From Kitasatospora sp. NBC_00240 (GTDB taxonomy: Bacteria > Actinomycetota > Actinomycetes > Streptomycetales > Streptomycetaceae), in NCBI RefSeq assembly GCF_026342405.1, contig NZ_JAPEMU010000001.1:868001-932000 (forward strand): a DNA stretch of 64,000 bases, given 5' to 3'. The position numbers and the translations under genes are program-made. Positions 1-64,000 of the stretch are shown here, in pieces; positions within the stretch are counted from its first letter, which is position 1, and each line of letters starts with the position of its first letter. The notes below the pieces were generated by a model. The model saw nothing but the letters and a program-made list of their open reading frames with translations, did no database searches and was not told the DNA's origin.

Positions 1-1893
1 GAACACCTTGAACGCGACCGTCGCGGGGTAGGTCGGCGCGCTCGCGCAGCTCCAGCTGGGGAAACCCCAGGTCGCTGTGGAGGACGTGCCGTCGGTGTAG
101 TTGAGGCGGATCGTTCCACCGGCTTCGCCGATGCCCGAGGCGCCGAGGAAGTTGACCGCCGATCCGGTGTAGCTGTAGTCGATCGTCTGGCCGACCGGCT
201 TGACGGAGTCGAACTGGCCGGAGGTGGTGTTCGGCCAGGTGTAGTTGACGCCGCCGGCCGTGACGGCCTGTCCGGCCTTGACGCCGATCGCGGTTCCGTC
301 GGGCAGCTGGGAGTAGTTGGCCAGCCGGTCCGAGGACAGGGTGCTGCCGCTCGCGTCCCAGCTTCCCGCGGTCGGTGCGTCGCCGTCGGTGATCGCCGTG
401 GCGTTGCGGGCGGTCGAGCCGTTGAGGCCGAAGTTCCAGCCGCTGTACGCGGCGGTGTTGGCGGCCTTCAAGCGGTACATGACCGCTGTCCCCGCCGGTA
501 CGGTGACGCTGAAGTTGCCGCTCGCGTCGACGGAGGTGATGTCGGGTCCGACGATGGACGTGAGCGTGAACGCCTTCGCGGCAGTCCCGACCACCGATCC
601 GCTCGTCGTCGCGGTGACCGGCGCGGTGGCCGAACGGTTCATGATCGCGACCGCGTAGTCGCCGTTGCTCAACGGCCTGGCGAACACGTCGTACCCGCTG
701 CCCTGGGCGACCCGCTTCGCCGGCGTGGCCAGCGAGTCCTGCCCCACCGCGATGAGGTCGGGCTTGTTCATGAGGGCGGCCTGCGTGGACGAGATGGCGC
801 CGCTGAAATTGGAGTTGTTGCGGATCATCGCGACCATGTGGCTGTTCTGCATGGCCCACATCACGTAGCCGCCGAGCTTGTTGTCGGTCGTGAGGGTCGT
901 GTCGTCGAAGTACAGCCGGTCGGCGTCGAGGAAGTGGCCCTGCTTGCCGTACGGGCGCAGCTGCTCGACCATGTCGACGAGCGAGACGGCACCCGCCCAG
1001 CTCGTCCCGCCGACATCGCCGCCGATGCGGTAGGCCTGGCCGGCAGGCACGATGCTGTTCAGCATGCGCTGGAACAGCGGTGTGTTGTAGGTGTCGTTCT
1101 TCCAGTTCGCGTAGGCCGGCGCGGAGAGGTTCATCACGATGGACCGGCGCTTGCTGGGGTCGGCGTCGGTCTTGATCGCGTTGATCGCGGTCGCCGCCCG
1201 GCGCGCCGACTCGATGGCGGTGTCGATCTCGGCGTCGGTGTCGAGGATGGTGTAGCCGGACTTGTTGGTGGTGTTCGGCTCGCCGCAGTAGTCGACCTTG
1301 ACGTAGTCGGCACCGACGCTCGCGAAGAACCGGAAGTCCTGGTCGAAGTGGTCGTAGCTTCCGGGCGAGGCCGTGCTGCGCCCCCCGGAGTCGCACATGT
1401 ACTTGCCGCCGCTGGTGTAGACGCCGAAGAACAGTCCCTTGCTGTGCAGGTAGTCGCCGACGTCCTTCAGGCCGTTGGGGTACTTGATCGGCGACGGGAT
1501 GAGGTTGCCGGTGGTGGTGTCGCGTCCGTTCGTACAGTTCGGCACGACCGTGGCGTTGGCGTCCCAGTCGGTGCAGTCGGCCCGCACGGCCCAGGTGTCG
1601 TCGAACGAGACGGTGTTCCAGCCCGCGCCGGCGAGGCCGGTGGCGGCGGCGTCGTCGGCCGTCTTCTTCATGCTGGCGGCCGTCGTCCTGTTCCACGACT
1701 CCGAGCGGAGGATCATCCGCGGCGTCTTGGCGTAGGAGTGGTCGACGTTGACCGTGTCGCTCGGGACGGTTCGCGACAGTGCGCCGGCCGGTTGCGCGGT
1801 GGTCGTCACGGCGATGGTGGTGAGAGTCGCCGTCATGGCGAGGAAGGCGGCGGCTCTGCGGTGGGCACGGTGACCCGGGCGGGAGAGGTCCAT
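1..1893 (-). CDS. Secreted GH27 family glycosidase (alpha-galactosidase-like), partial at left edge
   Basis: The open frame runs from an ATG at 1893 off the left end of the window, so at least 631 residues are visible and the C-terminus is missing. An AAGGAG ribosome site sits 6 nt upstream. Residues 1-38 form a Sec-type signal peptide. The GH27 barrel follows: an FDDTW segment near residue 97, the nucleophile motif DYVKVDYC with Asp at about 191, and YRIGGDVGG near 280, where the acid/base Asp is expected. After about residue 400 come a beta-sandwich tail and a further beta-rich region. The enzyme probably removes terminal alpha-galactose or a similar sugar outside the cell. The linkage cannot be read from sequence, and GH27 also holds beta-L-arabinopyranosidases and isomaltodextranases. 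Confidence 0.85.
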   Translation of the reverse strand, partial: MDLSRPGHRAHRRAAAFLAMTATLTTIAVTTTAQPAGALSRTVPSDTVNVDHSYAKTPRMILRSESWNRTTAASMKKTADDAAATGLAGAGWNTVSFDDTWAVRADCTDWDANATVVPNCTNGRDTTTGNLIPSPIKYPNGLKDVGDYLHSKGLFFGVYTSGGKYMCDSGGRSTASPGSYDHFDQDFRFFASVGADYVKVDYCGEPNTTNKSGYTILDTDAEIDTAIESARRAATAINAIKTDADPSKRRSIVMNLSAPAYANWKNDTYNTPLFQRMLNSIVPAGQAYRIGGDVGGTSWAGAVSLVDMVEQLRPYGKQGHFLDADRLYFDDTTLTTDNKLGGYVMWAMQNSHMVAMIRNNSNFSGAISSTQAALMNKPDLIAVGQDSLATPAKRVAQGSGYDVFARPLSNGDYAVAIMNRSATAPVTATTSGSVVGTAAKAFTLTSIVGPDITSVDASGNFSVTVPAGTAVMYRLKAANTAAYSGWNFGLNGSTARNATAITDGDAPTAGSWDASGSTLSSDRLANYSQLPDGTAIGVKAGQAVTAGGVNYTWPNTTSGQFDSVKPVGQTIDYSYTGSAVNFLGASGIGEAGGTIRLNYTDGTSSTATWGFPSWSCASAPTYPATVAFKVF

Positions 1894-1913
1894 GCGGAAC
1901 TCCTTGATTTCTC

Positions 1914-1941
1914 CAGGGGAGATGCCATACGCACTCCCCTG
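1914..1941 (-). promoter_or_regulatory. Short perfect inverted repeat in the 5' leader of the GH27 gene
   Basis: Two 8-bp arms, CAGGGGAG and CTCCCCTG, flank a 12-nt spacer just upstream of the ribosome site (1900-1905) of the gene starting at 1893. It could be an operator or an mRNA hairpin that influences translation. The palindrome is seen directly; its role is inference. Confidence 0.35.
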
Positions 1942-2399
1942 AATGGGGTTCGTGGGAGATCGGCCGGCTGATGCGACATACCGCGCATCTCGGCGGCCTG
2001 GAAGGACGGGTGCTGGCTCCCCCCGACAGACCTCGACTCGAGCCGATTCCTACCGCCAGTCCGATGCGCAGAACTCTAGGATCGGCCGTTACCGTGGGCA
2101 ACACGCACGGTGCACATGAATTCCATATGACCGGCGCACGTCTCGACGGCAACGGAGTCGTGGCAGTGTTCTTCCGGCGTGACGGAATGGCCTTCCGGCG
2201 CGCGCCGGAGGGCCCTGCTCGTGCCCGTAAGCGGAGGGTAATCGCTCATTGAGCCTTCGGCCCTTCTCGCGGACCGGTGACGGCATTCGGCCGGGCATTC
2301 CGGTAGCGGGCCCGGTGAGCGAGATCGTGCCCGGCATTCCGGCTGGGTGGTCTCGATCGAGCTGCCCGTGTGCGCGACCGGTTGCCCGGTGTGGAACCG
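1942..2399. other. Intergenic stretch, no gene seen
   Basis: Between the GH27 leader and the end of manA. Open frames here have no family resemblance and look like chance frames in GC-rich DNA. A GGTAACGG half-site (minus strand, near 2090) resembles half of the LacI-type operators at 5695-5889 but has no partner. The GH27 promoter must lie here but I cannot place it. Confidence 0.4.
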
Positions 2400-3581
2400 T
2401 CAGAGCGTGGCCTGTGTGCGGTCTGCGGTGCCTGGTGCGGCGTGGTGGGCGACGCCCTCCCCACTCAGTACGGCGGGACCGCCGTCGTGGGGGAGGAAGG
2501 CGGCGAGGCCCGGGGTGAGGGTGGTCACGGCGTCGCCCCTGCGTACGGTGATGGTGCCCTCGGTGCAGAGGACGACGCCGGGTCCGGGCCGCCGGAGGAC
2601 GGCCGGCCCGCGAGATGGCGGCCGCAGCCGGGTGAGGCGGAACTCCGGTGCGGGGGCGATGTAGGTCTCGCCATGGTCGCCGATGGGCGTGGGACGGATC
2701 GGCTCCGGCCGGGTGGCGTTGAAGTCGGTGACGGAGAGCAGTTCGGGCACGTTGACGTTCTTGGGGGTGAGGCCGCCGCGCAGGACGTTGTCGGACGCGG
2801 CCATGATCTCGACACCGGTGCCGTACAGGTAGGCGTGCAAGGTGCGGCCTGGGAGGTAGAGGGCCTGGCCGGGTGCCAGCTCCACCAGGTTGAGCAGCAT
2901 CGAGGTGATGACACCCGTGTCGTCCGGGTATGCGCGGGCGAGCCTCGCGGTCCAGGTGGCGCGAAGGTCGGTACGGTCCGTACACGCGGCGAGGACCTCG
3001 GAGACCAGGGTGGCCCGTTCGTCCTCTGGCCAGGTCAGCAGGGCGGTGACGGTGCTGCGGAGGTCGCCGGCTCGCAGGTGGTCGACCACGTCGTGGAGAG
3101 CGCCGATGCCGAGTGAGTCGAGCAGCGCGGCGGACTGAGCCGGGTCGGCGAACCCGCACAGGGCGGTGAACGGCGTGAGCGCGCAGATCAGCTCCGGCTT
3201 GGGTTGGTCGTCATGGTAGGAGCGGTTCGGGTCGTCGGGTGCGAGGCCGGCGGCCTGCTCGGCCGCGTATCCGGTGGCGGCCTGTTCGGCGTCCGGATGC
3301 ACCTGCAGGGAGAGGGGCTGCTCGACCGCCAGGAGCTTGAGGAGGAAGGGCAGGCGTCGCCAGCCGGGGCCAAGCACTGTGACCGGGTCGGAGTCGATGA
3401 GGTCGAGGAGCGTCATACCGGCACCGTCCCCGATGAGGGAGGGGGCGGTGGGGTGGGCGCCGATCCAGAGCTCGGCCTCCGGTTCCGCGCTGGGGGCGGG
3501 GCGGCCCTGGAGTTCGGCAAGTGTGGTGCGTGATCCCCAGGCGTAGGTACGGATGGGGTTCTGGAGGTGGTAGAGCGTCAT
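2400..3581 (-). CDS. manA: Mannose-6-phosphate isomerase, class I (ManA)
   Basis: 393 residues, the usual length for bacterial type I phosphomannose isomerase. It interconverts mannose-6-phosphate and fructose-6-phosphate in the cytoplasm. Family hallmarks are present: the N-terminal PIRTYAWGS, the zinc-binding SLQVHPD around residue 95, the KPELICAL glutamate region near 130, and GRTLHAYL further on with a histidine ligand. An AGGGAAG ribosome site precedes the ATG. It is the third gene of a minus-strand group after the LacI regulator and the ROK kinase, about 160 nt behind the kinase. That order suggests import, phosphorylation and isomerisation of mannose or a related hexose. Identity is secure; the physiological sugar is inferred. 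Confidence 0.93.
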   Translation of the reverse strand: MTLYHLQNPIRTYAWGSRTTLAELQGRPAPSAEPEAELWIGAHPTAPSLIGDGAGMTLLDLIDSDPVTVLGPGWRRLPFLLKLLAVEQPLSLQVHPDAEQAATGYAAEQAAGLAPDDPNRSYHDDQPKPELICALTPFTALCGFADPAQSAALLDSLGIGALHDVVDHLRAGDLRSTVTALLTWPEDERATLVSEVLAACTDRTDLRATWTARLARAYPDDTGVITSMLLNLVELAPGQALYLPGRTLHAYLYGTGVEIMAASDNVLRGGLTPKNVNVPELLSVTDFNATRPEPIRPTPIGDHGETYIAPAPEFRLTRLRPPSRGPAVLRRPGPGVVLCTEGTITVRRGDAVTTLTPGLAAFLPHDGGPAVLSGEGVAHHAAPGTADRTQATL

Positions 3582-3739
3582 GGGCGCTTCCCTGGGGTGC
3601 GGGGAGGCTCGCGAAGCCGTTCGAGGCGGCCGGAGCGGAGGAAACGGAAGCCGCGTGCGGTGGTCCTGCGATCGGCAGGGCCCGGAGAGCGCCGTTGCTC
3701 GTCCTTCGGCTCGTGGGGTGTGCGGGTGGGCCCGGTCGG

Positions 3740-4642
3740 TCAGGGCGTCATGGCGTGGCGGGCGGCGCCGATGAGGCCCGAGTGACGCCCGAGTTCGGCG
3801 CGGACGATCCGCAGCTCGCGGATGTCGGCGCTGTCGTCGCGGATGACTGCCGCGCGGAGGGGGCCGAGGAGGACCTCGCCGGCCGCGGAGACACCTCCGG
3901 CGATGACGACGCGGTCGAGGTCGAGGAGGATCGCGCTGGTGATGATGCCGCCGGCGAGGAACTCGGCGCCGCGGCGGAAGGCCGCGACGGCGGTGGCGTC
4001 GCCGGTTGCGGCGGCGGCGGCGAGTTCCGGGGTGCTGTGGCCGGTCCAGCCGTTGGCGCGGGCCCAGCGGAGCATGGCCGGCCCGCTGGCCCCGGTCTCG
4101 ATGCAGCCGGTCCGGCCGCAGGCGCAGTGTTCGCCCACCGGGTCGGCGGTGATGTGGCCGATGAACCCCGCGTTGCCGGCAGCGCCGGAGACCGGCCGGC
4201 CGTCGAGGACGAGGCCGCCGCCGATGCCGGTGGAGACGACGATGCCCAGCAGTGCACTGCTGCCTGCTCCCGCGCCGCGCCAGTGTTCGCCGAGTGCGGC
4301 GGCGGTGGAGTCGTGGATCAGACGCGGTGGCGGTCCGCCGACCGCCTCGGCGATGGCGTCGACGACGGGGAACTCGCGCCAGGCCGGGATGTTGACCGGG
4401 CTGATGGTGCCGCGGGCGGTGTCGATCGGGCCGGCCGAGGCGACGCCGATCCCGGCCGGCGGCGTTGTCGCGCAGACGTCGGCGACCAGTTCGGTGAGCG
4501 CGCGGGTGACGAGGTGTTCGGGCTCGGACGAGGGGGTGGGGACCTCACGTTGGCGGACCACCTGGCCGCTGCCGGTGACGATCGCGGCGGCGAGTTTGGT
4601 GCCGCCGATGTCGACAGCGAGGTAGTGGTCGTCTGAGGCCAT
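3740..4642 (-). CDS. ROK family sugar kinase
   Basis: 300 residues. It has the phosphate-binding DIGGTK (11-16), a catalytic Asp in HDSTAAALGE (about 111), the glycine-rich STGIGGG (138-143) and the ROK zinc motif EHCACGRTGCIE (171-181, with GHI just before). It should phosphorylate a hexose such as glucose, mannose or an N-acetylhexosamine with ATP. The usual Asn before the catalytic Asp is His here, which may affect sugar choice. The ATG lies 2 nt after the stop of the LacI gene, so the two are almost certainly co-transcribed. With manA downstream, mannose is the simplest guess but is not shown by sequence. Confidence 0.88.
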   Translation of the reverse strand: MASDDHYLAVDIGGTKLAAAIVTGSGQVVRQREVPTPSSEPEHLVTRALTELVADVCATTPPAGIGVASAGPIDTARGTISPVNIPAWREFPVVDAIAEAVGGPPPRLIHDSTAAALGEHWRGAGAGSSALLGIVVSTGIGGGLVLDGRPVSGAAGNAGFIGHITADPVGEHCACGRTGCIETGASGPAMLRWARANGWTGHSTPELAAAAATGDATAVAAFRRGAEFLAGGIITSAILLDLDRVVIAGGVSAAGEVLLGPLRAAVIRDDSADIRELRIVRAELGRHSGLIGAARHAMTP

Positions 4643-4644
4643 GG

Positions 4645-5658
4645 TCAGCTTCCTTGTGCGTAGGGCCCGGGGATCTCGCCGGAACCGCGCGGGATCAGAG
4701 TGGTGGGCATGACGATGGTGCGGGGCGGGGAGGTGTCCCCGTGGATGCGGCCGAACAGCAGGTGGGCGGCGGTCGTGCCGATGGCGACCGGGTCCTGGGC
4801 GATGACGGTGACCGGTGGGGTCATCCTCGCGGCGAGGGTGAAGTCGTCGAAGCTGATGAACGCGATGTGCGGGGGCAGCACCGCGAGGACGCCGATGGCG
4901 ACGATGTCGTTGCTGGCCAGGACCGCCGTGGGGGGTTCGGAGGCGGAGAGGATCTCGGTGACGGCGGCGCCGGCGTCGGGGCCGGACCGCAGCCCGTGCC
5001 GGACGAGGGCCGGGTCGGCTTCGATGCCGGCGGCCTCCAGCGCGGCCAGGTAGCCCCGGTAGCGCTCGGCGACCGCCCAGATCTCCTGCCGGTCACCCAG
5101 GTAGCCGATCCGCCGGTGGCCGTTGGCGACGAGCTGCCGGACGGCGTTCTGCACGGCCTCGAAGTTGTCGACCACGACCGTGTCCACATCCAGGCCGGGA
5201 GCGGCGCGGTCCACGCAGACGACCTTCGTGCCCTGCTCGATCGTGGAGCGCAGGAACCGGTGGCTGCCCGCGACCGGGGTGAGGATCAGACCGTCGATCC
5301 GGCGGGCTGTGAAGGCCGCGACGACCTCGTGTTCCCGCCGCAGGTCATCGCGGCTGGATCCGATGAGGACCACACTGTCGCGCTGCCGGGCGACATCCTC
5401 GGCGGCTGACGCGATGGCCGCCATGAAGGGGTCGGCCACGTGATCGACCATCAGGCCGATGGTCTGGCTGAGCTGGTCGGTGCGGCGTAGCTGGCGGGCC
5501 ACGTCGTCGCGGTGGTAGCCGAGCCTGCGGACGGCTTCCTCGACACGCGCGGCGGTTGCGGGGGCGACGCCGGGGTCGCCGTTGACGACCCGGGAGACCG
5601 TCATCACTCCGACGCCAGCCTCGGCGGCGACGTCCTTCATCGTGGGCCGGCTGGCCAT
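4645..5658 (-). CDS. LacI family transcriptional regulator
   Basis: 337 residues from the ATG at 5658, chosen because GGGGAGG lies 8 nt upstream and the protein then begins right before the HTH. Residues 7-30 (TMKDVAAEAGVGVMTVSRVV) are a textbook LacI helix-turn-helix and hinge; the rest is a periplasmic-binding-protein-like sugar sensor ending at ARMTPPVTVIAQD and beyond. It sits between the kinase/manA genes it is co-transcribed with and the divergent ABC operon at 5906. Two AACGTT-centred palindromes lie 37 and 63 nt upstream of its start and a third lies before the ABC operon. Autorepression plus control of the transporter is therefore likely. Confidence 0.92.
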   Translation of the reverse strand: MASRPTMKDVAAEAGVGVMTVSRVVNGDPGVAPATAARVEEAVRRLGYHRDDVARQLRRTDQLSQTIGLMVDHVADPFMAAIASAAEDVARQRDSVVLIGSSRDDLRREHEVVAAFTARRIDGLILTPVAGSHRFLRSTIEQGTKVVCVDRAAPGLDVDTVVVDNFEAVQNAVRQLVANGHRRIGYLGDRQEIWAVAERYRGYLAALEAAGIEADPALVRHGLRSGPDAGAAVTEILSASEPPTAVLASNDIVAIGVLAVLPPHIAFISFDDFTLAARMTPPVTVIAQDPVAIGTTAAHLLFGRIHGDTSPPRTIVMPTTLIPRGSGEIPGPYAQGS

Positions 5659-5694
5659 GCTACTGACCTCCCCTTCGTTTCTCTTCACTGTTTC

Positions 5695-5732
5695 GATAAC
5701 GTTACCATCTCGATTATTTCGGCAACGTTACC
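5695..5732. promoter_or_regulatory. Twin LacI-type operators upstream of the LacI gene
   Basis: GATAACGTTACC at 5695-5706 and GGCAACGTTACC at 5721-5732 are two near-identical palindromic sites centred on AACGTT, 26 bp apart centre to centre, in an AT-rich patch of otherwise GC-rich DNA. They fit the LacI family's preference for a central CG in a TAACG-type half-site. The likely ligand is the adjacent regulator (4645-5658). Confidence 0.75.
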
Positions 5733-5838
5733 AAGTCCACAGCGGAAGGCCTGGCAACCCCACGCCCGCCTGCCGAATGCGCCAACTGTGCAGCAAGAGC
5801 CCCTGGTGGTCAATGTGAACAGATCCGGACCGGACCTC

Positions 5839-5889
5839 TTGACAGTCGCTTCCAAGCCGTCTCAGAATCATCGGGCTGGTAACGATACC
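5839..5889 (+). promoter_or_regulatory. Promoter and overlapping LacI-type operator of the CUT2 ABC operon
   Basis: TTGACA at 5839-5844 and CAGAAT at 5863-5868 (18-nt spacer) form a good sigma-70-type promoter. GGTAACGATACC at 5878-5889, immediately downstream at about the expected transcription start, is a third copy of the operator found at 5695 and 5721. A repressor bound here would block the transporter operon until its sugar inducer appears. The sequence match is direct; the regulation is inferred. Confidence 0.7.
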
Positions 5890-5905
5890 AAGAAGAAGGC
5901 GCAAC

Positions 5906-6727
5906 ATGGCCTCTATAAACGAACCGCTGCTCGAAGCGCGGGGCGTGGTCAAGCAATTCGGCCACGTGCAGGCGCTCCAGGGCGCCGATTTCAAGGCGTA
6001 CGCCGGTGAGGTGGTCGCCCTGATCGGCGACAACGGAGCCGGCAAGTCCACTCTGGTCAACGTCCTGTCGGGGGTGATCGCCCCGGACGCCGGCGAGGTC
6101 CTGCTGGAGGGCAGGCCGGTGCAGTTCGCCGGTCCGGCCGACGCACAGCGCCGGGGTGTGGAGACGGTCTACCAGGACCTGTCGATGGCACCGGACCTGG
6201 ACGCGGCCGCCAACCTCTACCTCGGCCGGGAGATCGTCCGCGGTGGGCTGCTGGGCCGGTTGGGGGTGCTGGACCGGGCCGCGATGCGGCGTGAGGCGGT
6301 CGGTGCGTTCGCCGAGCTCGGGGTGACGCTGAAGGACGTCAGCGCGCCGGTGGCGACGCTCTCGGGCGGGCAGCGGCAGTCGGTGGCGGTGGCCCGCGCG
6401 GTGGCCTTCGCCGACAAGGTCATCTTCATGGACGAGCCGACGGCCGCCTTGGGCGTGGTCCAGCGGGCGAAGGTCCTGGAGACCGTCCGCCGGGTCGCGG
6501 ACCGCGGCATCTGCGTGGTGCTGATCAGCCACAACATGCCGGAGGTGCTGGCGGTGTCCGACCGGATCGAGGTGCTCAGGCTGGGCCGGCGGGTCGCGTC
6601 GCTCAAGGCGACCGACACCAGCATCGAGGGGCTGGTCGGTGCCATGACCGGCTCGCTGGACCGCGACCTGGAGACGTTCGCGGCCACCGGCGCCACCGGC
6701 GCACGGAACACGGAGGAAGACCGATGA
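5906..6727 (+). CDS. CUT2-type sugar ABC transporter, ATP-binding protein
   Basis: 273 residues with one nucleotide-binding domain. Walker A is GDNGAGKST (41-49), followed by the Q-loop in TVYQDLS, the signature LSGGQRQS, Walker B VIFMDEPTAAL and the H-loop LISHNM. E. coli RbsA-type proteins are double-length, while this single-domain form resembles FrcA/XylG-like actinobacterial proteins and would act as a homodimer. Its stop overlaps the ATG of the permease (6724), so expression is coupled. It powers import of a monosaccharide bound by the protein at 7893. Confidence 0.92.
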   Translation: MASINEPLLEARGVVKQFGHVQALQGADFKAYAGEVVALIGDNGAGKSTLVNVLSGVIAPDAGEVLLEGRPVQFAGPADAQRRGVETVYQDLSMAPDLDAAANLYLGREIVRGGLLGRLGVLDRAAMRREAVGAFAELGVTLKDVSAPVATLSGGQRQSVAVARAVAFADKVIFMDEPTAALGVVQRAKVLETVRRVADRGICVVLISHNMPEVLAVSDRIEVLRLGRRVASLKATDTSIEGLVGAMTGSLDRDLETFAATGATGARNTEEDR

Positions 6728-7776
6728 CCGCCACCGCACAGCAGACCGGGCAGCCGTCCGCCGAAGCCCCGGAGCGGGTCCGACCGAGCGGGGTGCCGCC
6801 CTGGCTGCGCCGGCTGGCCGCGGTCAACGAACTGTGGACGTTCCTGATCCTGGTGGCCCTGGTCGCGTTCTTCACCATCGCTGCACCGGGCACGTTCTTC
6901 ACGGCCTACGACCTCACCCAGATCGCCGTCAACGCAGCCATCTACCTGGTGCTCGGCGTCGGCATGACCTACGTGATCATCACCGCGGGCATCGACCTGT
7001 CGATCGGCTCCGTCCTGGTGCTGGCCGCCGTGGCGGCCGGGGAGTACAACATCCACCACGGCGGCCCGGACGCGGACTGGACGACGGTCGGGATCTGCGT
7101 CCTGATCGCGGTCGCGGTCGGTACCGCCTGGGGCGCCCTGCAGGGGGCGCTGATCGCGACCGGCAAGGTCCCGCCGCTCATCGTCACCCTGGGCGGTCTG
7201 GGCGCCGCGCTCGGCTTGGCCGAGCTCGCCACCGGAGGGCAGGACCCGGCCGGCGCCGCCGCGTCGAACCTGCAGAACAGCCTCGGCTACGGCAAGGTCC
7301 TCGGCATCCCGTGGCTGGTGATCCTCGCCGCCGCCGTCACCCTCGTCTTCGGCCTGGTCCTGGCCGGCACCCGCTTCGGCAACCACACCCTGGCGATCGG
7401 CTCCAACCCGGCCGCCGTCCAGCGCGCGGGCATCCGGGTCGGTCGGCACCTGGTCAAGGTGTACGCGCTGATGGGCCTGCTGGCCGGCCTCGGCGCGGTG
7501 ATGTGGCTGGCCTCCTACGGCACCACCTCCATCGCCGGCCACTCCACCGACAACCTCAAGGTGATCACCGCGGTGGTGCTCGGCGGCACCAGCCTCTTCG
7601 GAGGCCGCGGCTCCGTCCTCGGCACCGTGATCGGTGTGTTCATCCCCGCCGTGCTCACCACCGGCCTGATCGTGATCGGCGTCCAGCAGTACTGGCAGGA
7701 CGTGGCTGTCGGCGTCGTCCTGGTCGCCGCCGTCTTCATCGACCAGATGCGCCGCAAGACCCGCGACCGCAAGTAA
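6724..7776 (+). CDS. CUT2-type sugar ABC transporter, permease
   Basis: 350 residues with about ten hydrophobic segments after an N-terminal cytoplasmic tail of about 35 residues. The segment GMTYVIITAGIDLSIGSVL is the characteristic motif of RbsC/FrcB permeases, and [15 protein letters not shown] near the C-terminus is the conserved loop that meets the ATPase. Translationally coupled to the ATPase (4-nt overlap) and followed 116 nt later by the binding protein. Confidence 0.92.
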   Translation: MTATAQQTGQPSAEAPERVRPSGVPPWLRRLAAVNELWTFLILVALVAFFTIAAPGTFFTAYDLTQIAVNAAIYLVLGVGMTYVIITAGIDLSIGSVLVLAAVAAGEYNIHHGGPDADWTTVGICVLIAVAVGTAWGALQGALIATGKVPPLIVTLGGLGAALGLAELATGGQDPAGAAASNLQNSLGYGKVLGIPWLVILAAAVTLVFGLVLAGTRFGNHTLAIGSNPAAVQRAGIRVGRHLVKVYALMGLLAGLGAVMWLASYGTTSIAGHSTDNLKVITAVVLGGTSLFGGRGSVLGTVIGVFIPAVLTTGLIVIGVQQYWQDVAVGVVLVAAVFIDQMRRKTRDRK

Positions 7777-7892
7777 CCCACCACCACCGCGCAGAGCGCG
7801 AGAAGAACGGCGGCCTTCGGGCCGGCGGCCCCGCTGTCAGGGCGGGGATCCCCCACGGCGCCCCGCGCGCACGACCTAGGAGAACACCCACC

Positions 7893-8891
7893 ATGTCCAT
7901 CATCCGTAGCAAGCGCGCACTGTTCGTAGCCGCCGGCGCCGCCCTCGCCCTCACCACCACTGCCGCCTGCAGCTCCACCGGTTCCGGCGGCGGAGCCTCC
8001 ACCGCGGCCGGCGGCCCCAAGAAGGTCACCCTGATCACCGGTGTGAAGAGCGACCCCTTCTACATCACCATGGCCTGCGCCGCGCAGGCCGAGGCCAAGG
8101 CCAAGGGCCTGGACTTCACCGCCGACGGCTCCGCCCAGTGGGACGTCTCCGTCCAACGCCCCCTGATCGACTCGGTCGCCGCCTCACGCCCCGACGGCCT
8201 CCTGGTCTCGCCGGTCGACGTCAGCGCCCTCACCCCCTCGCTCAAGCAGATCCAGTCCTCCGGCACCAAGATCGGCCTGGTCGACACCTCCGTCACCGAC
8301 CCGTCGATCGGCATCACCCGAATCTCCTCCGACAACGAGGAGGGCGGCAAGGTCGCCGCCAAGGCCCTGGCCAAGGAGATGGGCGAGAAAGGCTCGGCCA
8401 TCGTGATCAGCGTCAAGCCGGGCATCTCCACCACCGACGCCCGGATCAAGGGCTTCACCGAAGAGATGGCCAACCACCCCGCAATCACCCTCCTGCCCAC
8501 CCTCTACGACAACGACCAGCCGGCCACCGCCGCCTCACAGATCCAGTCGACCCTGGCCGCCCACCCCGACCTCGGCGGCGTCTTCGCCGGCAACACCAAC
8601 ACCGGCCAGGGCATCGCCGCCGGCCTCCAGCAGGCCGGCAAGCAGGGCACCGTGAAGGTCGCCGCCTTCGACGCCGAACCCGACGAGATCGCCGCACTCA
8701 AAGCCGGCACCCTCCAGGTCCTGGTCGCCCAGGACCCCGCATCGATCGGCACCCAGGCCATCGACCAGCTCGCCGCCGCCTTCGACGGCAAGCCCGTCCA
8801 GAAGCAGATCGGCACCACCATGGTCGCCATCACCAAGGACAACATGGACGACCCCCAGGTCATCAAGTACGCCTACAAGTCCGACTGCTGA
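7893..8891 (+). CDS. CUT2-type sugar-binding lipoprotein
   Basis: 332 residues from the ATG at 7893, which has AGGAG 10 nt upstream. A lipoprotein signal ends in TTAACS, so Cys at about residue 25 would be lipidated and the protein displayed on the outer face of the membrane. The fold is periplasmic binding protein type 1 (ribose/fructose family): KVTLITGVKSDPFYITMACA at the start of the mature domain, NTNTGQGIAAGLQQAG, and VLVAQDPASIGTQAIDQL. A Cys at the very C-terminus and one in TMACA could form a disulfide. It is the ligand receptor of the operon, and a close paralog lies at 10941-11945. Confidence 0.9.
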   Translation: MSIIRSKRALFVAAGAALALTTTAACSSTGSGGGASTAAGGPKKVTLITGVKSDPFYITMACAAQAEAKAKGLDFTADGSAQWDVSVQRPLIDSVAASRPDGLLVSPVDVSALTPSLKQIQSSGTKIGLVDTSVTDPSIGITRISSDNEEGGKVAAKALAKEMGEKGSAIVISVKPGISTTDARIKGFTEEMANHPAITLLPTLYDNDQPATAASQIQSTLAAHPDLGGVFAGNTNTGQGIAAGLQQAGKQGTVKVAAFDAEPDEIAALKAGTLQVLVAQDPASIGTQAIDQLAAAFDGKPVQKQIGTTMVAITKDNMDDPQVIKYAYKSDC

Positions 8892-9027
8892 CCCGTCCCC
8901 ACAGCGTCCGGGTGGGCCCGTCCTCCCCTGCCCCGAGCGCCCGGACACCCCTCCCGTGACCGCGGCTCTCGATCAAAAGGGCAGCTCGCGGCCGCAGCTG
9001 TGAACCCGGACGTGGCCGCTTCGCACT

Positions 9028-9072
9028 CCGGGTACGCGGCTCCCCGGCTCCGTCGGCAAGCCGCGTACCCGG
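9028..9072 (+). terminator. Hairpin terminator after the CUT2 operon
   Basis: A perfect 14-bp inverted repeat (CCGGGTACGCGGCT at 9028-9041 and its complement at 9059-9072) with a 17-nt loop, between the binding protein and the next gene. Streptomycete terminators often lack a U-tract, as here. Confidence 0.6.
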
Positions 9073-9106
9073 AACCTCGGTCTCTTCTCCCCCCGGAAGG
9101 TCCACG

Positions 9107-10543
9107 ATGAACAGGATCCGTACTGCCGCCGTCGCGCTCGTGACGGCCTTCTCCGCGCTGGCTCTGCCGGCCGGCGCCGCGACCCCGGCCTTCGCGGCGA
9201 GCACCGCCGTGACGCCGATCAACATGGCGAGCTTCACCACCACCCACCCGAACGACGGCGACTCCGTGCGCCTGCGCGCCATCCTGCGCAACACCAACCG
9301 CTACGCGCTGACCACCTGGTACGACACCGTCAAGAACTACGACGCCCAGAGCGGCGCCTACCTCGACTTCGGCGGCACCGGCGAGAACAACATCCGCCCC
9401 TCCGCCGCGGAGACCGTCGGCCTGGCCGTCTCCCTCAAGCTCGGCGTCTACCAGACCGGCAACAACAGCAACCCCAGCCCCACGACCGCCGACGCCAAGG
9501 CCAAGACCATTCGCCTGATCAGCTCGCTGGCCGAGCGGCACCTCGCCAACACCGCCGGCGGCTGGGGCAACGGCTGGCAGACCGCGCACTGGGCCGCCAT
9601 GGCCGGACTCGCCGGCTGGCTCATGTGGGACGACCTCTCCACGACCGACCGGGAACTGGTCCGCAAGATGGTCGAGTCCGAGGCCAACCGTTTCAACAAC
9701 TACACCGTGCCCTACTACCGCACCGCGACCGGCACGTTCGTCACCCCCGGCGACACCAAGGCCGAGGAGAACGCCTGGAACGCCCAGATCCTCCAGGTCG
9801 CCACCGCCATGATGCCCGACCACGCCAACTACGCCACCTGGATGCGCAAGAGCATCGAACTCGAAGTCTCCGCGTCCGCCCGGCCGCAGGACCTCACCAA
9901 CAGCACCGTCGTCAACGGCAAGGCGGTGTCCTCCTGGATCAAGGGCTCCAACGTCAACAGCGACGGCACGGTGGTCAACCACAGCATCGTCCACCCGGAC
10001 TACATGGAGTCCATCGCCTTCAACGCCACCTCCGGACTCACCTACTCGCTCGCCCGCAAGGCCACCCCCCAGGCCGCGCTGTTCAACGCGGACGTCGTCT
10101 ACGACGGCCTGGTCGACCTGAACTTCACCGCCGGCCAGAACCCCTACAGCGCAGACCCCACCATGACCCACACCAACGCCACGCCCGGCGGCACCATCTA
10201 CAAGACCGGCAGCAGCGACGTCTACTACCCCAACGGCAACGACTGGGGACTGCAGCGGCGCATGCAGTTCGCCACCCTCGACGTCTTCGCCGACGCCTTC
10301 GGCTTCGACGACCTCGCCAGCCGGAAGGGCGCCTACTGGGAGGGCTACCACGAGCAGAAGGTCCTCGACATGCAGAACCGCTACACCGACGGACACACCT
10401 ACGCCGGCAACTACAACGACGCCAACTCCGAGGACACTTACGCCGGCCGCGAGGAATGGGTCGCCCACCACGCCGGCTGGGCCTACCTCGCCCGCTGGCT
10501 CAAGTTCCAGGGCGCCATCACGATGACCAACCAGGCCTACTGA
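9107..10543 (+). CDS. Secreted protein of unknown family, possibly an alpha/alpha-toroid enzyme
   Basis: 478 residues, with a Sec signal peptide of about 31 residues ending in AFA-AS. I do not recognise the family. The mature part is rich in regularly spaced, aromatic-containing helical segments (GGWGNGWQTAHWAAMAGLAG, TKAEENAWNAQILQVA, YPNGNDWGLQRRMQFA, EEWVAHHAGWAYLARWLKF). This is the pattern of six-hairpin polysaccharide lyases and related hydrolases. No lectin or CBM module is attached. It lies between two paralogous sugar-binding proteins, which suggests it acts on the polymer that yields their ligand. A start 40 nt after the terminator with GGAAGG 10 nt before the ATG supports the chosen start. 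A catalytic role is inference. Confidence 0.75.
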   Translation: MNRIRTAAVALVTAFSALALPAGAATPAFAASTAVTPINMASFTTTHPNDGDSVRLRAILRNTNRYALTTWYDTVKNYDAQSGAYLDFGGTGENNIRPSAAETVGLAVSLKLGVYQTGNNSNPSPTTADAKAKTIRLISSLAERHLANTAGGWGNGWQTAHWAAMAGLAGWLMWDDLSTTDRELVRKMVESEANRFNNYTVPYYRTATGTFVTPGDTKAEENAWNAQILQVATAMMPDHANYATWMRKSIELEVSASARPQDLTNSTVVNGKAVSSWIKGSNVNSDGTVVNHSIVHPDYMESIAFNATSGLTYSLARKATPQAALFNADVVYDGLVDLNFTAGQNPYSADPTMTHTNATPGGTIYKTGSSDVYYPNGNDWGLQRRMQFATLDVFADAFGFDDLASRKGAYWEGYHEQKVLDMQNRYTDGHTYAGNYNDANSEDTYAGREEWVAHHAGWAYLARWLKFQGAITMTNQAY

Positions 10544-10606
10544 CCAGGTCGCGGACGCGGGGATAAGGTCGCGGGGCCTGATCCTCGCTCGCAGGACCAC
10601 CAGAAT

Positions 10607-10642
10607 CCTGCCCGGAGCCGCTGAGGGTCGGCTCCGGGCAGG
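10607..10642 (+). terminator. Hairpin terminator after the secreted protein gene
   Basis: A perfect 13-bp inverted repeat, CCTGCCCGGAGCC at 10607-10619 and its complement at 10630-10642, with a 10-nt loop, 64 nt after the stop codon. Confidence 0.65.
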
Positions 10643-10940
10643 TACGTCCCAGGTCGGTCGGCGAGCGGTCGCCCCGGCGCCGGTCGCCCGCCCGAGCCCA
10701 CTCCGCGCTATCGAGCTCCATGACCCCGCAACCGGCGGTCCTGATCCTGCCGAACATCACATGGACCTCGCTCCGGCCGTTCGCGAAGACGCAGGTCCCC
10801 GGGATGAGTACCGCCTGGAAGATGCCCCACCGCGACGAGGTCGAGGAGACCGGTAGGCCGTCGACCGTCGGCGCCACCGCTCCCACCCACCTGCCAGCCA
10901 GAGAGGCGACCGAGTGCACGACAAGCGAGGAGAACACGCC

Positions 10941-11945
10941 ATGTGGAGCCTTCGGAGCAGACGCAGGCTGATCGCCGCCGTCGGCGCCGTACTGGCCTTG
11001 GCCCCCACCGCCTGCTCGGCGGCGACCGGTGGGGGCAGGCCGACGCTGAACATCGGCAATGCGGCCCACAAGAGGATCGCGCTGATCACCGGTGTGAAGA
11101 GCGATCCCTTCTACATCACCATGGCATGTGCCGCCGAGGCCGAGGCCAGAACACTGGACATGAACCTCTCCGTGTACGGCTCCGAACAGTGGGACGCGTC
11201 CGCGCAGCGCGCGGTGATCGACTCGGTCGGTGCGTCCCGGCCGGACGGCCTGCTGATCTCGCCGGTCGACGGCGACGCGCTCACCCCGTCGCTCAGGCAG
11301 CTCCAGGCCGCCGGGACCAAGATCGGTCTGGTCGACACCACGGTCAACGACCCCTCCGTCGGAATCACCCGCGCTTCCTCCGACAACGAGGCCGGCGGGG
11401 TCCTCGCGGCCCTGGCGGTGGCCAAGCAGATGGGCGACCAGGGCTCGGTCCTGGTGATCAGCGTCAAGCCGGGCGTCACCACCACCGATGCCCGGATCAA
11501 GGGCTTCAACGAGGAGATGGCTGCCCACCACCCCCGCATCACGGTCCTGCCCACGCTGTACGACAACGACCAGCCGGCCACCGCTGCCGCACAGGTGCAG
11601 TCGACGCTGGCCGCCCACCCCGACCTGCGCGGCGTGTTCGCCGGCAACACCAACACCGGCCGGGGCATCGCCACCGGCCTGAAGCAGGTCGGTAAGCAGG
11701 GCGTCGTCAAGGTTGTGGGCTTCGACGCAGAGCCCGACGAGATCGCCGCGCTCAGGGCCGGCACCATCCAGGTCCTGGTCGCCCAGGACCCGGCCGCGAT
11801 CGGCACCCAGGCCGTCGACCAGCTCGCCGCCGCGTTCGAGGGAAGACCGGTGCTCAAGGAGATCGACACCGCCATGGCCGCCATCGCCAAGGACGACCTC
11901 GACAACCCCAGGTTCGCCAAGTACCTCTATCGGACCGGTTGCTGA
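10941..11945 (+). CDS. Orphan CUT2-type sugar-binding lipoprotein, paralog of the protein at 7893
   Basis: 334 residues from the ATG at 10941 (GAGGAGAA 6 nt upstream). The lipobox is APTACS. The mature protein matches the operon's own binding protein almost segment for segment (ITGVKSDPFYITMACAA, VISVKPGVTTTDARIKGF, LYDNDQPATAAAQVQSTLA, a C-terminal Cys). It differs in a scattered way and in the N-terminal linker. No permease or ATPase accompanies it. It may feed the same permease with a different sugar or the other anomer, or act as a sensor. A tandem duplication followed by insertion of the 9107 gene, or duplication of a larger unit with loss, would explain the arrangement. Confidence 0.88.
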   Translation: MWSLRSRRRLIAAVGAVLALAPTACSAATGGGRPTLNIGNAAHKRIALITGVKSDPFYITMACAAEAEARTLDMNLSVYGSEQWDASAQRAVIDSVGASRPDGLLISPVDGDALTPSLRQLQAAGTKIGLVDTTVNDPSVGITRASSDNEAGGVLAALAVAKQMGDQGSVLVISVKPGVTTTDARIKGFNEEMAAHHPRITVLPTLYDNDQPATAAAQVQSTLAAHPDLRGVFAGNTNTGRGIATGLKQVGKQGVVKVVGFDAEPDEIAALRAGTIQVLVAQDPAAIGTQAVDQLAAAFEGRPVLKEIDTAMAAIAKDDLDNPRFAKYLYRTGC

Positions 11946-11951
11946 TCCCTT

Positions 11952-11977
11952 GACCGGCGCGGGCGGTTACGCCGGTC
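11952..11977 (+). terminator. Possible short terminator
   Basis: GACCGGCG and CGCCGGTC, 8-bp arms around a 10-nt loop, 6 nt after the stop of the orphan binding protein. Shorter than the other hairpins in the window, so less certain. Confidence 0.4.
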
Positions 11978-12228
11978 CCCAGCCGAGGACTTGGCCTCCG
12001 TAGCCGCGGCGGCCGGGACCCGCAGCCGGGTGAGGCCGAGTTCGTGCTGGGCGTGCCGGCAACGGGCGAGGTCGGCGGTGGCACCGCGGCCGGTGCAGAT
12101 GTCGATGGCCTCGGGGAGCCCGCCGCCGACAGCTGGCACCTCCTCCGGGCCCCTCGCTCGAGGTCACCCGGTGCTCACACGATGTCGAAGACCCGTGATC
12201 GGACCTGCGGTCACCGCGCGCCTCCCGG

Positions 12229-13359
12229 TCAGTACAGCCCTGGTGCGGGCCGTTCCCGGGCGGCGCCGCAGGAGTCGCGGACGGTGATCGCGGGCCGCAG
12301 CAGTACCTGCCGCCGGGATTCCTCGGGATGTTCCAGCCGGTTCAGCAGCAGCGCGGCCGCCGTGCGGCCCAGGAGGTGCTTGGGCGGCGCCACGGCGGTC
12401 AGCGGGATCTCCGCGATGTCGGCGATCTCGTCGTCGTAGGCGACCAGGGCCAGATCGTCGGGAACACGCATCCCGTGCCGCCGGGCGGCGGCCGCCAACA
12501 GAGCCGCCTGGCGGTCGCCGAAGCAGACGGCGGCGGTGGCACCGGCACGGCGCAACCCCGCCAGGCAGCGGTCCGCCGCCGCTGGGCTCCACTCCTCCAG
12601 CGCGGCCTGGAACTCGGTACTCGGGAGCCCGAGTTCGTGGATGGCCTGGTGGAAGCCGCGCCCGACCGGTTCCGCGGTGGGGCTGGGGATACGCAGCACC
12701 AAGCCGATCATCCGGTGGCCGAGCCGCACCAGGTGCCGGACAGCGTCGTAGCCTCCCGCCTCGTGGTGGGTACAGACACTCTCGGTGGTGTCGCCGAGGC
12801 TCGTCCCGCGGCGCTCGACCAGGACCGCCGGAACCGGGATGCCGGCGATCCGCGCCAGGTAGGCCTCGGGGGGCTCCGGCCCGATCAGGGTGGGGGCGAT
12901 GAGGAGACCGTCGGCGCCGATGTCGAGCATCTCGGCGACGGCTCCGATCTCCCGCACCTGGTCGTAGCCGGAACAGGCCACCACCGAGCGCGCACCCGCC
13001 GCCGTGAGTTCCTCCTCGATGCCCTGCAGGACACGGGGGTAGTAGAAGGCGGCGTTGGGCACGACCACGCCGACCAGCGCCGAGCAGCCGCTGGCCGGCT
13101 TCGGCGGGAGGACATAGGTACCGGAGCCTTGGCGGCGTACGACCAGTTCCTCGGCCACCAGTTCGGCGACGGCACGGCGGACGGTGCTCACCGAGGCCTG
13201 GTGCGCCCGGGCGAGCTCCGGCTCGGTCGGCAGTCGGCTTCCCGCAGGCCAGACGCCCCGGCCGATCTCGCGGCGCAGGCGGTCGGCGAGCATGCGGAAC
13301 TTCAACCCCGGGACCTCGGGAGCCGTGGCCTCCGAGGTCCGCCGAGCCGAGCCGGTCAT
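12229..13359 (-). CDS. GntR-type HTH fused to a LacI-type sugar-sensing domain
   Basis: 376 residues from the ATG at 13359, preferred over an ATG 21 nt earlier because AGGGAG lies 5 nt upstream. Residues 20-80 are a GntR winged helix (LADRLRREI, GSRLPTEPELARAHQASVST, QGSGTYV). After a short linker the rest is a periplasmic-binding-protein-like domain of the LacI/GalR sort (ALVGVVVPNAAFYYPRVLQG, LALVAYDDEIADIAEIPLTA, TVRDSCG at the end). Such AraR-like hybrids bind a sugar and release DNA. It is a close paralog of 47201-48286 and shares a putative operator with it. Likely targets are the divergent secreted gene at 14083 or the convergent binding-protein gene. Confidence 0.9.
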   Translation of the reverse strand: MTGSARRTSEATAPEVPGLKFRMLADRLRREIGRGVWPAGSRLPTEPELARAHQASVSTVRRAVAELVAEELVVRRQGSGTYVLPPKPASGCSALVGVVVPNAAFYYPRVLQGIEEELTAAGARSVVACSGYDQVREIGAVAEMLDIGADGLLIAPTLIGPEPPEAYLARIAGIPVPAVLVERRGTSLGDTTESVCTHHEAGGYDAVRHLVRLGHRMIGLVLRIPSPTAEPVGRGFHQAIHELGLPSTEFQAALEEWSPAAADRCLAGLRRAGATAAVCFGDRQAALLAAAARRHGMRVPDDLALVAYDDEIADIAEIPLTAVAPPKHLLGRTAAALLLNRLEHPEESRRQVLLRPAITVRDSCGAARERPAPGLY

Positions 13360-13380
13360 GCGAACTCCCTGGTCCAACAC

Positions 13381-14082
13381 CTGACAGAGCCTGTCCGGCC
13401 GCGGCTACTGCTCCTGCCAGGATTGCACAGGACGCCGCTCCGGCCGACAGCCGACTCGGGCTCATCAATACCCAATGATTGCGCAAATGGCCACCGGGCT
13501 CGCGCGACAGCAGGTTTCGCGACCACCCGCGTCACGTCGGGCTCGCACTACCGCGCGCATCCGGCCGGCTACGCGCTCACCCGCGGCAGGCCATCCGGCC
13601 ATTCGTTCGGCGCGGAGGCCGTGCGCCCCTGTCCCCGGTCCTTCATCATCTCCGCAGTCCGTGCGCGGTGGTCCAGGCCGAGCAGCGGGATGACGTCCGG
13701 GGGCTGCCGCCGGCCTGCTGCGCGTCCTCCGCGACGTACTCCCACGGCAGGTGGTCGAGCCGACGGACATCCGCAGACGTAGGGGGCTCCTTCGTCGGAA
13801 TTATTTGATCAACTTCAGGGACCTCCGGATCGAACAGCGATGTCACAAACAGTCGGCTCATCACCGATCAAGCGGTCACCTGCAATTCATATGCTGTCGG
13901 CCGGTTGCCCGGGCGCGCCGCCGATCCTAGGTTGCTGGACGTCGGGCGGGCGCAGGGACTCGGTCCGCCCCAACGGTCCGTCGAGGGACGCGGCACCGGC
14001 ACCTCACGCCTGCCGCCGTGCGCAGCGGCACGTCATGACATCAGCCGACAGCTCCCTCGCCTCCCCCACCATGAGGATGCAC
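13381..14082. other. Intergenic region between the hybrid regulator and the propeller gene
   Basis: Contains the candidate operator at 13471-13490 and a TTGATCAA palindrome at 13805-13812 in an AT-rich patch that also holds an AATTCATATG segment near 13881. A minus-strand open frame at 13646-13864 has no recognisable family and is probably not a gene. The promoters of both flanking genes should be here. Confidence 0.4.
13471..13490. promoter_or_regulatory. Candidate operator of the GntR/LacI hybrid regulator
   Basis: CCAATGATTGCGCAAATGG is an imperfect palindrome around TTGCGCAA, about 110 nt upstream of the regulator start. A related sequence in the same orientation to the gene, with TGCGCA followed by CATTGGG, lies about 100 nt upstream of the paralogous regulator at 47201. 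Probable autoregulatory site. Confidence 0.5.
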
Positions 14083-16644
14083 ATGCCATCTCGAACCAAG
14101 CGACGGTTCCGGGCCGTGCTGGCGGCGCTCGTGCCGCTGGCTCTCGCGGTCGCCACCCTCGGCCCCGAGGCCGTGTCGCCCGCCTTCGCGGCGACGCCGA
14201 CGTACACCATCACGACCGGTGCGACCGGTACCTACGCCTACGCCGACGACACGGCGGCGTACCCCTTCATCGACAGCGACGGCAAGTTCTACTTCCAGTC
14301 CTCGCACTCACTGTACGGGGGCAAGGACAGCCGCGCCTGGCAGTTCTGGACCGGGACGGACATCGACACGGGCGTCACCAAGGCCTCGATCTCCTCGACC
14401 CCGGACAACGCCAACACCACGGTGCGCTGCAACAACAGCCCGACCGGCCTGATGTCCAGCTACGACCCGCGTGGCTCCCAGACCACCGGGTACTCCGAGC
14501 GGAACTACTGCGATCTGGTCGGCGTGTGGGTCGACCCGGACACCGGTGACTGGTACGGGGCCGTGCACAACGAGTTCACCCCGTCGCCGTTCGGCGACGG
14601 CCTGCACTACGACTCGATCGACTACGCACAGTCCACCGACCACGGCGCCACGTGGACGATCAAGGACCACATCCTCACCTCGCCGTTCACCACCTGGCGG
14701 GCGAACGACCAGCTGTTCACCACGGCCCCCGACGGCAGCGTCCGCACCGGCGGCGGTCAGTGTCTGGACATCACCGGCGCCGGCACCACCGCCGGCACGG
14801 CCGTCGGCAGGTACGGCTGCACGGGCAACGCCAACCAGAAGTGGACCGTCACCGGCGGCACCCTGGTCAACCCCGCCTCGGGTCTGTGTCTGACCGCCTC
14901 CGGCACCGGCGCCGGCGCCACCTTCACGATCCAGGCCTGCTCGGGCTCGGCGACCCAGCGCTTCACCACGCCCGCCGCCGGGGCCAAGGGGCAGATCAGC
15001 CTCACCGGGGCGCCCGCCAGCTGTGTCGACGCCACCGTCGCGGTCAAGCTGGCCGTCTGCAACGACCCGGCCAAGGACGGCCGCGACCAGTTCCCGAACC
15101 AGACCTACTACTACGGCGACGGCGACCCGAAACTGTTCGTCGACAACGCCTCCGGCTACTTCTACATCTACTACGACACCCAGGTCCTGAACACCGCCGG
15201 CGGCGGCCGGGTCGACCTCGGACACGTCGCGCGTGCCCCGATCTCCGGCAAGTTTGCTCCGTCGTCGTGGAAGAAGTGGTACGGCGGCACCTGGACGCAG
15301 CCCGGCGTCGGCGGCAAGGAGACCGACCTGATCCCGTCCGACGGGACCAGCGCCGGCTACCTCGACGACGCCTACAACCCGCTCAACACCGGGACCACCG
15401 CACAGCAGCTCAGCGCCGGGCAGCTGCCCAGCGCCCCGCCGCTCGCCCGGATGAACGTCACCTTCGACGCCTACCTGGGCAAGTACGTCGGGATGCCGCG
15501 GCCGGAGAACCCCACCACATCCACTCCGCTGCGCATCTACACCACGTCCGACCTCGCCACGCAGAAGTGGACGGACATCGGGACGGTCACCAACCCCAGC
15601 GGTGCCGCCTGGTACCGCTCCGTGCTCGACTCGACCACCAAGACCTCCAACTACCTGATCGGCAAGACCTTCCGCAACTACTGCATGTACAGCTGCACCG
15701 CCACGAGTGGCACCGAGTGGGTCAGCACCACGATCGACACCGACCCGAGCAACCTGCCCGTCCCACCGGTCAGCCCCGGCGCGCCCTACCAGATCGCCGC
15801 CGGCAACGGCCGGTACCTGGACCAGTCCGGGACCGCTCTGACCACCACGGCCGCCGGCAGCACCTCCACCTCGCAGTCCTGGACGTTCGCCCCCACCGGC
15901 GACGGCTTCCTCACCATCACCAACGCCGCCTCCGGCCAGAACCTCGGCGTCAACGACGGCACCAACGCCGGACGGGCCTGGGGTGCCCCGCTCACCGTGG
16001 GCACCGGCACCGGTGTCGGGCGGCAGTGGTTCCTGCAGACCGTCAGGGACGCCAAGCTGCCGGCCGGCAGCTACCGCCTGATCAACCGGTACAGCGGCCA
16101 GGCGCTCAGCCTGACCGCCGGCACCGGCGGCGTCGCCATCGCCGCGCAGCGGGACTGGACCAACCCGGGGACCTCCGGCGACACCCACGCGGTCAACGCC
16201 CAGACGCTCACCTTCCCGGCCGGCTCAGGATCGGCCAACCTCATCCCCACCGGGAACTTCGAGTCCGGCAACCTGACCGGCTGGACCGTCCACAACGCCA
16301 GCGTCGTCACGGACACCGCGGCCCACAGCCCGACCCACGACCTGAAGCTGCAGTCGGCGGCCGGTGACTACGCGACCATGGAGTACACCGTCACCGGGCT
16401 GTCGCCCTACACCACCTACACCTTCTCCGGCTGGGTCCGCGCCGACTCGGGCAGCTCCACCAGCTTCGGCGTGAAGAACTACGGCGGCACCCAGGTCACC
16501 GCCCACACCTCGGCCACCGGCTGGGCCCCGCAGTCGACCACTTTCACCACCGGTCCGACCAACACCTCGGCCACGGTCTTCTGCTACCTGCCGGTCGCCT
16601 CCGCCACATCCACCTGCGACGACCTCAGCCTGACCGTCGGCTGA
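14083..16644 (+). CDS. Secreted beta-propeller protein with two ricin-type lectin modules and a C-terminal CBM
   Basis: 853 residues from the ATG at 14083, chosen because GAGGA is 5 nt upstream and a clean signal peptide follows (cleavage near AFA-AT). Residues about 35-220 and 330-560 together read as a GH43/GH32-like propeller: YPFIDSDGKFYFQSSHS, LVGVWVDPDTGDWYGAVHNE, YGDGDPKLFVDNASGYFYIY, SGAAWYRSVLDS. Residues about 222-330 are a ricin-type trefoil (QCLDITG, NQKWTV, GLCLTAS) spliced inside the propeller. A second lectin module spans about 566-712, and a beta-sandwich CBM begins at NFESGNLTGWTV and runs to the end. Probably a polysaccharide-degrading or binding enzyme; the glycoside hydrolase family is not clear to me. 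Confidence 0.82.
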   Translation: MPSRTKRRFRAVLAALVPLALAVATLGPEAVSPAFAATPTYTITTGATGTYAYADDTAAYPFIDSDGKFYFQSSHSLYGGKDSRAWQFWTGTDIDTGVTKASISSTPDNANTTVRCNNSPTGLMSSYDPRGSQTTGYSERNYCDLVGVWVDPDTGDWYGAVHNEFTPSPFGDGLHYDSIDYAQSTDHGATWTIKDHILTSPFTTWRANDQLFTTAPDGSVRTGGGQCLDITGAGTTAGTAVGRYGCTGNANQKWTVTGGTLVNPASGLCLTASGTGAGATFTIQACSGSATQRFTTPAAGAKGQISLTGAPASCVDATVAVKLAVCNDPAKDGRDQFPNQTYYYGDGDPKLFVDNASGYFYIYYDTQVLNTAGGGRVDLGHVARAPISGKFAPSSWKKWYGGTWTQPGVGGKETDLIPSDGTSAGYLDDAYNPLNTGTTAQQLSAGQLPSAPPLARMNVTFDAYLGKYVGMPRPENPTTSTPLRIYTTSDLATQKWTDIGTVTNPSGAAWYRSVLDSTTKTSNYLIGKTFRNYCMYSCTATSGTEWVSTTIDTDPSNLPVPPVSPGAPYQIAAGNGRYLDQSGTALTTTAAGSTSTSQSWTFAPTGDGFLTITNAASGQNLGVNDGTNAGRAWGAPLTVGTGTGVGRQWFLQTVRDAKLPAGSYRLINRYSGQALSLTAGTGGVAIAAQRDWTNPGTSGDTHAVNAQTLTFPAGSGSANLIPTGNFESGNLTGWTVHNASVVTDTAAHSPTHDLKLQSAAGDYATMEYTVTGLSPYTTYTFSGWVRADSGSSTSFGVKNYGGTQVTAHTSATGWAPQSTTFTTGPTNTSATVFCYLPVASATSTCDDLSLTVG

Positions 16645-16664
16645 TCCCACCCACCCACCGAGTC

Positions 16665-16699
16665 CTGAGGTCTGCACGGTACTTCCGTGCAGGCCTCGG
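16665..16699 (+). terminator. Hairpin terminator after the propeller gene
   Basis: CTGAGGTCTGCACGG at 16665-16679 and CCGTGCAGGCCTCGG at 16685-16699 pair over 15 positions with two G-T wobbles and a 5-nt loop, just downstream of the stop at 16644. Confidence 0.65.
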
Positions 16700-16823
16700 G
16701 CACGTTCCGGGCCCGGCATCAGGCCGACGCGCGCACCGGTCGGGGGTTCCCGCAGGAGCCTCGGCAACACCGCCAATCCCCCCGAGGCTGGGGATCGTCA
16801 CCAGCTGAGTACTCTGGGCTTAC

Positions 16824-16853
16824 GACGGATCGAATGATACAAATTGATCCGTC
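16824..16853. promoter_or_regulatory. Operator-like inverted repeat upstream of DeoR/LacI hybrid regulator 1
   Basis: A perfect 8-bp inverted repeat, GACGGATC (16824-16831) and GATCCGTC (16846-16853), encloses an AT-rich 14-nt core starting GAATGATAC. The GATCGAATGAT part recurs at 20747, 26062 and 28123. It lies 34-63 nt before the regulator start, so autoregulation is likely. Confidence 0.65.
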
Positions 16854-16886
16854 CCAGACCGCAAGTTCACCCAGAGGAGTGACGCC

Positions 16887-17963
16887 ATGACCATCACGGC
16901 CGAGCAGCGCCGGGCCCGCATCCTCTACCTCGTCCGCGAACTCGGGACGGTCCGCGTGGTGGATCTGGCCGAGCGCATCGGCCTGGCGGCCGTCACCGTC
17001 CGCCGGGACGTGGCGGCCCTCGCGGACGCCGGGCTGCTGCACCGCTCGCACGGTGCGGTGTCGCTCCCCCGCAGGGAGTCCGTGGCCGGCCGGGTGACGG
17101 GCCAGGACCGGGTGGTGGGCATGCTGGTGCCCACGGTCGGGTCGTACTTCGACGAGATCATCGAGGGCGCCCGGTCCGCCGCCGCGGCGGCGGGCGCGCG
17201 GCTGGTGCTCGGCATCTCCGCCTACGAGTCCTCGGACGACCGCGCCCAGGCGGAGCAGCTGCTCGACGCCGGCGTCGACGGCCTGCTGCTCACCCCGAAC
17301 TGGAAGCCGGGAGGACAACCGGAGAACAGCGCGTGGCTCGCCGGGCTGCGGGTGCCCGCCGTGCTGGTCGAGCGCCGCGCCGCGCCGGAGAGCCCGTTCG
17401 CCGAACTCGACTCGGTCGGCTCCGACCACCACCACGGGGTGCTGGTGGCGCTGCAGCACCTGTCCTCGCTGGGCCACCGCGCGGTCCAGTTGGCCGCGCG
17501 CGACGACACCTGGACGGCGTACCACGTCCGGACGGGCTACCAGGAGGCCGTGGGACTTCTGGGCCTCGAGCCCCGCCCGGTCGTCGGCATCCACCAGCCC
17601 GGCGGCGACATGGAGGAGGTCGCCGTCCGGATCGCCGCGGGCGTCGCGGACGGCGCGCGGGCGGTCCTGGTCCACAACGACCAGGACGCCATCCACCTGG
17701 TGCCGCTGCTGCGCGGCCGCGGTCTGCGGGTGCCGGACGACGTGGCACTGATCTCCTACGACGACGTCTTCGCGGCCCTCGCCGCCCCGCCCCTCACGGC
17801 GGTGGCGCCGCCGAAGCGGGCCGTGGGCTCGGCGGCGCTGGAGCTGCTGCTGCGCCGTCTGGAGAGCGGCCCCGAACTGCCGGTCCACCACGTGGAGCTG
17901 CTGCCGGAGCTGAAGGTCCGCACCTCGTGCGGCGGCGTCGGCCCAAGCGGCGCCGCCCGCTGA
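16887..17963 (+). CDS. DeoR-type HTH fused to a LacI-type sugar-sensing domain (regulator 1)
   Basis: 358 residues, ATG at 16887 with GAGGA 8 nt upstream. Residues 1-55 form a DeoR winged helix (EQRRARILYLV, VVDLAERIGLAAVTVRRDVA, LLHRSHGAVS). Instead of the sugar-phosphate-sensing DeoR C-domain, the remainder is a LacI/GalR periplasmic-binding-like domain (VVGMLVPTVGSYFDEIIEGA, GVDGLLLTPNW, DDVALISYDDVFAALAAPPL, LKVRTSCGG). It would respond to a free sugar rather than a sugar phosphate. The paralog at 26137 is nearly colinear and the two bracket the GH154/ABC locus, which is their most likely target. It ends 10 nt from the convergent isomerase gene. Confidence 0.92.
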   Translation: MTITAEQRRARILYLVRELGTVRVVDLAERIGLAAVTVRRDVAALADAGLLHRSHGAVSLPRRESVAGRVTGQDRVVGMLVPTVGSYFDEIIEGARSAAAAAGARLVLGISAYESSDDRAQAEQLLDAGVDGLLLTPNWKPGGQPENSAWLAGLRVPAVLVERRAAPESPFAELDSVGSDHHHGVLVALQHLSSLGHRAVQLAARDDTWTAYHVRTGYQEAVGLLGLEPRPVVGIHQPGGDMEEVAVRIAAGVADGARAVLVHNDQDAIHLVPLLRGRGLRVPDDVALISYDDVFAALAAPPLTAVAPPKRAVGSAALELLLRRLESGPELPVHHVELLPELKVRTSCGGVGPSGAAR

Positions 17964-17973
17964 ACCACGGCCG

Positions 17974-18753
17974 TCAGGACCGCAGCGCGGCGAGGTACTG
18001 CGCCCCTGGGCCGAGCAGCGCGCCGAACGGCGCGGCGTCCGGGTACCAGGGCGCCTCGTACTCCCAGGACACCCAGCAGTCGGGCGGCAGCAGGCGGACG
18101 CACTCGCCGACCGGGAGGCTGCCCGCGCCGAGCGCCACCGGGGTGAGGTCGGAGCGGTCGACGATGTCCTTGACCTGGACGTAGCCGAGGTGGGGCCGCA
18201 GTGCTCCCCAGGTCGCGGACGGGGTCTCGCCGGCCAGCCGGGTGTGCAGCAGGTCCCACAGCGCGCCGATCGCCGGGTGGGCGACCAGTTCGAGTACCCG
18301 GGCGACGTCGCGCCCGCCGCGGTGGGAGTCGTGGGTCTCCAGCAGGATGCTGACGCCCAGCTCTGCGGCCCGGTCGGCGACCTCGGCGAGGCGCCGGGCG
18401 GCGCGCTGGTCGGCATCGTCGATCCACCCCTCACCACCCTGCGGGAACACCCGGACGTAGGCGGCGCGGAGGTCGGCCGCCAGCCGGAGCTGGTCGAGCA
18501 GCTCGGCGACCACCGGGCCGTCCTCGCCGGGGGCGGCGACGCCGACGTAACCGGCCACGGCGAGCGGGATCAGGCCCGCCCGGTCGAGGGCGTGGCGGGC
18601 GCGGGCGCGCGCGGCGGCGGTCATGTCGGGGTGGACGGGTTCGCCGGGGGCGCAGCGCAGTTCGAGCCCGGCCCAGCCGTGGTCGGTGGCGAGCCGGATC
18701 ACCTCGGCGAGCGGCAGGCCGGGCAGTCCGAGGGTGGAGAACGCGAGTCGCAC
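17974..18753 (-). CDS. Sugar phosphate isomerase/epimerase-like TIM barrel
   Basis: 259 residues of the AP-endonuclease-2/xylose-isomerase-like barrel family. Visible motifs are LAFSTLGLPGLPLAEVI at the N-terminus, WAGLELRC, VRVFPQG near 85, SILLETHDSH with the metal-binding Glu near 150, GALWDLLHT with Asp near 185, and LPVGECVRLLPP towards the end. Members isomerise or epimerise sugars and keto-acids with a divalent metal. The ATG is 6 nt after the stop of the GH154 gene, so they are one operon. That suggests it acts on the monosaccharide released by GH154, perhaps a uronic acid, although the exact reaction is unknown. Confidence 0.85.
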   Translation of the reverse strand: MRLAFSTLGLPGLPLAEVIRLATDHGWAGLELRCAPGEPVHPDMTAAARARARHALDRAGLIPLAVAGYVGVAAPGEDGPVVAELLDQLRLAADLRAAYVRVFPQGGEGWIDDADQRAARRLAEVADRAAELGVSILLETHDSHRGGRDVARVLELVAHPAIGALWDLLHTRLAGETPSATWGALRPHLGYVQVKDIVDRSDLTPVALGAGSLPVGECVRLLPPDCWVSWEYEAPWYPDAAPFGALLGPGAQYLAALRS

Positions 18754-18759
18754 GGTGGG

Positions 18760-20730
18760 TCAGTCCTTCCGACGGACGCTGGGGCCGTCCAGGTCGAGCG
18801 AGGCCTCGTGGGAGCTGCCGTCGGACCAGACCACCCGGATCAGCGCTCCCTCGGTGGACACGGAGGGGCCGTCGAGGGGGCGGGCGGCCGAGCGGGAGAG
18901 CCGGGCGACGGAGACGAAGAGCGACGGTCCGGCACCGGTGCGCCCGGAGAGTACCGGCAGCGCGCAGATCGGGCCGAACGCCGTGCCGGCCGGAACGCGG
19001 ACGGTCCGGGCGGCGGTGTACCCCTCGACCTGTTGCAGGGCGGAGGTGAGCCGGCCGGCCCCGGTCTCGGTGAGCGGGCCGTCGGTCCAGGTCCCCGCCG
19101 CGGCGAGCGGGCCGTCGGTCCAGGTCTCGGCCGCGGTTCCGGCCACCGGCCAGCCGCTGTGCCGGACCTCGGTCCCGGGCGCGGCGCCGGTGACCAGGTG
19201 GGCGTGAACCTCGTCGGCGCCGTGGGCGAGGACCAGCGAGGTCACGGTTACGCCGGGGAGTTCGACCGCGCCGATCCGCGGCCGATGGGCCGAGGCGGCC
19301 CAGCCGTCCCCGGCGCCGAACGGGCGGATCCGGCCGCGCTCGCTGACCTGCCCGTCGACGACCAGGCCGAAGTGGTTGTCCGGAGGTCCGTCGGGCAGTG
19401 GCCCGGTCGCGGTGGAGTAGCCGAGCCGGGCGTACAGCGGTTCGTCGGGCAGCACCTGGTCGGCGGGCTGATCGTCGCTGCCGTGGTTGTGCAGGCGGAC
19501 CAGGCCGTCGGCGACGGTGGACTGGATCAGCCAGCCGGGCTGCGGCAGCGGGTGGACGGCGTCTGTGCGCTCGACCGGCGCGGCTTCCTCGGGTGCGGTC
19601 CAGACCGGGTGGTCCGGCGGCAGCAGCAGGCCGACGAACCCCTTGCTCGCCCAGTACGGCGAGGCGGGGCCGGAGTAGGGCTGGACCAGCGGCGGGTAGG
19701 GGCCGTACCAGCCGAGCGAGAGCAGGCCGTCCGGCTCGGTCGCGCCGCGGTCGAGGAAGTGGCGCAGGACGCCGGAGGCCAGGCGGCGGGTGGCGCCCGG
19801 GGTGAGCGGGCTGCGGCCGGTCAGGGCTCCGGCCCACAGCGGGGCCGCGGCGGCGAACCGGTAGCTGAGCGAGCGGCCCTGGTGCATGGGGGCGCCGTCG
19901 GCACCGAAGGTCCGGGCGTACCCGTCGAGGTGGGCGGCGAGGCGGCCGCCGTAGGTGTCGAGCAGTTCGCGGTCGCCGCTCAGGTGGGCGTGCAGCACGG
20001 GGTAGAGGTGGAACGCCCAACCGTTGTAGTGGTCGAAGGCGCGCGGGCGGCCGTCGGTGTACCAGCCGTCGCCGAGGTACCACTGCTCGATCTTGGCGAG
20101 TCCGCGCCGCACGGCGGCCTCGGCCGCGCCGTCCTCGTCGAGGCCGGCTTCGGCCAGGAAGCCACCCACGGTGAAGGGGAAGAGCCACCAGTTGTTGTCG
20201 ACCGGTGTGTGGTGGAGGGCGCCGGCCAGCCAGGTGCGGGCCCGCTCGCGTACCTGCGGGTCGAGCCGGTCCCAGAGCCAGGGCCGGGTGAGTCGCAGCG
20301 CCAGGGCGATGGAGGCGGCTTCGACCATCGCTTGGTTGCGGTCGCCGATGGCGAGCCAGGAGATCGGGTCGCGGTCGGTCAGCTCGCGGTCGGTGGTGGG
20401 GGCGCGGGTCCCGGCCTCGAGTCCTTGGGCGTACCGGGCGAGCAGGCCCTGCGGGTCGTCACCGCCGGCTCCGGCGATCCGGAAAGCGGCCAGCAGGAAG
20501 GTCCTGGCGTAGCCCTCCAGCCCGTCGGAGCGGGTGCCGGAAATGCTGGGGCGGGGGCCCGGGAGCATGATGAGTGCCTGCTCCGGCCCGGCGAACGGCC
20601 GGACGGCGGCGAGGAGCGCGTCGGCGGCGGCCTCCCAGTGCGACCTGGTCCAGCCCGTGTAGGGGCTGAGTTTGCGGTCCTCCGGCGGGAGCAGGAGGGA
20701 GGCTGCTGAACGTATGACCAAGTGGATCAA
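18760..20730 (-). CDS. DUF2264 protein (GH154, beta-glucuronidase family)
   Basis: About 657 residues. The family core begins LSPYTGWTRSHWEAAADALL and continues with MLPGPRPSISGTRSDGLEGY, SWLAIGDRNQAMVEAASIAL, PVDNNWWLFPFTVGGFLAEA and GWYTDGRPRAFDHYNGWAFH. This is the alpha/alpha-barrel half of DUF2264, placed by CAZy in GH154, with the C-terminal beta domain after about residue 400. No signal peptide is visible, so it works in the cytoplasm on imported oligosaccharides. The start is unsure: no ATG with a ribosome site fits. I chose TTG at 20730; TTG at 20721 or GTG at 20781 are alternatives, and longer frames would run over the operator-like DNA at 20724-20759. It heads an operon with the isomerase and is divergent from the ABC operon at 20982. 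Confidence 0.85.
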   Translation of the reverse strand: MIHLVIRSAASLLLPPEDRKLSPYTGWTRSHWEAAADALLAAVRPFAGPEQALIMLPGPRPSISGTRSDGLEGYARTFLLAAFRIAGAGGDDPQGLLARYAQGLEAGTRAPTTDRELTDRDPISWLAIGDRNQAMVEAASIALALRLTRPWLWDRLDPQVRERARTWLAGALHHTPVDNNWWLFPFTVGGFLAEAGLDEDGAAEAAVRRGLAKIEQWYLGDGWYTDGRPRAFDHYNGWAFHLYPVLHAHLSGDRELLDTYGGRLAAHLDGYARTFGADGAPMHQGRSLSYRFAAAAPLWAGALTGRSPLTPGATRRLASGVLRHFLDRGATEPDGLLSLGWYGPYPPLVQPYSGPASPYWASKGFVGLLLPPDHPVWTAPEEAAPVERTDAVHPLPQPGWLIQSTVADGLVRLHNHGSDDQPADQVLPDEPLYARLGYSTATGPLPDGPPDNHFGLVVDGQVSERGRIRPFGAGDGWAASAHRPRIGAVELPGVTVTSLVLAHGADEVHAHLVTGAAPGTEVRHSGWPVAGTAAETWTDGPLAAAGTWTDGPLTETGAGRLTSALQQVEGYTAARTVRVPAGTAFGPICALPVLSGRTGAGPSLFVSVARLSRSAARPLDGPSVSTEGALIRVVWSDGSSHEASLDLDGPSVRRKD

Positions 20731-20759
20731 TCCATCCAGTAATTTTGACCGAATGATCT
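20724..20759. promoter_or_regulatory. Operator-like sequence between the GH154 gene and the CUT1 ABC operon
   Basis: GACCGAATGATCT at 20747-20759 matches the element at 16828 in all but one of its first eleven positions, and GGATCAA at 20724-20730 repeats the other half-site (TTGATCC). The block is strikingly AT-rich. It lies at the start of the GH154 gene and upstream of the divergent transporter, placed to control both. Confidence 0.5.
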
Positions 20760-20864
20760 GATGATGATGGGCGAAGCCCACTCCTCCGCTTCGTGAGCCA
20801 GTATTGTTACCAGAAAGTGGCCCGCAGGGAGCCGTATCGATTGAGATCACTTGATCCCAACCTC

Positions 20865-20893
20865 TTGACTCCGATCCCATGCGGTCGCAAGAT
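20865..20893 (+). promoter_or_regulatory. Probable promoter of the CUT1 ABC operon
   Basis: TTGACT (20865-20870) and CAAGAT (20888-20893) separated by 17 nt, about 90 nt upstream of the binding-protein start. A TTGATCCC half-site lies just before it at 20851. Confidence 0.5.
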
Positions 20894-20981
20894 GGCCACA
20901 TCGCCGCGCTGGGCCCCCTTCTTCCTCAGCAAACGGCCATCCACTCGGGCATACCGACCCCCCTCCCTCAGGAGCCGTGCC

Positions 20982-22331
20982 ATGTCTACTCCTCGCACCT
21001 CCGGCCGCAGAGCCCTCCGCCTGGCCGCCACGCTCACCGCCTCCGCGCTCTCGATCACCATGCTCGCGGCCTGCGGCAGCTCCGGCAGCTCGGACGCCGC
21101 CCCGGCGAGCGACGGCAAGCCGGTCAACATCACCTTCTGGGGCTGGGCCAAGGGCACCAAGGAGGTCGTCGACGCCTTCAACGCCTCGCACAAGGACGTC
21201 CAGGTCACTTTCGAGCAGATCCCGTCCGGCGTGGCCGGCGGCTACGCGAAGATCTCCGACGCCTCCAAGGCCGGCAACGCCCCCGACCTGTTCAACGTCG
21301 AATACGGTGCGCTGCCGGACTTCGTCAGCCAGGGCGCCGTCCAGGACATCACCAAGCTGGTCTCCGCCGACCTCAAGAAGAAGTACCTGCCGCAGGCCGT
21401 CCAGCAGACCACCCTCGCCACGGCCCAGTGGGGCCTGCCGCTCGATGTCGCCCCGCAGGCCTTCTTCTACCGCAAGGACCTGTTCGACAAGGCCGGCATC
21501 ACCGCCCCGCCCAAGACCTGGGACGAATACCGGGCCGACGCGCTCAAGCTGAAGGCAGCCGACCCGAACGCCCGGATCGGCACCTTCTTCCCGGACGACC
21601 CGGGCACCTTCGAGGCCCTGTCCTGGCAGAACGGCGCGCACTGGTTCACGGCCCAGGGGGACACCTGGAGCGTGGACATCGACGAGCCCGAGACCAAGCG
21701 GGTCACCGACTACTGGCAGCAGCTGATCTCGGACGACCTGGTCCGCGTCCAGCCTTCGTTCAGCCAGCCGTGGACCGCCTCGCTGCAGAAGGGCGAGACC
21801 GCAGGCTACCTCGGCGCGGCCTGGGGCGGCGGCGTGCTGAAGTCCACCCTGGCCACCACCCCCGACGCCTCCGGAAAGTGGGCCGTCGCCCCGGTCCCGA
21901 CCTGGGACGGCAAGCCCGCCAGCGGCATGCTGGGCGGCACCACCTTCGCCGTCTCCAAGAACAGCAAGAAGGCCAAGGCCGCCGTCGAGTTCGCCACCTG
22001 GGCCACCACCACCCCCGAGGGCATCCAGGCCCGCATCGCATCCGGCACCTCCTCGATGTTCCCGGCCGACCCGGACCTGGTCCCGACCGCCAAGGCCGCG
22101 TTCAACACCGACTTCTACGGCGGCCAGGACATCTACTCCGTCTTCATCGACGCCTCCAAGTCGATCCGCGACGGCTGGACCTGGGGCCCGACCATGGGCA
22201 TCACCAACAACGCCATGAAGGACGCCTTCGGCAAGGTCACCCAGGGCGGCACGCTGCAGGCCGGTGTCGAGGCCGCCCAGCAGGGCACCACCGCCGAACT
22301 CAAGAACCGCGGACTCAAGGTCGCCCAGTGA
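20982..22331 (+). CDS. CUT1-type sugar-binding lipoprotein (extracellular solute-binding family 1)
   Basis: 449 residues from the ATG at 20982 (AGGAG 7 nt upstream). The signal ends in a lipobox LAACGS, so the protein is tethered to the outside of the membrane. The mature part starts VNITFWGWAKGTKEVVDAFN, typical of MalE-like oligosaccharide receptors, and has the hinge-region DLFNVEYGALPDFV and GWTWGPTMGITNN. It opens an operon of two permeases and a dehydrogenase. It probably binds an oligosaccharide that the divergent GH154 enzyme then cleaves. Confidence 0.92.
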   Translation: MSTPRTSGRRALRLAATLTASALSITMLAACGSSGSSDAAPASDGKPVNITFWGWAKGTKEVVDAFNASHKDVQVTFEQIPSGVAGGYAKISDASKAGNAPDLFNVEYGALPDFVSQGAVQDITKLVSADLKKKYLPQAVQQTTLATAQWGLPLDVAPQAFFYRKDLFDKAGITAPPKTWDEYRADALKLKAADPNARIGTFFPDDPGTFEALSWQNGAHWFTAQGDTWSVDIDEPETKRVTDYWQQLISDDLVRVQPSFSQPWTASLQKGETAGYLGAAWGGGVLKSTLATTPDASGKWAVAPVPTWDGKPASGMLGGTTFAVSKNSKKAKAAVEFATWATTTPEGIQARIASGTSSMFPADPDLVPTAKAAFNTDFYGGQDIYSVFIDASKSIRDGWTWGPTMGITNNAMKDAFGKVTQGGTLQAGVEAAQQGTTAELKNRGLKVAQ

Positions 22332-23266
22332 CGCACCGCACCACCGGCTCCTCCCGCGCCGCCGCCGTCAGGCGGCGCGGGAGGTACGGGGCCCCCGCCG
22401 TACTCATCGCCCCGTTCTTCATCCTCTTCACGGCGGCCCTGCTCGTCCCGATCGGCTACGCCGTCTACCTGAGCCTGTTCACCGAGCGCCGCTCGGGTCT
22501 CGGCTTCGGCGACGCGAAGACCGTCTTCACCGGCTTCGGCAACTACACCCGGGCTCTCGGCGACGCGGCCTTCCGGGACGGCTTCTGGAACATCGCCCAG
22601 TACTGCCTGCTGTACATCCCGGTGATGATCGGCCTCTCGCTGACGGTGGCCCTGCTGCTGGACTCGGCGCTGGCCCGTGCCAAGCGCTTCTTCCAGCTGG
22701 CCCTGTTCATGCCGCACGCCGTCCCCGGCATCATCGCGGCCCTGGTCTGGACGTACCTCTACACACCCGGCATCAGCCCGGTACTGGACGCCCTGAACAG
22801 CGCCGGCGCGTCGATCGACGTGCTCGGCCACCCGCTGCCCGCCGTGGTCAACATGGCGGTCTGGGAGTGGACCGGCTACAACATGATCATCTTTTTTGCC
22901 GCCCTGCAGGCCCTCCCCCGCGAAGTGCTGGAGGCGGCCGTCGTCGACGGCGCCGGAGCCCTGCGGACCGCGCTCAGCATCAAGGTGCCGCTGATCAGGG
23001 CGTCGATCACGATGGTCGCGCTGTTCACCGTGATCGGCTCGCTCCAGTTGTTCACCGAACCGATGATCCTGCGCGGCTCGGCCCCGGGCGTCACCACCAC
23101 CTGGACACCGAACATGTACGCCTACACCGCCGCCTTCGAGCGCAACGACTACGGCTTGGCCGCCGCCGCCTCGGTCCTGCTCGCCCTCGCCGCAGCGCTG
23201 CTCTCCTTCATCATCACCCGGGCCACCCGGGCCCGCTCCGAGCGCCGGAAGGAGACCCGCTCATGA
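22328..23266 (+). CDS. CUT1-type sugar ABC transporter, permease (MalF-like)
   Basis: 312 residues starting with GTG at 22328, overlapping the stop of the binding protein by 4 nt. Six hydrophobic segments, the first at about residues 24-45 (LIAPFFILFTAALLVP). The conserved cytoplasmic loop reads EAAVVDGAGALRTALSIKVP, the EAA motif that meets the ATPase. No ATPase is encoded nearby; in streptomycetes MsiK usually serves many CUT1 systems. Confidence 0.92.
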   Translation: MTHRTTGSSRAAAVRRRGRYGAPAVLIAPFFILFTAALLVPIGYAVYLSLFTERRSGLGFGDAKTVFTGFGNYTRALGDAAFRDGFWNIAQYCLLYIPVMIGLSLTVALLLDSALARAKRFFQLALFMPHAVPGIIAALVWTYLYTPGISPVLDALNSAGASIDVLGHPLPAVVNMAVWEWTGYNMIIFFAALQALPREVLEAAVVDGAGALRTALSIKVPLIRASITMVALFTVIGSLQLFTEPMILRGSAPGVTTTWTPNMYAYTAAFERNDYGLAAAASVLLALAAALLSFIITRATRARSERRKETRS

Positions 23267-24120
23267 CCGAGCACGCCAAGAAGCGTCCGTGGTCCCTCTC
23301 CAAGGGGGCGGTCAACGCCTCGCTGGTCCTGGTCACCGTCTACACCGTGCTGCCGCTGGTGTGGCTGATCACCGCCTCCGCCAAGAACACCCCCGACCTG
23401 CTCGGCGGCAACACCCTGACCCTGAGCAACTTCCACCTGGGCGACAACCTGCACGCCCTGGCCACCGAGTCCGACGGAATCTACTTCCGCTGGTACCTCA
23501 ACTCCGTGCTGTACGCCGGCGGCGGCGCCCTGCTCTGCGCATTCATCTGCATCTGCGCGGGCTACGCCTTCGAGGTGTACCGGTTCCGCGGCAAGGAGAA
23601 ACTGTTCGGCCTGGTACTGGTCGGCGTCCTGGTTCCCACCACGGCGACCGCGCTGCCGCTGTACCTGCTCGCGTCCAAGATCGGCATCGTCAACACCTTC
23701 TGGGCCGTCTTCATCCCCAGCCTGGTGTTCCCGTTCGGCGTCTACCTCTCACGGATCTTCGTCGCCGGGTACGTGCCCGGCGAGGTCCTGGAGGCCGCCC
23801 GGATGGACGGCGCCGGGGAACTGCGCATCTTCTGGTCGATCGGTCTGCGGATGGTGACGCCCGGCTTCGTCACCGTCTTCCTGTTCCAGTTCACCGCGAT
23901 CTGGAACAACTTCTTCCTGCCGCTGGTGATGCTCTCCAACAACAGGCTGTTCCCGGTCAGCCTCGGCCTGTACGCGTGGAACACCCAGACCCACGCCGAG
24001 CCGCACTTCTACCCCATGGTGGTGACCGGCTCACTGCTCGCCGTCATCCCGCTGGTCGTCGCCTTCGTCGCGCTCCAGCGGCACTGGAAGGCCGGCCTCA
24101 CCGCAGGCAGCGTCAAGTGA
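23263..24120 (+). CDS. CUT1-type sugar ABC transporter, permease (MalG-like)
   Basis: 285 residues, ATG at 23263 overlapping the previous stop (ATGA). Six hydrophobic segments with the EAA loop EAARMDGAGELRIFWSIGLR near residue 170. The partner permease is the preceding gene; together they form the channel for the oligosaccharide bound by the protein at 20982. Confidence 0.92.
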   Translation: MTEHAKKRPWSLSKGAVNASLVLVTVYTVLPLVWLITASAKNTPDLLGGNTLTLSNFHLGDNLHALATESDGIYFRWYLNSVLYAGGGALLCAFICICAGYAFEVYRFRGKEKLFGLVLVGVLVPTTATALPLYLLASKIGIVNTFWAVFIPSLVFPFGVYLSRIFVAGYVPGEVLEAARMDGAGELRIFWSIGLRMVTPGFVTVFLFQFTAIWNNFFLPLVMLSNNRLFPVSLGLYAWNTQTHAEPHFYPMVVTGSLLAVIPLVVAFVALQRHWKAGLTAGSVK

Positions 24121-24161
24121 CCGCCCCCACCGCGCGCCTCGCCGAACCAACGGAGACCCGA

Positions 24162-25220
24162 GTGCCCCAGCAGTCCACCGCCGCCGGGTCCCCGGACCTG
24201 TCCGCCCCCGGCCGGTGCCGCCCACGAGCCCTGCTGGCCATGCATCCGCAGCTCGCCCCGCAGCTGATCGATGCCCAGACCCTGGCCCGGCTCACCGGCC
24301 TCGCCGACCTGGACCCGTCGCTGATCGTCGACGACTTCACCACCCCTGAGGCCGCCGCCGCGCTCGCCGACGCCGAGGTCCTCGTCACCAGTTGGGGCTG
24401 CCCGCCGATCGACGAGGCGGTGTTGGCGGCCGCACCCCGGCTGCGCGCCGTCATCCACGCGGCCGGCTCGGTCAAGCACCACATCACCGACGCCTGCTGG
24501 GAGCGCGGTCTCCAGGTCACCTCCGCCGCCTGGGCCAACGCCCTGCCGGTCGCCGAATACACGGTCGCCGCCATCCTGTTCGCCAACAAGCAGGTCCTGC
24601 GGCTGGCCGCCGAGTACCGCGAACTGCGCGCCCGCCACGACTGGCAGGCCGCCCACCCGCGGATCGGCAACTACCGCCGCACCGTCGGCATCGTGGGAGC
24701 GTCGCAGATCGGCCGCCGAGTCCTCGAACTCCTCCGGCCGTACGACCTGCACCTGCTGCTGCACGACCCGTACGTCGAGGCCGCCGAGGCCAGCGCCCTC
24801 GGCGCCCGCCCGGTCGAGCTCGACGAACTGTGCGAACTCAGCGACGTGGTGAGCATCCACGCGCCCCAGCTGCCCTCCACCCGGCACATGATCGACCGCC
24901 GCCGGCTCGCCTTGATGCCCGACGGCGCGACGGTGGTCAACACCTCGCGCGGCTCGCTGATCGACCAGGACGCACTCGTCCCCGAACTGGTCTCCGGCCG
25001 CCTGAGCGCCGTACTCGACGTGACCTCGCCCGAGGTGCTGGCCGAGGACTCGCCGCTCTACGACCTGCCCAACGTGCTGCTCACCCCGCACATGGCCGGC
25101 TCCATGGGCACCGAACTGCACCGGATGGCCGCCGCCGCGGTGGACGAACTCGCCCGCTACACCGCCGGCCTGCCGTTCTCCCACCCGGTGCTGGCCCAGG
25201 AGATCCACCGCACCGCCTGA
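24162..25220 (+). CDS. D-isomer-specific 2-hydroxyacid dehydrogenase family protein
   Basis: 352 residues from GTG at 24162, preferred because GGAG lies 6 nt upstream; a GTG at 24117 overlapping the permease stop is the alternative. The NAD-binding fold shows GIVGASQIGRRVLELL at about residues 175-190, the catalytic Arg in NTSRGSLIDQDAL near 265, and the catalytic His in LLTPHMAGSMG near 310. The glycine motif is GxSxxG rather than GxGxxG, so cofactor binding may differ. Family members reduce or oxidise 2-keto/2-hydroxy acids. As last gene of the transporter operon it likely handles a keto or uronic acid derived from the imported sugar; the substrate is not known. Confidence 0.85.
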   Translation: MPQQSTAAGSPDLSAPGRCRPRALLAMHPQLAPQLIDAQTLARLTGLADLDPSLIVDDFTTPEAAAALADAEVLVTSWGCPPIDEAVLAAAPRLRAVIHAAGSVKHHITDACWERGLQVTSAAWANALPVAEYTVAAILFANKQVLRLAAEYRELRARHDWQAAHPRIGNYRRTVGIVGASQIGRRVLELLRPYDLHLLLHDPYVEAAEASALGARPVELDELCELSDVVSIHAPQLPSTRHMIDRRRLALMPDGATVVNTSRGSLIDQDALVPELVSGRLSAVLDVTSPEVLAEDSPLYDLPNVLLTPHMAGSMGTELHRMAAAAVDELARYTAGLPFSHPVLAQEIHRTA

Positions 25221-25255
25221 GGGCCCACCGCTCGGCGCCGACCCGCTTTCGACCG

Positions 25256-25292
25256 CGGAGCGTCCACCACCATCGCGGTGGTGGACGCTCCG
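25256..25292 (+). terminator. Strong hairpin terminator of the CUT1 operon
   Basis: A perfect 16-bp inverted repeat (arms 25256-25271 and 25277-25292, starting CGGAGCGTCC) with a 5-nt loop, 36 nt after the dehydrogenase stop. Confidence 0.8.
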
Positions 25293-26060
25293 CCGTTCGC
25301 GCCCACAGCCCAGCGGGCGGCAGAGCAGCGCATCGGGTGCCCGGCCGGCGCCGCCGCCCTGGTTCCACTGCCAGGTGTGCGCCACACACGTGAGGTATTC
25401 GTCGTCGGCACAGCGGCCCCTCGTAAAGGCCCGGCGCCCGGTCGCTCGCCGCCGATCCGCCGACGGCGGGAGAAATTGTCACCCTGGTCGAACCACAGGG
25501 TCCGTCCGCCCGTCGGCAGCGGCCCGGCGACCGGTGCGCGCACCGGCGAGAACATCGCGTCGGAGTACACACCGTACCCGGCTACGAAGGGTCTCGTCCC
25601 GGCACTGGAGCTCGGTAACCCCGGACGCCCGGTCACTGGCCACATACCGCCCGTCGACGACCTTCACGAACGCTCCGCCACCGGTCGCGGGCTGCCCCGC
25701 GTCGGTACACAGGCCGCGGCTGTCGCTGCGGCCGAGGCCCACCACCTGCTGTCCGTCCGGGCGGTTGCGCCCTCGCGATTGCCGACCCTCCAGTCGCCCT
25801 GGGCGAGCAAGGCGGCGGAGACGTTCCGGCCGCCGAAGTCGTGGTCGATCGACGTGGGAGTCGCCCCAGCCGCAGTTGGGCCTGTCCCGGACCAGGCTTG
25901 CGTCGGCTTTCCGCTGTTCCACCGGTCGTTGCCGTCCAGGCCGCAGCAGAACCGACATCCCACTGCCCTCCCAGGAATTGGGCATCTTCGTCTGTGCGCC
26001 GCCAAGGTCTCACCCCACGCCTCGATTCGCGCACACACCGTGGATACTTTCGATCAGACA
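25293..26060. other. Stretch with no intact gene, possibly decayed coding DNA
   Basis: No frame on either strand gives a recognisable whole protein. Minus-strand frames contain short stretches with a secreted-hydrolase flavour in different frames (for example FVAGYGVYSDAMFSPV and SIDHDFGGRNVSAALLAQGD). This is what a frameshifted, decaying gene would look like, but no family can be named. Confidence 0.3.
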
Positions 26061-26061
26061 C

Positions 26062-26074
26062 GATCGAGTGATAC
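26062..26074. promoter_or_regulatory. Operator-like element upstream of DeoR/LacI hybrid regulator 2
   Basis: GATCGAGTGATAC, one base different from the element upstream of regulator 1 in its first 13 positions, within an AT-rich patch 63-75 nt before the start at 26137. It overlaps a small palindrome GAGTGATACTC. Confidence 0.55.
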
Positions 26075-26136
26075 TCATTGCGCACGACGCTATCAGCTTC
26101 CGCCCCGATGTCCCGGGCGGGGAGAACAGGGGAGCC

Positions 26137-27204
26137 ATGACCATCACCGCCGAGCAGCGGCGCGCCCGGATCCTCCATGTGGTCCGGGAACTGGGCACGG
26201 TTCGCGTGATGGACCTGGCGGAGCGGATCGACACCGCCCCGGTGACAGTGCGCCGAGATGTCGCCGCGCTCGCCGAGAGCGGCCTACTGCGCCGCTCGCA
26301 CGGGGCCGTCTCAATGCCGCTCGGCACCGCCGCCCCCGTCGCCGCCACCGGCCGCGACCGAGTAATCGGCATGCTGGTCCCCACCGTCGGCTCATACTTC
26401 GACGAGGTGATCGCCGGGGCCCGCACCGCGGCCGCGGCCGCCGGCGCCCGCCTGGTGCTCGGTATCGCCTCTTACGAGTCCTCGGACGACCGCGCCCAGG
26501 TCGACCAGCTGCTGGACGCCGGCCTCGACGGCCTGCTGCTGACCCCCAACTGGCACCCGGGCGGCGACATCGCCGACTCGACCTGGATCCGCGACCTGCC
26601 GGTGCCGGCCGTCCTGGTGGAACGGATCGCCGCACCCGGCAGCACCGCGGCCGGGCTTCCCACAGTCGGCTCCGACCACCACTACGGCGTCCTGCTCGCC
26701 CTGCGCCACCTGGTCACGCTCGGCCACGAGTCAGTCCTGCTGGCGGCCCGCGAGGACAGCTGGACCGCCCACCAGGTGCGTGCCGGTTATGCCGACGCCA
26801 CCGGCCGTCTGGGGCTCGAACCCCGGCCGGTGATCGAGATCCACCGCCCCGGACTCGACACCGACGCCGTGGCCGAACGGATCGCCGCAGAGGCGGCCGA
26901 CGGTGTTCGCGCAGTGCTGGTGCACAACGACCACGAGGCAATCCAACTGACCCCGGCGCTGCGCGCCCGCGGCCTGCGGGCGCCCGAGGATCTGGCGCTG
27001 ATCTCGTACGACGACGTGTTCGCCGCACTGGCGGCCCAGCCGCTCACCGCGGTCTCCCCGCCCAAACGTGCGGTCGGCACCGCCGCTGTGGAGTTGATGC
27101 TCCGGCGCCTGACCGACGGCCCCGGCCTGCCGGTCCACCACGTGCGGCTGCTGCCCCGGCTCAAGGTCCGCACCTCGTGCGGAGGCGATCCCCGCCAGCA
27201 GTGA
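26137..27204 (+). CDS. DeoR-type HTH fused to a LacI-type sugar-sensing domain (regulator 2)
   Basis: 355 residues, ATG at 26137 after AGGGG. It is colinear with regulator 1 throughout: the winged helix with VMDLAERIDTAPVTVRRDVA, the sensor start VIGMLVPTVGSYFDEVIAGA, then LALISYDDVFAALAAQPL and LKVRTSCGG at the end. Differences cluster in the linker and in parts of the sensor, as expected for a change in ligand. Together with regulator 1 it flanks the GH154/ABC locus. Whether both bind the same operators or divide the work is open. Confidence 0.92.
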   Translation: MTITAEQRRARILHVVRELGTVRVMDLAERIDTAPVTVRRDVAALAESGLLRRSHGAVSMPLGTAAPVAATGRDRVIGMLVPTVGSYFDEVIAGARTAAAAAGARLVLGIASYESSDDRAQVDQLLDAGLDGLLLTPNWHPGGDIADSTWIRDLPVPAVLVERIAAPGSTAAGLPTVGSDHHYGVLLALRHLVTLGHESVLLAAREDSWTAHQVRAGYADATGRLGLEPRPVIEIHRPGLDTDAVAERIAAEAADGVRAVLVHNDHEAIQLTPALRARGLRAPEDLALISYDDVFAALAAQPLTAVSPPKRAVGTAAVELMLRRLTDGPGLPVHHVRLLPRLKVRTSCGGDPRQQ

Positions 27205-27388
27205 TCCGCCGCGCGTGGCCGACGGCCGACCAGACGAGGGGTTGTCCACCGAGCCCGGCTCCGCGTTCTGGCGCAGCAGGCGGGCGTTGGTGGCCAGGTC
27301 GATGCCGTTGGCCGCATTCCCGGGCCGACAGAGCGTCGTCTGCGTGGCACTCCCCCGCCCCGCGGCCTGGGCGCGGACGGCAGTCGGG

Positions 27389-27838
27389 TCAGGTCGGAAG
27401 CGCGATCTCCGCCGTGACCTGGGTGCCGCTTGCGGTCGAGAGGACCTCGCAGGTGACCGCGAAGGCGTCCACGAGGTCCAGGCCCCGGCCACCGCACGCC
27501 TCGTCGTCCGCCGGACGCGGGTCCCGGGGCCGCCACAGTCCGTAGTCCCGGACGCGTATCGTCAGCCGGCCTTCGGCTGTGGCCATCACGAGAGCGACGT
27601 CGGCGCTGCCGCTGTGCCGTACGGCGTTGGTGACCAGCTCCGTCACGACGAGAGTGACGGCCTCCTCGACGGCTTCCGGGAGGCACCAGAGCCTGATCAG
27701 CCGACTGGCGAACCGTCGAAGCACGGGAACGGACGCCGCCACCGCGGACAGGACACATCCGGCGCTCTCGGTCCGCGGCCTCGACCAAGCCTCAGATGCC
27801 GTTCGGGCAGGAGGGGTGGTCTTCTCGGCACTGATCAT
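27389..27838 (-). CDS. ATP-binding regulator of the RsbW/SpoIIAB (HATPase) type
   Basis: 149 residues from the ATG at 27838, chosen for AGGAG 6 nt upstream. A GHKL ATPase fold with the N-box VVTELVTNAVRHSGS, the G1 region VRDYGLWRP and GGRGLDLVDAFA. These stand-alone domains are anti-sigma kinases or their relatives and are very numerous in streptomycetes, often next to DNA-binding partners. No anti-anti-sigma factor or sigma factor is adjacent, so the target is unknown. Confidence 0.85.
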   Translation of the reverse strand: MISAEKTTPPARTASEAWSRPRTESAGCVLSAVAASVPVLRRFASRLIRLWCLPEAVEEAVTLVVTELVTNAVRHSGSADVALVMATAEGRLTIRVRDYGLWRPRDPRPADDEACGGRGLDLVDAFAVTCEVLSTASGTQVTAEIALPT

Positions 27839-28122
27839 GGGGAGCTCCTTCACGCTCCGGCGGCTCACCGGCCGGACTGCGGAAAGCTGAGATGAGCTGG
27901 AGCCGAGCGCACCGGGTGGTGTCACCCCAGGCGCGGTCGAACTCACAGACGACCCCGGCGATGCTGCGGGAGGTGCGAACTCCTCAACAGCGCTGCCGAC
28001 GGGCGAACGAGCACAGAGTCCAGGCTGACGAGCCCGGACCTACCGGAACCGGTAGGCATTCCCTTACGGTAGGCCGACCATCTGATCAAGTCAACGCACT
28101 ACGCCCACATACGCAGTAAATA

Positions 28123-28135
28123 GATCGAATGATCT
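28123..28135. promoter_or_regulatory. Fourth copy of the GATCGAATGAT element
   Basis: GATCGAATGATCT, nearly identical to the elements at 16828, 20747 and 26062, but located away from carbohydrate genes, between an HATPase gene and HATPase-derived pseudogene DNA. It could be functional or a chance match. Confidence 0.3.
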
Positions 28136-28139
28136 AATC

Positions 28140-28351
28140 TGATCTACCGAACAGCATGCGACGGGCCGGGCGTGCGGACACTCGGGCCGGAGTCCAGCCG
28201 TCCCCGCCCTCGGCGAAGCGTCCGAAGGCGGGGACCGGCGGGCCACACGTGGCCCCGACTGCGTCAGACCAGGAGGCACCAGACGGTCTTGGCGCGCGGT
28301 GAGGGTCAGGTCCGGACGGGAAGCACCCGTCACGAAGGGCCGGGGTTGCGC
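28140..28351 (-). pseudogene. Truncated HATPase-type regulator remnant
   Basis: From ATG 28351 the first residues (MTTTAAQPRPFVTGAS) match the N-terminus of the intact ATPase at 34336 (MTTQAVQPPSFVASSS). The 5' leader also matches closely. The frame then breaks: WCLL followed by a stop in another frame corresponds to the RLWCLPEAVEEA segment of the homologs. The ATPase core is gone. Confidence 0.55.
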
Positions 28352-28494
28352 GGCTGTTGTGGTCATCGGGGGCTCCCGGCAGTCGAAGGAATCGGGTGAT
28401 ATCTCCACATTCCTCGACCCGAACCGTGCGCACAGCCGTAGTACTACCTGTTCCCGCCCGTACCCCCGGAACCGCGGCGCCGACACCGCCGCAC

Positions 28495-29382
28495 TCAGGT
28501 GTCCACGCGCCCGGCGACCCAGGCGACGACCTGCGTGCGGGAGGTGAACCCGAGCTTGACGAGGATCTTCTGGACGTGCCCCTCGGCAGTGCGCTGGGAG
28601 ATGACCAGCGCTGCGGCGATCTCCTTGTTCGACATCCCCTCCGCGACCAGCGTGGCCACATCCCACTCGCGGCTGCTCAGCAGCTCCCTGCCAGGTGCGA
28701 CCGACTCGGCCGGCCCTGTGGGCTCGGTCGGCTCGGCCGGTGTCCGCACATCGTCACCGCCGGTCGTGTCGAGCGCGTAGTCGACCGCCCGGTCGACGCC
28801 GAAGTCGCGCCCGCGGGCCATGGCGGCCTCGAACGCGACCTCGCCCAGGGCTTTGCGAGCCATCGCCCCGAAGAGCTTCGTCGTGCTGTCGTAGAAGGTG
28901 ATGGCCCTCAGCAGTGTCGCCTTCTCGCCCAGCCGCTCGGTGACACCGAGAAGTACGGCGCCCCGCTCGTTCTCACCGATGACGACGCTCGCCCCCGCCA
29001 TCAGCAAGGTCGCCAGCCCGGTGCCCGTGAGATCGCTGAAGGACTGCGCGATCCGGAGGACTTCACGACCGCAATCGGTCGCTGCGGTCGGATCGAGGCG
29101 GCCGAGTTCGGCGAAGCCGAGTGCGATGAGCGCCCAGGAGAGGTACCACTGATCACCGTGCTTCATGCAGTGGCTCCGTGCATCCCTCCCGGCTGAGGCC
29201 GCTTGGTCGAACTCTCCGATCTGGTCTCTGGCCAAGGCCAGCAGGACGCGGACTGCAGCAGAGGAATAGAATCCACGGAAATGCCCGGCGCATTGTTCCG
29301 CTGACAGTGGTCCACATAGCCGACCGAACCGCCGCTTTCCACGGAATGTCTCGTGGTGACGGTGGTCACAAGGGTCGGTCAC
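28495..29382 (-). pseudogene. C-terminal fragment of a LuxR-family (LAL-type) regulator
   Basis: 295 codons are open, but only the late TPR-like helices and the LuxR HTH are present. From GFYSSAAVRVLLALARDQIG through DQWYLSWALIALGFAELG the helices match the second half of large LAL regulators. ALGEVAFEAAMARGRDF then leads to the HTH (LSSREWDVATLVAEGMSNKE, TAEGHVQKILVKLGFTSRTQ). The ATPase domain expected upstream is missing here and appears in pieces at 30190-30697, beyond an intervening GNAT gene. It may still be translated, but as a regulator it lacks its ligand/ATP module. Confidence 0.75.
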
Positions 29383-29508
29383 ACGAAGGCCTTCGACTTC
29401 GCCGTCCGCACCCTGGAGGTATCCGAGGCTTCACTCTCCGAGTCCGTACCTGACGACGTCACCCGCGTCAGGACGCCGCGACCGTCAGAGCCGTCCGGCC
29501 GGCCGGGT

Positions 29509-30093
29509 TCAAACATCCCGGACGCGCGCATGCAGATGCATGTCGTGCCGACCATCGTCATGCACCCCGGCGCTGCGCTTGGTCCCCTCCAGCACATAGC
29601 CGGACTTTGTGGCGACCCTGCAGGAGGCGTGGTTTCGCGTCGAGTGGTCCAGGCACAGGCGGGGAAAACCGATCTCATTCATGGCCCAGACGCTGAGCGC
29701 TGAAAGGGCGCGTGGGGCGACACCGGCTCCGCGGGCTGCCGGGAGGACCCAGTAGCCGATGTCGGCGATGCCTTCGTCGAAGTTCACGTTGCCCAGCTTG
29801 ATGCGGCCGAGCACTTCACCACCGTCACGGGTAACCGCCCAGTGGCCGCCCTTCTCCTGTTCCCAGTCCTGGCGATAGCGGTCGAACCATTCCCGGACAC
29901 GGGTCTCGGACCACGGGCGGCGTGTGTGCCACCGGCGGATGTCTTCATCCTGGTATGCGAACAGGAATGCCGCTGCGTCAGCCGGTTCCCAAGGACGCAG
30001 CAACAGACCCTGCGCGGCGGGCAGGACGGGTTGAGGGGAGCCGGCGAGCGAACCGGGCAGAATGACGGGAGGCGTCGACAGATCGCGAGTCAC
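29509..30093 (-). CDS. GNAT family N-acetyltransferase (RimJ/RimL-like)
   Basis: 194 residues. LLLRPWEPADAAAFLFAYQD starts the GNAT fold, YWVLPAARGAGVAPRALSAL is the acetyl-CoA-binding motif A, and NEIGFPRLCLDHSTRNHASC then AGVAPRAL-type spacing leads to the last strands. RimJ/RimL-like enzymes acetylate N-termini of ribosomal proteins, antibiotics or small amines. It lies between two halves of a broken LuxR-type gene, so it probably arrived by insertion. The initiation site is not well supported. Confidence 0.8.
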   Translation of the reverse strand: MTRDLSTPPVILPGSLAGSPQPVLPAAQGLLLRPWEPADAAAFLFAYQDEDIRRWHTRRPWSETRVREWFDRYRQDWEQEKGGHWAVTRDGGEVLGRIKLGNVNFDEGIADIGYWVLPAARGAGVAPRALSALSVWAMNEIGFPRLCLDHSTRNHASCRVATKSGYVLEGTKRSAGVHDDGRHDMHLHARVRDV

Positions 30094-30189
30094 GAGCCAT
30101 GATCACCCGATGGCCACCACAGCTGTCAAGGTCCCACACGCAGCTCATCGCGAGGCTCCCTGGGGACCCACCAAACTCGCCCCTTCCTG

Positions 30190-30697
30190 TCACTCCCTTT
30201 CGAACAGGCAGACTTGAAGGGGAATCAAGTGCTCACGGCGTAGCAGCCGCGACCACGACAACTGGTCGGGCCCCTGCCACTGCGCCGGCATCCCCTCGGC
30301 CAGTTGCAGGTACCGGTCACGGTGGCGCCGGACCAGTTCCTTCTCCCGGCCCGCTTCATGCATCCGGGCACGCCCGTACCGGGCCAGAGTCTCCAGAAAC
30401 CGGACCTGCACCTCCCCGGGCTCCTCCTCGGGAAGGTGCAGGACATACTCGCCCGTGACCCCCCGGCTGGCGGCCGCTCGTCGCCAGTGCCCGCACCGCA
30501 CACCGTCCCGCCAAGGCCCGGCGCAGTTCTGCGGAGACCCGCAGTGCCGGCCGCGTCCTGCCGATGCCGCCGACTCCCGTCGGCTTCACCTCTCGGGCCC
30601 CTGACGGGGCAGCCTTGACGGCGCCGACCTCGTGTCGCCGTCCCACGAAGCTTGTCGACTCGACCGGCAGGTCGGCATCACCCCGGCGTGTCCGCAC
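30190..30697 (-). pseudogene. N-terminal pieces of the LAL/LuxR regulator (NB-ARC-type ATPase), frameshifted and deleted
   Basis: Two frames hold pieces of the same domain type. At about 30470-30697 the segment DLPVESTSFVGRRHEV followed by TGVGGIGRTR is the start and P-loop of a LAL ATPase, with Arg replacing the invariant Lys. At 30190-30440, in another frame, RFLETLARYGRARMHEAGRE and HRDRYLQLAEGMPAQWQGPD match the winged-helix end of the ATPase domain. The middle is missing. The orientation and order are those expected for the front half of the gene whose end is at 28495-29382. Confidence 0.7.
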
Positions 30698-30721
30698 GGG
30701 AGCAGCAATACCTGCACGTAA

Positions 30722-30880
30722 GACCGACCGGCAATTGGGGGGGTGGGTGAAGGAGCGGTGTTCGGGCCGAGTCTGGCAAGGCGGAGGAGGGAGCAGCAGC
30801 GGAGCTGCGGCGACTGACGACAACGCAGTCCAGGCGACAGCCCGGGCGCCGCGACGCCGCCCCCCAATTGCCGGTCGGTC
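30722..30880. mobile_element. 159-bp MITE with IS5-family-type terminal inverted repeats
   Basis: Perfect 21-bp terminal inverted repeats beginning GACCGACCGGCAATTGGGGG, with TAA on both sides (30719-30721 and 30881-30883) as a 3-bp target duplication. The first 13 bp of the repeats are identical to those of the complete IS at 32469-33451. The interior codes for nothing. It is therefore a non-autonomous element that the IS transposase could move. It lies about 20 bp upstream of the LAL pseudogene start. Confidence 0.85.
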
Positions 30881-30883
30881 TAA

Positions 30884-32465
30884 GCTTGAGTTTTAACCTT
30901 CCGTGATCGCCTGATGCCCGATCTGTTCACCCACATGGGGATTCGCCGGAAATGGCGACGACCTCTGGTTCACGCTGTGTGATGTCGAGTCTCACAACGG
31001 GTCGGAGGTCGTCGGTGTCCAGTGTGGTCCATGCGGCTGTGCAGATGTCGGGTTTGGTCGAACTGTCCTCCTTTCGGATGGAGTTGTTCGGTGCGTTGCC
31101 GCGCCGCGCGGACGCGTTGTTCGAGCTGGTGGACGCGGTGCTGTGTGCGGACGGGCCGGTGGTGTCGCTGCCGGAGTTGAGCCTGGAGTCGGTGCACCGG
31201 CGCGGCCACGGGGCGATGTACGACGCTCTGGCGAACGGCCGGATCGATGTCGGACGACTGCGGCTGGCTCTGGCCGCGCTTGAGTTGCCGCGCGGGGCGG
31301 ATCGGCAACTGTCGATCGCGGTGGACGTGACGCCCTGGCCGAGGCCTGACGCGGAGTGCTCGCCGGCCCGCCTGCACTGCTACCGGCCGTGCCGGTGCGA
31401 CGGCGTCCGGCAGACGATTCCAGGCTGGCCGTACCAGGTCGCCGCCGCGCTGGGCGGCGGCCGCTCGTCCTGGACCGGGGTGCTCGACGCGGTCCGTATC
31501 GGGCCTGGCGACGATCCTACGGCGGTCACCGCCGCCCAGATCCGCGACCTGCTGGAACGGCTTCGTGAGGCCGGGCAGTGGCGCGACGGCGACCCCGAGG
31601 TGCTGTTCGTCCTGGACTCCGGCTACGACATCGTGCGCCTGACCTGGTTGCTGCGCGAGGAGCCGGTGCGGCTGCTCGGCCGGATCCGCTCCGATCGCGT
31701 GATGCACCACCCGGCCGGCCGCCGCAAGGGACCGTGGCCCGGCCGGCAGCCCCGCCACGGGGAGGAGTTCCGCCTCGCCCACTCGGCCACGCATCCGGAT
31801 CCGGTCCAGGAGTCGGCCACCCGCCATGACCGGTTCGGCGCCGTGACCGCCCGCTGCTGGGGGCGCCTGCACCCGAAGCTGGAACGCCGCCAGGGCGGCT
31901 GGACCGGCCACGAGGGCGAACTTCCCATCGTCGAAGGCACGTTGGTTCACCTGGTGGTCGAGCACCTGCCAGGCAACCGGGACCCGAAACCGTTGTGGCT
32001 GTGGCATTCGGTCCCCGACGCGACTGCCCACGATGTCGACCGGCTGTGGCGTATCTTCCTGCGGCGATTCGACCTCGAGCACACGTTCCGCTTCCTCAAG
32101 CAGACTCTCGGCCTCACCCGGCCCCGCCTCCGCCACCCCGAACAGGCCGACCGGTGGGCCTGGCTCCTCGTGGCCGCCCACACGCAACTCCGCCTCGCCC
32201 GTCCCCTCGCCGAGGACCTCCGCCGCCCCTGGGAGAAACCCCTCGACCCCGGCCGCCTCACCCCGGCCAGGGTCCGCCGCGGCTATCACCGGATCCGCCG
32301 GATTGTCGGCACTCCCGCGAACCCGCCGAAAGCCACCCGCCCCGGCCCAGGCCGCCCCACCGGCAGCACCTCAGCCCCCGCACCCCGCCATCCCGTCGGA
32401 AAAAACCAGAGCAAAAAGGACAACCCCTCGACCGGAACGCCGAGGGGCAACCTTTAAATTCAAGC
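30884..32465. mobile_element. Complete insertion sequence with a DDE transposase
   Basis: Ends read GCTTGAGTTTTAA on the left and, on the right, the complement of GCTTGAATTTAAA, forming imperfect terminal inverted repeats. TAA flanks both ends (30881-30883 and 32466-32468). It carries the single transposase gene at 30952-32457. It abuts the MITE on one side and the IS5-type element on the other. Confidence 0.75.
30952..32457 (+). CDS. DDE transposase (IS701-like group)
   Basis: Up to 501 residues; the true start may be the ATG at 30982 or a later GTG. Conserved blocks of a large streptomycete transposase family are intact: LCADGPVVSLPELSLESVHR near the N-terminus, QLSIAVDVTPWPRPDAECSP (first catalytic Asp), VLFVLDSGYDIVRLTWLL (second Asp) and FDLEHTFRFLKQTLGLTRPR (Glu). 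A basic, Pro-rich tail follows. Nothing suggests inactivation. Family naming is by recall and could be refined. Confidence 0.88.
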   Translation: MATTSGSRCVMSSLTTGRRSSVSSVVHAAVQMSGLVELSSFRMELFGALPRRADALFELVDAVLCADGPVVSLPELSLESVHRRGHGAMYDALANGRIDVGRLRLALAALELPRGADRQLSIAVDVTPWPRPDAECSPARLHCYRPCRCDGVRQTIPGWPYQVAAALGGGRSSWTGVLDAVRIGPGDDPTAVTAAQIRDLLERLREAGQWRDGDPEVLFVLDSGYDIVRLTWLLREEPVRLLGRIRSDRVMHHPAGRRKGPWPGRQPRHGEEFRLAHSATHPDPVQESATRHDRFGAVTARCWGRLHPKLERRQGGWTGHEGELPIVEGTLVHLVVEHLPGNRDPKPLWLWHSVPDATAHDVDRLWRIFLRRFDLEHTFRFLKQTLGLTRPRLRHPEQADRWAWLLVAAHTQLRLARPLAEDLRRPWEKPLDPGRLTPARVRRGYHRIRRIVGTPANPPKATRPGPGRPTGSTSAPAPRHPVGKNQSKKDNPSTGTPRGNL

Positions 32466-32468
32466 TAA

Positions 32469-33451
32469 GACCGACCGGCAATAGGCAGTCGCTGTCGCAC
32501 GTAAGGCGGGGTGGATGCAGTACGGGCACGGGTCCACGTGATCATGGAGTTCTCTACGCTCAGTGATCACGAAGGACGGCCGTGCCCGCGCTGCCATCTT
32601 GCCTGCTCGAACCCCTCTGGGACCAGTTCGCTGCACTCTTGCCTGCCCGGGAAGCGTTCGTCGCGAACCATCCGCTGGGCTGCCACCGCCGCCGGATCGC
32701 TGACCGGACGGTCTTCGAGCACATCGTGCTCGCGCTGGTCCACGGCTCCGGCTACGAGCGCGTCTCCACCCCTGGATGCTCCGACCGCACGATCAGGCGG
32801 CGTGTCAAAGAGTGGGCCGAGCAAGGGATTTCCGAATCTGTGCACGCTCTCGCGCTCGAGGCCTACGACCGGATGATCGGCCTCGGTCTGGGCGAGATCT
32901 CGGTGGATGGCTGTATCACCAAGGCCCCGTCCGGCGGTGACAAGGCCGGGCGCTCGCCGGTCGACCGGGGCAAGCAGGGTCTGAAGCGCTCCGTCGCCAC
33001 CGACGCCTGCGGCGTCCCGCTCGGGATCGTCTCCGACGGGGCCAACCGGCACGACTCGCCCCTGCTCGGCCCGACCCTGGACGCCGCCAAGGACCAGGTC
33101 GGCGCGCTGCCGGAAGCCGTCAACGTCAACCTCGACCGCGGCTACGACAGCGCCAAGTCCCGTTCGCTGATAGCCCAGTTGGGCTTCACCGCGGAGATCG
33201 CCCGCAAGGGCGTGCCCGCCCCGATCCAGGCCGGCAAGCGCTGGGTGGTCGAGCGCACGCACTCGTGGATGAACGACTACGGCAAGCTCCGGCGCTGCAC
33301 CGAGAGGAGCGGCAGCGTCGTGGACTTCTACCTCTACCTCGCCGCCGCCCTCGTCACGCTCCGCATGCTGATCCGCCGGGCAACGAGCCGCTACCGCTGG
33401 GACGGCCGGCCCACCACCCGACGCCTCAAGTGATCCATTTGCCGGTCGGTC
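32469..33451. mobile_element. Complete IS5-family insertion sequence (983 bp)
   Basis: Terminal inverted repeats start GACCGACCGGCAA at both ends, with TAA duplicated on each side (32466-32468 and 33452-33454), the TNA-type target of one IS5 subgroup. One intact transposase gene spans nearly the whole element. The same 13-bp ends delimit the MITE at 30722-30880. Confidence 0.88.
32582..33433 (+). CDS. IS5 family transposase
   Basis: 283 residues from GTG at 32582 with AAGGA 5 nt upstream. The N-terminal HTH region includes RTVFEHIVLALVHGSGYERV, and the DDE domain has ISVDGCITKAPSGGDKAG (first Asp), LDRGYDSAKSRSLIAQLGF (second Asp) and WVVERTHSWMNDYGKLRRCT (Glu). Full length and without frameshift, so probably active, and the likely enzyme for moving the nearby MITE. 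Confidence 0.92.
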   Translation: MPALPSCLLEPLWDQFAALLPAREAFVANHPLGCHRRRIADRTVFEHIVLALVHGSGYERVSTPGCSDRTIRRRVKEWAEQGISESVHALALEAYDRMIGLGLGEISVDGCITKAPSGGDKAGRSPVDRGKQGLKRSVATDACGVPLGIVSDGANRHDSPLLGPTLDAAKDQVGALPEAVNVNLDRGYDSAKSRSLIAQLGFTAEIARKGVPAPIQAGKRWVVERTHSWMNDYGKLRRCTERSGSVVDFYLYLAAALVTLRMLIRRATSRYRWDGRPTTRRLK

Positions 33452-33486
33452 TAAGCCAGGTCCGTACGTTCGTCAGCGCGCGGGGA

Positions 33487-33870
33487 CTACCGCACGAACA
33501 ACACCTCCGACGCCTGGACCGGCCTACTCAGGCAGGGAAACTCGATGATCCGGCAGTCGGCGGCAGCGATCATGTCGACGAAGTCGGTCGTCGTCATGCC
33601 GTCCGGCACCAGGACGGCCGATCGGGAAACCAGCACAGCCTGGAAGACGCCGGCCTCCACGAGATCCAGCAGAGATGCCAGTGCCGGCGGCGTCTCCCCC
33701 GGAAGCGGTCCCGTGTCCTCGAAGAACGACGGCCCCGGCAGCCCGAGCAGAGCGGCGAACCTGCCCAGCTCGTATCGGTACCAATCGATCTGCGAGGCGC
33801 CGGAGGGATTGCATCGCAGGTAGGCGGCGGCGGGGCGCTCCCCGTGCTGAATCGTGGCTGTGACATCCAT
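33487..33870 (-). CDS. Small protein of a streptomycete family found beside HATPase regulators
   Basis: 127 residues. It resembles a shrunken resolvase-like fold: AAYLRCNPSGASQIDWYRYE, GVFQAVLVSRSAVLVPDGMT and AADCRIIEFPCLSRPVQASE. The catalytic Ser of true resolvases is not seen at the expected place, so recombinase activity is doubtful. It lies 28 nt after the HATPase gene, in the same direction, as such pairs often do in this group. Function unknown. Confidence 0.7.
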   Translation of the reverse strand: MDVTATIQHGERPAAAYLRCNPSGASQIDWYRYELGRFAALLGLPGPSFFEDTGPLPGETPPALASLLDLVEAGVFQAVLVSRSAVLVPDGMTTTDFVDMIAAADCRIIEFPCLSRPVQASEVLFVR

Positions 33871-33898
33871 GGCGTTCTCTCCTGGGGTTCCCGACAGC

Positions 33899-34336
33899 TC
33901 AGTGGGCGAAATGGGCGATGACCCGAGTGCCGGCGGCGGTGGTGGTCCTCGTCCATGCCGTCGCGTATGCGCCGACCAGTTGCAGACCTCGTCCGAACAG
34001 GGCGTCGGCGTCCGCTTCGACGGCGCGGCGGCCGGCGCGAGCCCTCCACCGGCCGGTGTCCCGGACCTCGGCCGTGACGCCGGCGCGGCCCCGGCCGAGG
34101 ACCAGCGTCACCTCCGGGCTCCCGCTGTGCAGCACCACGTTGGTGACCAGCTCGGTGACCACCAGGCAGAGCGCCTCCTCGACCTCGTCGGGCAGCAGCC
34201 AGCGCCGGGCCACATCCCTGGCGAAACTCCGCAGCGCGGTCACGGACTGCGGAACCGCAGCCACTGCGCACACTGCCGGGTCCGACGGGGAGGAGCTCGC
34301 CACGAAGGACGGGGGCTGGACGGCTTGGGTGGTCAT
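33899..34336 (-). CDS. ATP-binding regulator of the RsbW/SpoIIAB (HATPase) type
   Basis: 145 residues from the ATG at 34336 (GGGAG 6 nt upstream). The GHKL fold shows LCLVVTELVTNVVLHSGSPE (N-box), AEVRDTGRWRARAGR and FGRGLQLVGAYA. It is a probable serine kinase or anti-sigma-like partner. It forms a pair with the small protein at 33487-33870. Its leader is homologous to that of the pseudogene at 28351, which shows these loci are related by duplication. Confidence 0.85.
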   Translation of the reverse strand: MTTQAVQPPSFVASSSPSDPAVCAVAAVPQSVTALRSFARDVARRWLLPDEVEEALCLVVTELVTNVVLHSGSPEVTLVLGRGRAGVTAEVRDTGRWRARAGRRAVEADADALFGRGLQLVGAYATAWTRTTTAAGTRVIAHFAH

Positions 34337-34425
34337 CGGGACTCCCAGAGGCAGACAAATCGGGCGATGTCTCAACGTTCGCTCGGCCGAGCGCCTCACA
34401 CAGCCGTAGAACTACCTGTTCCCCG
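34337..34425 (-). promoter_or_regulatory. Conserved leader/promoter region of the HATPase gene
   Basis: Read towards the gene it begins GGAACAGGTAGTTCTACGGC and continues to the ribosome site. The leader of the HATPase pseudogene at 28351-28448 has GGAACAGGTAGTACTACGGC and further matches (ATCRCCCGATT, GGGAG before ATG). Conservation upstream of a start codon, where coding constraint is absent, suggests a promoter or operator. Confidence 0.5.
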
Positions 34426-34451
34426 TGTTCCTCTACCCAGGGGACCGTGCC

Positions 34452-34664
34452 GGCGTCACGCATCGGACGGTGGCGGACGTGCCGGTGGACGGCCGGCAGG
34501 TCGTCGTCCCGGCGAGGCTGCAGCGGCTGGTGTGCCCGGTGCTCGGCTGCTCACGGCAGACGTTCCGCGAGCAGGTTCCCGGCGTCGCGGAGCGCCACCA
34601 GCGCCGCACGCTCCGTCTCGACGACCAGCTCGGATCCGTGGTGAAGGAGTTGTCGGGCCGGGCG
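34452..34664 (+). pseudogene. ISL3-family transposase remnant (N-terminal part)
   Basis: The translation RTVADVPVDGRQVVVPARLQ, then LVCPVLGCSRQTFREQVPGV and ERHQRRT, matches the DNA-binding zinc region of ISL3 transposases. The DDE domain is absent and no inverted repeats can be found. It is a leftover of an older insertion. Confidence 0.65.
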
Positions 34665-35499
34665 GTGCCCGCCTCCGGAGTCCGGGCTGGAGATGTTGCG
34701 GGAGGCGGAGGTGCAGGCGGAGGCGGCCCGGCAGCGGCTGGAGCACACGCGCGGATCGCCCGCGAGGAGGTGGCACCTGTTCGCCGAAGGGCCGACTGCG
34801 GGCCGGGTGGGTGACGAGGCGTCACCAGCGCCGGACGTGGTGGAGCGCGCGGCTGGCCCCTGCGTGAGCGGGTCCTGTTCAGTCCGGCCCGCCCTGGCCC
34901 GGTGGCATCTCCGCTTTCAGCTCGGACCTTGGACCGGCCATTGACCGGTGGATTCGGGCTGAGGGCTCAGCTGGAACGCCTCGCGCAACCATTCGCTGGT
35001 TCGAGCACTGCAGGCCTCACCGGCAAACGCTGCCTCTTGATTGAAGTGGAAGAAGCCAACCCGCAGCTGTTCGTCCCCACCTTGACGACGCCAGCTCAAT
35101 TGGCCGATTGATGTGCTCCATCACCTCTTGACCGGGGCCGGCCACAGCGCGAGCCTTGTGGGCACCGCTCTTCCGAGGCGTCGTCCCCGGCCCACCGAGA
35201 CGGGCCTCCCACTCGCACTTCCTGGAGACTGCCGCCGATCGGCGAAGCCACTTCCCGGCCCTTTCTCGCACATCCCGCGACATCCCCGGCCGTTGGAACG
35301 CGCCAACGAGGCGACCAGAAGGCTCGTGGGAACCAGAAGGCTGATGGATCCGATCCTGGCCGATCGTCGCCGACCCGACTCATCGGCACCCGATCGTGAG
35401 ATTCCCCCGTTCCTCTGCGGGACACCCGAGGACCGAGATCCTTCCAGAGGTGGACATTCCGCAGACTCCGCGAACTCCTTCCCTATATCAACTGAACGG
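34665..35499. other. Gene-free stretch before the DUF3472 gene
   Basis: Only unrelated short open frames. Base composition becomes less GC-rich towards 35500 (TTCCCTATATCAACTG just before the start), which marks the promoter region of the next gene. Nothing else recognisable. Confidence 0.4.
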
Positions 35500-36654
35500 A
35501 TGAAACACATGTCAAAGCGTGCGAAGGGCCGCTTCGCCGGGACCGCGATCGCCGCAGCCGGGCTTCTGCTGTGTGTGTCGGACCCGGCCGCCGCGGTGAC
35601 CGGTGGAGGCAATGTGTCAATCGGCTGGTCGATCCCGAACGCCCCTTCCTCGGGGTTGACCAACATCACCTTCCCTATCACCGTCAACAGCGCCACCGCG
35701 CACCAGGGCGGCATCTATTTCGCGCAACAGTTCAGTTTCGGCAGCAACGTTGGCTACATCGGTCTGCAGCCGAGACTCAACCAGGACGGGAAGGAGCGCC
35801 TGCACGGCGTCTTTTCCGTCTTCGGTGACGGGACCTCCAGCGCCGACGCCAACTGCAAGCCTGGTGCCGACAGCGGCTCGGGGGTCAGTTGTGGCGTGGA
35901 CTTCGACGCCGTATACGGCCACAAGTACAACCTCAAGGTCGCCCGCACAGGCACGGACACCTGGACCGGGACGGCCACCGACAGCGCCACCGGCACGTCG
36001 ATCCACATCGGCACCTACACGCTGGCACCCATCAGCGGCAATCTCGGCCGTTACCAGGCCGGCTTCGTCGAGTACTACCTGCAGGTCCCCGACTGCGCCA
36101 TGATGCCCCGGTCCGACGCGGTCTTCGGCGGCCCCACCTCCACCGACGCTGGCGGCCTGACCGGGAAGAGCACTGCCAACTCCGAGTACGGTGGCGATTG
36201 CCTTGGCCAGGCGAACTACCAAGCTGCACAGAGCGGCAACGACGCCCATGTGACCCGCGGGTTCACAGGAACCAGCGCGTCAACGCTGATCTCGAAGGCG
36301 TCCGGCAAGTGCCTGGACGATTTCAATGCCAGTACCGACGGCAACCCGGTCGGCATCTGGTCATGCACCCACGGGGACAGCCAGACGTGGACGACCTATC
36401 CTGGCGGTCGGCTCGCCGGCCAGGCTCGCTGTCTCGATGCCACGCGCCAGGGCACTACCGCGGGCACAAATCTCATCACATGGCAATGCAACGGCGGCAC
36501 CAACCAGCAATGGTCACTCGAGTCCGACGGCACCATCCGCGGCGTCGCGTCCGGGCTTTGCGTGGGTGTCGTCAACGCGTCGACCTCCAACGGGGCGAAT
36601 GTCGAGCTCCAGAACTGCAACGGAAGTTCCGGCCAGCAATGGACGCGCGGCTGA
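35500..36654 (+). CDS. Secreted DUF3472-type protein with ricin-type lectin domain
   Basis: 384 residues from the ATG at 35500 (an ATG at 35509 is equally possible). Signal peptide to about residue 32 (AAA-VTGGG). Residues about 40-240 resemble DUF3472: ITFPITVNSATAHQGGIYFA, NVGYIGLQPRLNQDGKERLH and YQAGFVEYYLQVPDCAMMP. Residues 250-384 are a ricin trefoil with three repeats (GKCLDDF, SQTWTTY; ARCLDAT, NQQWSL; GLCVGVV, GQQWTRG). Codon use is slightly less GC-rich than in neighbours and it lies inside the mobile-DNA island, so it may have been acquired with it. Probably a carbohydrate-binding exoprotein; activity unknown. Confidence 0.8.
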   Translation: MKHMSKRAKGRFAGTAIAAAGLLLCVSDPAAAVTGGGNVSIGWSIPNAPSSGLTNITFPITVNSATAHQGGIYFAQQFSFGSNVGYIGLQPRLNQDGKERLHGVFSVFGDGTSSADANCKPGADSGSGVSCGVDFDAVYGHKYNLKVARTGTDTWTGTATDSATGTSIHIGTYTLAPISGNLGRYQAGFVEYYLQVPDCAMMPRSDAVFGGPTSTDAGGLTGKSTANSEYGGDCLGQANYQAAQSGNDAHVTRGFTGTSASTLISKASGKCLDDFNASTDGNPVGIWSCTHGDSQTWTTYPGGRLAGQARCLDATRQGTTAGTNLITWQCNGGTNQQWSLESDGTIRGVASGLCVGVVNASTSNGANVELQNCNGSSGQQWTRG

Positions 36655-36890
36655 TCCTGTCGTCGTCATTCCTGTCCCACAAGATCAGGTGCGACAACGA
36701 CGACGGGGGCAGGGCTGTTCCAAAGTCCTGGTGAGCACGTGAGTCCGCAGGTCACGGTGGTGCGGGGTTTCCGGGTCGGACCGTCACGCATGCAACGAAG
36801 CTCCGGTTGAACGGGGTGACCTTCCCAAGTCGCCCTGAACCACCGGGGCTTCGCTGCGCCGCCAGTCTGCCACCGTCTGCCGCCACGATC

Positions 36891-37076
36891 CGCCAGGTCA
36901 TCGGACCGGACTCGGTCGCCGTGGACGGCAGAGCCGCCCGCGGCTCCCGTCACGACACCTCGACCGCCGCCCACCTGCTGGCCGCGATGACCGCAGACGG
37001 CCGGACCGTCACCCAACTGCGGTTGCCCGACACGACCAACGAGACAACCTGCTTCACCGCGCTGCTGGTGAACCGC
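36891..37076 (+). pseudogene. ISAs1-family transposase remnant
   Basis: IRQVIGPDSVAVDGRAARGS, AAHLLAAMTADGRTVTQLRL and [11 protein letters not shown] match the central IAVDGK...HLLAA...TNE...LL block of ISAs1 (H-repeat) transposases. The sequence before and after is unrelated. Broken fragment. Confidence 0.65.
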
Positions 37077-37131
37077 ACCGGCTTGGCCGGAGACCCCGTG
37101 GTGTGACTGTGACCAGCGGTTTCGTGGCTGT

Positions 37132-37404
37132 CAGGTAGTAGTTGGCTCCGTATTCGACAGGCGGGACGTGGCCTGTCCCACCGTGGAGTCGGCGGTGGTT
37201 GTACCAGTTCACCCACTCGGCGGTGGCGGGCTCGACCTCGGCGGTGCCCACGCTGATCCGGAGGCCGGCCGCGACCTGGGCCAGGGTGTCGTGCTTGCGC
37301 AGGTACACCACTGCAACCAGTGCCCGCTGGGAGGGGCGGAGCTTGCACCGGCGGTCACCCTCCCGGGTGACGACGAGGGCTCCCCGGTGGATGAGCGAGG
37401 TGTC
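37132..37404 (-). pseudogene. Chimeric transposase remnant: IS5-type HTH joined to IS3-type integrase tail
   Basis: In one open frame, residues from 37404 to about 37240 ([36 protein letters not shown]) are the N-terminal HTH of IS5-type DDE transposases. From 37239 to 37132 the frame continues with [20 protein letters not shown] and [10 protein letters not shown], the C-terminus of an IS3-type OrfB. The two parts come from different families, so this is a deletion junction between two insertions. Confidence 0.65.
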
Positions 37405-37549
37405 AGGCACCTCCCTCGACCACCTGGGAGCCCTGTCCGTTGCTCCCACGTCCACGGCCGGCCGGCCGTCACCCGATCGCTGGCCGCCCAGAAAAGGCTC
37501 AGTTCTGCGAAGTGGCCGAGTCGGCGACCGAGCCGTCAGACCGACCGGA

Positions 37550-38830
37550 CTATCGGCCGCTCACCGCCGACCTGCGCCGCGAGAGCGCGTCGACACCGGC
37601 GGCGAGGACGAGTACCAGTCCGGTCACCACGAACTTGACCCCCGAGCTGTAGCCGAGCAGGCCCATGCCGTTGTCGATGACGGCGACGACCGCGCCGCCG
37701 ACGACCGCGTCGACCACGCGTCCCCGGCCCCCGAAGAGGCTGGTGCCCCCGATGACCGCCGCGCCCACCGCGTAGAGCAGCGTGTTGCTGCCGCCGGCGT
37801 TGGGGTCGACCGAGTTCGCCCGGGACGCGGCGAGGACACCTGCCAACGCGGCCATCGTGGACCCGATCACGAACACCGAGGTACGGATCCTGGCGACCTT
37901 GATGCCCGCCCGGTGAGCAGCCTCGGCATTGCCGCCGACCGCATAGATGTGCAGGCCGTAGCGGGTGTACCCGAGGACGAACGTCAGCACCGCCAGCAGG
38001 GCCACCAGGATGGGCACCACGATGGGCACGCCCTTGAGGCTCACCACCAGGACGTTGCGGCTGCGCTCCTGGTTGAGGATCGCCACGGCGGCGGCGGAGA
38101 CGAGCGCCACGCCGGCGGTCTTCGCCACGGCCACCGCGACCGGCTCTGCCGCCAGCCCCTTTCGGCGGCGGGATCGGGCGGTGAGCGCCTTGAGAGCCGC
38201 GTATCCGCCGGCGACGAGGACGAACAGGACCCAACCGAGGGACGGCGTCAGGTTCTTGTTCTGGATGGCGACGATCGTCGGGTCGGTGACCGGGATGTTC
38301 CCGCCCTGCCCGATGATGATGAGCACCACGCCCTGGAAGGCGAGGAAGCCGCCCAGGGTCACGACGAAGGACGGGATGCCGACGCGGGCGACGAGCGTTC
38401 CGAGCAGCAGTCCGACGACCGCTCCGGTGGCGATCGTCGCAGCCAGCGCGGCAGGCAGGGGCCAGCCGTGCTTGGTGAGGGTGACCGCGAGGACGGCGCC
38501 TGCGACACCGCTCACGAAACCGGCCGAGAGGTCGATCTCACCGAGCAGCAGGATGAACACCAGGCCCATGGCGATGGTGGTGATCACCGCGCCCTGGGTG
38601 AAGAGGTTCGCGAGGTTTCCCTCCGTCAGGAAGGTGGGGCGCAGGGCGCCGAAGACGGCGCAGAGCACCACCAGTCCGAGGACGGCCGGCAGCGAGCCCA
38701 TCTCCCCGCCGCGCAGCCGCGCACCGTATGCGGCGAGGTGGGACGCCAGGTCCGATCTCGGCACTCGGCCCCGGTCGCCCTGCTGGGTGGTCGGGTTCCG
38801 GCTGCCCGTGGACTCGGTCACGGAGGTCAT
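37550..38830 (-). CDS. Xylose-type sugar ABC transporter, permease (XylH-like)
   Basis: 426 residues from the ATG at 38830, which overlaps the ATPase stop. About twelve hydrophobic segments. [20 protein letters not shown] is the family motif, and [20 protein letters not shown] is the conserved loop near the C-terminus. A long insert with extra membrane segments between about 215 and 275 is typical of XylH compared with RbsC. Last gene of a three-gene operon (40792 to 37550) on the minus strand. Confidence 0.92.
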
Positions 38831-39627
38831 TCCTGGGCTCCGTCCGTCGTTTGGGTGATCTCTCCGGTCTGTTCGGGCGTCAGCCCGAGATCCCCGGAGC
38901 GCCCGGCCGTGATCAGCTGGACGATCCGGGTGTGGTCGACGTCCTCCCGCTTGACCTCGGCCGCCATTCGCCCGAGGTAGAGCACGGAGATCCGGTCGGC
39001 GACGCTGAGCACGTCGTTCATGTTGTGGGAGATGAGGATGACGGCGAGACCGGCGTCCGCCAGCCGCCTCACCAGGTCGAGGACCTGGCTGGTCTGGGCG
39101 ACGCCCAGGGCGGCGGTGGGCTCGTCCAGGATGACGACTCTGCTGTTCCACAGCACGGCCCGGGCGATGGCCACCGTCTGCCGCTGCCCGCCCGACAGGC
39201 TTGCCACGCGCTGCCGCACGGAGCTGACCGTGCGGACGGAGAGTCCCGCCAGCGTCTTGACGGCCTTCTCCTCCATCGCCGTCCGATCGAGAACCAGGCC
39301 GGAACGCTCTTCCCGTCCCAGGAACATGTTCTCGACGATGTCGAGGTTGTCGCAGAGGGCGAGGTCCTGATAGACGATCTCGATGCCGAGGGCCGAGGCG
39401 TCGCGTGGCCCGTTCACCTTCACGGAGCGGCCGTCGAACCGGAAGGTGCCGGAGTCGATGGGATGGATCCCACCGATGCACTTGGTGAGCGTCGACTTTC
39501 CGGCTCCGTTGTCGCCGACCAGCGCCATGACCTCGCCCGGGTAGGCGTTGAAGTCCAGGTTCCGCAGGACGTGGGCGGGGCCGAAGCTCTTGTTCACCTG
39601 TCGCAATGACAGGATTGGTTCAGTCAT
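38827..39627 (-). CDS. Xylose-type sugar ABC transporter, ATP-binding protein (XylG-like, single domain)
   Basis: 266 residues with Walker A GDNGAGKST (38-46), QDLALCDNLD after the Q-loop, signature LSGGQRQTVA, Walker B VVILDEPTAAL and H-loop LISHNMNDVL. Only one nucleotide-binding domain is present, against two in E. coli XylG. It follows the binding protein by 64 nt and overlaps the permease by 4 nt. A C-terminal tail rich in Thr and Glu is not conserved. Confidence 0.92.
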   Translation of the reverse strand: MTEPILSLRQVNKSFGPAHVLRNLDFNAYPGEVMALVGDNGAGKSTLTKCIGGIHPIDSGTFRFDGRSVKVNGPRDASALGIEIVYQDLALCDNLDIVENMFLGREERSGLVLDRTAMEEKAVKTLAGLSVRTVSSVRQRVASLSGGQRQTVAIARAVLWNSRVVILDEPTAALGVAQTSQVLDLVRRLADAGLAVILISHNMNDVLSVADRISVLYLGRMAAEVKREDVDHTRIVQLITAGRSGDLGLTPEQTGEITQTTDGAQE

Positions 39628-39691
39628 GTCTTCTTCCTCGTCGCGCAGGCCGTCGCGTCAGCGAGCCGCTGTGCGACGGACCTTGGTCGCT

Positions 39692-40792
39692 CTAGCTGAT
39701 TCCGGCCTGCGAGCACTTGGCGGCGTACTCGCCGGCGCACAGCTCGTCCTTGCTCACGAAGCCGTCGGCGACGACCGTCTTGATGGTCTCCTTGGTGACC
39801 GCGACCGGCGTCAGGAGCACCGAGGGGACGTCCCGGTTCCCGACCGGGTCGTGCGCGGTCGCGGTGGTGGCGCCCTCCTTGCCCTGGGCGAGGGAGACGG
39901 CGAGATCGGCGGCGGCGTCCGCCTCCTGCTTGACCGCCTTGTACACGGTCATGCACTGGTCGCCGTTGAGGATGTTCTGCAGGCCCTGAACGGTCGCGTC
40001 CTGGCCGGTCACGGGGATCCTGCCGTTCACGCCGTTCTTCTTCAGCACCGCGATCGCGGCGTTTCCGAGGCCGTCGTTGGCCGCCAGCACGCCGTCGATC
40101 TTCCCGCCCTGCTGGGTGAACATCTGCTCGAAGACGGTGCCGGCCTGCTGGTTGTCCCAGTCCGGAACGGACTGGTCGGCGACCGTGGTGTAGCCGGCCA
40201 CCTTCGACAGCACACCGTCGTAACCCTGCTTGAAGAGCGCGGCGTTGTTGTCCGTGGGCGAGCCGTTGAGGTAGGCGATGTCGGCGCTCGACCTGCCTTC
40301 CGCGGCGAGGCACTTCTGCAGGCCCTCGCCCTGGAGCCTGCCGACCGCCACGTTGTCGAAGCTCACGTGGTACTTCGCGCTGCCGCCGAGGGTGAGCCGG
40401 TCGTAGTCGATGGTGGCCACGCCCTGCTGCTTGGCCTTGTCCAGGACGGCCTTTCCGGTGCCGCTGTCCAGGTTGACGATGACCAGCACCGTCACACCGT
40501 CGGTCAGCATCTGGTCGGCGATGGTCTGGAACTGCGCTTTGTCGCCCTGCGCGTTCTGGATCTCGTAGGGGAGGCCTGCGGCCTTGAATGCGGTCTCCAG
40601 GTACTTCCGGTCGGCGGACTCCCAACGGGCCGAGGACTTCGTGTCGGGGAGGATCACTCCGATCTTGCCCTTCACCGCGTTCCCGGTTCCGGCGCCGGCC
40701 GGCGAGGCCGAACCGCCGGAGCCGCAGGCCGCCAGGGCCAGGAGCAGCGGAAGCCCGGCGGACAGGCACGTCGAAGCGGATCTCTTGATCAT
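39692..40792 (-). CDS. Xylose-type sugar-binding lipoprotein (XylF-like)
   Basis: 366 residues. The lipobox is LAACGS, with the lipidated Cys at about residue 23. The mature domain starts GKIGVILPDTKSSARWESAD, diagnostic for the XylF branch of the ribose-binding fold, and has ADQMLTDGVTVLVIVNLDSG, GVLAANDGLGNAAIAVLKKN and VTGQDATVQGLQNILNGDQC. First gene of the operon and receptor for xylose or a related sugar. Extra Cys residues suggest disulfides. Confidence 0.92.
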   Translation of the reverse strand: MIKRSASTCLSAGLPLLLALAACGSGGSASPAGAGTGNAVKGKIGVILPDTKSSARWESADRKYLETAFKAAGLPYEIQNAQGDKAQFQTIADQMLTDGVTVLVIVNLDSGTGKAVLDKAKQQGVATIDYDRLTLGGSAKYHVSFDNVAVGRLQGEGLQKCLAAEGRSSADIAYLNGSPTDNNAALFKQGYDGVLSKVAGYTTVADQSVPDWDNQQAGTVFEQMFTQQGGKIDGVLAANDGLGNAAIAVLKKNGVNGRIPVTGQDATVQGLQNILNGDQCMTVYKAVKQEADAAADLAVSLAQGKEGATTATAHDPVGNRDVPSVLLTPVAVTKETIKTVVADGFVSKDELCAGEYAAKCSQAGIS

Positions 40793-40887
40793 GGAATTCG
40801 TCTCTCTCAGGGTGATGACGCGTCACGCGGAGAACTGCGGTGGCCGCCCGCCATGGGTCCGCGGGGCCAATTTGTCAGTCCGCAAAA

Positions 40888-40940
40888 CTTATATGTGCGC
40901 GAAGCCCGGACTGTCGATGCCCGGCTCGGTAACGATTGCG
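40888..40940 (-). promoter_or_regulatory. Promoter and LacI-like site upstream of the xylose-type operon
   Basis: On the minus strand, TCGACA (40917-40912) and TATAAG (40893-40888) with an 18-nt spacer form a plausible promoter about 95 nt before the start at 40792. GGTAACGATTGCG (plus strand, 40928-40940) just upstream repeats the left half of the operator at 5878. It may bind the same LacI protein or a ROK/XylR-type repressor encoded elsewhere. Confidence 0.5.
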
Positions 40941-40978
40941 AAACGCCGTCCACACAGCGCGGCGCACGACGACAGAGA

Positions 40979-41017
40979 GGCGTCCGGGTCATCCCCCTAC
41001 GGGACGGCCCGGACGCC
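40979..41017 (-). terminator. Hairpin terminator of the GH3 gene
   Basis: A perfect 10-bp inverted repeat, GGCGTCCGGG (40979-40988) and CCCGGACGCC (41008-41017), 12 nt beyond the stop of the minus-strand GH3 gene. Confidence 0.6.
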
Positions 41018-41028
41018 TTGCTCTGTGG

Positions 41029-44000
41029 TCAGCCGACCTTGGTGAAGGTGTAGCTCTGTGCTGCTGCGCCGGTATAGGGCTGCTGGGTCAGCAGAGCGCC
41101 GTTGCTCGCACTCGCCTCGGTGACCACCAGGCCGCTGCTGGCCGATTTCAGGGCGTAGCCACCGCCGTGGGAGTCGATGCTCCAGCGCTGGTTGGTCGCT
41201 CCGGTACAGGTCCACTGGATGACGGCGGCGCCTGCGCTGCCCGAGGCGTGCCGTACGTCCATGCACAGTCCGGAGGCGCCGTTCTTCAACTGCCAGGTGC
41301 CGTCGCTGTTCTGCGTGGCGGTCCACTGCTGGTTGGTGCCGCCGTTCGACGCCCAGCCGTCCAGCTGGGTGTCGGGGGTGGTAGTGGCCCTCGGATCGTC
41401 GATGGCCTGCCCCGCGGCCGTGATCTCGTAGACGCCGCCGTTCACCAGCGGGTCGGTGACGACGATCGGGACCGACCCGTTGACGCCGTTGACCGTGACG
41501 GTGATGGTCGCGGTGCCGGCACCGACCGTGGTGACCTTGCCCGCGCTGCTGACGGTGGCCACGGAGGTGTCACTGCTGCTGTACGAGACGGTCGCGCCGC
41601 TCAGGTTGACGAACGACTGGTCGCTGTTGACGGCCTCGACGACGTGGTCGGCGGTCACGCCCAGGTTGCGGTCCTGGGTCGTGCTGCCGGTGGTGTCGTC
41701 CTTGATCCAGCGGTTCTTCCCGGTCAGGTCGATCGTGTCACCGATGTTGTACACGACGCTTTCCGGCTGCACTGTGACGTACTGCACCCTCGGGGTGAGG
41801 GCGCCGGAGACGGTGACGTCCGCCGTGGAGGCGATGGCCGCCGAGCTGGAGCCGACCTGGAACCGGTAGGTCCCGTCGTAGACCACCGACTTCATCGCCG
41901 AGGAGTCCCAGAACGCCAGGTCCGCGATCTTGACCGGCAGCGTGATCTTCTGCGCGGCGCCGGGGGCCAGCACCTGGGTCTTCTGGAACCCGGCCAGACG
42001 CTTGGCCGGCAACGGAACGGCGGTCGTTCCGGCAGGGGCCGTCACATTGGGAGTGGCCGCGTACAGCTGGGCGACGGCCGCACCGGACACGGAACCCTGG
42101 TTGGTGACCGTGAAGGTCACGTTGACCGTGCCGTCGGCCGTGACGGAGCTCTTGTCCACCGTGGCCGCCGAGTAGGCGAAGTTGGTGTAGCTGAGGCCGT
42201 GGCCGAACGGATAGGTCGGAGCGCCGGTGAAGTACTGGTACGTACGGCCGAGCCCGCCGGTGGCTGCCGGGGCGAGCCCGTAGTTGCTCATCGCGGGCAG
42301 CTGGGAGGCGTCCTTGTACCAGGTGAAGTTCAGGTGGCCGGACGGGTTCTGCTTGCCGAGCATCACGTTGGCCAGCGCCGTGCCCTGGCTCTGGCCGTTG
42401 TAGCCGCTGAAGAGGATCGACGGGATCGGCGCCTGGATGTCGTCGATCTTCACCGGGCTGTTGGACTGGATGACCATGGCGGTGTTGGGGTTGCCCAGCG
42501 CCGTCGTCTGGGTGATCAGCGAACGGTAGTTGCCCGGCATGTCCAGGTTCGAGCGGTCGACGTTCTCGGTGGCGTTGCTCATGCTCGTGCCGACGAAGAG
42601 CACCACCAGGTCGGCGTTCTTGATCGCGGTCTGCGTGGAGGCGCTCAGCGTGGCGGCCGAGGTGGAGGTGCTGGAGGTGCCGGCCGCGTCGAACAGGATG
42701 TTCGCGCCCGGGTTGGCCGCCTTGATCGCGCTGGTCAGCCCCTGCACCGCGTTGACCTGGGTGGTCGGGGTTCCGGAGTAGCCCCCGAGCGTGACCTTGT
42801 TGGCCATGTCGCCCAGGATCACCACGTTGTTCAGCTTCGCGGCGTTCAGCGGCAGCAGCGGGGCCGTGGCCAAGGCCGGCTTGTCGTTCTTCAGCAGCAC
42901 CAGGTCGTTGGTGGCCACCTTCTCGGCCAGCGCCTGGTGCGCCGGGCTCTCGATGTTCGCCTTGGTGATCGAGGTGTAGGGCACGCTGCTCGCCGGGTCG
43001 AACTCACCGGTCGCCATGCGCATGGCGAAGACCCGCGTCAGCGCGGTGTCGATGACGCCGTCGCTGAGGATCCCGACGTTGATGGCCGCCTGCAGGTTGG
43101 CCACCGTGTTCTCGCCGCCGTCGCAGTTCAGGTAGGTGCCGGCCCGCAGCGCGTACGCCTGGGCCCCGGCCTTGGCCGAGATCTTGGCCCCGGTGGCGGT
43201 GTTGGTCCAGGTCGAGTTGTCACCCAGGCCGTCGGTCGTCCAGCCCGGCGGGGCCCAGTTGTGCCCGGCGACGGACGAACTCGCGGTGGGCAGGTCGTAG
43301 ACGGTGGCGATGGCACCACAGTCGCTGGTGGTGTACCCGCCGAAGCCGTAGGTGCGCTGCGCGATCTGGTTGTTCGTGTAGGTGTCGACCACCGCCGGGG
43401 TCCCGTTGATCGCGTTGTACGACGTCATCAGACCCGAGACGTGGGAGTCCTCGATCAGGCTCTTGAACTGCGCGGTGTAGTAGTTGCGGATGTCGGCGTC
43501 GGTGGCCACCGAGTCGGCGGCCTTGCGCATCTTCTCGACGTCGTTCAGCGCGAAGTGCTTCGCGGTGGCGGCGACCTTCAGATAGCCGTTCGTGGACTGC
43601 CCGGTCGTGGTGTTCCCCTGGTAGCCGTTGACGAACGCCCCCGCCATCTGACCGACCAGGTACGGGTCCTCACCGAAGCCCTCGTCATTGCGGCCCCAGC
43701 GCGGGTCGCGGTCCATGTTGACCGTCGGCGCCCAGAACGTCAGCGAGCCGTAGTCGCTCTTCGACCTGCCGATGTTGTTGGGGGCGACACCGAAGAGGCT
43801 CTTGTCGAGGTATCCGCGGGCCTCGTCGGAGATCGCGGTGGTCTCCTGGTACATCAAGTCCTTGTCCCAGGACATCGACGAGGCGAAGTTCACCGGGAAG
43901 CTGGTCGCCGGGGGGTGGTCCGATCCCCCGGCGACGTTGGTCCCCGCGCCCAGGTAGTTGATCCCGTGCGCGCCCTCACTCCAGTACATGTAGTCCTGCA

Positions 44001-44289
44001 CCCCCAATCGGGGGATCGCCGGCGCGATCTGGACGTTCAGCTGCGCCGCCTTCTCGGCGAACGTCATTCGCGACACGAGGTCGGCCGCGCGTGCCGCGAA
44101 CGAGTACGAAGTGTTCAGGTAGACCGGAGTGCCGACCGCGGCGGTCGCGGCCGGCGCCGCCGTGGCAGAGGTCTGCACCTGGAGGCCCGTCCAGGCCAGC
44201 ATGATCGCGCACGCCGTCCCGGCAAGGACCCGCCTGCGCCTGGGTACGAGACTGGTGGGCACGACGGGCCCGAGCTTGGAATTACGCAT
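41029..44289 (-). CDS. Secreted GH3 family beta-glycosidase with Ig-like and ricin-type domains
   Basis: 1086 residues from the ATG at 44289, with AAAGG 4 nt before it. Signal peptide through about residue 45 (ATAAPAA). The N-terminal GH3 barrel reads RAADLVSRMTFAEKAAQLNV, WSEGAHGINYLG, FWAPTVNMDRDPRWGRNDEG and KHFALNDVEK. The nucleophile is in GYTTSDCGA near 321. The C-terminal alpha/beta domain and fibronectin-like domain follow (YPFGHGLSYTNFAYS near 700). A Big_2-type Ig domain lies at about 840-950 (YSSSDTSVATVSSAGKVTTV), and a ricin trefoil at about 970-1086 (GLCMDVRHA, NQRWSIDS). Likely a beta-glucosidase, beta-xylosidase or similar exo-enzyme; the xylose-type importer immediately downstream favours xylosidase-like activity, but this is inference. 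Confidence 0.9.
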   Translation of the reverse strand: MRNSKLGPVVPTSLVPRRRRVLAGTACAIMLAWTGLQVQTSATAAPAATAAVGTPVYLNTSYSFAARAADLVSRMTFAEKAAQLNVQIAPAIPRLGVQDYMYWSEGAHGINYLGAGTNVAGGSDHPPATSFPVNFASSMSWDKDLMYQETTAISDEARGYLDKSLFGVAPNNIGRSKSDYGSLTFWAPTVNMDRDPRWGRNDEGFGEDPYLVGQMAGAFVNGYQGNTTTGQSTNGYLKVAATAKHFALNDVEKMRKAADSVATDADIRNYYTAQFKSLIEDSHVSGLMTSYNAINGTPAVVDTYTNNQIAQRTYGFGGYTTSDCGAIATVYDLPTASSSVAGHNWAPPGWTTDGLGDNSTWTNTATGAKISAKAGAQAYALRAGTYLNCDGGENTVANLQAAINVGILSDGVIDTALTRVFAMRMATGEFDPASSVPYTSITKANIESPAHQALAEKVATNDLVLLKNDKPALATAPLLPLNAAKLNNVVILGDMANKVTLGGYSGTPTTQVNAVQGLTSAIKAANPGANILFDAAGTSSTSTSAATLSASTQTAIKNADLVVLFVGTSMSNATENVDRSNLDMPGNYRSLITQTTALGNPNTAMVIQSNSPVKIDDIQAPIPSILFSGYNGQSQGTALANVMLGKQNPSGHLNFTWYKDASQLPAMSNYGLAPAATGGLGRTYQYFTGAPTYPFGHGLSYTNFAYSAATVDKSSVTADGTVNVTFTVTNQGSVSGAAVAQLYAATPNVTAPAGTTAVPLPAKRLAGFQKTQVLAPGAAQKITLPVKIADLAFWDSSAMKSVVYDGTYRFQVGSSSAAIASTADVTVSGALTPRVQYVTVQPESVVYNIGDTIDLTGKNRWIKDDTTGSTTQDRNLGVTADHVVEAVNSDQSFVNLSGATVSYSSSDTSVATVSSAGKVTTVGAGTATITVTVNGVNGSVPIVVTDPLVNGGVYEITAAGQAIDDPRATTTPDTQLDGWASNGGTNQQWTATQNSDGTWQLKNGASGLCMDVRHASGSAGAAVIQWTCTGATNQRWSIDSHGGGYALKSASSGLVVTEASASNGALLTQQPYTGAAAQSYTFTKVG

Positions 44290-44321
44290 GCTCCCTTTTC
44301 CTTTCTGCGGAGAGGTCGGAC

Positions 44322-44351
44322 GGAGGGGCGGGCGGGGGTGCCCGCCCCTCC
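44322..44351 (-). terminator. Hairpin terminator of the GH59 gene
   Basis: A perfect 12-bp GC-only stem, GGAGGGGCGGGC (44322-44333) and its complement (44340-44351), with a 6-nt loop, between the GH59 stop and the GH3 start on the same strand. Confidence 0.6.
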
Positions 44352-44410
44352 GGGACGCCGCCTTCACGAGGCGGTGTCAGAGCGTTGTCAGGCGGATGCG
44401 CGGAGCATCC

Positions 44411-46843
44411 CTACGGCAGGGTCCACTTCTGATTGAACCCGCCGTTGCAGTCCCAGATGTCCAGCTGGGTCCCGTTGGTGGCGGTGCCACGGGGATCGTC
44501 GAGGCAGCGTCCGGACTGCGTGCCCTTCAGCGTGCCGTCGGGCTGCGGGGTCCACTGCTGGTTGGCACCGCCGTTGCAGTCCCACAGGTCGACGAGGGTC
44601 CCGTTCGCGGTGCCGCGGCCGGTGACGTCCAGGCACTTGCCGTTGACCTGCAGGGTGCCGTTGGTGAAGGTCCACTTCTGGGCGTTGGTCCCGTTGCAGT
44701 CCCAGATCTGGACGTGGGTGCCGTTGACGTTGGAGTTCGCGTTGTCGTCGACGCACTTGCCCGGCACACCGGAGGTGATCGGGCCGGTGTGGGAGGAGAC
44801 GGTGCCGGCAGTGAGGGCGAAGTTGTCGAACTGCTCGGTCTGGTAGCCGGTGACGCCGAGGCCGGCCGGGCCGCTGGTGTAGGTCGCGTCCGTGGCCGTG
44901 CCCACGGTCGTACCGTCGATGACCACGGTGAGCGTCGAGCCCTCCATCTTCAGCGCGATGGTGTGCCAGGTGTTCGTGCCCAGGGCCGCCACGGTCCCGC
45001 TCGCCAGCTGGGTCCAGGCCCACGTGGTGCTGCCCGCGTTGTTCGGGTCCGGGACGGTGTCGCTTCGCTTGATGGTCCACGCGCCGGTGTCCGAAAGCTG
45101 CAGGTGGTAGGCGTTCAGGCCCTGGTTGTTCTTGCCCTGCGTGCCGATGCGGCCCAGTACCTCGACCGTTCCGGCCTGTTCGAACAGGGCGTCCGTGCCG
45201 ACCGTGTAGTTGCTCCACGAGCCGTCGCCCATGAAGGTGTAGGGCGCGTGGTAGCTCTCGTGGGTCCAGTTGATCGGCTGGGTGGGCGCCATCTGGCGCA
45301 GGCAGGTGCCGGCGCGGGAGGCACCGCAGGTGTGCGTGGCGAAGGCGCCGTTCATGTCGGCGAAGTACTTGGGCGAGGTGCTGGCGGCCGCGGTCTCGAA
45401 GTTGTCCGAGTACGGCAGCGCGAGCGGGGTGGCGGCGGGGGGTGTGGCGGTGCCCTTGCCCTGACCGGTGGTCGTCGTGACCGTGTAGACGTAGCCGGGC
45501 TGCAGGGTCAGCGTGTAGGTGCCGTTGACGGGCGTGACGTCCGGGGCCTGGACGAAGTGGTCGGCGGAGTTCGACGACTTCAGGTTCGTCGCCCAGACGT
45601 GCACCTTGCCGGTGGACAGGCCGCCGCTGACGGTGAACGTCGCACTCTGCAAAGCGGTGGCGTCCATCGTCTCGATGACGGTGCTGTAGTCGGTGTTGTT
45701 GGTCGACTTCAGCGTGACGTAGCTGCCGTTCGCCTTGGCTCCGCCGAGGTAGCCGCCGGCCGAGTCGATGTAGTGCCAGCCGGGCTTGGTGAACTGCGTG
45801 GTGTGCGCGGTGGCCCAGGTGGTCCTGCCGATCCGGTAGTTGCCCGACCAGGGCTGGGCCGCGACCGACATGCCGTCCGTGGAGAACGTCTCGTTCGGGT
45901 ACAGGGCGGCGATCACCGGCCAGTTCATGAACGAGGTCATCCTGCCGTCGATGTAACCGCGGTTGATCGCCCGCGCCACGGCAGCGGCTCCGGTGTCGGT
46001 GTCCTGGGAGCCGTTCTCGCTGGCCCACAGCGGCTTGCCGAGGGCCTGCGCGGTGGCGGTGCTGTTGCACGTGGCGCCGCTGCTGAGGTACCCGCAGACG
46101 TAGTGGGACCCGACGACGTCGACCGCCGCCTTGAACGCCGGATCCTTCGCCATGTCGTCGGCGACGCCCCAGCCGAAGCCGTCGTCCGCGACCACCTTGG
46201 TCGAGGTGTAGCCCTTCGTGTTCAGCGTGCTCCGGAGGTTCTCGTACCAGGTCTTGTCGTAACCGCGCTCGTTCCAGCCCCCGATGTAGTCGATCGACAG
46301 GTCGTGCTGCGCGGCGCAGCCGAACCAGGACATCAGGTAGTCGATCATGTCCTGGGACCAGAAGTTCCCGCCGCCGATCCAACCCGGCGCGCCCCATGCG
46401 AGGCCGTAGAGCTTGATGCCGGGGTTGCGCGCCTTGGCCTGCTCGGCGACCCACCACTCGTAGCCCTGGTTGCAGTCGACGGCACCCTTGGTGTGTTCGA
46501 TGGAGGCCTCGGCGCCGTCGGTCGAGTTGGTGTCGCCGCCGATCTCGATCTTCAGGCTCTGGAGCGAGGCGCCGTAGCCGGGCTTGAACAGGTAGTCGAG
46601 CAGCTGGCTGCGCTGCGGCTCGGGGTAGTCGATCAGCAGGCGGGAGTTGCCGCCGCCGCCGGACGCAGCCCCGATACCGTCGAACGTCAGGCCCGGCTTG
46701 GTGCCGTCGATCGTGATGGACGTCAATGTCGCGGCATGGGCGATGGTCGGCACACAGACGCCGATCATCGCGGTGAGGACCGCGAGGACCGCGCCCACCG
46801 CTCCGCTGGGTAAAAAGCGTGGGCGTCCTCGGTGTATGGACAT
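44411..46843 (-). CDS. Secreted GH59 family (galactocerebrosidase-like) enzyme with ricin-type lectin domain
   Basis: 810 residues, with a signal peptide to about residue 37 (AHA-ATL). The GH59 barrel starts FDGIGAASGGGGNSRLLIDY. It has LAWGAPGWIGGGNFWSQDMI, the acid/base Glu in GGWNERGYDKTW (about 190) and the nucleophile Glu in LWASENGSQDTD (about 285). A beta-sandwich follows, then a lectin-like domain near 490-680 with NWTHESYHAPYTFMGDGSWS. The ricin trefoil is at 690-810 (three QxW repeats, each starting GKCLD or GRCLDD). The family hydrolyses beta-galactosyl ends of galactolipids or glycans. Divergent from the hybrid regulator at 47201. Confidence 0.9.
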   Translation of the reverse strand: MSIHRGRPRFLPSGAVGAVLAVLTAMIGVCVPTIAHAATLTSITIDGTKPGLTFDGIGAASGGGGNSRLLIDYPEPQRSQLLDYLFKPGYGASLQSLKIEIGGDTNSTDGAEASIEHTKGAVDCNQGYEWWVAEQAKARNPGIKLYGLAWGAPGWIGGGNFWSQDMIDYLMSWFGCAAQHDLSIDYIGGWNERGYDKTWYENLRSTLNTKGYTSTKVVADDGFGWGVADDMAKDPAFKAAVDVVGSHYVCGYLSSGATCNSTATAQALGKPLWASENGSQDTDTGAAAVARAINRGYIDGRMTSFMNWPVIAALYPNETFSTDGMSVAAQPWSGNYRIGRTTWATAHTTQFTKPGWHYIDSAGGYLGGAKANGSYVTLKSTNNTDYSTVIETMDATALQSATFTVSGGLSTGKVHVWATNLKSSNSADHFVQAPDVTPVNGTYTLTLQPGYVYTVTTTTGQGKGTATPPAATPLALPYSDNFETAAASTSPKYFADMNGAFATHTCGASRAGTCLRQMAPTQPINWTHESYHAPYTFMGDGSWSNYTVGTDALFEQAGTVEVLGRIGTQGKNNQGLNAYHLQLSDTGAWTIKRSDTVPDPNNAGSTTWAWTQLASGTVAALGTNTWHTIALKMEGSTLTVVIDGTTVGTATDATYTSGPAGLGVTGYQTEQFDNFALTAGTVSSHTGPITSGVPGKCVDDNANSNVNGTHVQIWDCNGTNAQKWTFTNGTLQVNGKCLDVTGRGTANGTLVDLWDCNGGANQQWTPQPDGTLKGTQSGRCLDDPRGTATNGTQLDIWDCNGGFNQKWTLP

Positions 46844-47200
46844 ATCAACTCTCTTGATTGGGACGACTGTTGATCATGGCGTGATCGATGGCGACACAAG
46901 CAGAGGAGGGCGACCGGACCACCGGCGGCACCGATGGTCCGAGCTTCCGAGAGCGTTTTCCGAGCGCGTGCGATCACCGCGCTGTGCTCCAGGAGGCCGA
47001 CGGATCCGTTGAACGGCCAGAACGGTAGGCAGCGAGGTCCGGGCGGTCAACGGCCGGCGACCGGATGACCGGGCGGTTGAATTCATGCGCAGTTCATTGG
47101 GCGAACACCCCGTTGACTTCCGGGTCACCGCGGCAAATCATGGGCTGACCCGCAGGCGCCTCCTCGGCGGCCGCTGAGCAGTACCCACAAGGAAGTGGTG
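46844..47200. promoter_or_regulatory. Divergent control region with candidate operator at 47081-47101
   Basis: Separates GH59 (minus) and the GntR/LacI hybrid gene (plus). ATTCATGCGCAG followed by TTCATTGGG at 47081-47101 resembles the site at 13471-13490 upstream of the paralogous regulator: same TGCGCA core, same CATTGGG flank and the same orientation to the regulator gene. The spacing differs by 1 nt. It probably serves autoregulation and control of GH59. Confidence 0.5.
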
Positions 47201-48286
47201 ATGGTGGAGGGGCCCGCCGAGTTGAAGTTCCTGGCACTCGCCGACCGGCTGCGCCGGGAGATCCTCGACGGCATCCGGCAGCCGGGCACCCGCCTGCCGA
47301 CCGAGAAGGAGTTGGCCGCGGACACTGCGGTCTCGATCAGTACGGTCCGGCGCGCTGTGGACAACCTGGTCGCCGAGGGGCTGGTGGACCGGCGCCAGGG
47401 CTCGGGGACGTATGTCCGGACACCGCAGGTCACCAAGGCGCGTAGGCTCCTGATGGGTGTCGTCGTACCGTCGACGACGTTCTACTACCCACACGTGCTC
47501 AGGGGCATCGAGGAGGTGCGCGCGGAGGCCGACGCGCGCGTCGAGCTCGTCTGCTCCGGGTACGACCAGCGACTCGAGTGCAAGCTTCTGCACGAGATGC
47601 TCGACGCCGGCGTCGACGGGCTGTTGCTGACACCCACGCTCACCGGCCCCGAACCCACCGACACGTACCTCAGCCGACTGGCCCAACTCCCCGTGCCCGC
47701 AGTGCTGATCGAGCGACGCGACACCTCCCTGAGGGCCGCCAACGACAGCGTGTGCACACACCACGAAGCCGGGGCGTACGAGGCGGTCGGGCATCTGGCC
47801 CAGCTCGGGCACCGCACCATCGGCCTGGTCCTGCGATCCCCCAGCCCCACCGCCGATCCGGTCGCGGCAGGCTATCGCCAGGCGATCGCCGAACTGGGCG
47901 CCGTCCCGATCCGGTTCCAGGCATCGCTTGAGGAGTGGGGTCCGGCCACCGCCGACCGTGCCCTCGCCCACCTCCGCTCCGCCGGATGCACCGCCGCCCT
48001 GTGCTTCGGCGACCGCCAGGCCGCCCTCCTGGTGTCCGCGGCGCGCCGCGCCGATCTCTCCGTCCCCGGGGACCTCGCCCTCGTCGCCTACGACGACGAG
48101 ATCGCCGACATCCCGGACGTGCCCCTCACCGCCGTCGCCCCGCCCAAGTACCTCGTCGGACGCACCGCGGCCGAACTGCTGCTCCACCGCCTCCGCCACC
48201 CCGACCACCCGCCCCGCAGCATCCTGCTGCGGCCCGGCCTCACCATCCGGCAGTCCTGCGGAGCGGTCGTTCCAGCAGAACGGTGA
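47201..48286 (+). CDS. GntR-type HTH fused to a LacI-type sugar-sensing domain (second copy)
   Basis: 361 residues from the ATG at 47201, with AAGGA 7 nt upstream; GTG codons at 47195 and 47198 are in frame but closer to the ribosome site. The winged helix (FLALADRLRREILDGIRQPG, LPTEKELAADTAVSISTVRR, QGSGTYVRT) is joined to a LacI/GalR-type sensor (LMGVVVPSTTFYYPHVLRGI, DLALVAYDDEIADIPDVPLT, IRQSCGAV). It is colinear with the protein at 12229-13359. The divergent GH59 gene is the most likely target. Confidence 0.92.
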   Translation: MVEGPAELKFLALADRLRREILDGIRQPGTRLPTEKELAADTAVSISTVRRAVDNLVAEGLVDRRQGSGTYVRTPQVTKARRLLMGVVVPSTTFYYPHVLRGIEEVRAEADARVELVCSGYDQRLECKLLHEMLDAGVDGLLLTPTLTGPEPTDTYLSRLAQLPVPAVLIERRDTSLRAANDSVCTHHEAGAYEAVGHLAQLGHRTIGLVLRSPSPTADPVAAGYRQAIAELGAVPIRFQASLEEWGPATADRALAHLRSAGCTAALCFGDRQAALLVSAARRADLSVPGDLALVAYDDEIADIPDVPLTAVAPPKYLVGRTAAELLLHRLRHPDHPPRSILLRPGLTIRQSCGAVVPAER

Positions 48287-48509
48287 AGACGGTCGGCCGC
48301 ACCCCCGCGCGCCGGGTGCCCGCGACCGTGTCCCGAGTCCCGAGTCGCGCCGGCAGTTCGGCACGCGCACTGCCCACCGGCAAGGAGCCTGCACCTGGAC
48401 ACACCCTTTCCGCCGCCCTGCACCGCTGCCGGCTCCTGCGGACCGATCTTCCCTACGGCTCGGTTTCCGCGACGGACGGGTACATCGGCGCGAACCCGCC
48501 CGCACCCAA

Positions 48510-48755
48510 GCGCTGGTGAACGATGCCACGGTCGTGGCCGGTGTCGAGCCGCCCGGCGCGACGGTCTTCCACGGCATGGACCGCGCGATGGTCCGCCGGC
48601 CCGGCTGGGCTGCCCCACTGAGCCTGTGCTCCGCGCGCACCACTTTCTACGAGACCGGCAACGGCGACAACCTCCGCGGCTGGCACACCAACAACGGCGT
48701 GGTCACGTGGTGGGGCTCCGACTTCGGCAACGGGCACTGTTCCGAAGCTCTCTGA
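48510..48755 (+). pseudogene. Polysaccharide lyase family 8 remnant
   Basis: The segment TVFHGMDRAMVRRPGWAAPL, then SARTTFYETGNGDNLRGWHT and NNGVVTWW, is the hallmark central region of PL8 lyases (hyaluronate, chondroitin and xanthan lyases), where the pattern is MDR...HRRP...Y-E-x-x-N-G-E-N-x-x-G-W. About 80 codons are present out of some 750; no signal peptide, N-terminal toroid or beta domains remain, and a stop follows at 48755. Clearly broken. Confidence 0.75.
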
Positions 48756-48842
48756 CCTACCGTCAATCCGTAATGGCTGTCCGGTGCCACCAAGCAGCTC
48801 GCCGACGCGGCGCGCGGGGCGCGGGCCACCTCCAGCCCCGCC

Positions 48843-49034
48843 ATGCCCTGGGCCGGCGGCACCACCCAGCGCTGGACACTGGCCGGCGCCGGCGGCGGCT
48901 ACGTGAAGATCTTCTGCGTCCGGTCCGGGAAGCTCCTTGCGGTGCAAGGCGATGCCGTCGCCGACCTGGCCGCCATCGTGCAGCAGAGCGACTCGGGCGA
49001 CCCGAGCCAGCAGTGGCAGCGGATCGCCGTGTGA
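48843..49034 (+). pseudogene. Ricin-type lectin domain remnant
   Basis: TTQRWTLAGAGGGYVKIFCV, SGKLLAVQGDAVADLAAIVQ and PSQQWQRIAV, ending in a stop, match the last one and a half repeats of a ricin_B/CBM13-like module as found at the C-termini of secreted hydrolases. It may be the tail of the same broken gene as the PL8 fragment 90 nt upstream. Confidence 0.6.
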
Positions 49035-49384
49035 CCAACGGTCGGCGCCGCACGCACCTCATCTCGCGGTCGGCAGGCCGGCTTGCTGTCGCCGCAGCAA
49101 GCGGGCAGCGCGCCCGCGGCACCGGCACCGGCACCGGCACCGGGTGCAGTACGCCCAGCCCGCCGCACTCGCCACCGAGCACCCCATGAATGCACGTTTC
49201 TGATCGAAAAGGCGAATCTCTTGCCAATAATGAACATCTGGCGATAGAAAACAACCGCCAGCCCCCGCCTCCCCACCTCCGGCTTCACCCCTACCGAGGT
49301 GACGGTTAATCAGCTCTGGACGAGACGGGCCCTTCTGACATCCGCAAGCGCCGCCTTCCTCACTCCGGTCAGGAGACCAACCCC
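49035..49384 (+). promoter_or_regulatory. Upstream region and probable promoter of the second GH27 gene
   Basis: An AT-rich block holds TTGCCA (49221-49226) and TAGAAA (49245-49250) with an 18-nt spacer, about 135 nt before the ATG at 49385. No gene is visible in the rest; a run of GGCACC repeats at 49120-49140 is low-complexity. Confidence 0.45.
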
Positions 49385-51136
49385 ATGGCAAACCCCCGCC
49401 GCGCCATATCCCTGAGCTCAGCCGTAGCGATGGCCTGCGCCGTCGTCGGCATGTCGAGCGCACTGCTCGTCCCGAACGCAGCCGCGTCGCCGACCGCGAC
49501 CAGCCCGAACGGCAACTCGCTGGCCGTAACGCCGCCGATGGGCTTCAACAACTGGGCGCGGTTCGGCTGCACGCCCAACAACCCCAACACCGGCGACGCC
49601 GGCGTCGGTGAGACCCTGATCCTCGCCCAGGCCCATGCGCTGGTGGACAAGGGGCTGAAGGCCAAGGGCTTCACCACGGTCACCGTCGACGACTGCTGGA
49701 TGGGCAACAGCCGCGACGCCGCCGGCAACCTGGTCGCGGACTCGACCAGGTTCCCGCGCGGAATGGCCTACATCGGCCAGCAACTGCACGCACTGGGACT
49801 GAAGTTCGGCCTCTACGAGGACATCGGCACCTATACCTGCGGCGGCTACCCCGGCAGCTGGAACCACTTCCAGCAGGACGCCGACTCCTTCGCCTCCTGG
49901 GGCGTCGACTACATCAAGCTCGACGGCTGCAACATGCCCTCGGCCTCGAACAACGCCGCAGGCTACAGCCAGGCCTACAAGGACTTCGGCGCGGCGATGA
50001 AGGCCAACAGCAGCAAGCGCGACATGGTGTTCTCCGAATCCTCCCCCGCCTACTTCTACATCGGCAAGTCCGACCTCGCGGACTGGTACAGCGTGATCGA
50101 CGCCGCCAGCAAGAGCGGCCAGCTGTGGCGCGAGGGCTACGACGTGAAGATGTACAACGCGGCGGGATCCGCCTGGTCCAAGACCGGCAACCAGGCCGGC
50201 GTGCTCACCCAGTACGGCTACAACGCGCCCCTGGCCCGCTACTCGGCCCCCGGCAGCTGGAACGACCCGGACTTCCTCATCACCGGCGACCACCTGACGG
50301 ACGACGAATCCCGCAGCCAGCTCGCCCTCTGGTCGATGATGGCCTCGCCGCTGATCCTCAGCACCGACGTCTCCGCGCTCTCGACGGCGTCGCTCACGAC
50401 GCTCACCAACAGCGACGTCCTCGCCATCGATCAGGACACGCTCGGCAAGCAGGCCGGCATCGTCTCCCAGAACGGCACAATCGACGTCCTCGCCCGACCC
50501 CTGTCCAACGGCGACCGCGCCGTCGCACTGCTCAACCGCAGCTCCACCCCGACCACCGCCGGTACCACCCTCAACGGAATCGGCTTCGCCGGCGCGAGCT
50601 GCTCGGCGACAGTCAAGGACCTCTGGTCGGGCACCACGTCCACGACCAGCGGTGCGATCAGCGCGACCGTCCCCGCCCACGGCACCGCCATCTACCGCAT
50701 CACCCCCGGCACCGGCTGCACCGGCCAGCAGCCCACCGGCCAGCTCACCGGCATCGGCGGCACCTGCGTCGACGACGCGTACGCCGCCACGGGCCCCGAC
50801 AACCCGGTCACCCTGTACCAGTGCACGGGTGGCACCAATCAGCGATGGGCCCTGCCCGGCGACGGCACCGTCCGCACCCTCGGCAAGTGCCTCGACGCGG
50901 TCTACCAGAGCACCGACAGCCGCTACGTCGGATACTGGGCGAAGCTGAACACCTGCGACGGACGGGCCACCGAGCAGTGGGCCTACCAGCGCAACGGCTT
51001 CCTCAAGAACACCGGCCTGAACCTCTGCCTGGACGACTACTACTCCCTCACCACGAACGGCAACCCACTCATCGTCGACGGCTGCGGCATCTCCAAGGCC
51101 AACCAGCAGAACCAGATCTGGGCCCTGCCCCAGTAG
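49385..51136 (+). CDS. Secreted GH27 alpha-galactosidase with ricin-type lectin domain
   Basis: 583 residues, with a signal peptide to about residue 34 (AAA-SPT). LAVTPPMGFNNWARFGC starts the barrel; the first Asp pair is TVDDCWMG, the nucleophile is DYIKLDGC (Asp near 179), and the acid/base Asp is in GSWNDPDFL near 300. A beta-sandwich (VLARPLSNGDRAVALLNRSS) follows, then a ricin trefoil from about 455 to the end (GTCVDDA, NQRWAL; GKCLDAV, TEQWAY; NLCLDDY, NQIWALP). It differs from the GH27 protein at the left edge, which has no ricin module in its visible part. A typical exo-alpha-galactosidase. Confidence 0.93.
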   Translation: MANPRRAISLSSAVAMACAVVGMSSALLVPNAAASPTATSPNGNSLAVTPPMGFNNWARFGCTPNNPNTGDAGVGETLILAQAHALVDKGLKAKGFTTVTVDDCWMGNSRDAAGNLVADSTRFPRGMAYIGQQLHALGLKFGLYEDIGTYTCGGYPGSWNHFQQDADSFASWGVDYIKLDGCNMPSASNNAAGYSQAYKDFGAAMKANSSKRDMVFSESSPAYFYIGKSDLADWYSVIDAASKSGQLWREGYDVKMYNAAGSAWSKTGNQAGVLTQYGYNAPLARYSAPGSWNDPDFLITGDHLTDDESRSQLALWSMMASPLILSTDVSALSTASLTTLTNSDVLAIDQDTLGKQAGIVSQNGTIDVLARPLSNGDRAVALLNRSSTPTTAGTTLNGIGFAGASCSATVKDLWSGTTSTTSGAISATVPAHGTAIYRITPGTGCTGQQPTGQLTGIGGTCVDDAYAATGPDNPVTLYQCTGGTNQRWALPGDGTVRTLGKCLDAVYQSTDSRYVGYWAKLNTCDGRATEQWAYQRNGFLKNTGLNLCLDDYYSLTTNGNPLIVDGCGISKANQQNQIWALPQ

Positions 51137-51144
51137 CGGCGACC

Positions 51145-51190
51145 CACCGCAGGTCTGTGCGAGACCGGGAAGTCGCACAGACCTGCGGTG
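51145..51190 (+). terminator. Strong hairpin terminator of the GH27 gene
   Basis: A perfect 18-bp inverted repeat (51145-51162 and 51173-51190, beginning CACCGCAGGT) with a 10-nt loop, 9 nt after the stop. Confidence 0.85.
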
Positions 51191-51199
51191 TCACGCCCG

Positions 51200-51375
51200 G
51201 GCGCAGCCCCGCCACAACCAGCCGCAACCCGCAGGGTGGAGATCTGCGGTGGCGAGCGAACCGACCGCCGTGCCGTCGTTCAGCGCGAACACCGCCGGGA
51301 GGTCCGACCGGCGGGCAACGAGCTCGCGGGTGGCGGCCCGCCCGCCGGCCGCGGTGAGATCCGGCTGGGCCGGCC
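51200..51375 (-). pseudogene. LacI-family regulator fragment
   Basis: The minus-strand translation GGRAATRELVARRSDLPAVF, then ALNDGTAVGSLATADLHPAG, matches the C-terminal half of LacI-type regulators (GGR-A-LLAR-PDLTAVFAAND-MA-GAL--L---G). No HTH and no remaining sensor. A leftover, perhaps of the regulator of the GH27 or GH105 gene. Confidence 0.5.
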
Positions 51376-51930
51376 CTGCTGATCGTCCAGGGCGCCACCA
51401 GCCAGGACACCGCCACGTCGCTGCTGCCGCTATATTCCGCAGTCCGGCAAGAGGCCGCTGTCCTCCGGACCCGGCACGACTGCGTCCCCCTGTCGAAGAT
51501 TGACCTAAGGGGGTGGTGTCACCGGGCCCGGTGCTGTGGTCGGAGACGCTGACGAGAGGTCCGACCACCGCCTGGTCCGACGTAATGCCGGACGGTCCGC
51601 GGGCGGCAGGTCTGCTCTCTGCCAGGGCCGTCCGGATACCGACTGGTGATCATCTGTCCCTCCAGGGGCGACCAGCACCACGTCCCGCGCGAGCGAGGAC
51701 CTGCGGGGCAACAGCGCCGCAGGATTTTCGTGGGGGCGATTGCGCAGTTCAGCAACGGACTCGGCAGGCGGGGCCCGAGTCGGTCGGGCCCGTCGCAACA
51801 AGCCATGACGGGCGGCAGCGCGAGGCCGCGACCGCGTTCCGGATCAAGGTGAACGAGGGACCGGCGCTGGGCGTTCAATTCTGTCGGTTCTCGCCCTCCC
51901 CTCAAGACCCTCCACGGAAGAGGCAGTTCG
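51376..51930. other. No gene seen
   Basis: Long overlapping open frames on both strands carry no family signal. The stretch lies between two gene remnants and is probably degenerate. Confidence 0.35.
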
Positions 51931-52372
51931 ATGAACCGACGAACGTTGCTTGGTATGACAGGCACGCTCGGCGCCGCGGTCGCCCTCGGCGTGGTGGACC
52001 AGGCGCCCGCCGCGGCGGCGACGGCTGCGGACCAGTTGCCGAGCCGGGCCGACGTCATCTCGGCCATGACGCTGGTGAACGACTACTGGATCAAGGGAAA
52101 CACGAACCCCGGCACCAATCAGTGGGCCCCGGCCACCTACCACTGCGGCAACATGGCGCACTACCGGCTCACCCGGACCCAGAAGTACCTCAACTACACG
52201 GTGGCGTGGGGAAAGCAGAACAACCACGGCATCGACGGCGGCACCACGACGCGAAACGCGGACAGCCAGTGTGCCGGACAGGTCTACCTGGACCTGTACC
52301 AGGAACACGGACGACTCGAACCCCGCTCCGGCACCTTCGCCACGAGCAGCAAGAGCTACTGGACGACTGGTT
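51931..52372 (+). pseudogene. Truncated GH105/GH88-type unsaturated glucuronyl hydrolase
   Basis: It starts with a Tat-type signal (NRRTLLGMTGTLGAAVALG). GH105 sequence follows: VISAMTLVNDYWIKGNTNPG, NQWAPATYHCGNMAHYRLTR and TTTRNADSQCAGQVYLDLYQ, which includes the region of the family's catalytic Asp. Homology ends near residue 130 and the frame closes at 52479 in unrelated Pro/Arg-rich sequence. About two thirds of the enzyme is missing, so it cannot be active. Confidence 0.75.
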
Positions 52373-52781
52373 CACCGCCGCGCCGACCACCGGCGACACG
52401 GCTGCGGCCACGACGCAGGCCGCCGGTGGTGCACCGCTGGCGGGGAGCCCGAGTGACACGACCGTCTTGGCGCTGGTGATCGGGATGTCGGCCCGCCGCC
52501 CGGTGGCGGTGTGGGCCAGCGTTCCGGTCGGTGTGTTGACGCGCAGTCAGCGGGGCCGTTCGCGTGAAGAACGAGAGATCGCGGACAGAAATCTCTGTTA
52601 TCCGAGCCGGCCTCGCGGATCTCCTGAAGCGGGAGACGAACGCAGCTCCCCGCGCCCGGGCTACCGACACCCCCGCGGCCCTCTCCACAGCGCGAAGCCT
52701 CATGATCTCCAGTCCTCGCCACGAACCGAGGCTGGTGACACCCGAGGCCCGCCGATCTGAAGCAAATGAGGAGAAACGCAC

Positions 52782-54197
52782 ATGGCAAGCAGCCGTTCCA
52801 CGAGGAGCCGGACCGGAGCCTCAGCATCCGCCGGCCGCGCCGGGGCCGCCCGGACACCCGCCGACGGTCCGGCACTGGTCCGCGCCGCACACCGCGGGGC
52901 CGTCCGGATCGCGGCGGCCAGCACGGCCGCCACCGCACTCGCGCTCTGTGGGCCGGTGGTCGGCACTGCGGCGGCGGCCGATCCCGCCCCGCAGACCACC
53001 GACCGGCACGTGGTGGTGCTGGTCAACTTCCGCAACAGCGCACTGTCGGACCCCGGCGCGGATCGCACCAAGGCCGTCAGCAACTTCTTCGGGCCCACCG
53101 GTTCCCTTGCCGCGTACTACGCGGCCAACTCGGACAACCGCATGACGGTGGTGCCGGCGAAGGGGGACGGTGTGTTCGGGCCGTTCACCCTGGACGTGGA
53201 CAGCTCGGGGTGGGACAAGTCCGGGTGTGACAGCGGCAAGGTCGCCGAGCTCGCCCGGAGGGCCATCCCCGACCTGACCTACGACCACCTGTCGATCGTC
53301 ATGCCCAGCACGAAGGCGTGTGCCTGGTGGGGACTCGGGAGCCAGCCGGGGCCCACGACCTGGTTCCAGGAAGGAGCCGTCAACGACCTGGCCGCCATCG
53401 TCCACGAGGCCGGGCACAATCTCGGGTTCGCCCATGAGGAACGCCAGGTCTGCACGGCCGGCAGCTTCAGCGTGTGCACGGCCGACGAGTACAGCCGGCG
53501 GACCCCCATGGGCGCCGGCGGTTCGAAGAAGGGCCTGTCCGCACCCGAGCTCCTGGCGCAGAAGTGGCTGACCGCCCAGCAGGTCAGCACACCCCGGACG
53601 ACCACCACCGTCCACCTCGCGCCCCTGCACGCCCCGGCGAATGCTTCGGGGACCCGGGCGATCGATCTGCCGCTGGGCACCAAGGGCGACCGGATCGTCG
53701 TCGAGTACCGTACTCCCGACTCCGGTCTGGACGGCGACGTTCCGCGGGGCGTCGACGTCTTCCGAGTCCCTCAGGGGAAGTACGACCACGCGGTCATGAT
53801 CGGCAACACCAAGCAGGAGGACAAGACCACCGCGGGCTCGTTCACTGCGGACACGCCACTGGCCGACACCTCGGCCCACATCTCCCTCAGCGTCGTCCGG
53901 ATGACCGACCAGGGCGCCGACGTCCGGGTGGACCTCGGCGCCGACCAGGCCCCCAACGTGTCCGCCACCACCCCCACGCCGGCGCCCGTCCAATCGACGC
54001 AGCAGGCTGACGACACCCGCCTCATCGGCTCGACCACCACCGCGACGCCGTCCCCCGCCGCCGCAGCCGACGGCCCCGCCCTCGCGTCCACCGGCGCGAA
54101 GGTCCTCACCCCCACGCTGATCGGCGGCACGCTCCTCGCTGTCGGAGGCGCCGCTGTACTGCTGGGCAAGCGCCGGACCCGGCGCCGGCGGCACTGA
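52782..54197 (+). CDS. Secreted, cell-wall-anchored zinc metalloprotease (gametolysin/M6-like)
   Basis: 471 residues, ATG at 52782 after GAGGAG. A long basic N-region precedes a signal peptide that ends near residue 65 (AAA-DPA). The zinc site is HEAGHNLGFAHE at about 208-219 (HExxHxxGxxH), and TPMGAGG about 30 residues later may serve as Met-turn, so it fits the metzincin-like M11/M6 group. A Thr/Pro/Ala-rich stretch at about 385-430 is a wall-spanning linker. The C-terminus has LASTG followed by a hydrophobic segment and RRTRRRRH, an LAxTG sorting signal as used by class E sortases. No sortase is nearby. It probably degrades host or competitor proteins at the cell surface. Confidence 0.85.
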   Translation: MASSRSTRSRTGASASAGRAGAARTPADGPALVRAAHRGAVRIAAASTAATALALCGPVVGTAAAADPAPQTTDRHVVVLVNFRNSALSDPGADRTKAVSNFFGPTGSLAAYYAANSDNRMTVVPAKGDGVFGPFTLDVDSSGWDKSGCDSGKVAELARRAIPDLTYDHLSIVMPSTKACAWWGLGSQPGPTTWFQEGAVNDLAAIVHEAGHNLGFAHEERQVCTAGSFSVCTADEYSRRTPMGAGGSKKGLSAPELLAQKWLTAQQVSTPRTTTTVHLAPLHAPANASGTRAIDLPLGTKGDRIVVEYRTPDSGLDGDVPRGVDVFRVPQGKYDHAVMIGNTKQEDKTTAGSFTADTPLADTSAHISLSVVRMTDQGADVRVDLGADQAPNVSATTPTPAPVQSTQQADDTRLIGSTTTATPSPAAAADGPALASTGAKVLTPTLIGGTLLAVGGAAVLLGKRRTRRRRH

Positions 54198-54218
54198 CCT
54201 CCTCCGCGCAGCCCGCGC

Positions 54219-54258
54219 GGGCCGTGCGCCGGCTCGATTGGAAGCCGGTGCACGGCCC
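54219..54258 (+). terminator. Hairpin terminator after the metalloprotease gene
   Basis: GGGCCGTGCGCCGGCT (54219-54234) pairs with AGCCGGTGCACGGCCC (54243-54258) over 16 positions with one G-T wobble and an 8-nt loop, 21 nt after the stop. Confidence 0.75.
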
Positions 54259-54584
54259 GGCGCTTGCCCGGTGACGATGGACAAGTGCCGGCGGTCGTCG
54301 AGCGGTGATCGCGCAGCCGGTGCCCGTGAACACCGCGACGGACGGATGCCCGCCGGTCCCCCCGGGCGATTCTTCGCCGGTTCCGTCATCGCCGTCCTGC
54401 CCGCGGTCGCCCGATCGCGTTCATCGAACGCCAGGTCGCCTCCGGGCCGACGGCCGGATCAGTGAAGCACCCAGACGTTGAGGCACCACCGCGGCCGGGG
54501 CCTTCGGGCACCCCTCCCGCAGCGCTCGGCGTTGCCGGCCCCGACCTGCCTGCCGCCTCTTCTGCGCAGGCCCACAGCACCCTC

Positions 54585-54632
54585 TTGCTCATTTCTGCTT
54601 AAACCTGCTACTAATCGAGCATTAGCGAGCAT
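54585..54632 (+). promoter_or_regulatory. Promoter and repeat-type operator of the galactosamine/tagatose-type operon
   Basis: TTGCTC (54585-54590) and TACTAA (54609-54614) with an 18-nt spacer. Immediately downstream, CGAGCAT occurs twice (54616-54622 and 54626-54632), repeated every 10 bp, one helical turn. TAATCGAGCATTA at 54613-54625 is also palindromic. This looks like a repressor site overlapping the transcription start; the regulator is not encoded next to the operon. Confidence 0.55.
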
Positions 54633-54666
54633 CGATTCTTGCCTGATCCCCCGAAGGAGCCTCGGC

Positions 54667-55623
54667 ATGGCTACCACCTCCTCGTCCCGCACCACGGTCG
54701 AGATCGCCTCGCAGCCGACCTGTTGGAGGCAGGCTGCCGAGTCCCTCGCCCAGCACAGCGCGGCCCTGCCCCGTCGCGGCGAGCGCGTCGCCGTCGTCGG
54801 CTGTGGCACCTCCTGGTTCATGGCCCAGTCCTACGCCGTCCTGCGCGAGAGCGGCGGACACGGCGTGACGGACGCCTTCGCCGCTTCCGAGTTCCCGCAG
54901 GGACGCGGCGGTTACGACCGGATCCTGGCGATCAGTCGCTCGGGCACCACCACCGAGGTGCTGGACCTGCTCGACCGGGCCCGCGAGGCGGGCGTGGCCA
55001 CAGCCGCGATCACCGCCGATCCCGCGACGCCGATCATGACCGCCGCCGACGCCGTGGCCGTTCTGGACTTCGCCGACGAGGAGTCGGTGGTGCAGACCCG
55101 CTTCGCCACCACCGTGCTCGCGCTGCTGCGCGCGCACCTGGAAGCCGAGGGCGCCCTGCCGGCCGGCGTGCGGACCGTCATCCGGGCGGCCGACGATGCC
55201 CAGCGGGCCGTCGAGGCGCCGCTCGCCGCCGAGCTGATCGGCGCCGAGCAGTTCACCTTCCTCGGCACCGGCTGGAGCTACGGGCTCGCTCTGGAGGCCG
55301 GCCTGAAGATGCGCGAGGCGGCCGGCGCCTGGACCGAGGCCTACCCCGCGATGGAGTACCGGCACGGGCCGATCAGCATCACCGGCCCCGGCCGGGCGGC
55401 CTGGATGTTCGGCGCCCTGCCGGCCGGGCTGGCCGAGGACATCGCCCGGGTCGGTGGCACCCTGGTCGCCGACTCCCAGGACGCGCCCGAGCAGCTCGAC
55501 CCGCTGGCCGACCTGGTCCGGGCCCAGCGCCTCGCCGTCGCGCTGGCCGAGGCCGCCGGCCTCGACCCGGACCGCCCGCGCAACCTCACCCGCTCGGTGG
55601 TACTGGAGAACACTGGTGCGTGA
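54667..55623 (+). CDS. SIS-domain sugar isomerase (AgaS/GlmS isomerase-like)
   Basis: 318 residues from the ATG at 54667 with AAGGAG 7 nt upstream. Two SIS folds: VAVVGCGTSWFMAQSYAVLR (about 40-60) and FTFLGTGWSYGLALEAGLKM (about 197-216), with the phosphate-binding AISRSGTTTEVLDLL and the sugar-binding EYRHGPISITGPGR. Family members include GlmS isomerase domains and AgaS, which turns galactosamine-6-phosphate into tagatose-6-phosphate. The aldolase and PfkB kinase downstream favour an AgaS-like role. First gene of a five-gene operon. Confidence 0.88.
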   Translation: MATTSSSRTTVEIASQPTCWRQAAESLAQHSAALPRRGERVAVVGCGTSWFMAQSYAVLRESGGHGVTDAFAASEFPQGRGGYDRILAISRSGTTTEVLDLLDRAREAGVATAAITADPATPIMTAADAVAVLDFADEESVVQTRFATTVLALLRAHLEAEGALPAGVRTVIRAADDAQRAVEAPLAAELIGAEQFTFLGTGWSYGLALEAGLKMREAAGAWTEAYPAMEYRHGPISITGPGRAAWMFGALPAGLAEDIARVGGTLVADSQDAPEQLDPLADLVRAQRLAVALAEAAGLDPDRPRNLTRSVVLENTGA

Positions 55624-56581
55624 CGACATCGACCGCGGTGCCTGCGTCATCGCCTTGGACGTCGGCGGGACGGGCATGAAGGGCGCGCTGCTCGACCACG
55701 CGCTGCGCCCGGTGCTGACGCTGCGCCGGCCGACCCCGCGCGCGGCCGGCCCCGACGCCGTGCTGGACGAGATCGTCGCCGCCCTGGCCGCCCTGGCCGA
55801 GCGGGCCGCCGAGCACGGCCTGCCGGTCCGGCAGGCCGGCGTGGTGGTGCCCGGCATCGTCGACGAGGAGCTCGGCCGCGCCGTCTACTCGGCCAACCTC
55901 GGCTGGCGCGACCTGCCACTCGCCGAGCTGCTGGCGCGGCGCACCGGGCTGCCGGTGGTACTCGGCCACGACGTCCGGGCCGGCGGGCTCGCCGAAGCCT
56001 CCCTCGGCGCCGCCCGCGGCAAGCGGGACGTGCTCTTCGTCGCGATCGGGACCGGCATAGCCGCCGCCCTGCTCACCGACGGCCGACCTGTCCGAGGTGG
56101 CGGCTACGCGGGCGAACTGGGCCACCTTGTGGTCGACCTCGACGGCGCGCCGTGCGGCTGCGGCGGCCGGGGCTGCCTGGAGACGGTGGCCTCCGCGAGC
56201 GCCGTCGCCGCCGCCTACACCGCCCGCTCGGGCCGCTCGGTGCAGGGGGCCGAACAGGTGGCGGTGCTGCTCGCCCAGGGCGACGCCGACGCCGCCGCGG
56301 TCTGGGCGCGCACCGCCGATGCGCTCGCCACGGCCCTGGCCAGCGGCGTAACGCTGCTCGCCCCCGAGCTGATCGTGCTCGGCGGCGGTCTCGCCGAGGC
56401 CGGCACGCTCCTGCTGGAGCCGGTGCGCTCCGCCCTCGCCCAGCGGCTCACCTTCCAACGGCGCCCGGAGTTGGTCCGCGCCGGACTGGGCGACGAGGCC
56501 GGTTGCCTCGGCGCCGGGCTGTACGCGTGGCAGGCGGTGGGTCAGCCGGTCTCGTCCCGGCAGACACCGGCGGTGTCATGA
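55616..56581 (+). CDS. ROK family sugar kinase (second copy)
   Basis: 321 residues from GTG at 55616, overlapping the SIS gene stop by 8 nt. DVGGTGMKG is the phosphate site, GHDVRAGGLAEA holds the catalytic Asp, IGTGIAAAL is the sugar/phosphate loop, and the zinc motif is CGCGGRGCLETVAS after GELGH. In this operon it may phosphorylate N-acetylgalactosamine, galactosamine or another hexosamine entering the pathway. It is clearly different from the ROK protein at 3740-4642. Confidence 0.88.
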   Translation: MRDDIDRGACVIALDVGGTGMKGALLDHALRPVLTLRRPTPRAAGPDAVLDEIVAALAALAERAAEHGLPVRQAGVVVPGIVDEELGRAVYSANLGWRDLPLAELLARRTGLPVVLGHDVRAGGLAEASLGAARGKRDVLFVAIGTGIAAALLTDGRPVRGGGYAGELGHLVVDLDGAPCGCGGRGCLETVASASAVAAAYTARSGRSVQGAEQVAVLLAQGDADAAAVWARTADALATALASGVTLLAPELIVLGGGLAEAGTLLLEPVRSALAQRLTFQRRPELVRAGLGDEAGCLGAGLYAWQAVGQPVSSRQTPAVS

Positions 56582-57517
56582 TGATCCTCACCGTCACGCT
56601 CAACGCCGCCCTGGACGTCACCTACTTCGTCGACGGCCTGGTCCCGCTCAGCTCGCACCGCGTCGACGAGGTGCACCAGCGCGCCGGCGGCAAGGGCGTC
56701 AACGTCGCCCGGGTGCTCGCGGCCCTCCGGCATCCGGTCACCGTGACCGGCCTCGTGGGCGGTCCCACCGGGGCCCTGCTCCGCCGGGAACTGCGCACGG
56801 CCGGTCTGCACGACAACCTGGTGCCGGTCACGGGCGACTCGCGGCGCACCCTCACCGTGGTCTCCCGCCAGGACGGCGACGCCACCGTGTTCAACGAGAC
56901 CGGGCCGGTCGTTCAGCCGGAGGAGTGGCGCGCCTTCACCACCCGGTACGCGCTGCTGGTACGCGACGCCGACGTCGTCGTGCTCGCCGGCAGCCTGCCC
57001 CCCGGGCCTGCCCGAGGACTCCTACGCGCAGCTCATCACGACGGCCGCGGCGGCCGGAGCCGTCACCGTGCTGGACACCAGCGGGCCCCCGCTGCTGGCC
57101 GCGCTCGGTGCCGGACCGCACGTGGTCAAACCCAACGCCGCCGAGCTCGCAGCCGTCACCGGACAGACGGACACGGCCGTGGCGGCAGCCGGCCTGCGCG
57201 CGCTGGGCGCCCGCGCGGTGGTGGCCTCCAGCGGTCCGGACGGGCTGCACGCGATCACCGCGGACGGCAGCTGGCAGGCCAGGCCGCCCGCACTGCTCAG
57301 TGGGAACCCCACCGGCGCGGGCGACGCCTGTGTCGCCGCGCTCGCCGCGGGGCTCGCCACCGGCGCGCCGTGGCCCGAGGTCCTGCGCGAGGCGGTGGCC
57401 CTGTCCGCCGCAGCCGTCCCCTGCCCGGTCGCCGGCGACTTCGACGCCGAGATCTACCGCCGCCTGCGCACCACCGTTCCCGTGGAGGAAACCCATGCCC
57501 CTCGCACCCACCGATGA
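56578..57517 (+). CDS. PfkB family sugar-phosphate kinase (tagatose-6-P or 1-phosphofructokinase type), frameshifted
   Basis: The ATG at 56578 overlaps the ROK stop. The first part reads MMILTVTLNAALDVTYFVDG with AGGKGVNVARVLAAL, the usual LacC/FruK start. At 56998-57003 there are six C residues; removing one restores LAGSLPPGLPEDSYAQLI and an unbroken second part (GPHVVKPNAAELAAVTG, SGNPTGAGDACVAALAAG with the catalytic Asp). Read as given, the frame runs into unrelated Arg-rich sequence. The corrected product is 312 residues, the normal length. The frameshift is either a sequencing error in a C run, a real recent mutation, or a slippery site. Its end overlaps the aldolase start by 23 nt. 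Confidence 0.8.
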
Positions 57518-58328
57518 GATAGTCCGGGCCGCCGCGCAGCGGGCAGGCGTCGGCGCGTTCAACGTCGTACAGACCGAGCACGCCGAAGCGATCGTGGCCG
57601 GCGCCGAGGCGGCCGGGCTGCCGGTGATCCTGCAGATCAGCGAGAACACCGCCCGCTACCACGGCGCGCTGGAACCGATCGGACTCGCCTCACTCGCCAT
57701 GGCCAGGGCGGCCGGCGTGCCCGTTGCCGTCCACCTCGACCACGCCGAGTCGACCGACCTGGTCCGCGAGGCCGTCGGACTGGGCTTCACCTCGGTCATG
57801 TTCGATGCCGCGAAGCTCCCCTACGAGGAGAACCTCGCCGCCACCCGCGAGATCACCGCGTTCTGCCACAGCCACGGAGTCTGGGTGGAAGCCGAACTCG
57901 GCGAGGTCGGCGGCAAGGACGGCGCCCACGCCCCGGGGGTGCGCACCGACCCCGGTGAGGCCCGTGACTTCGTCGCCGCGACGGGAGTGGACGCTCTCGC
58001 GGTGGCGGTGGGCAGTTCCCACACCATGCTCACCCGCGACGCCGTCCTCGACTTCGCCCTCATCTCCCACCTGCGCGAGGCCGTGCCGGTCCCGCTCGTC
58101 CTGCACGGATCCTCCGGCGTCAGCGACGCAGACCTCGCCACGGCCGTCCAGGCGGGCATGACGAAGGTCAACATCTCCACCCACCTGAACAAGATCTTCA
58201 CCCAGGCCGTCCGCGAACAGCTGGACGGCCAAGCCGGGGTCGCCGACCCCCGCAAGTACCTCGGCCCCGCCCGTGCTGCCGTCACGGCCGAGGTCGCCCG
58301 GCTGCTGTCGGTCCTGAACGGGTCCTGA
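57495..58328 (+). CDS. Class II fructose/tagatose-bisphosphate aldolase
   Basis: 277 residues, ATG at 57495 after GGAGG. Class II signatures: GAFNVVQTEHAEAIVAGAEA, the catalytic and zinc-binding VAVHLDHAESTD (about 76-87), EAELGEVGGKDG (about 133-144), LVLHGSSGVSDADLATAVQA with a zinc His, and MTKVNISTHLNKIF. It matches the short GatY/KbaY branch that splits tagatose-1,6-bisphosphate into dihydroxyacetone phosphate and glyceraldehyde-3-phosphate, but fructose-1,6-bisphosphate specificity cannot be excluded. It follows the PfkB kinase, its natural supplier of substrate. Confidence 0.9.
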   Translation: MPLAPTDEIVRAAAQRAGVGAFNVVQTEHAEAIVAGAEAAGLPVILQISENTARYHGALEPIGLASLAMARAAGVPVAVHLDHAESTDLVREAVGLGFTSVMFDAAKLPYEENLAATREITAFCHSHGVWVEAELGEVGGKDGAHAPGVRTDPGEARDFVAATGVDALAVAVGSSHTMLTRDAVLDFALISHLREAVPVPLVLHGSSGVSDADLATAVQAGMTKVNISTHLNKIFTQAVREQLDGQAGVADPRKYLGPARAAVTAEVARLLSVLNGS

Positions 58329-58388
58329 CCATGGCCAAGAACTCGATGAGGAGCACGCGTTGAGCAACGAGAGCCCCGGCGGTGTCCT

Positions 58389-59369
58389 GTGACGACCCGT
58401 CCGCAGGAGCCGGTGCTGCGCCCCGAGCGGAATCTGGCACTCGAACTCGTCCGAGTGGCCGAAGCAGCGGCCATGGCAGCCGGCCGCTGGGTCGACCAGG
58501 GCGACAAGAACGGCGCCGACGGCGCCGCCGTCACGGCCATGCGGTCGATGTTCGCCACCGTCTCGATGCGCGGCGTCGTCGTCATCGGTGAAGGGGAGAA
58601 GGACGAGGCCCCGATGCTCTACAACGGCGAGCGGGTCGGCGACGGCACCGGCGCCGAGTGCGACGTCGCGGTGGACCCGGTGGACGGCACCACGCTGACC
58701 GCCAAGGGCATGAACAACGCGGTCGCCGTGCTGGCGGTCGCCGACCGCGGCACCATGTTCGACCCGAGCGCCGTGTTCTACATGGACAAGCTGGTGACCG
58801 GCCCCGAGGCCGCCGAGTTCGTCGACATCGCCGCCCCGCCGGCGGTGAACATCCGCCGGGTCGCCAAGGCCAAGGGCATCGCCGTCGAGGACGTCACCGT
58901 GGTCCTGGTGGACCGGCCGCGGCACGAGAAGCTGGTCCGCGAGGTCCGCGAGGCGGGCGCGCGCATCAAGTACATCTCCGACGGCGACGTGGCCGGCGCC
59001 ATCATGGCCGCCCGCGAGGGCACCGGCGTCGACCTGCTGCTCGGCATCGGCGGCACCCCCGAGGGCATCATCGCGGCCTGCGCGATGAAGTGCATGGGCG
59101 GCGCGATCCAGGGCCGACTGTGGCCGAAGGACGAGGCCGAGCGGCAGAAGGCACTGGACGCCGGGCACGACCTGGACCACGTGCTCACCACCGACGACCT
59201 GGTCAGCGGCGAGAACGTGTTCTTCGTGGCCACCGGCATCACCGACGGCGAGCTGCTGCGCGGCGTGCACTACCGCCAGGAGACCGCCACCACCAGCTCG
59301 CTGGTGATGCGCTCCAAGAGCGGCACCATCCGGGAGATCCACTCCACCCACAAGCTGCCCAGGCCGTGA
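58389..59369 (+). CDS. glpX: Class II fructose-1,6-bisphosphatase (GlpX)
   Basis: 326 residues from GTG at 58389; the ribosome site is weak, so the start is less sure. [18 protein letters not shown], the Li+-sensitive phosphatase motif [20 protein letters not shown], and [20 protein letters not shown] with [20 protein letters not shown] are all typical of GlpX. It hydrolyses fructose-1,6-bisphosphate to fructose-6-phosphate for gluconeogenesis. Placed last in this operon it would let triose phosphates from the aldolase be rebuilt into hexose phosphate. The chromosome probably has another, housekeeping glpX, so this may be a pathway-dedicated copy. Confidence 0.92.
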
Positions 59370-59520
59370 GCACTCCGCCGGTCCCGGAAGCCGGCCCCCA
59401 TGACGTCGTCCAGCTGCGGACGGGTGTGACGTCCGGTCAGCACCCGTTCCCGGTGACTTGATCGGCCGACCGCCCCTGGCCGTCCTCACCACGGACGGCA
59501 CCGCCGCCGAGGCGACGGGC

Positions 59521-59556
59521 CGCGGACACAGCACTGCACGCAGTGCTGTGTCCGCG
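59521..59556. terminator. Strong bidirectional hairpin terminator
   Basis: A perfect 17-bp inverted repeat (59521-59537 and 59540-59556, beginning CGCGGACACAGC); the innermost pairs would open to form the loop. It lies between the convergent glpX and propeller/CBM32 genes and can serve both. Confidence 0.85.
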
Positions 59557-59615
59557 TCGGGCCTGCGGCGCGACAACGGTTTCCGCCGACGCGCCGCAGG
59601 CTCACCGGCTTGTGC

Positions 59616-61208
59616 TCACAGGGTGAGGTCCGCCGAGCCGTAGACGCTGAACCGCCAGAGCGAGTAGCCGTAGCTGGTGCCGCGTCTCTCTCCGAGCATT
59701 CGGATGTAGCGTCCGACGCCGCCGAGGCCGGTCAGCGTCTCCAGGCCGCCCTGCCCCGTTGTCGTGGTGTGCACATCGGTCCAGGTGGTGGCATTGCCCG
59801 ACACCTGGATGCGGTACTGCTTGCCGTAGGCGGCTTCCCAGTGCAGGTCGACCCTGGTGACCCGCCACACGGCTCCGAGGTCGATCTGGATCCACTGCGG
59901 GTCGGCGTACTTGCTGGCCCAGCGGGTCGTCGTCGAGCCGTCCACCGCGAGAGACGGTTCGCGGCCCGTTGTGAGCGCCGTGCTCGACGCCGTCGCCGCC
60001 TTCCCGAGGGCGAGGTCCACCGGGGTGAGGGCGAGCCGTACCGACACGTTCTTGCTGACGCCGGAGGAGCCGACGCGCATGGCGCAGAACAGGGCGATCG
60101 GTGTGTCGGTGTCGGGGTCGAAGAGCAATTGGGGCCGTTCGAGGTTGGCGAGTGCGAGAGTCGATCCGTCGGTCAGCCTCAACTGTTTGAGCGATACCAG
60201 TGGGTGCTCCGACCGGTCCCACACGATGCCGTCCCGCGAGGTGACCAGGGCGAGGGCGCCGTACTGCGGGGTCAGGGCGTTGGTACGGTCGGCGCCACTG
60301 TAGAAGTCCTTGACGATGGCGTAGTAACGCGCGCGCTGGTGGTCGTACCAGAGGTACGGGTCCTCGGCTTGAGTCGTCGTGGTGGCGAGTGCTTTCGCGG
60401 CGTAGGTGAACGGTCCTTCCGGCGAGTCGGAGGTGCCGACGACCGTGATGTACTGACTGCGGTTGTCCCAGCACTTGTAGGTCATCAGGAAGGTGCCTGC
60501 GGGTGTCCTGTCGACCGACGGGTTTACTGCCATCTGGAAGGTGTTGACGTAGTCGGGTCCGGCGATCGGGTTGGCGCTGCGTCGTCCTCGTCCGTTGACG
60601 AGGTCGTCGAAGGTGTCGGCGACGACCACGCCGATCCGTTGTCCCTTGTGGTAGTTCAGCCACATGGTGCTCTGGCCGGTGGTCGGCCTGGTGGCGATGT
60701 AGTACAGGTACCACTTGCCGTCGAACTCGCGGACGTGCGGGTTGTGGGCGTTGTACTGGTCCCACCGGTTGGGGTCGTCGGTGCTGGAGAGGATCGTTCT
60801 GACGTGGGTGTAGGGCCCGTGCGGGTGGTCGGCGACGGCCAGCGCTATTTCGGAGTACTTCATCCAGCCGCTGAAGCCGTAGAAGATGCTCTCCGAGGGG
60901 TCGCTGCCGCGTCCGGTGGAGCCGGTGGGCCAGCGGGAGTAGAACGTGTAGTAGCGGCCCTGGTGGTAGGCGGGTGTGCCGCACCACACGTACCAGTTGT
61001 CGATGCCGAAGGCGTCGACGCTCAGGTCGACCGGCTGGACGGCGGCCGGGAAGTCCGGGTCGCGCGGGGGCGGTGGGGTGGCAGCCGCGGCCGGTGGCGC
61101 GAGTTCGAGCGCGGAGTAGCCGCTCAGTGCGACGGCGGCGAGTGCCACTCCTCCGGTCAGGACGCTCCGCCGGGTCGGTGGGGTGGCATTGTGCCGGGGG
61201 TGTTCCAT
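59616..61208 (-). CDS. Secreted beta-propeller (GH43-like) protein with C-terminal CBM32 (F5/8 type C) domain
   Basis: 530 residues. Tat signal TRRSVLTGGVALAAVALSG, cleavage near 43. Residues about 60-390 have propeller-blade repeats: NWYVWCGTPAYHQGRYYTFY, NAHNPHVREFDGKWYLYYIA, AVNPSVDRTPAGTFLMTYKC, QAEDPYLWYDHQRARYYAIV and NLERPQLLFDPDTDTPIALF. These suggest a GH43/GH117-type hydrolase, but the exact family is unclear. Residues 395-530 are a discoidin-type CBM32 (GREPSLAVDGSTTTRWASKY, PQWIQIDLGAVWRVTRVDLH). The neighbouring GH84 protein carries a similar CBM32, so both may attach to the same glycan. Confidence 0.83.
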   Translation of the reverse strand: MEHPRHNATPPTRRSVLTGGVALAAVALSGYSALELAPPAAAATPPPPRDPDFPAAVQPVDLSVDAFGIDNWYVWCGTPAYHQGRYYTFYSRWPTGSTGRGSDPSESIFYGFSGWMKYSEIALAVADHPHGPYTHVRTILSSTDDPNRWDQYNAHNPHVREFDGKWYLYYIATRPTTGQSTMWLNYHKGQRIGVVVADTFDDLVNGRGRRSANPIAGPDYVNTFQMAVNPSVDRTPAGTFLMTYKCWDNRSQYITVVGTSDSPEGPFTYAAKALATTTTQAEDPYLWYDHQRARYYAIVKDFYSGADRTNALTPQYGALALVTSRDGIVWDRSEHPLVSLKQLRLTDGSTLALANLERPQLLFDPDTDTPIALFCAMRVGSSGVSKNVSVRLALTPVDLALGKAATASSTALTTGREPSLAVDGSTTTRWASKYADPQWIQIDLGAVWRVTRVDLHWEAAYGKQYRIQVSGNATTWTDVHTTTTGQGGLETLTGLGGVGRYIRMLGERRGTSYGYSLWRFSVYGSADLTL

Positions 61209-61288
61209 CGCGGGTCACCTCTCGTGACGTGCGGCAGTCGGAAGCTTCTGGCCTTGAACGCGTGATGTCGTCCTGGGTCGGTGGCGGT

Positions 61289-63589
61289 TCAGCGGCCGTA
61301 GACGTTGACGTCCCAGAGCGAGTACCCCCAGGCGTTGTTGACCCGCTTGGTGAAGGAGAGCCGGACGTAGCGTCCGCTCCCGTTGAGCCCGGTCAGGTCG
61401 ACCACCCCGCCGGTGCCGGCCGTGGTGGACCACAGAGTGGTCCAGGTGGTGCCGTCGGTGGACACCTGGACCTGGTAGGCCGTGGCGTAGGCCGCCTCCC
61501 AGTTCAACCGCACGCCGGTGACCTGGCGGACCGTGCCGAGGTCGATCCGCAACCACTGCGGGTCGGCGTAGGCGCTGGTCCAGCGGGTGCTGGAATCGCC
61601 GTCCACCGCGTAGGCGAGGGCGCGGGCGCTGTTGAGGGTGCTGGAGGCGGTGATCGGCGCCCGCAGCGCCAGGTCGGGGACGGCAACCGCGGACGCCTTG
61701 GCCAGGAAGGTGTCGGCCACCCCGGTGGCGACCTTCTGGCGGATCGCCGCGATGTCGGTGCGCTGGGTGCCGAGGGTGGACTGCAGGCTCGCGGCCTTGC
61801 TGCCGTCACCGCTCGCCGCCGCCTGCACCAGCCGGACGGCCGTCTGCCCGGCCAGCCCGTAGCGGGTGTGCTTGTTCAGCCAGGGCTCTGCCTGGCTGAG
61901 GAACTCGGCGTTGCCGAGCCTGGCCGTGAGCACCGACTGCGCCGATGCCATCTGCCCGAACCAGTCGTACAGCGCCTGCCCGGAGTTGGTGAGGCTCCTG
62001 CCCGCGGAGTAGTCCGACCAGAAGGTCGCCGCGAGGGCGGTCAGGGTCGGCGACTCGGTGGTGGTGAGGATGGAGGAGTAGTTGTTCTCGGCGAACACCC
62101 GCAGCGCCCGGTAGGCCTGGGTGTCACCGTGCGCGAACTCCAGCAGCGAGTTGTTCCAGGAGGCGCCGGCACTGTAGGCGGCGGGATTCCAGGTGTAGTC
62201 GGCGATGGTGTACAGCGGGATCAACGAGGCCTGGTACTGGATGGCCTGATTGGCCGTCAAGCCGACGGTGGCGGTGTCGAGGTCCTTGCTGCGGCCCTGC
62301 AGCGGGCCGAGCAGCAGCCGGTCGGTGACGTAGTCGTTGACCGGGTAGTTGTCGAAGATCAGCAGCGGACGTCCGCCGAACTGGGCCTTCACGGTGGTCG
62401 CCTGCGCGGTGGTGATGGTGCCGGAGTCCACGTCGGTGCCGGTCCAGTAGACGGTGGTCCCGGACGGGATCAGGGCGCTCAGGCGGGTGCGGTAGGTGCT
62501 GGCGGCGGTGCCCCAGTAGCCGGTGGGGATGGTGATCAGGTCGGCACCGCTGTGGGTGGCGATGAAGTTCTTCTGGACGTAGTTGAGGACGTGGGCCTGC
62601 GCGGCGGCGAGCGGACTGGCGTCGGAGCCGAAGGCATCGTTGTCGGATGAGCAGGTGAATGTCTGGCTGACGTCGTCCCAGCCGATGATGAAGGTGCGTA
62701 CGCCCTGGTCGTAGACCTGCTGGAGCCGGTCGGTGAGCGCGTCCAGATCGGACTGCAGGCCGTGGCAGATTCCGGCGGAGGGGGTCAGCGGGGCCTCGGG
62801 GTTGATCCGGTACATCACGTCCACGTGCTGTCGCCGGCCCCGGGCCACGACTTCCGCGATGTGGGGCAGCTCGGCGGTCGGGTAGAGGACGCGCCAGGTC
62901 GAGCCGGAGATCCTCGGGTCGTTGGCGGGCATGAAGGAGAAGGCGTTCATCTTGTGGGCGGCGAGGAAGTCCACCTCGGCGTCCTCGTCCGCGGCGGACC
63001 AGGGGGTGCCGTGGAAGATCTCCTTGCCACCGCGGTGGGCGAACCCGGGCCAGTCGCGGACGGTCACTCCGGGCAGGGTGTGCGTGGTGGCGGCCCCGGT
63101 CAGTAGTTGGCGCAGGGTCTGCGCGGCGTAGAAGGTCCCGGCCTCGTCCACGCCGGACAGTACGGCGACCTGGCCGATGCCGGCGGTGCCGGTCGCCAGC
63201 CGGTAGCCGCCGGACGCCAGTCCGGACGGACCGGAGGCCCCGATCTCGGTGAGGAGTCCGGCGCTGTAGGAGTTCTCGGCCGGTCCGCCGACGGAGACGG
63301 TCAGGGCGGCGCTGCTCGGGGTGGCTTCGGTGGTCACCTTCGCCCCGGCGGAGCGCAGGGCAGCGGTGACCACGTCCACCGCCGCCGGGTCGGCCCCGCT
63401 CGGGGCGAGCAGTTTGACCTCGGCCGGAATCGCCAGATCGGAGCCGGTGGCCTGGATGGACTGCGGGGTCGGTGAGACCACCGGCAGAACGGTGGCCGCC
63501 TCGGCACGGGGCGGTGGCCCGGCGAAGGCCAGGCCGACGGCAAGACTTGCGGCCAGCGCGACTGCGCTCAACGGACGGGCGATGGACAT
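61289..63589 (-). CDS. Secreted GH84 beta-N-acetylhexosaminidase with CBM32 domain
   Basis: 766 residues from the ATG at 63589 (GAGGA 6 nt upstream), with a signal peptide to about residue 29 (AEA-ATV). N-terminal alpha/beta domain: VVSPTPQSIQATGSDLAIPA and VLSGVDEAGTFYAAQTLRQL. The barrel starts RDWPGFAHRGGKEIFHGTPW and holds the catalytic Asp pair in FIIGWDDVSQTF (about 303-304). Then TVYWTGTDVDSGTITTAQAT and FDNYPVNDYV, also family-typical. The C-terminal CBM32 is at about 635-766 (YADPQWLRIDLGTVRQVTGV). GH84 enzymes remove beta-linked GlcNAc by substrate-assisted catalysis and include hyaluronidase-like forms. It begins 10 nt after the stop of the ABC gene upstream, which suggests co-transcription. 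Confidence 0.9.
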   Translation of the reverse strand: MSIARPLSAVALAASLAVGLAFAGPPPRAEAATVLPVVSPTPQSIQATGSDLAIPAEVKLLAPSGADPAAVDVVTAALRSAGAKVTTEATPSSAALTVSVGGPAENSYSAGLLTEIGASGPSGLASGGYRLATGTAGIGQVAVLSGVDEAGTFYAAQTLRQLLTGAATTHTLPGVTVRDWPGFAHRGGKEIFHGTPWSAADEDAEVDFLAAHKMNAFSFMPANDPRISGSTWRVLYPTAELPHIAEVVARGRRQHVDVMYRINPEAPLTPSAGICHGLQSDLDALTDRLQQVYDQGVRTFIIGWDDVSQTFTCSSDNDAFGSDASPLAAAQAHVLNYVQKNFIATHSGADLITIPTGYWGTAASTYRTRLSALIPSGTTVYWTGTDVDSGTITTAQATTVKAQFGGRPLLIFDNYPVNDYVTDRLLLGPLQGRSKDLDTATVGLTANQAIQYQASLIPLYTIADYTWNPAAYSAGASWNNSLLEFAHGDTQAYRALRVFAENNYSSILTTTESPTLTALAATFWSDYSAGRSLTNSGQALYDWFGQMASAQSVLTARLGNAEFLSQAEPWLNKHTRYGLAGQTAVRLVQAAASGDGSKAASLQSTLGTQRTDIAAIRQKVATGVADTFLAKASAVAVPDLALRAPITASSTLNSARALAYAVDGDSSTRWTSAYADPQWLRIDLGTVRQVTGVRLNWEAAYATAYQVQVSTDGTTWTTLWSTTAGTGGVVDLTGLNGSGRYVRLSFTKRVNNAWGYSLWDVNVYGR

Positions 63590-63599
63590 GGCGGAATCC

Positions 63600-64000
63600 T
63601 CACTTCCCACTGTTCTGAAGAGGTGACCGTTCATCAAGGGAGGCGTGGCACGCCTCGGCGAGCGTGCCCTGCTCACGCACACCGAGTTCGGACAGCAGGC
63701 GGCGGCGCAGCCCGGCGAAGGCCGGGGTGCCACGGGTGCGGTCGGGATCCAGGCCCTCCTGGTGCAGGTCCAGGTCCAACGAGATCCGGCCGGCCGTCAG
63801 CACCAGTACCCGGTCGGCGAGGACCAGTGCCTCGTCCACGTCATGGGTGACCAGGAGGACGGCGGGGCGGTGTCGCGCGCACAGCCGGACCAGCAGGGCG
63901 TGCATCCGGATCCGGGTCAGCGCGTCCAGGGCCCCGAAGGGCTCGTCCAGCAGCAGCAGGCCCGGCTCGCGGATCAACGCCCGTGCCAAGGCGGCGCGTT
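63600..64000 (-). CDS. ABC transporter ATP-binding protein (nitrate/sulfonate/taurine type), partial at right edge
   Basis: The last 133 residues are visible. RAALARALIREPGLLLLDEP is the region just after the signature plus Walker B, FGALDALTR is the D-loop of SsuB/TauB-type ATPases, and LLVTHDVDEALVLADRVLVL is the H-loop. The C-terminal segment ends ERSPLQNSGK. The signature and Walker A lie outside the window. It points towards the GH84 gene 10 nt away, an unusual partnership for this transporter type. Confidence 0.85.
   Translation of the reverse strand, partial: RAALARALIREPGLLLLDEPFGALDALTRIRMHALLVRLCARHRPAVLLVTHDVDEALVLADRVLVLTAGRISLDLDLHQEGLDPDRTRGTPAFAGLRRRLLSELGVREQGTLAEACHASLDERSPLQNSGK

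Follow-up and report, generated by a model that had tools for sequence, protein, structure and literature searches.

A D-2-hydroxyacid dehydrogenase accompanies GH154 proteins in Actinomycetes: a Kitasatospora locus with a probable glucuronate dehydratase

The locus described here lies in a stretch of 64,000 nucleotides from Kitasatospora sp. NBC_00240 (hereafter the window), in which the genes of a DUF2264/GH154 protein (GH154; 18760..20730, minus strand, 656 aa) and of a xylose-isomerase-like TIM-barrel protein (ISO; 17974..18753, minus strand, 259 aa; AP_endonuc_2, PF01261, 84 bits) diverge from those of a CUT1 importer and a D-2-hydroxyacid dehydrogenase homologue (HDH). The plus-strand genes are those of the solute-binding lipoprotein (SBP; 20982..22331; SBP_bac_1, 155.9 bits; lipobox seen by eye), permease 1 (22328..23266; BPD_transp_1, 50.1 bits) and permease 2 (23263..24120; BPD_transp_1, 43.5 bits), each permease gene overlapping the preceding gene by 4 bases, and then HDH (24162..25220, GTG start), whose matches to 2-Hacid_dh_C (PF02826, 161.4 bits) and PF00389 place it in the D-2-hydroxyacid dehydrogenase family. 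One SBP_bac_1 protein and two BPD_transp_1 permeases, all recognised by profile, make up a CUT1 importer; such importers share an ATPase. All the genes named in the initial annotation are present and arranged as it described, the ISO gene falling just outside the segment it covered, which starts at 18760.

Two regulator genes combining a DeoR-type HTH with a LacI-type sensor flank this set, both on the plus strand: REG1 (16887..17963; HTH_DeoR 44.5, Peripla_BP_3 108.8 bits) and, on the other side, REG2 (about 26125-27204). The divergent promoter region (20731..20981) contains a palindrome-like site, AGATCACTTGATC, at 20844-20856 with a TTGACT element just downstream, an arrangement repeated 5' of SBP in three other loci (L078, L089, L220) and reversed in L045/L121. 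The motif TTGATCC is shared by the promoter of REG1 itself and that of GH154/SBP; judging from sequence, REG1 is a putative regulator of the unit. In the locus of K. paracochleata, the closest named relative (L121), no counterpart of REG2 adjoins HDH. REG2 was rejected as a member of the unit on this ground, and the bracketing by two regulators, which the initial annotation pointed out and which does exist here, is therefore local. A secreted ricin-B-lectin/CBM4_9 protein (14116..16644, plus strand), whose N-terminal part had no family match, is a possible extracellular partner; the K. paracochleata locus has, at its edge, a protein 81% identical to it.

The GH154 protein matches PF10022 over profile positions 1-351 of 353 (353.7 bits against a cut-off of 25, E 1.4e-105). 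Its start codon is the gene caller's choice, the mechanical ORF extending to 20901, and no signal peptide was seen by eye. The AlphaFold2 model (pLDDT 89.8) consists of an N-terminal helical barrel of the beta-glucuronate dehydratase type and a C-terminal beta-rich domain (about 390-656). When residues 18-380 were compared with solved structures, Z was 35.4, 34.1 and 33.6 to 8oi4, 9o4u and 9nwf, respectively, and the next match was GH105, at 20.8. With the two structures of the dehydratase BcGDH (9o4u and 9nwf), the rmsd was 3.4-3.5 A over 358-359 residues, and eight of eight BcGDH active-site residues (N176, N177, W178, F181, Y229, R285, Y289 and Y354) are identical in the aligned GH154, where they correspond, in the 656-aa form, to N179, N180, W181, F184, Y235, R286, Y290 and Y352, all invariant in 32 sequences except N179. 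Two further active-site residues of BcGDH, E74 and R78, lie outside the aligned range and were paired by the motif LEGYAR alone with E72 and R76, which are also invariant in the 32 sequences. Both the fold and the active site of GH154 thus match those of a proven dehydratase. According to the accessible part of Alvarez et al. 2025 (PMC12269599), clean BcGDH has no glycosidase activity, both BcGDH and BT3677 have dehydratase activity, no GH-type catalytic side chains were observed near the bond, the 4,5-unsaturated end made by BcGDH is then removed by a GH88 enzyme, and a reclassification of this family of over 6000 members is proposed. The release of free glucuronic acid by GH154, assumed in the initial annotation, is hard to reconcile with these data, and we think that the GH154 of this locus, as modelled, probably dehydrates glucuronic acid rather than cutting it off. 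Some reports count against this reading: 8oi4 was described as a beta-galactosidase and BT3677 as a beta-glucuronidase. GH154 genes still appear as beta-glucuronidases in a table of PMC13260240, for example, a paper that in the text available also speaks of a dehydratase.

HDH, and not the known hydrolase, is the constant companion of GH154 in Actinomycetes; GH154 shares it with PL8 lyases, which produce chain ends of the same kind. With HDH called at E <= 1e-60 to the window's protein (7-20 candidates scored per genome), it was found in all 74 of the Streptomycetaceae genomes sampled that carry GH154 or a PL8 lyase and in 3 of the 27 that carry neither; the counts are not fully independent of phylogeny, and linked genes are gained and lost together. 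None of 20000 within-genus shuffles matched this association (G038 counted as GH154-positive, three genomes without a genus label left out), while the controls KduI/IolB and GH88/105 reached their own values in 9387 and 14622 of the 20000, respectively. A fewest-changes count, which has no shuffled control, gave 22, 6 and 22. As for physical linkage, 37 of 89 Streptomycetaceae GH154 copies have HDH no more than 15 kb away (0.54 expected under random placement) and none has GH88/105 at such a distance, and PL8 lies that close to HDH in 16/78 cases and to GH88/105 in 5/78, never to both, all these counts excluding five short GH154 fragments (the second piece of G041, G038, two in G096, G050), ten PF07470 rows of at most 39.2 bits and the window's PL8 remnant. 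Of 18 GH154 genomes sampled from other Actinomycetes families, 17 have HDH, against 5 of the 159 others, and GH154 lies within 15 kb of HDH in 11/27 cases and of GH88/105 in 3/27, none with both (PF07470 rows below 40 bits dropped, one GH154 fragment, G513, kept). Eight of these 18 genomes carry GH88/105, usually unlinked, so that a hydrolase is available in them; seven of the eight also have HDH. The exception among the 18, G318, has no HDH match, and its GH154 sits beside GH88, KduI, PfkB, KDPG aldolase and importer genes in a canonical GH88-KduI-type locus (L202). Genome G281, which carries GH154, gave no HDH match; this counts against our best explanation, as does the availability of a hydrolase in the eight genomes above. 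HDH also stands without nearby GH154 or PL8, which again counts against it: alone in L206 and L209, and in L210 and L211 accompanied by CUT1 genes and by what looks, by eye, like a GH43 gene.

The set is also conserved as a unit. Among the best 80 of 576 GH154 loci, a sample biased to near relatives, 57 carry HDH, and 47 combine HDH with SBP and the two permeases, all at >=38% identity to those of the window; taken separately, the permease and SBP counts in these 80 are 52, 52 and 51 with weak matches included and 47, 47 and 48 at >=38% identity. HDH immediately precedes GH154 on the same strand in 24 of them, with a 4-base overlap, as called, in 14. This recurrence indicates that the arrangement is not due to chance. 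The view of the locus as a self-contained catabolic unit is supported for HDH, which belongs with GH154, and not for REG2.

The solved structures nearest to HDH are phosphoglycerate dehydrogenases and a glycerate dehydrogenase/glyoxylate reductase. R263 and H310 are found in 24/24 aligned homologues and residue 291 is Glu in 21 and Asp in 3; we take Arg263/Glu291/His310 to be the catalytic Arg/Glu/His triad. W78 and G102-x-V104, kept in 24/24, presumably differ from the usual reductase pattern. The TIM-barrel model of ISO (pLDDT 93.1) has Z of 24.9-29.0 among the 50 structure matches listed, mostly sugar isomerases and 3-epimerases (29.0 to Art22, 27.0 to D-psicose 3-epimerase and IolI), and hydroxypyruvate isomerase is not among these 50. 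Its E139, D167, Q193 and E231, kept in 5/5 aligned sequences, follow what we believe to be the Glu/Asp/Gln/Glu pattern of hydroxypyruvate isomerase. ISO is present in just 5 of the best 80 of 576 GH154 loci and in 6/80 of another locus set (the two sets repeat some genomes; L045 = L121); it also turns up next to HDH in two loci that lack GH154 (L208 and L235), and AP_endonuc_2 genes adjoin HDH without GH154 in distant Actinomycetota (L208, L212, L213, L214). ISO was rejected as a core step on these locus counts and is a lineage-restricted accessory. From the unusual uronate route of isomerase and dehydrogenase suggested earlier we thus retain the hint of an unusual route, and not the isomerase as an essential step.

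The canonical unsaturated-uronate route (GH88/105 plus KduI) was not found in the window's genome (G000): a whole-genome profile search returned, for GH88/105, only a truncated GH88 remnant (PF07470; 51931-52479), and KduI (PF04962) had no match. The lack of an intact GH88/105 gene bears on a partner for GH154 and says nothing against its own activity. The absence of uxaC, uxuB and kdgK from the locus, noted earlier, was borne out. GH88/105 references had no matches in the best 80 of 576 GH154 loci. All-against-all clustering revealed no third gene tracking HDH-GH154 throughout, either among the 45 clusters listed for 80 loci or among the 30 listed for 59 loci plus the window, and a shared third gene was rejected as the missing hydrolase because no recurrent neighbour listed behaves in this way. 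Those that do recur in the clustered loci are importer, regulator, HDH, PL8, GH2, GH43, GDSL and GH38 genes, a heparinase II/III-like protein, a phosphodiesterase-HAD fusion, SIS, aldolase and SDR proteins. The remaining clusters were taken by eye for housekeeping neighbourhoods.

We tentatively favour, with somewhat less than even confidence, a route of CUT1 import, GH154 dehydration and HDH action on the resulting keto acid. The CUT1 system would import an oligosaccharide bearing a beta-glucuronide, and intracellular GH154 would dehydrate its terminal beta-D-glucuronyl residue to a 4,5-unsaturated uronyl end. A further enzyme would split off this end as 5-keto-4-deoxyuronate (DK-I/DEH), an alpha-keto acid, and NAD-dependent HDH would consume this acid or its direct product, replacing the KduI-KduD pair; ISO would be an accessory of some lineages. 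The substrate and activity of GH154 here, the bond-cutting step, the chemistry of HDH and the role of ISO are what we infer. The route has a hole, since no hydrolase for the unsaturated end was identified. Furthermore, D-2-hydroxyacid dehydrogenases usually reduce the carbonyl adjoining the carboxylate, which on DK-I would yield 4-deoxyuronate, a compound that KDPG-type aldolases cannot split, so that HDH would need an unusual regiochemistry or another substrate. In the portion of PMC8778563 available, the DEH reductases known so far belong to the SDR, beta-HAD or AKR proteins, which also counts against HDH as one of them. An unlikely variant would make a single protein sufficient: the two-domain GH154 would dehydrate terminal GlcA, water would then add at C5 with release of 5-keto-4-deoxyuronate, and HDH would be a new class of DEH oxidoreductase replacing KduI and KduD and also serving PL8 products, so that glucuronide use in Actinomycetes would be independent of GH88/105.

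Other explanations have to be weighed against this route. The GH154 dehydratase could work with an unrecognised hydrolase, DK-I being oxidised to 5-keto-4-deoxyglucarate, whose cleavage would give pyruvate and tartronate semialdehyde; from the latter ISO (hydroxypyruvate-isomerase-like) and HDH (hydroxypyruvate-reductase-like) would produce D-glycerate. The ISO residues, the solved relatives of HDH and the AP_endonuc_2 genes beside HDH in four loci all speak for this scheme, but we consider it rather improbable: no aldehyde dehydrogenase or fitting aldolase is conspicuous among the recurrent neighbours listed, ISO is lacking in most HDH-GH154 loci, and the W78 and G102-x-V104 pattern of HDH does not look like that of the usual reductases. 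The proposal made in the initial annotation, that GH154 is a true beta-glucuronidase freeing GlcA and that ISO and HDH form a shortcut uronate route, has in our opinion a small chance of being correct, and was rejected as first choice on the dehydratase-type fold and the residues kept in the window's GH154. A D-2-hydroxyacid dehydrogenase is also a poor candidate for fructuronate reduction, the ketone not adjoining the carboxylate. Six Streptomyces strains were tested for beta-glucuronidase in an enzyme panel whose substrate is reportedly artificial. All were negative, which weakly disfavours a glucuronidase; these strains have 1-4 genes of GH30_5, GH43_24 and GH154 pooled, the table being silent, in the part of PMC11475409 available, on which carry GH154.

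Finally, the unit might serve neutral sugars such as beta-galactosides, HDH being a general accessory of CUT1 operons. The deposition of 8oi4 as a beta-galactosidase and the LacZ-type GH2, GH43 or GDSL genes adjoining GH154 in 18 of the best 80 of 576 loci would fit, but HDH is present in just 3 of those 18 and tracks GH154 and PL8 across genomes, unlinked cases included, and we regard this explanation as highly improbable.

Among the open-access papers listed in our searches, we saw none linking GH154 to a D-2-hydroxyacid dehydrogenase, and the name DUF2264 had no match there. Should the family consist of dehydratases, some partner would be required to take the unsaturated residue off for its more than 6000 members. 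The association of HDH with both GH154 and PL8 points to a branch of uronate catabolism not yet described, with HDH as the gene to assay.

Among known systems, the closest is BcGDH, the beta-D-glucuronate dehydratase of Bacteroides caccae PUL25, which shares with the window's GH154 its catalytic-domain fold and all mapped active-site residues at 24-25% identity in the structural alignment; the window's protein differs in having an extra C-terminal beta-rich domain and in sitting with HDH and an ABC importer, BcGDH being found with GH88 (PMC12269599, part available). The founding member BT3677, also from Bacteroides and described in the same source as a dehydratase acting on 1-O-methyl-beta-D-glucuronate, is a two-domain form like the window's GH154. 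The canonical GH88/GH105-KduI-KduD-KdgK-Eda pathway would go through the same presumed intermediate, and such a gene set surrounds GH154 in G318, whereas the window's genome has the GH88/105 remnant only, no KduI match, and HDH instead. The oligosaccharide dehydratase P29_PDnc of ulvan degradation (PMC8511951, part available), although unrelated in primary structure to the BcGDH-type enzyme, follows a similar strategy of dehydration, according to the accessible text of PMC12269599.

The D-2-hydroxyacid dehydrogenase homologue of this locus (HDH) is a near-obligate companion of GH154, and of PL8, in the sampled Actinomycetes, where it alternates with the GH88/KduI route as the partner of GH154; this is the strongest new result of our analysis. 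Of 101 Streptomycetaceae genomes, 74 carry GH154 or PL8, and every one of these has HDH (E <= 1e-60), versus three of the 27 with neither; shuffles within genera equalled the value of 74 in none of 20000 trials; for the controls KduI/IolB and GH88/105 they equalled the observed value in 9387 and 14622 of 20000 trials, respectively. Of 89 GH154 copies, 37 have HDH within 15 kb (random placement would give 0.54) and none has GH88/105 that close, while PL8 is so linked to HDH in 16 of 78 cases, to GH88/105 in five and to both in none. A first set of 80 Streptomycetaceae GH154 loci (79 with a GH154 match in the gene calls) has HDH within five genes of GH154 in 31. In the best 80 of 576 GH154 relatives, HDH is found in 57 loci, the combination of HDH, SBP and both permeases of the CUT1 importer (each at >=38% identity) in 47, the TIM-barrel protein ISO in just five, and a match to GH88/105 reference sequences in none; HDH stands immediately 5' of GH154 on the same strand in 24, with a 4-base overlap, as called, in 14 of these. 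Genomic context changes at least 22 times on each FastTree tree (124 HDH and 163 GH154 proteins, some genomes being included more than once), and the HDH-GH154 link is therefore not a single inherited event.

An independent check on 177 Actinomycetes genomes from other families gave HDH in 17 of the 18 with GH154 versus five of the 159 without. Of 27 GH154 copies here, 11 have HDH within 15 kb (10 of them within 3 kb), three have GH88/105 that close, and none has both; eight of the 18 genomes also have a GH88/105 gene somewhere. No HDH match turned up in the remaining GH154 genome, G318; its locus L202 combines GH154 with GH88, KduI, PfkB, KDPG aldolase, an importer, a LacI-like regulator and, by eye, an SDR, and looks like the canonical unsaturated-uronate pathway taking the place of HDH. 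Beyond Actinomycetes, GH154 and HDH co-occur in G130; G281 gives no HDH match, and its GH154 is on a contig of just 6 kb.

Two other protein types were observed near GH154. A heparinase II/III-like protein occurs in L053, L077 (PF07940, 27.8 bits), L080, L091, L093, L110 and L202, adjoining GH154 in L077, L080, L091, L093 and L202, and in none of the best 80 of 576 relatives; it is a possible exo-lyase partner of GH154. GH38 alpha-mannosidase-type proteins occur in pairs near GH154 and HDH in L095, L100 and L114, which suggests GlcA-mannose glycans in some strains.

In the Kitasatospora genome (10.4 Mb; window C1:868001-932000), GH154 (18760-20730) and the AP_endonuc_2 protein ISO (17974-18753) are encoded on the minus strand; pointing away from them on the plus strand are the genes for SBP, permease 1, permease 2 and HDH, with 4-base overlaps at SBP/permease 1 and permease 1/permease 2. 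Two related DeoR-HTH/LacI-sensor proteins, REG1 (16887-17963) and REG2 (about 26125-27204), flank them. All genes named in the initial annotation are present and arranged as it described. The closest named relative among the best 80 of 576 is Kitasatospora paracochleata (L121; GH154 85% identical). A second GH154 gene of the same genome, 72% identical and 78 kb off (L041, C1:800000-819900), has regulators of REG1 type on both sides, and neither importer nor HDH within the 20 kb examined. The divergent promoter carries AGATCACTTGATC with a TTGACT element just downstream, an arrangement found also 5' of SBP in L078, L089 and L220, and reversed in L045/L121. TTGATCC also precedes REG1, both in the window and in L045/L121, L078 and L133; it occurs 13 times in the window (3.15 expected), but since only three copies are in promoters of the unit, this excess alone proves little. 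The glycan-rich window also encodes, at its far end, a GH84-type NAGidase with F5/8 domains (61289-63481).

What does GH154 do? A model of the window protein built from 32 sequences (pLDDT 89.8) is nearest to 8oi4, labelled beta-galactosidase, and to 9o4u and 9nwf, which are the beta-D-glucuronate dehydratase BcGDH of Bacteroides caccae and its inactive mutant (Z 35.4, 34.1 and 33.6); the next, a GH105, reaches only 20.8. The window protein shares all eight BcGDH active-site residues that the alignment covers; seven of them do not vary among the 32 sequences, nor do the E and R in the LEGYAR motif. According to Alvarez et al. 2025 (PMC12269599), clean BcGDH is without glycosidase activity and removes water from terminal GlcA, leaving a 4,5-unsaturated residue that is then a substrate of GH88; BT3677 likewise has dehydratase activity, and GH154 is proposed to be a dehydratase family. 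BT3677 is also described there with an extra beta-rich domain, as predicted for the window protein (about residues 390-656). Fold match, conserved active-site residues and these published activities thus make dehydratase the likeliest function of the window GH154. The premise that it is a glucuronidase releasing glucuronic acid is not supported, given what is published of BcGDH and the retention of the dehydratase residues; the uronate theme, on the other hand, is supported.

HDH also occurs away from GH154, with PL8 and CUT1 permeases in L204, L205 and L207. L204 further has, by eye, an SIS protein and a class II aldolase, whose window counterparts (59-60% identical) belong to a group, also named by eye, of SIS protein, ROK-type kinase, PfkB-like kinase and class II aldolase (54667-58328); the PfkB-like frame is apparently split near 57000. 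In distant genomes HDH adjoins AP_endonuc_2 proteins (L208, L212, L213, L214), its neighbour in L201 having no such match. It stands with CUT1 and a GH43-like gene in L210 and L211, and alone in L206 and L209, and so is not exclusive to GH154/PL8. A type I phosphodiesterase-HAD phosphatase fusion (domains tested in L207, 7992-9548) recurs alongside HDH and CUT1 genes, in many cases with PL8 as well (L204, L207, L224, L226, L234, L239). DUF993 proteins (L201, L213, L214; the L201 copy by likeness to that of L213 only) and an FMN-oxidoreductase-type protein (L201, L213) are near HDH in distant Actinomycetota.

The sole PF07470 (GH88/GH105) match in the Kitasatospora genome is a truncated frame (51931-52479; 40.1 bits, profile positions 14-92), a profile search of this genome found no KduI/IolB, and a PL8 frame without stops is at C1:8267623. 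A strong PF07470 match is absent in 52 of 67 GH154-bearing Streptomycetaceae genomes. The window also holds a PL8 remnant (48516-48869), which has two stops inside the matched stretch. This remnant and the truncated GH88/105 frame, both about 25-30 kb from the locus, are perhaps a decayed unsaturated-uronate set.

PL8 lyases yield a 4,5-unsaturated glucuronyl end, the product type that GH154, as a dehydratase, would share, and this is our main reason for placing HDH downstream of such a residue. An oligosaccharide would be imported by the CUT1 system, as the transporter type suggests; GH154 would likely dehydrate its terminal GlcA; the unsaturated residue would have to leave as 5-keto-4-deoxyuronate (DEH), possibly through GH154 itself; and HDH would consume DEH or its product. 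Reduction beside the carboxylate, however, would leave a product with no obvious exit, and HDH may therefore reduce the other carbonyl of the keto acid, or work on a three-carbon product. If HDH does act on DEH, it would be a new class of DEH reductase, because those known so far are SDR, beta-HAD or AKR proteins (PMC8778563).
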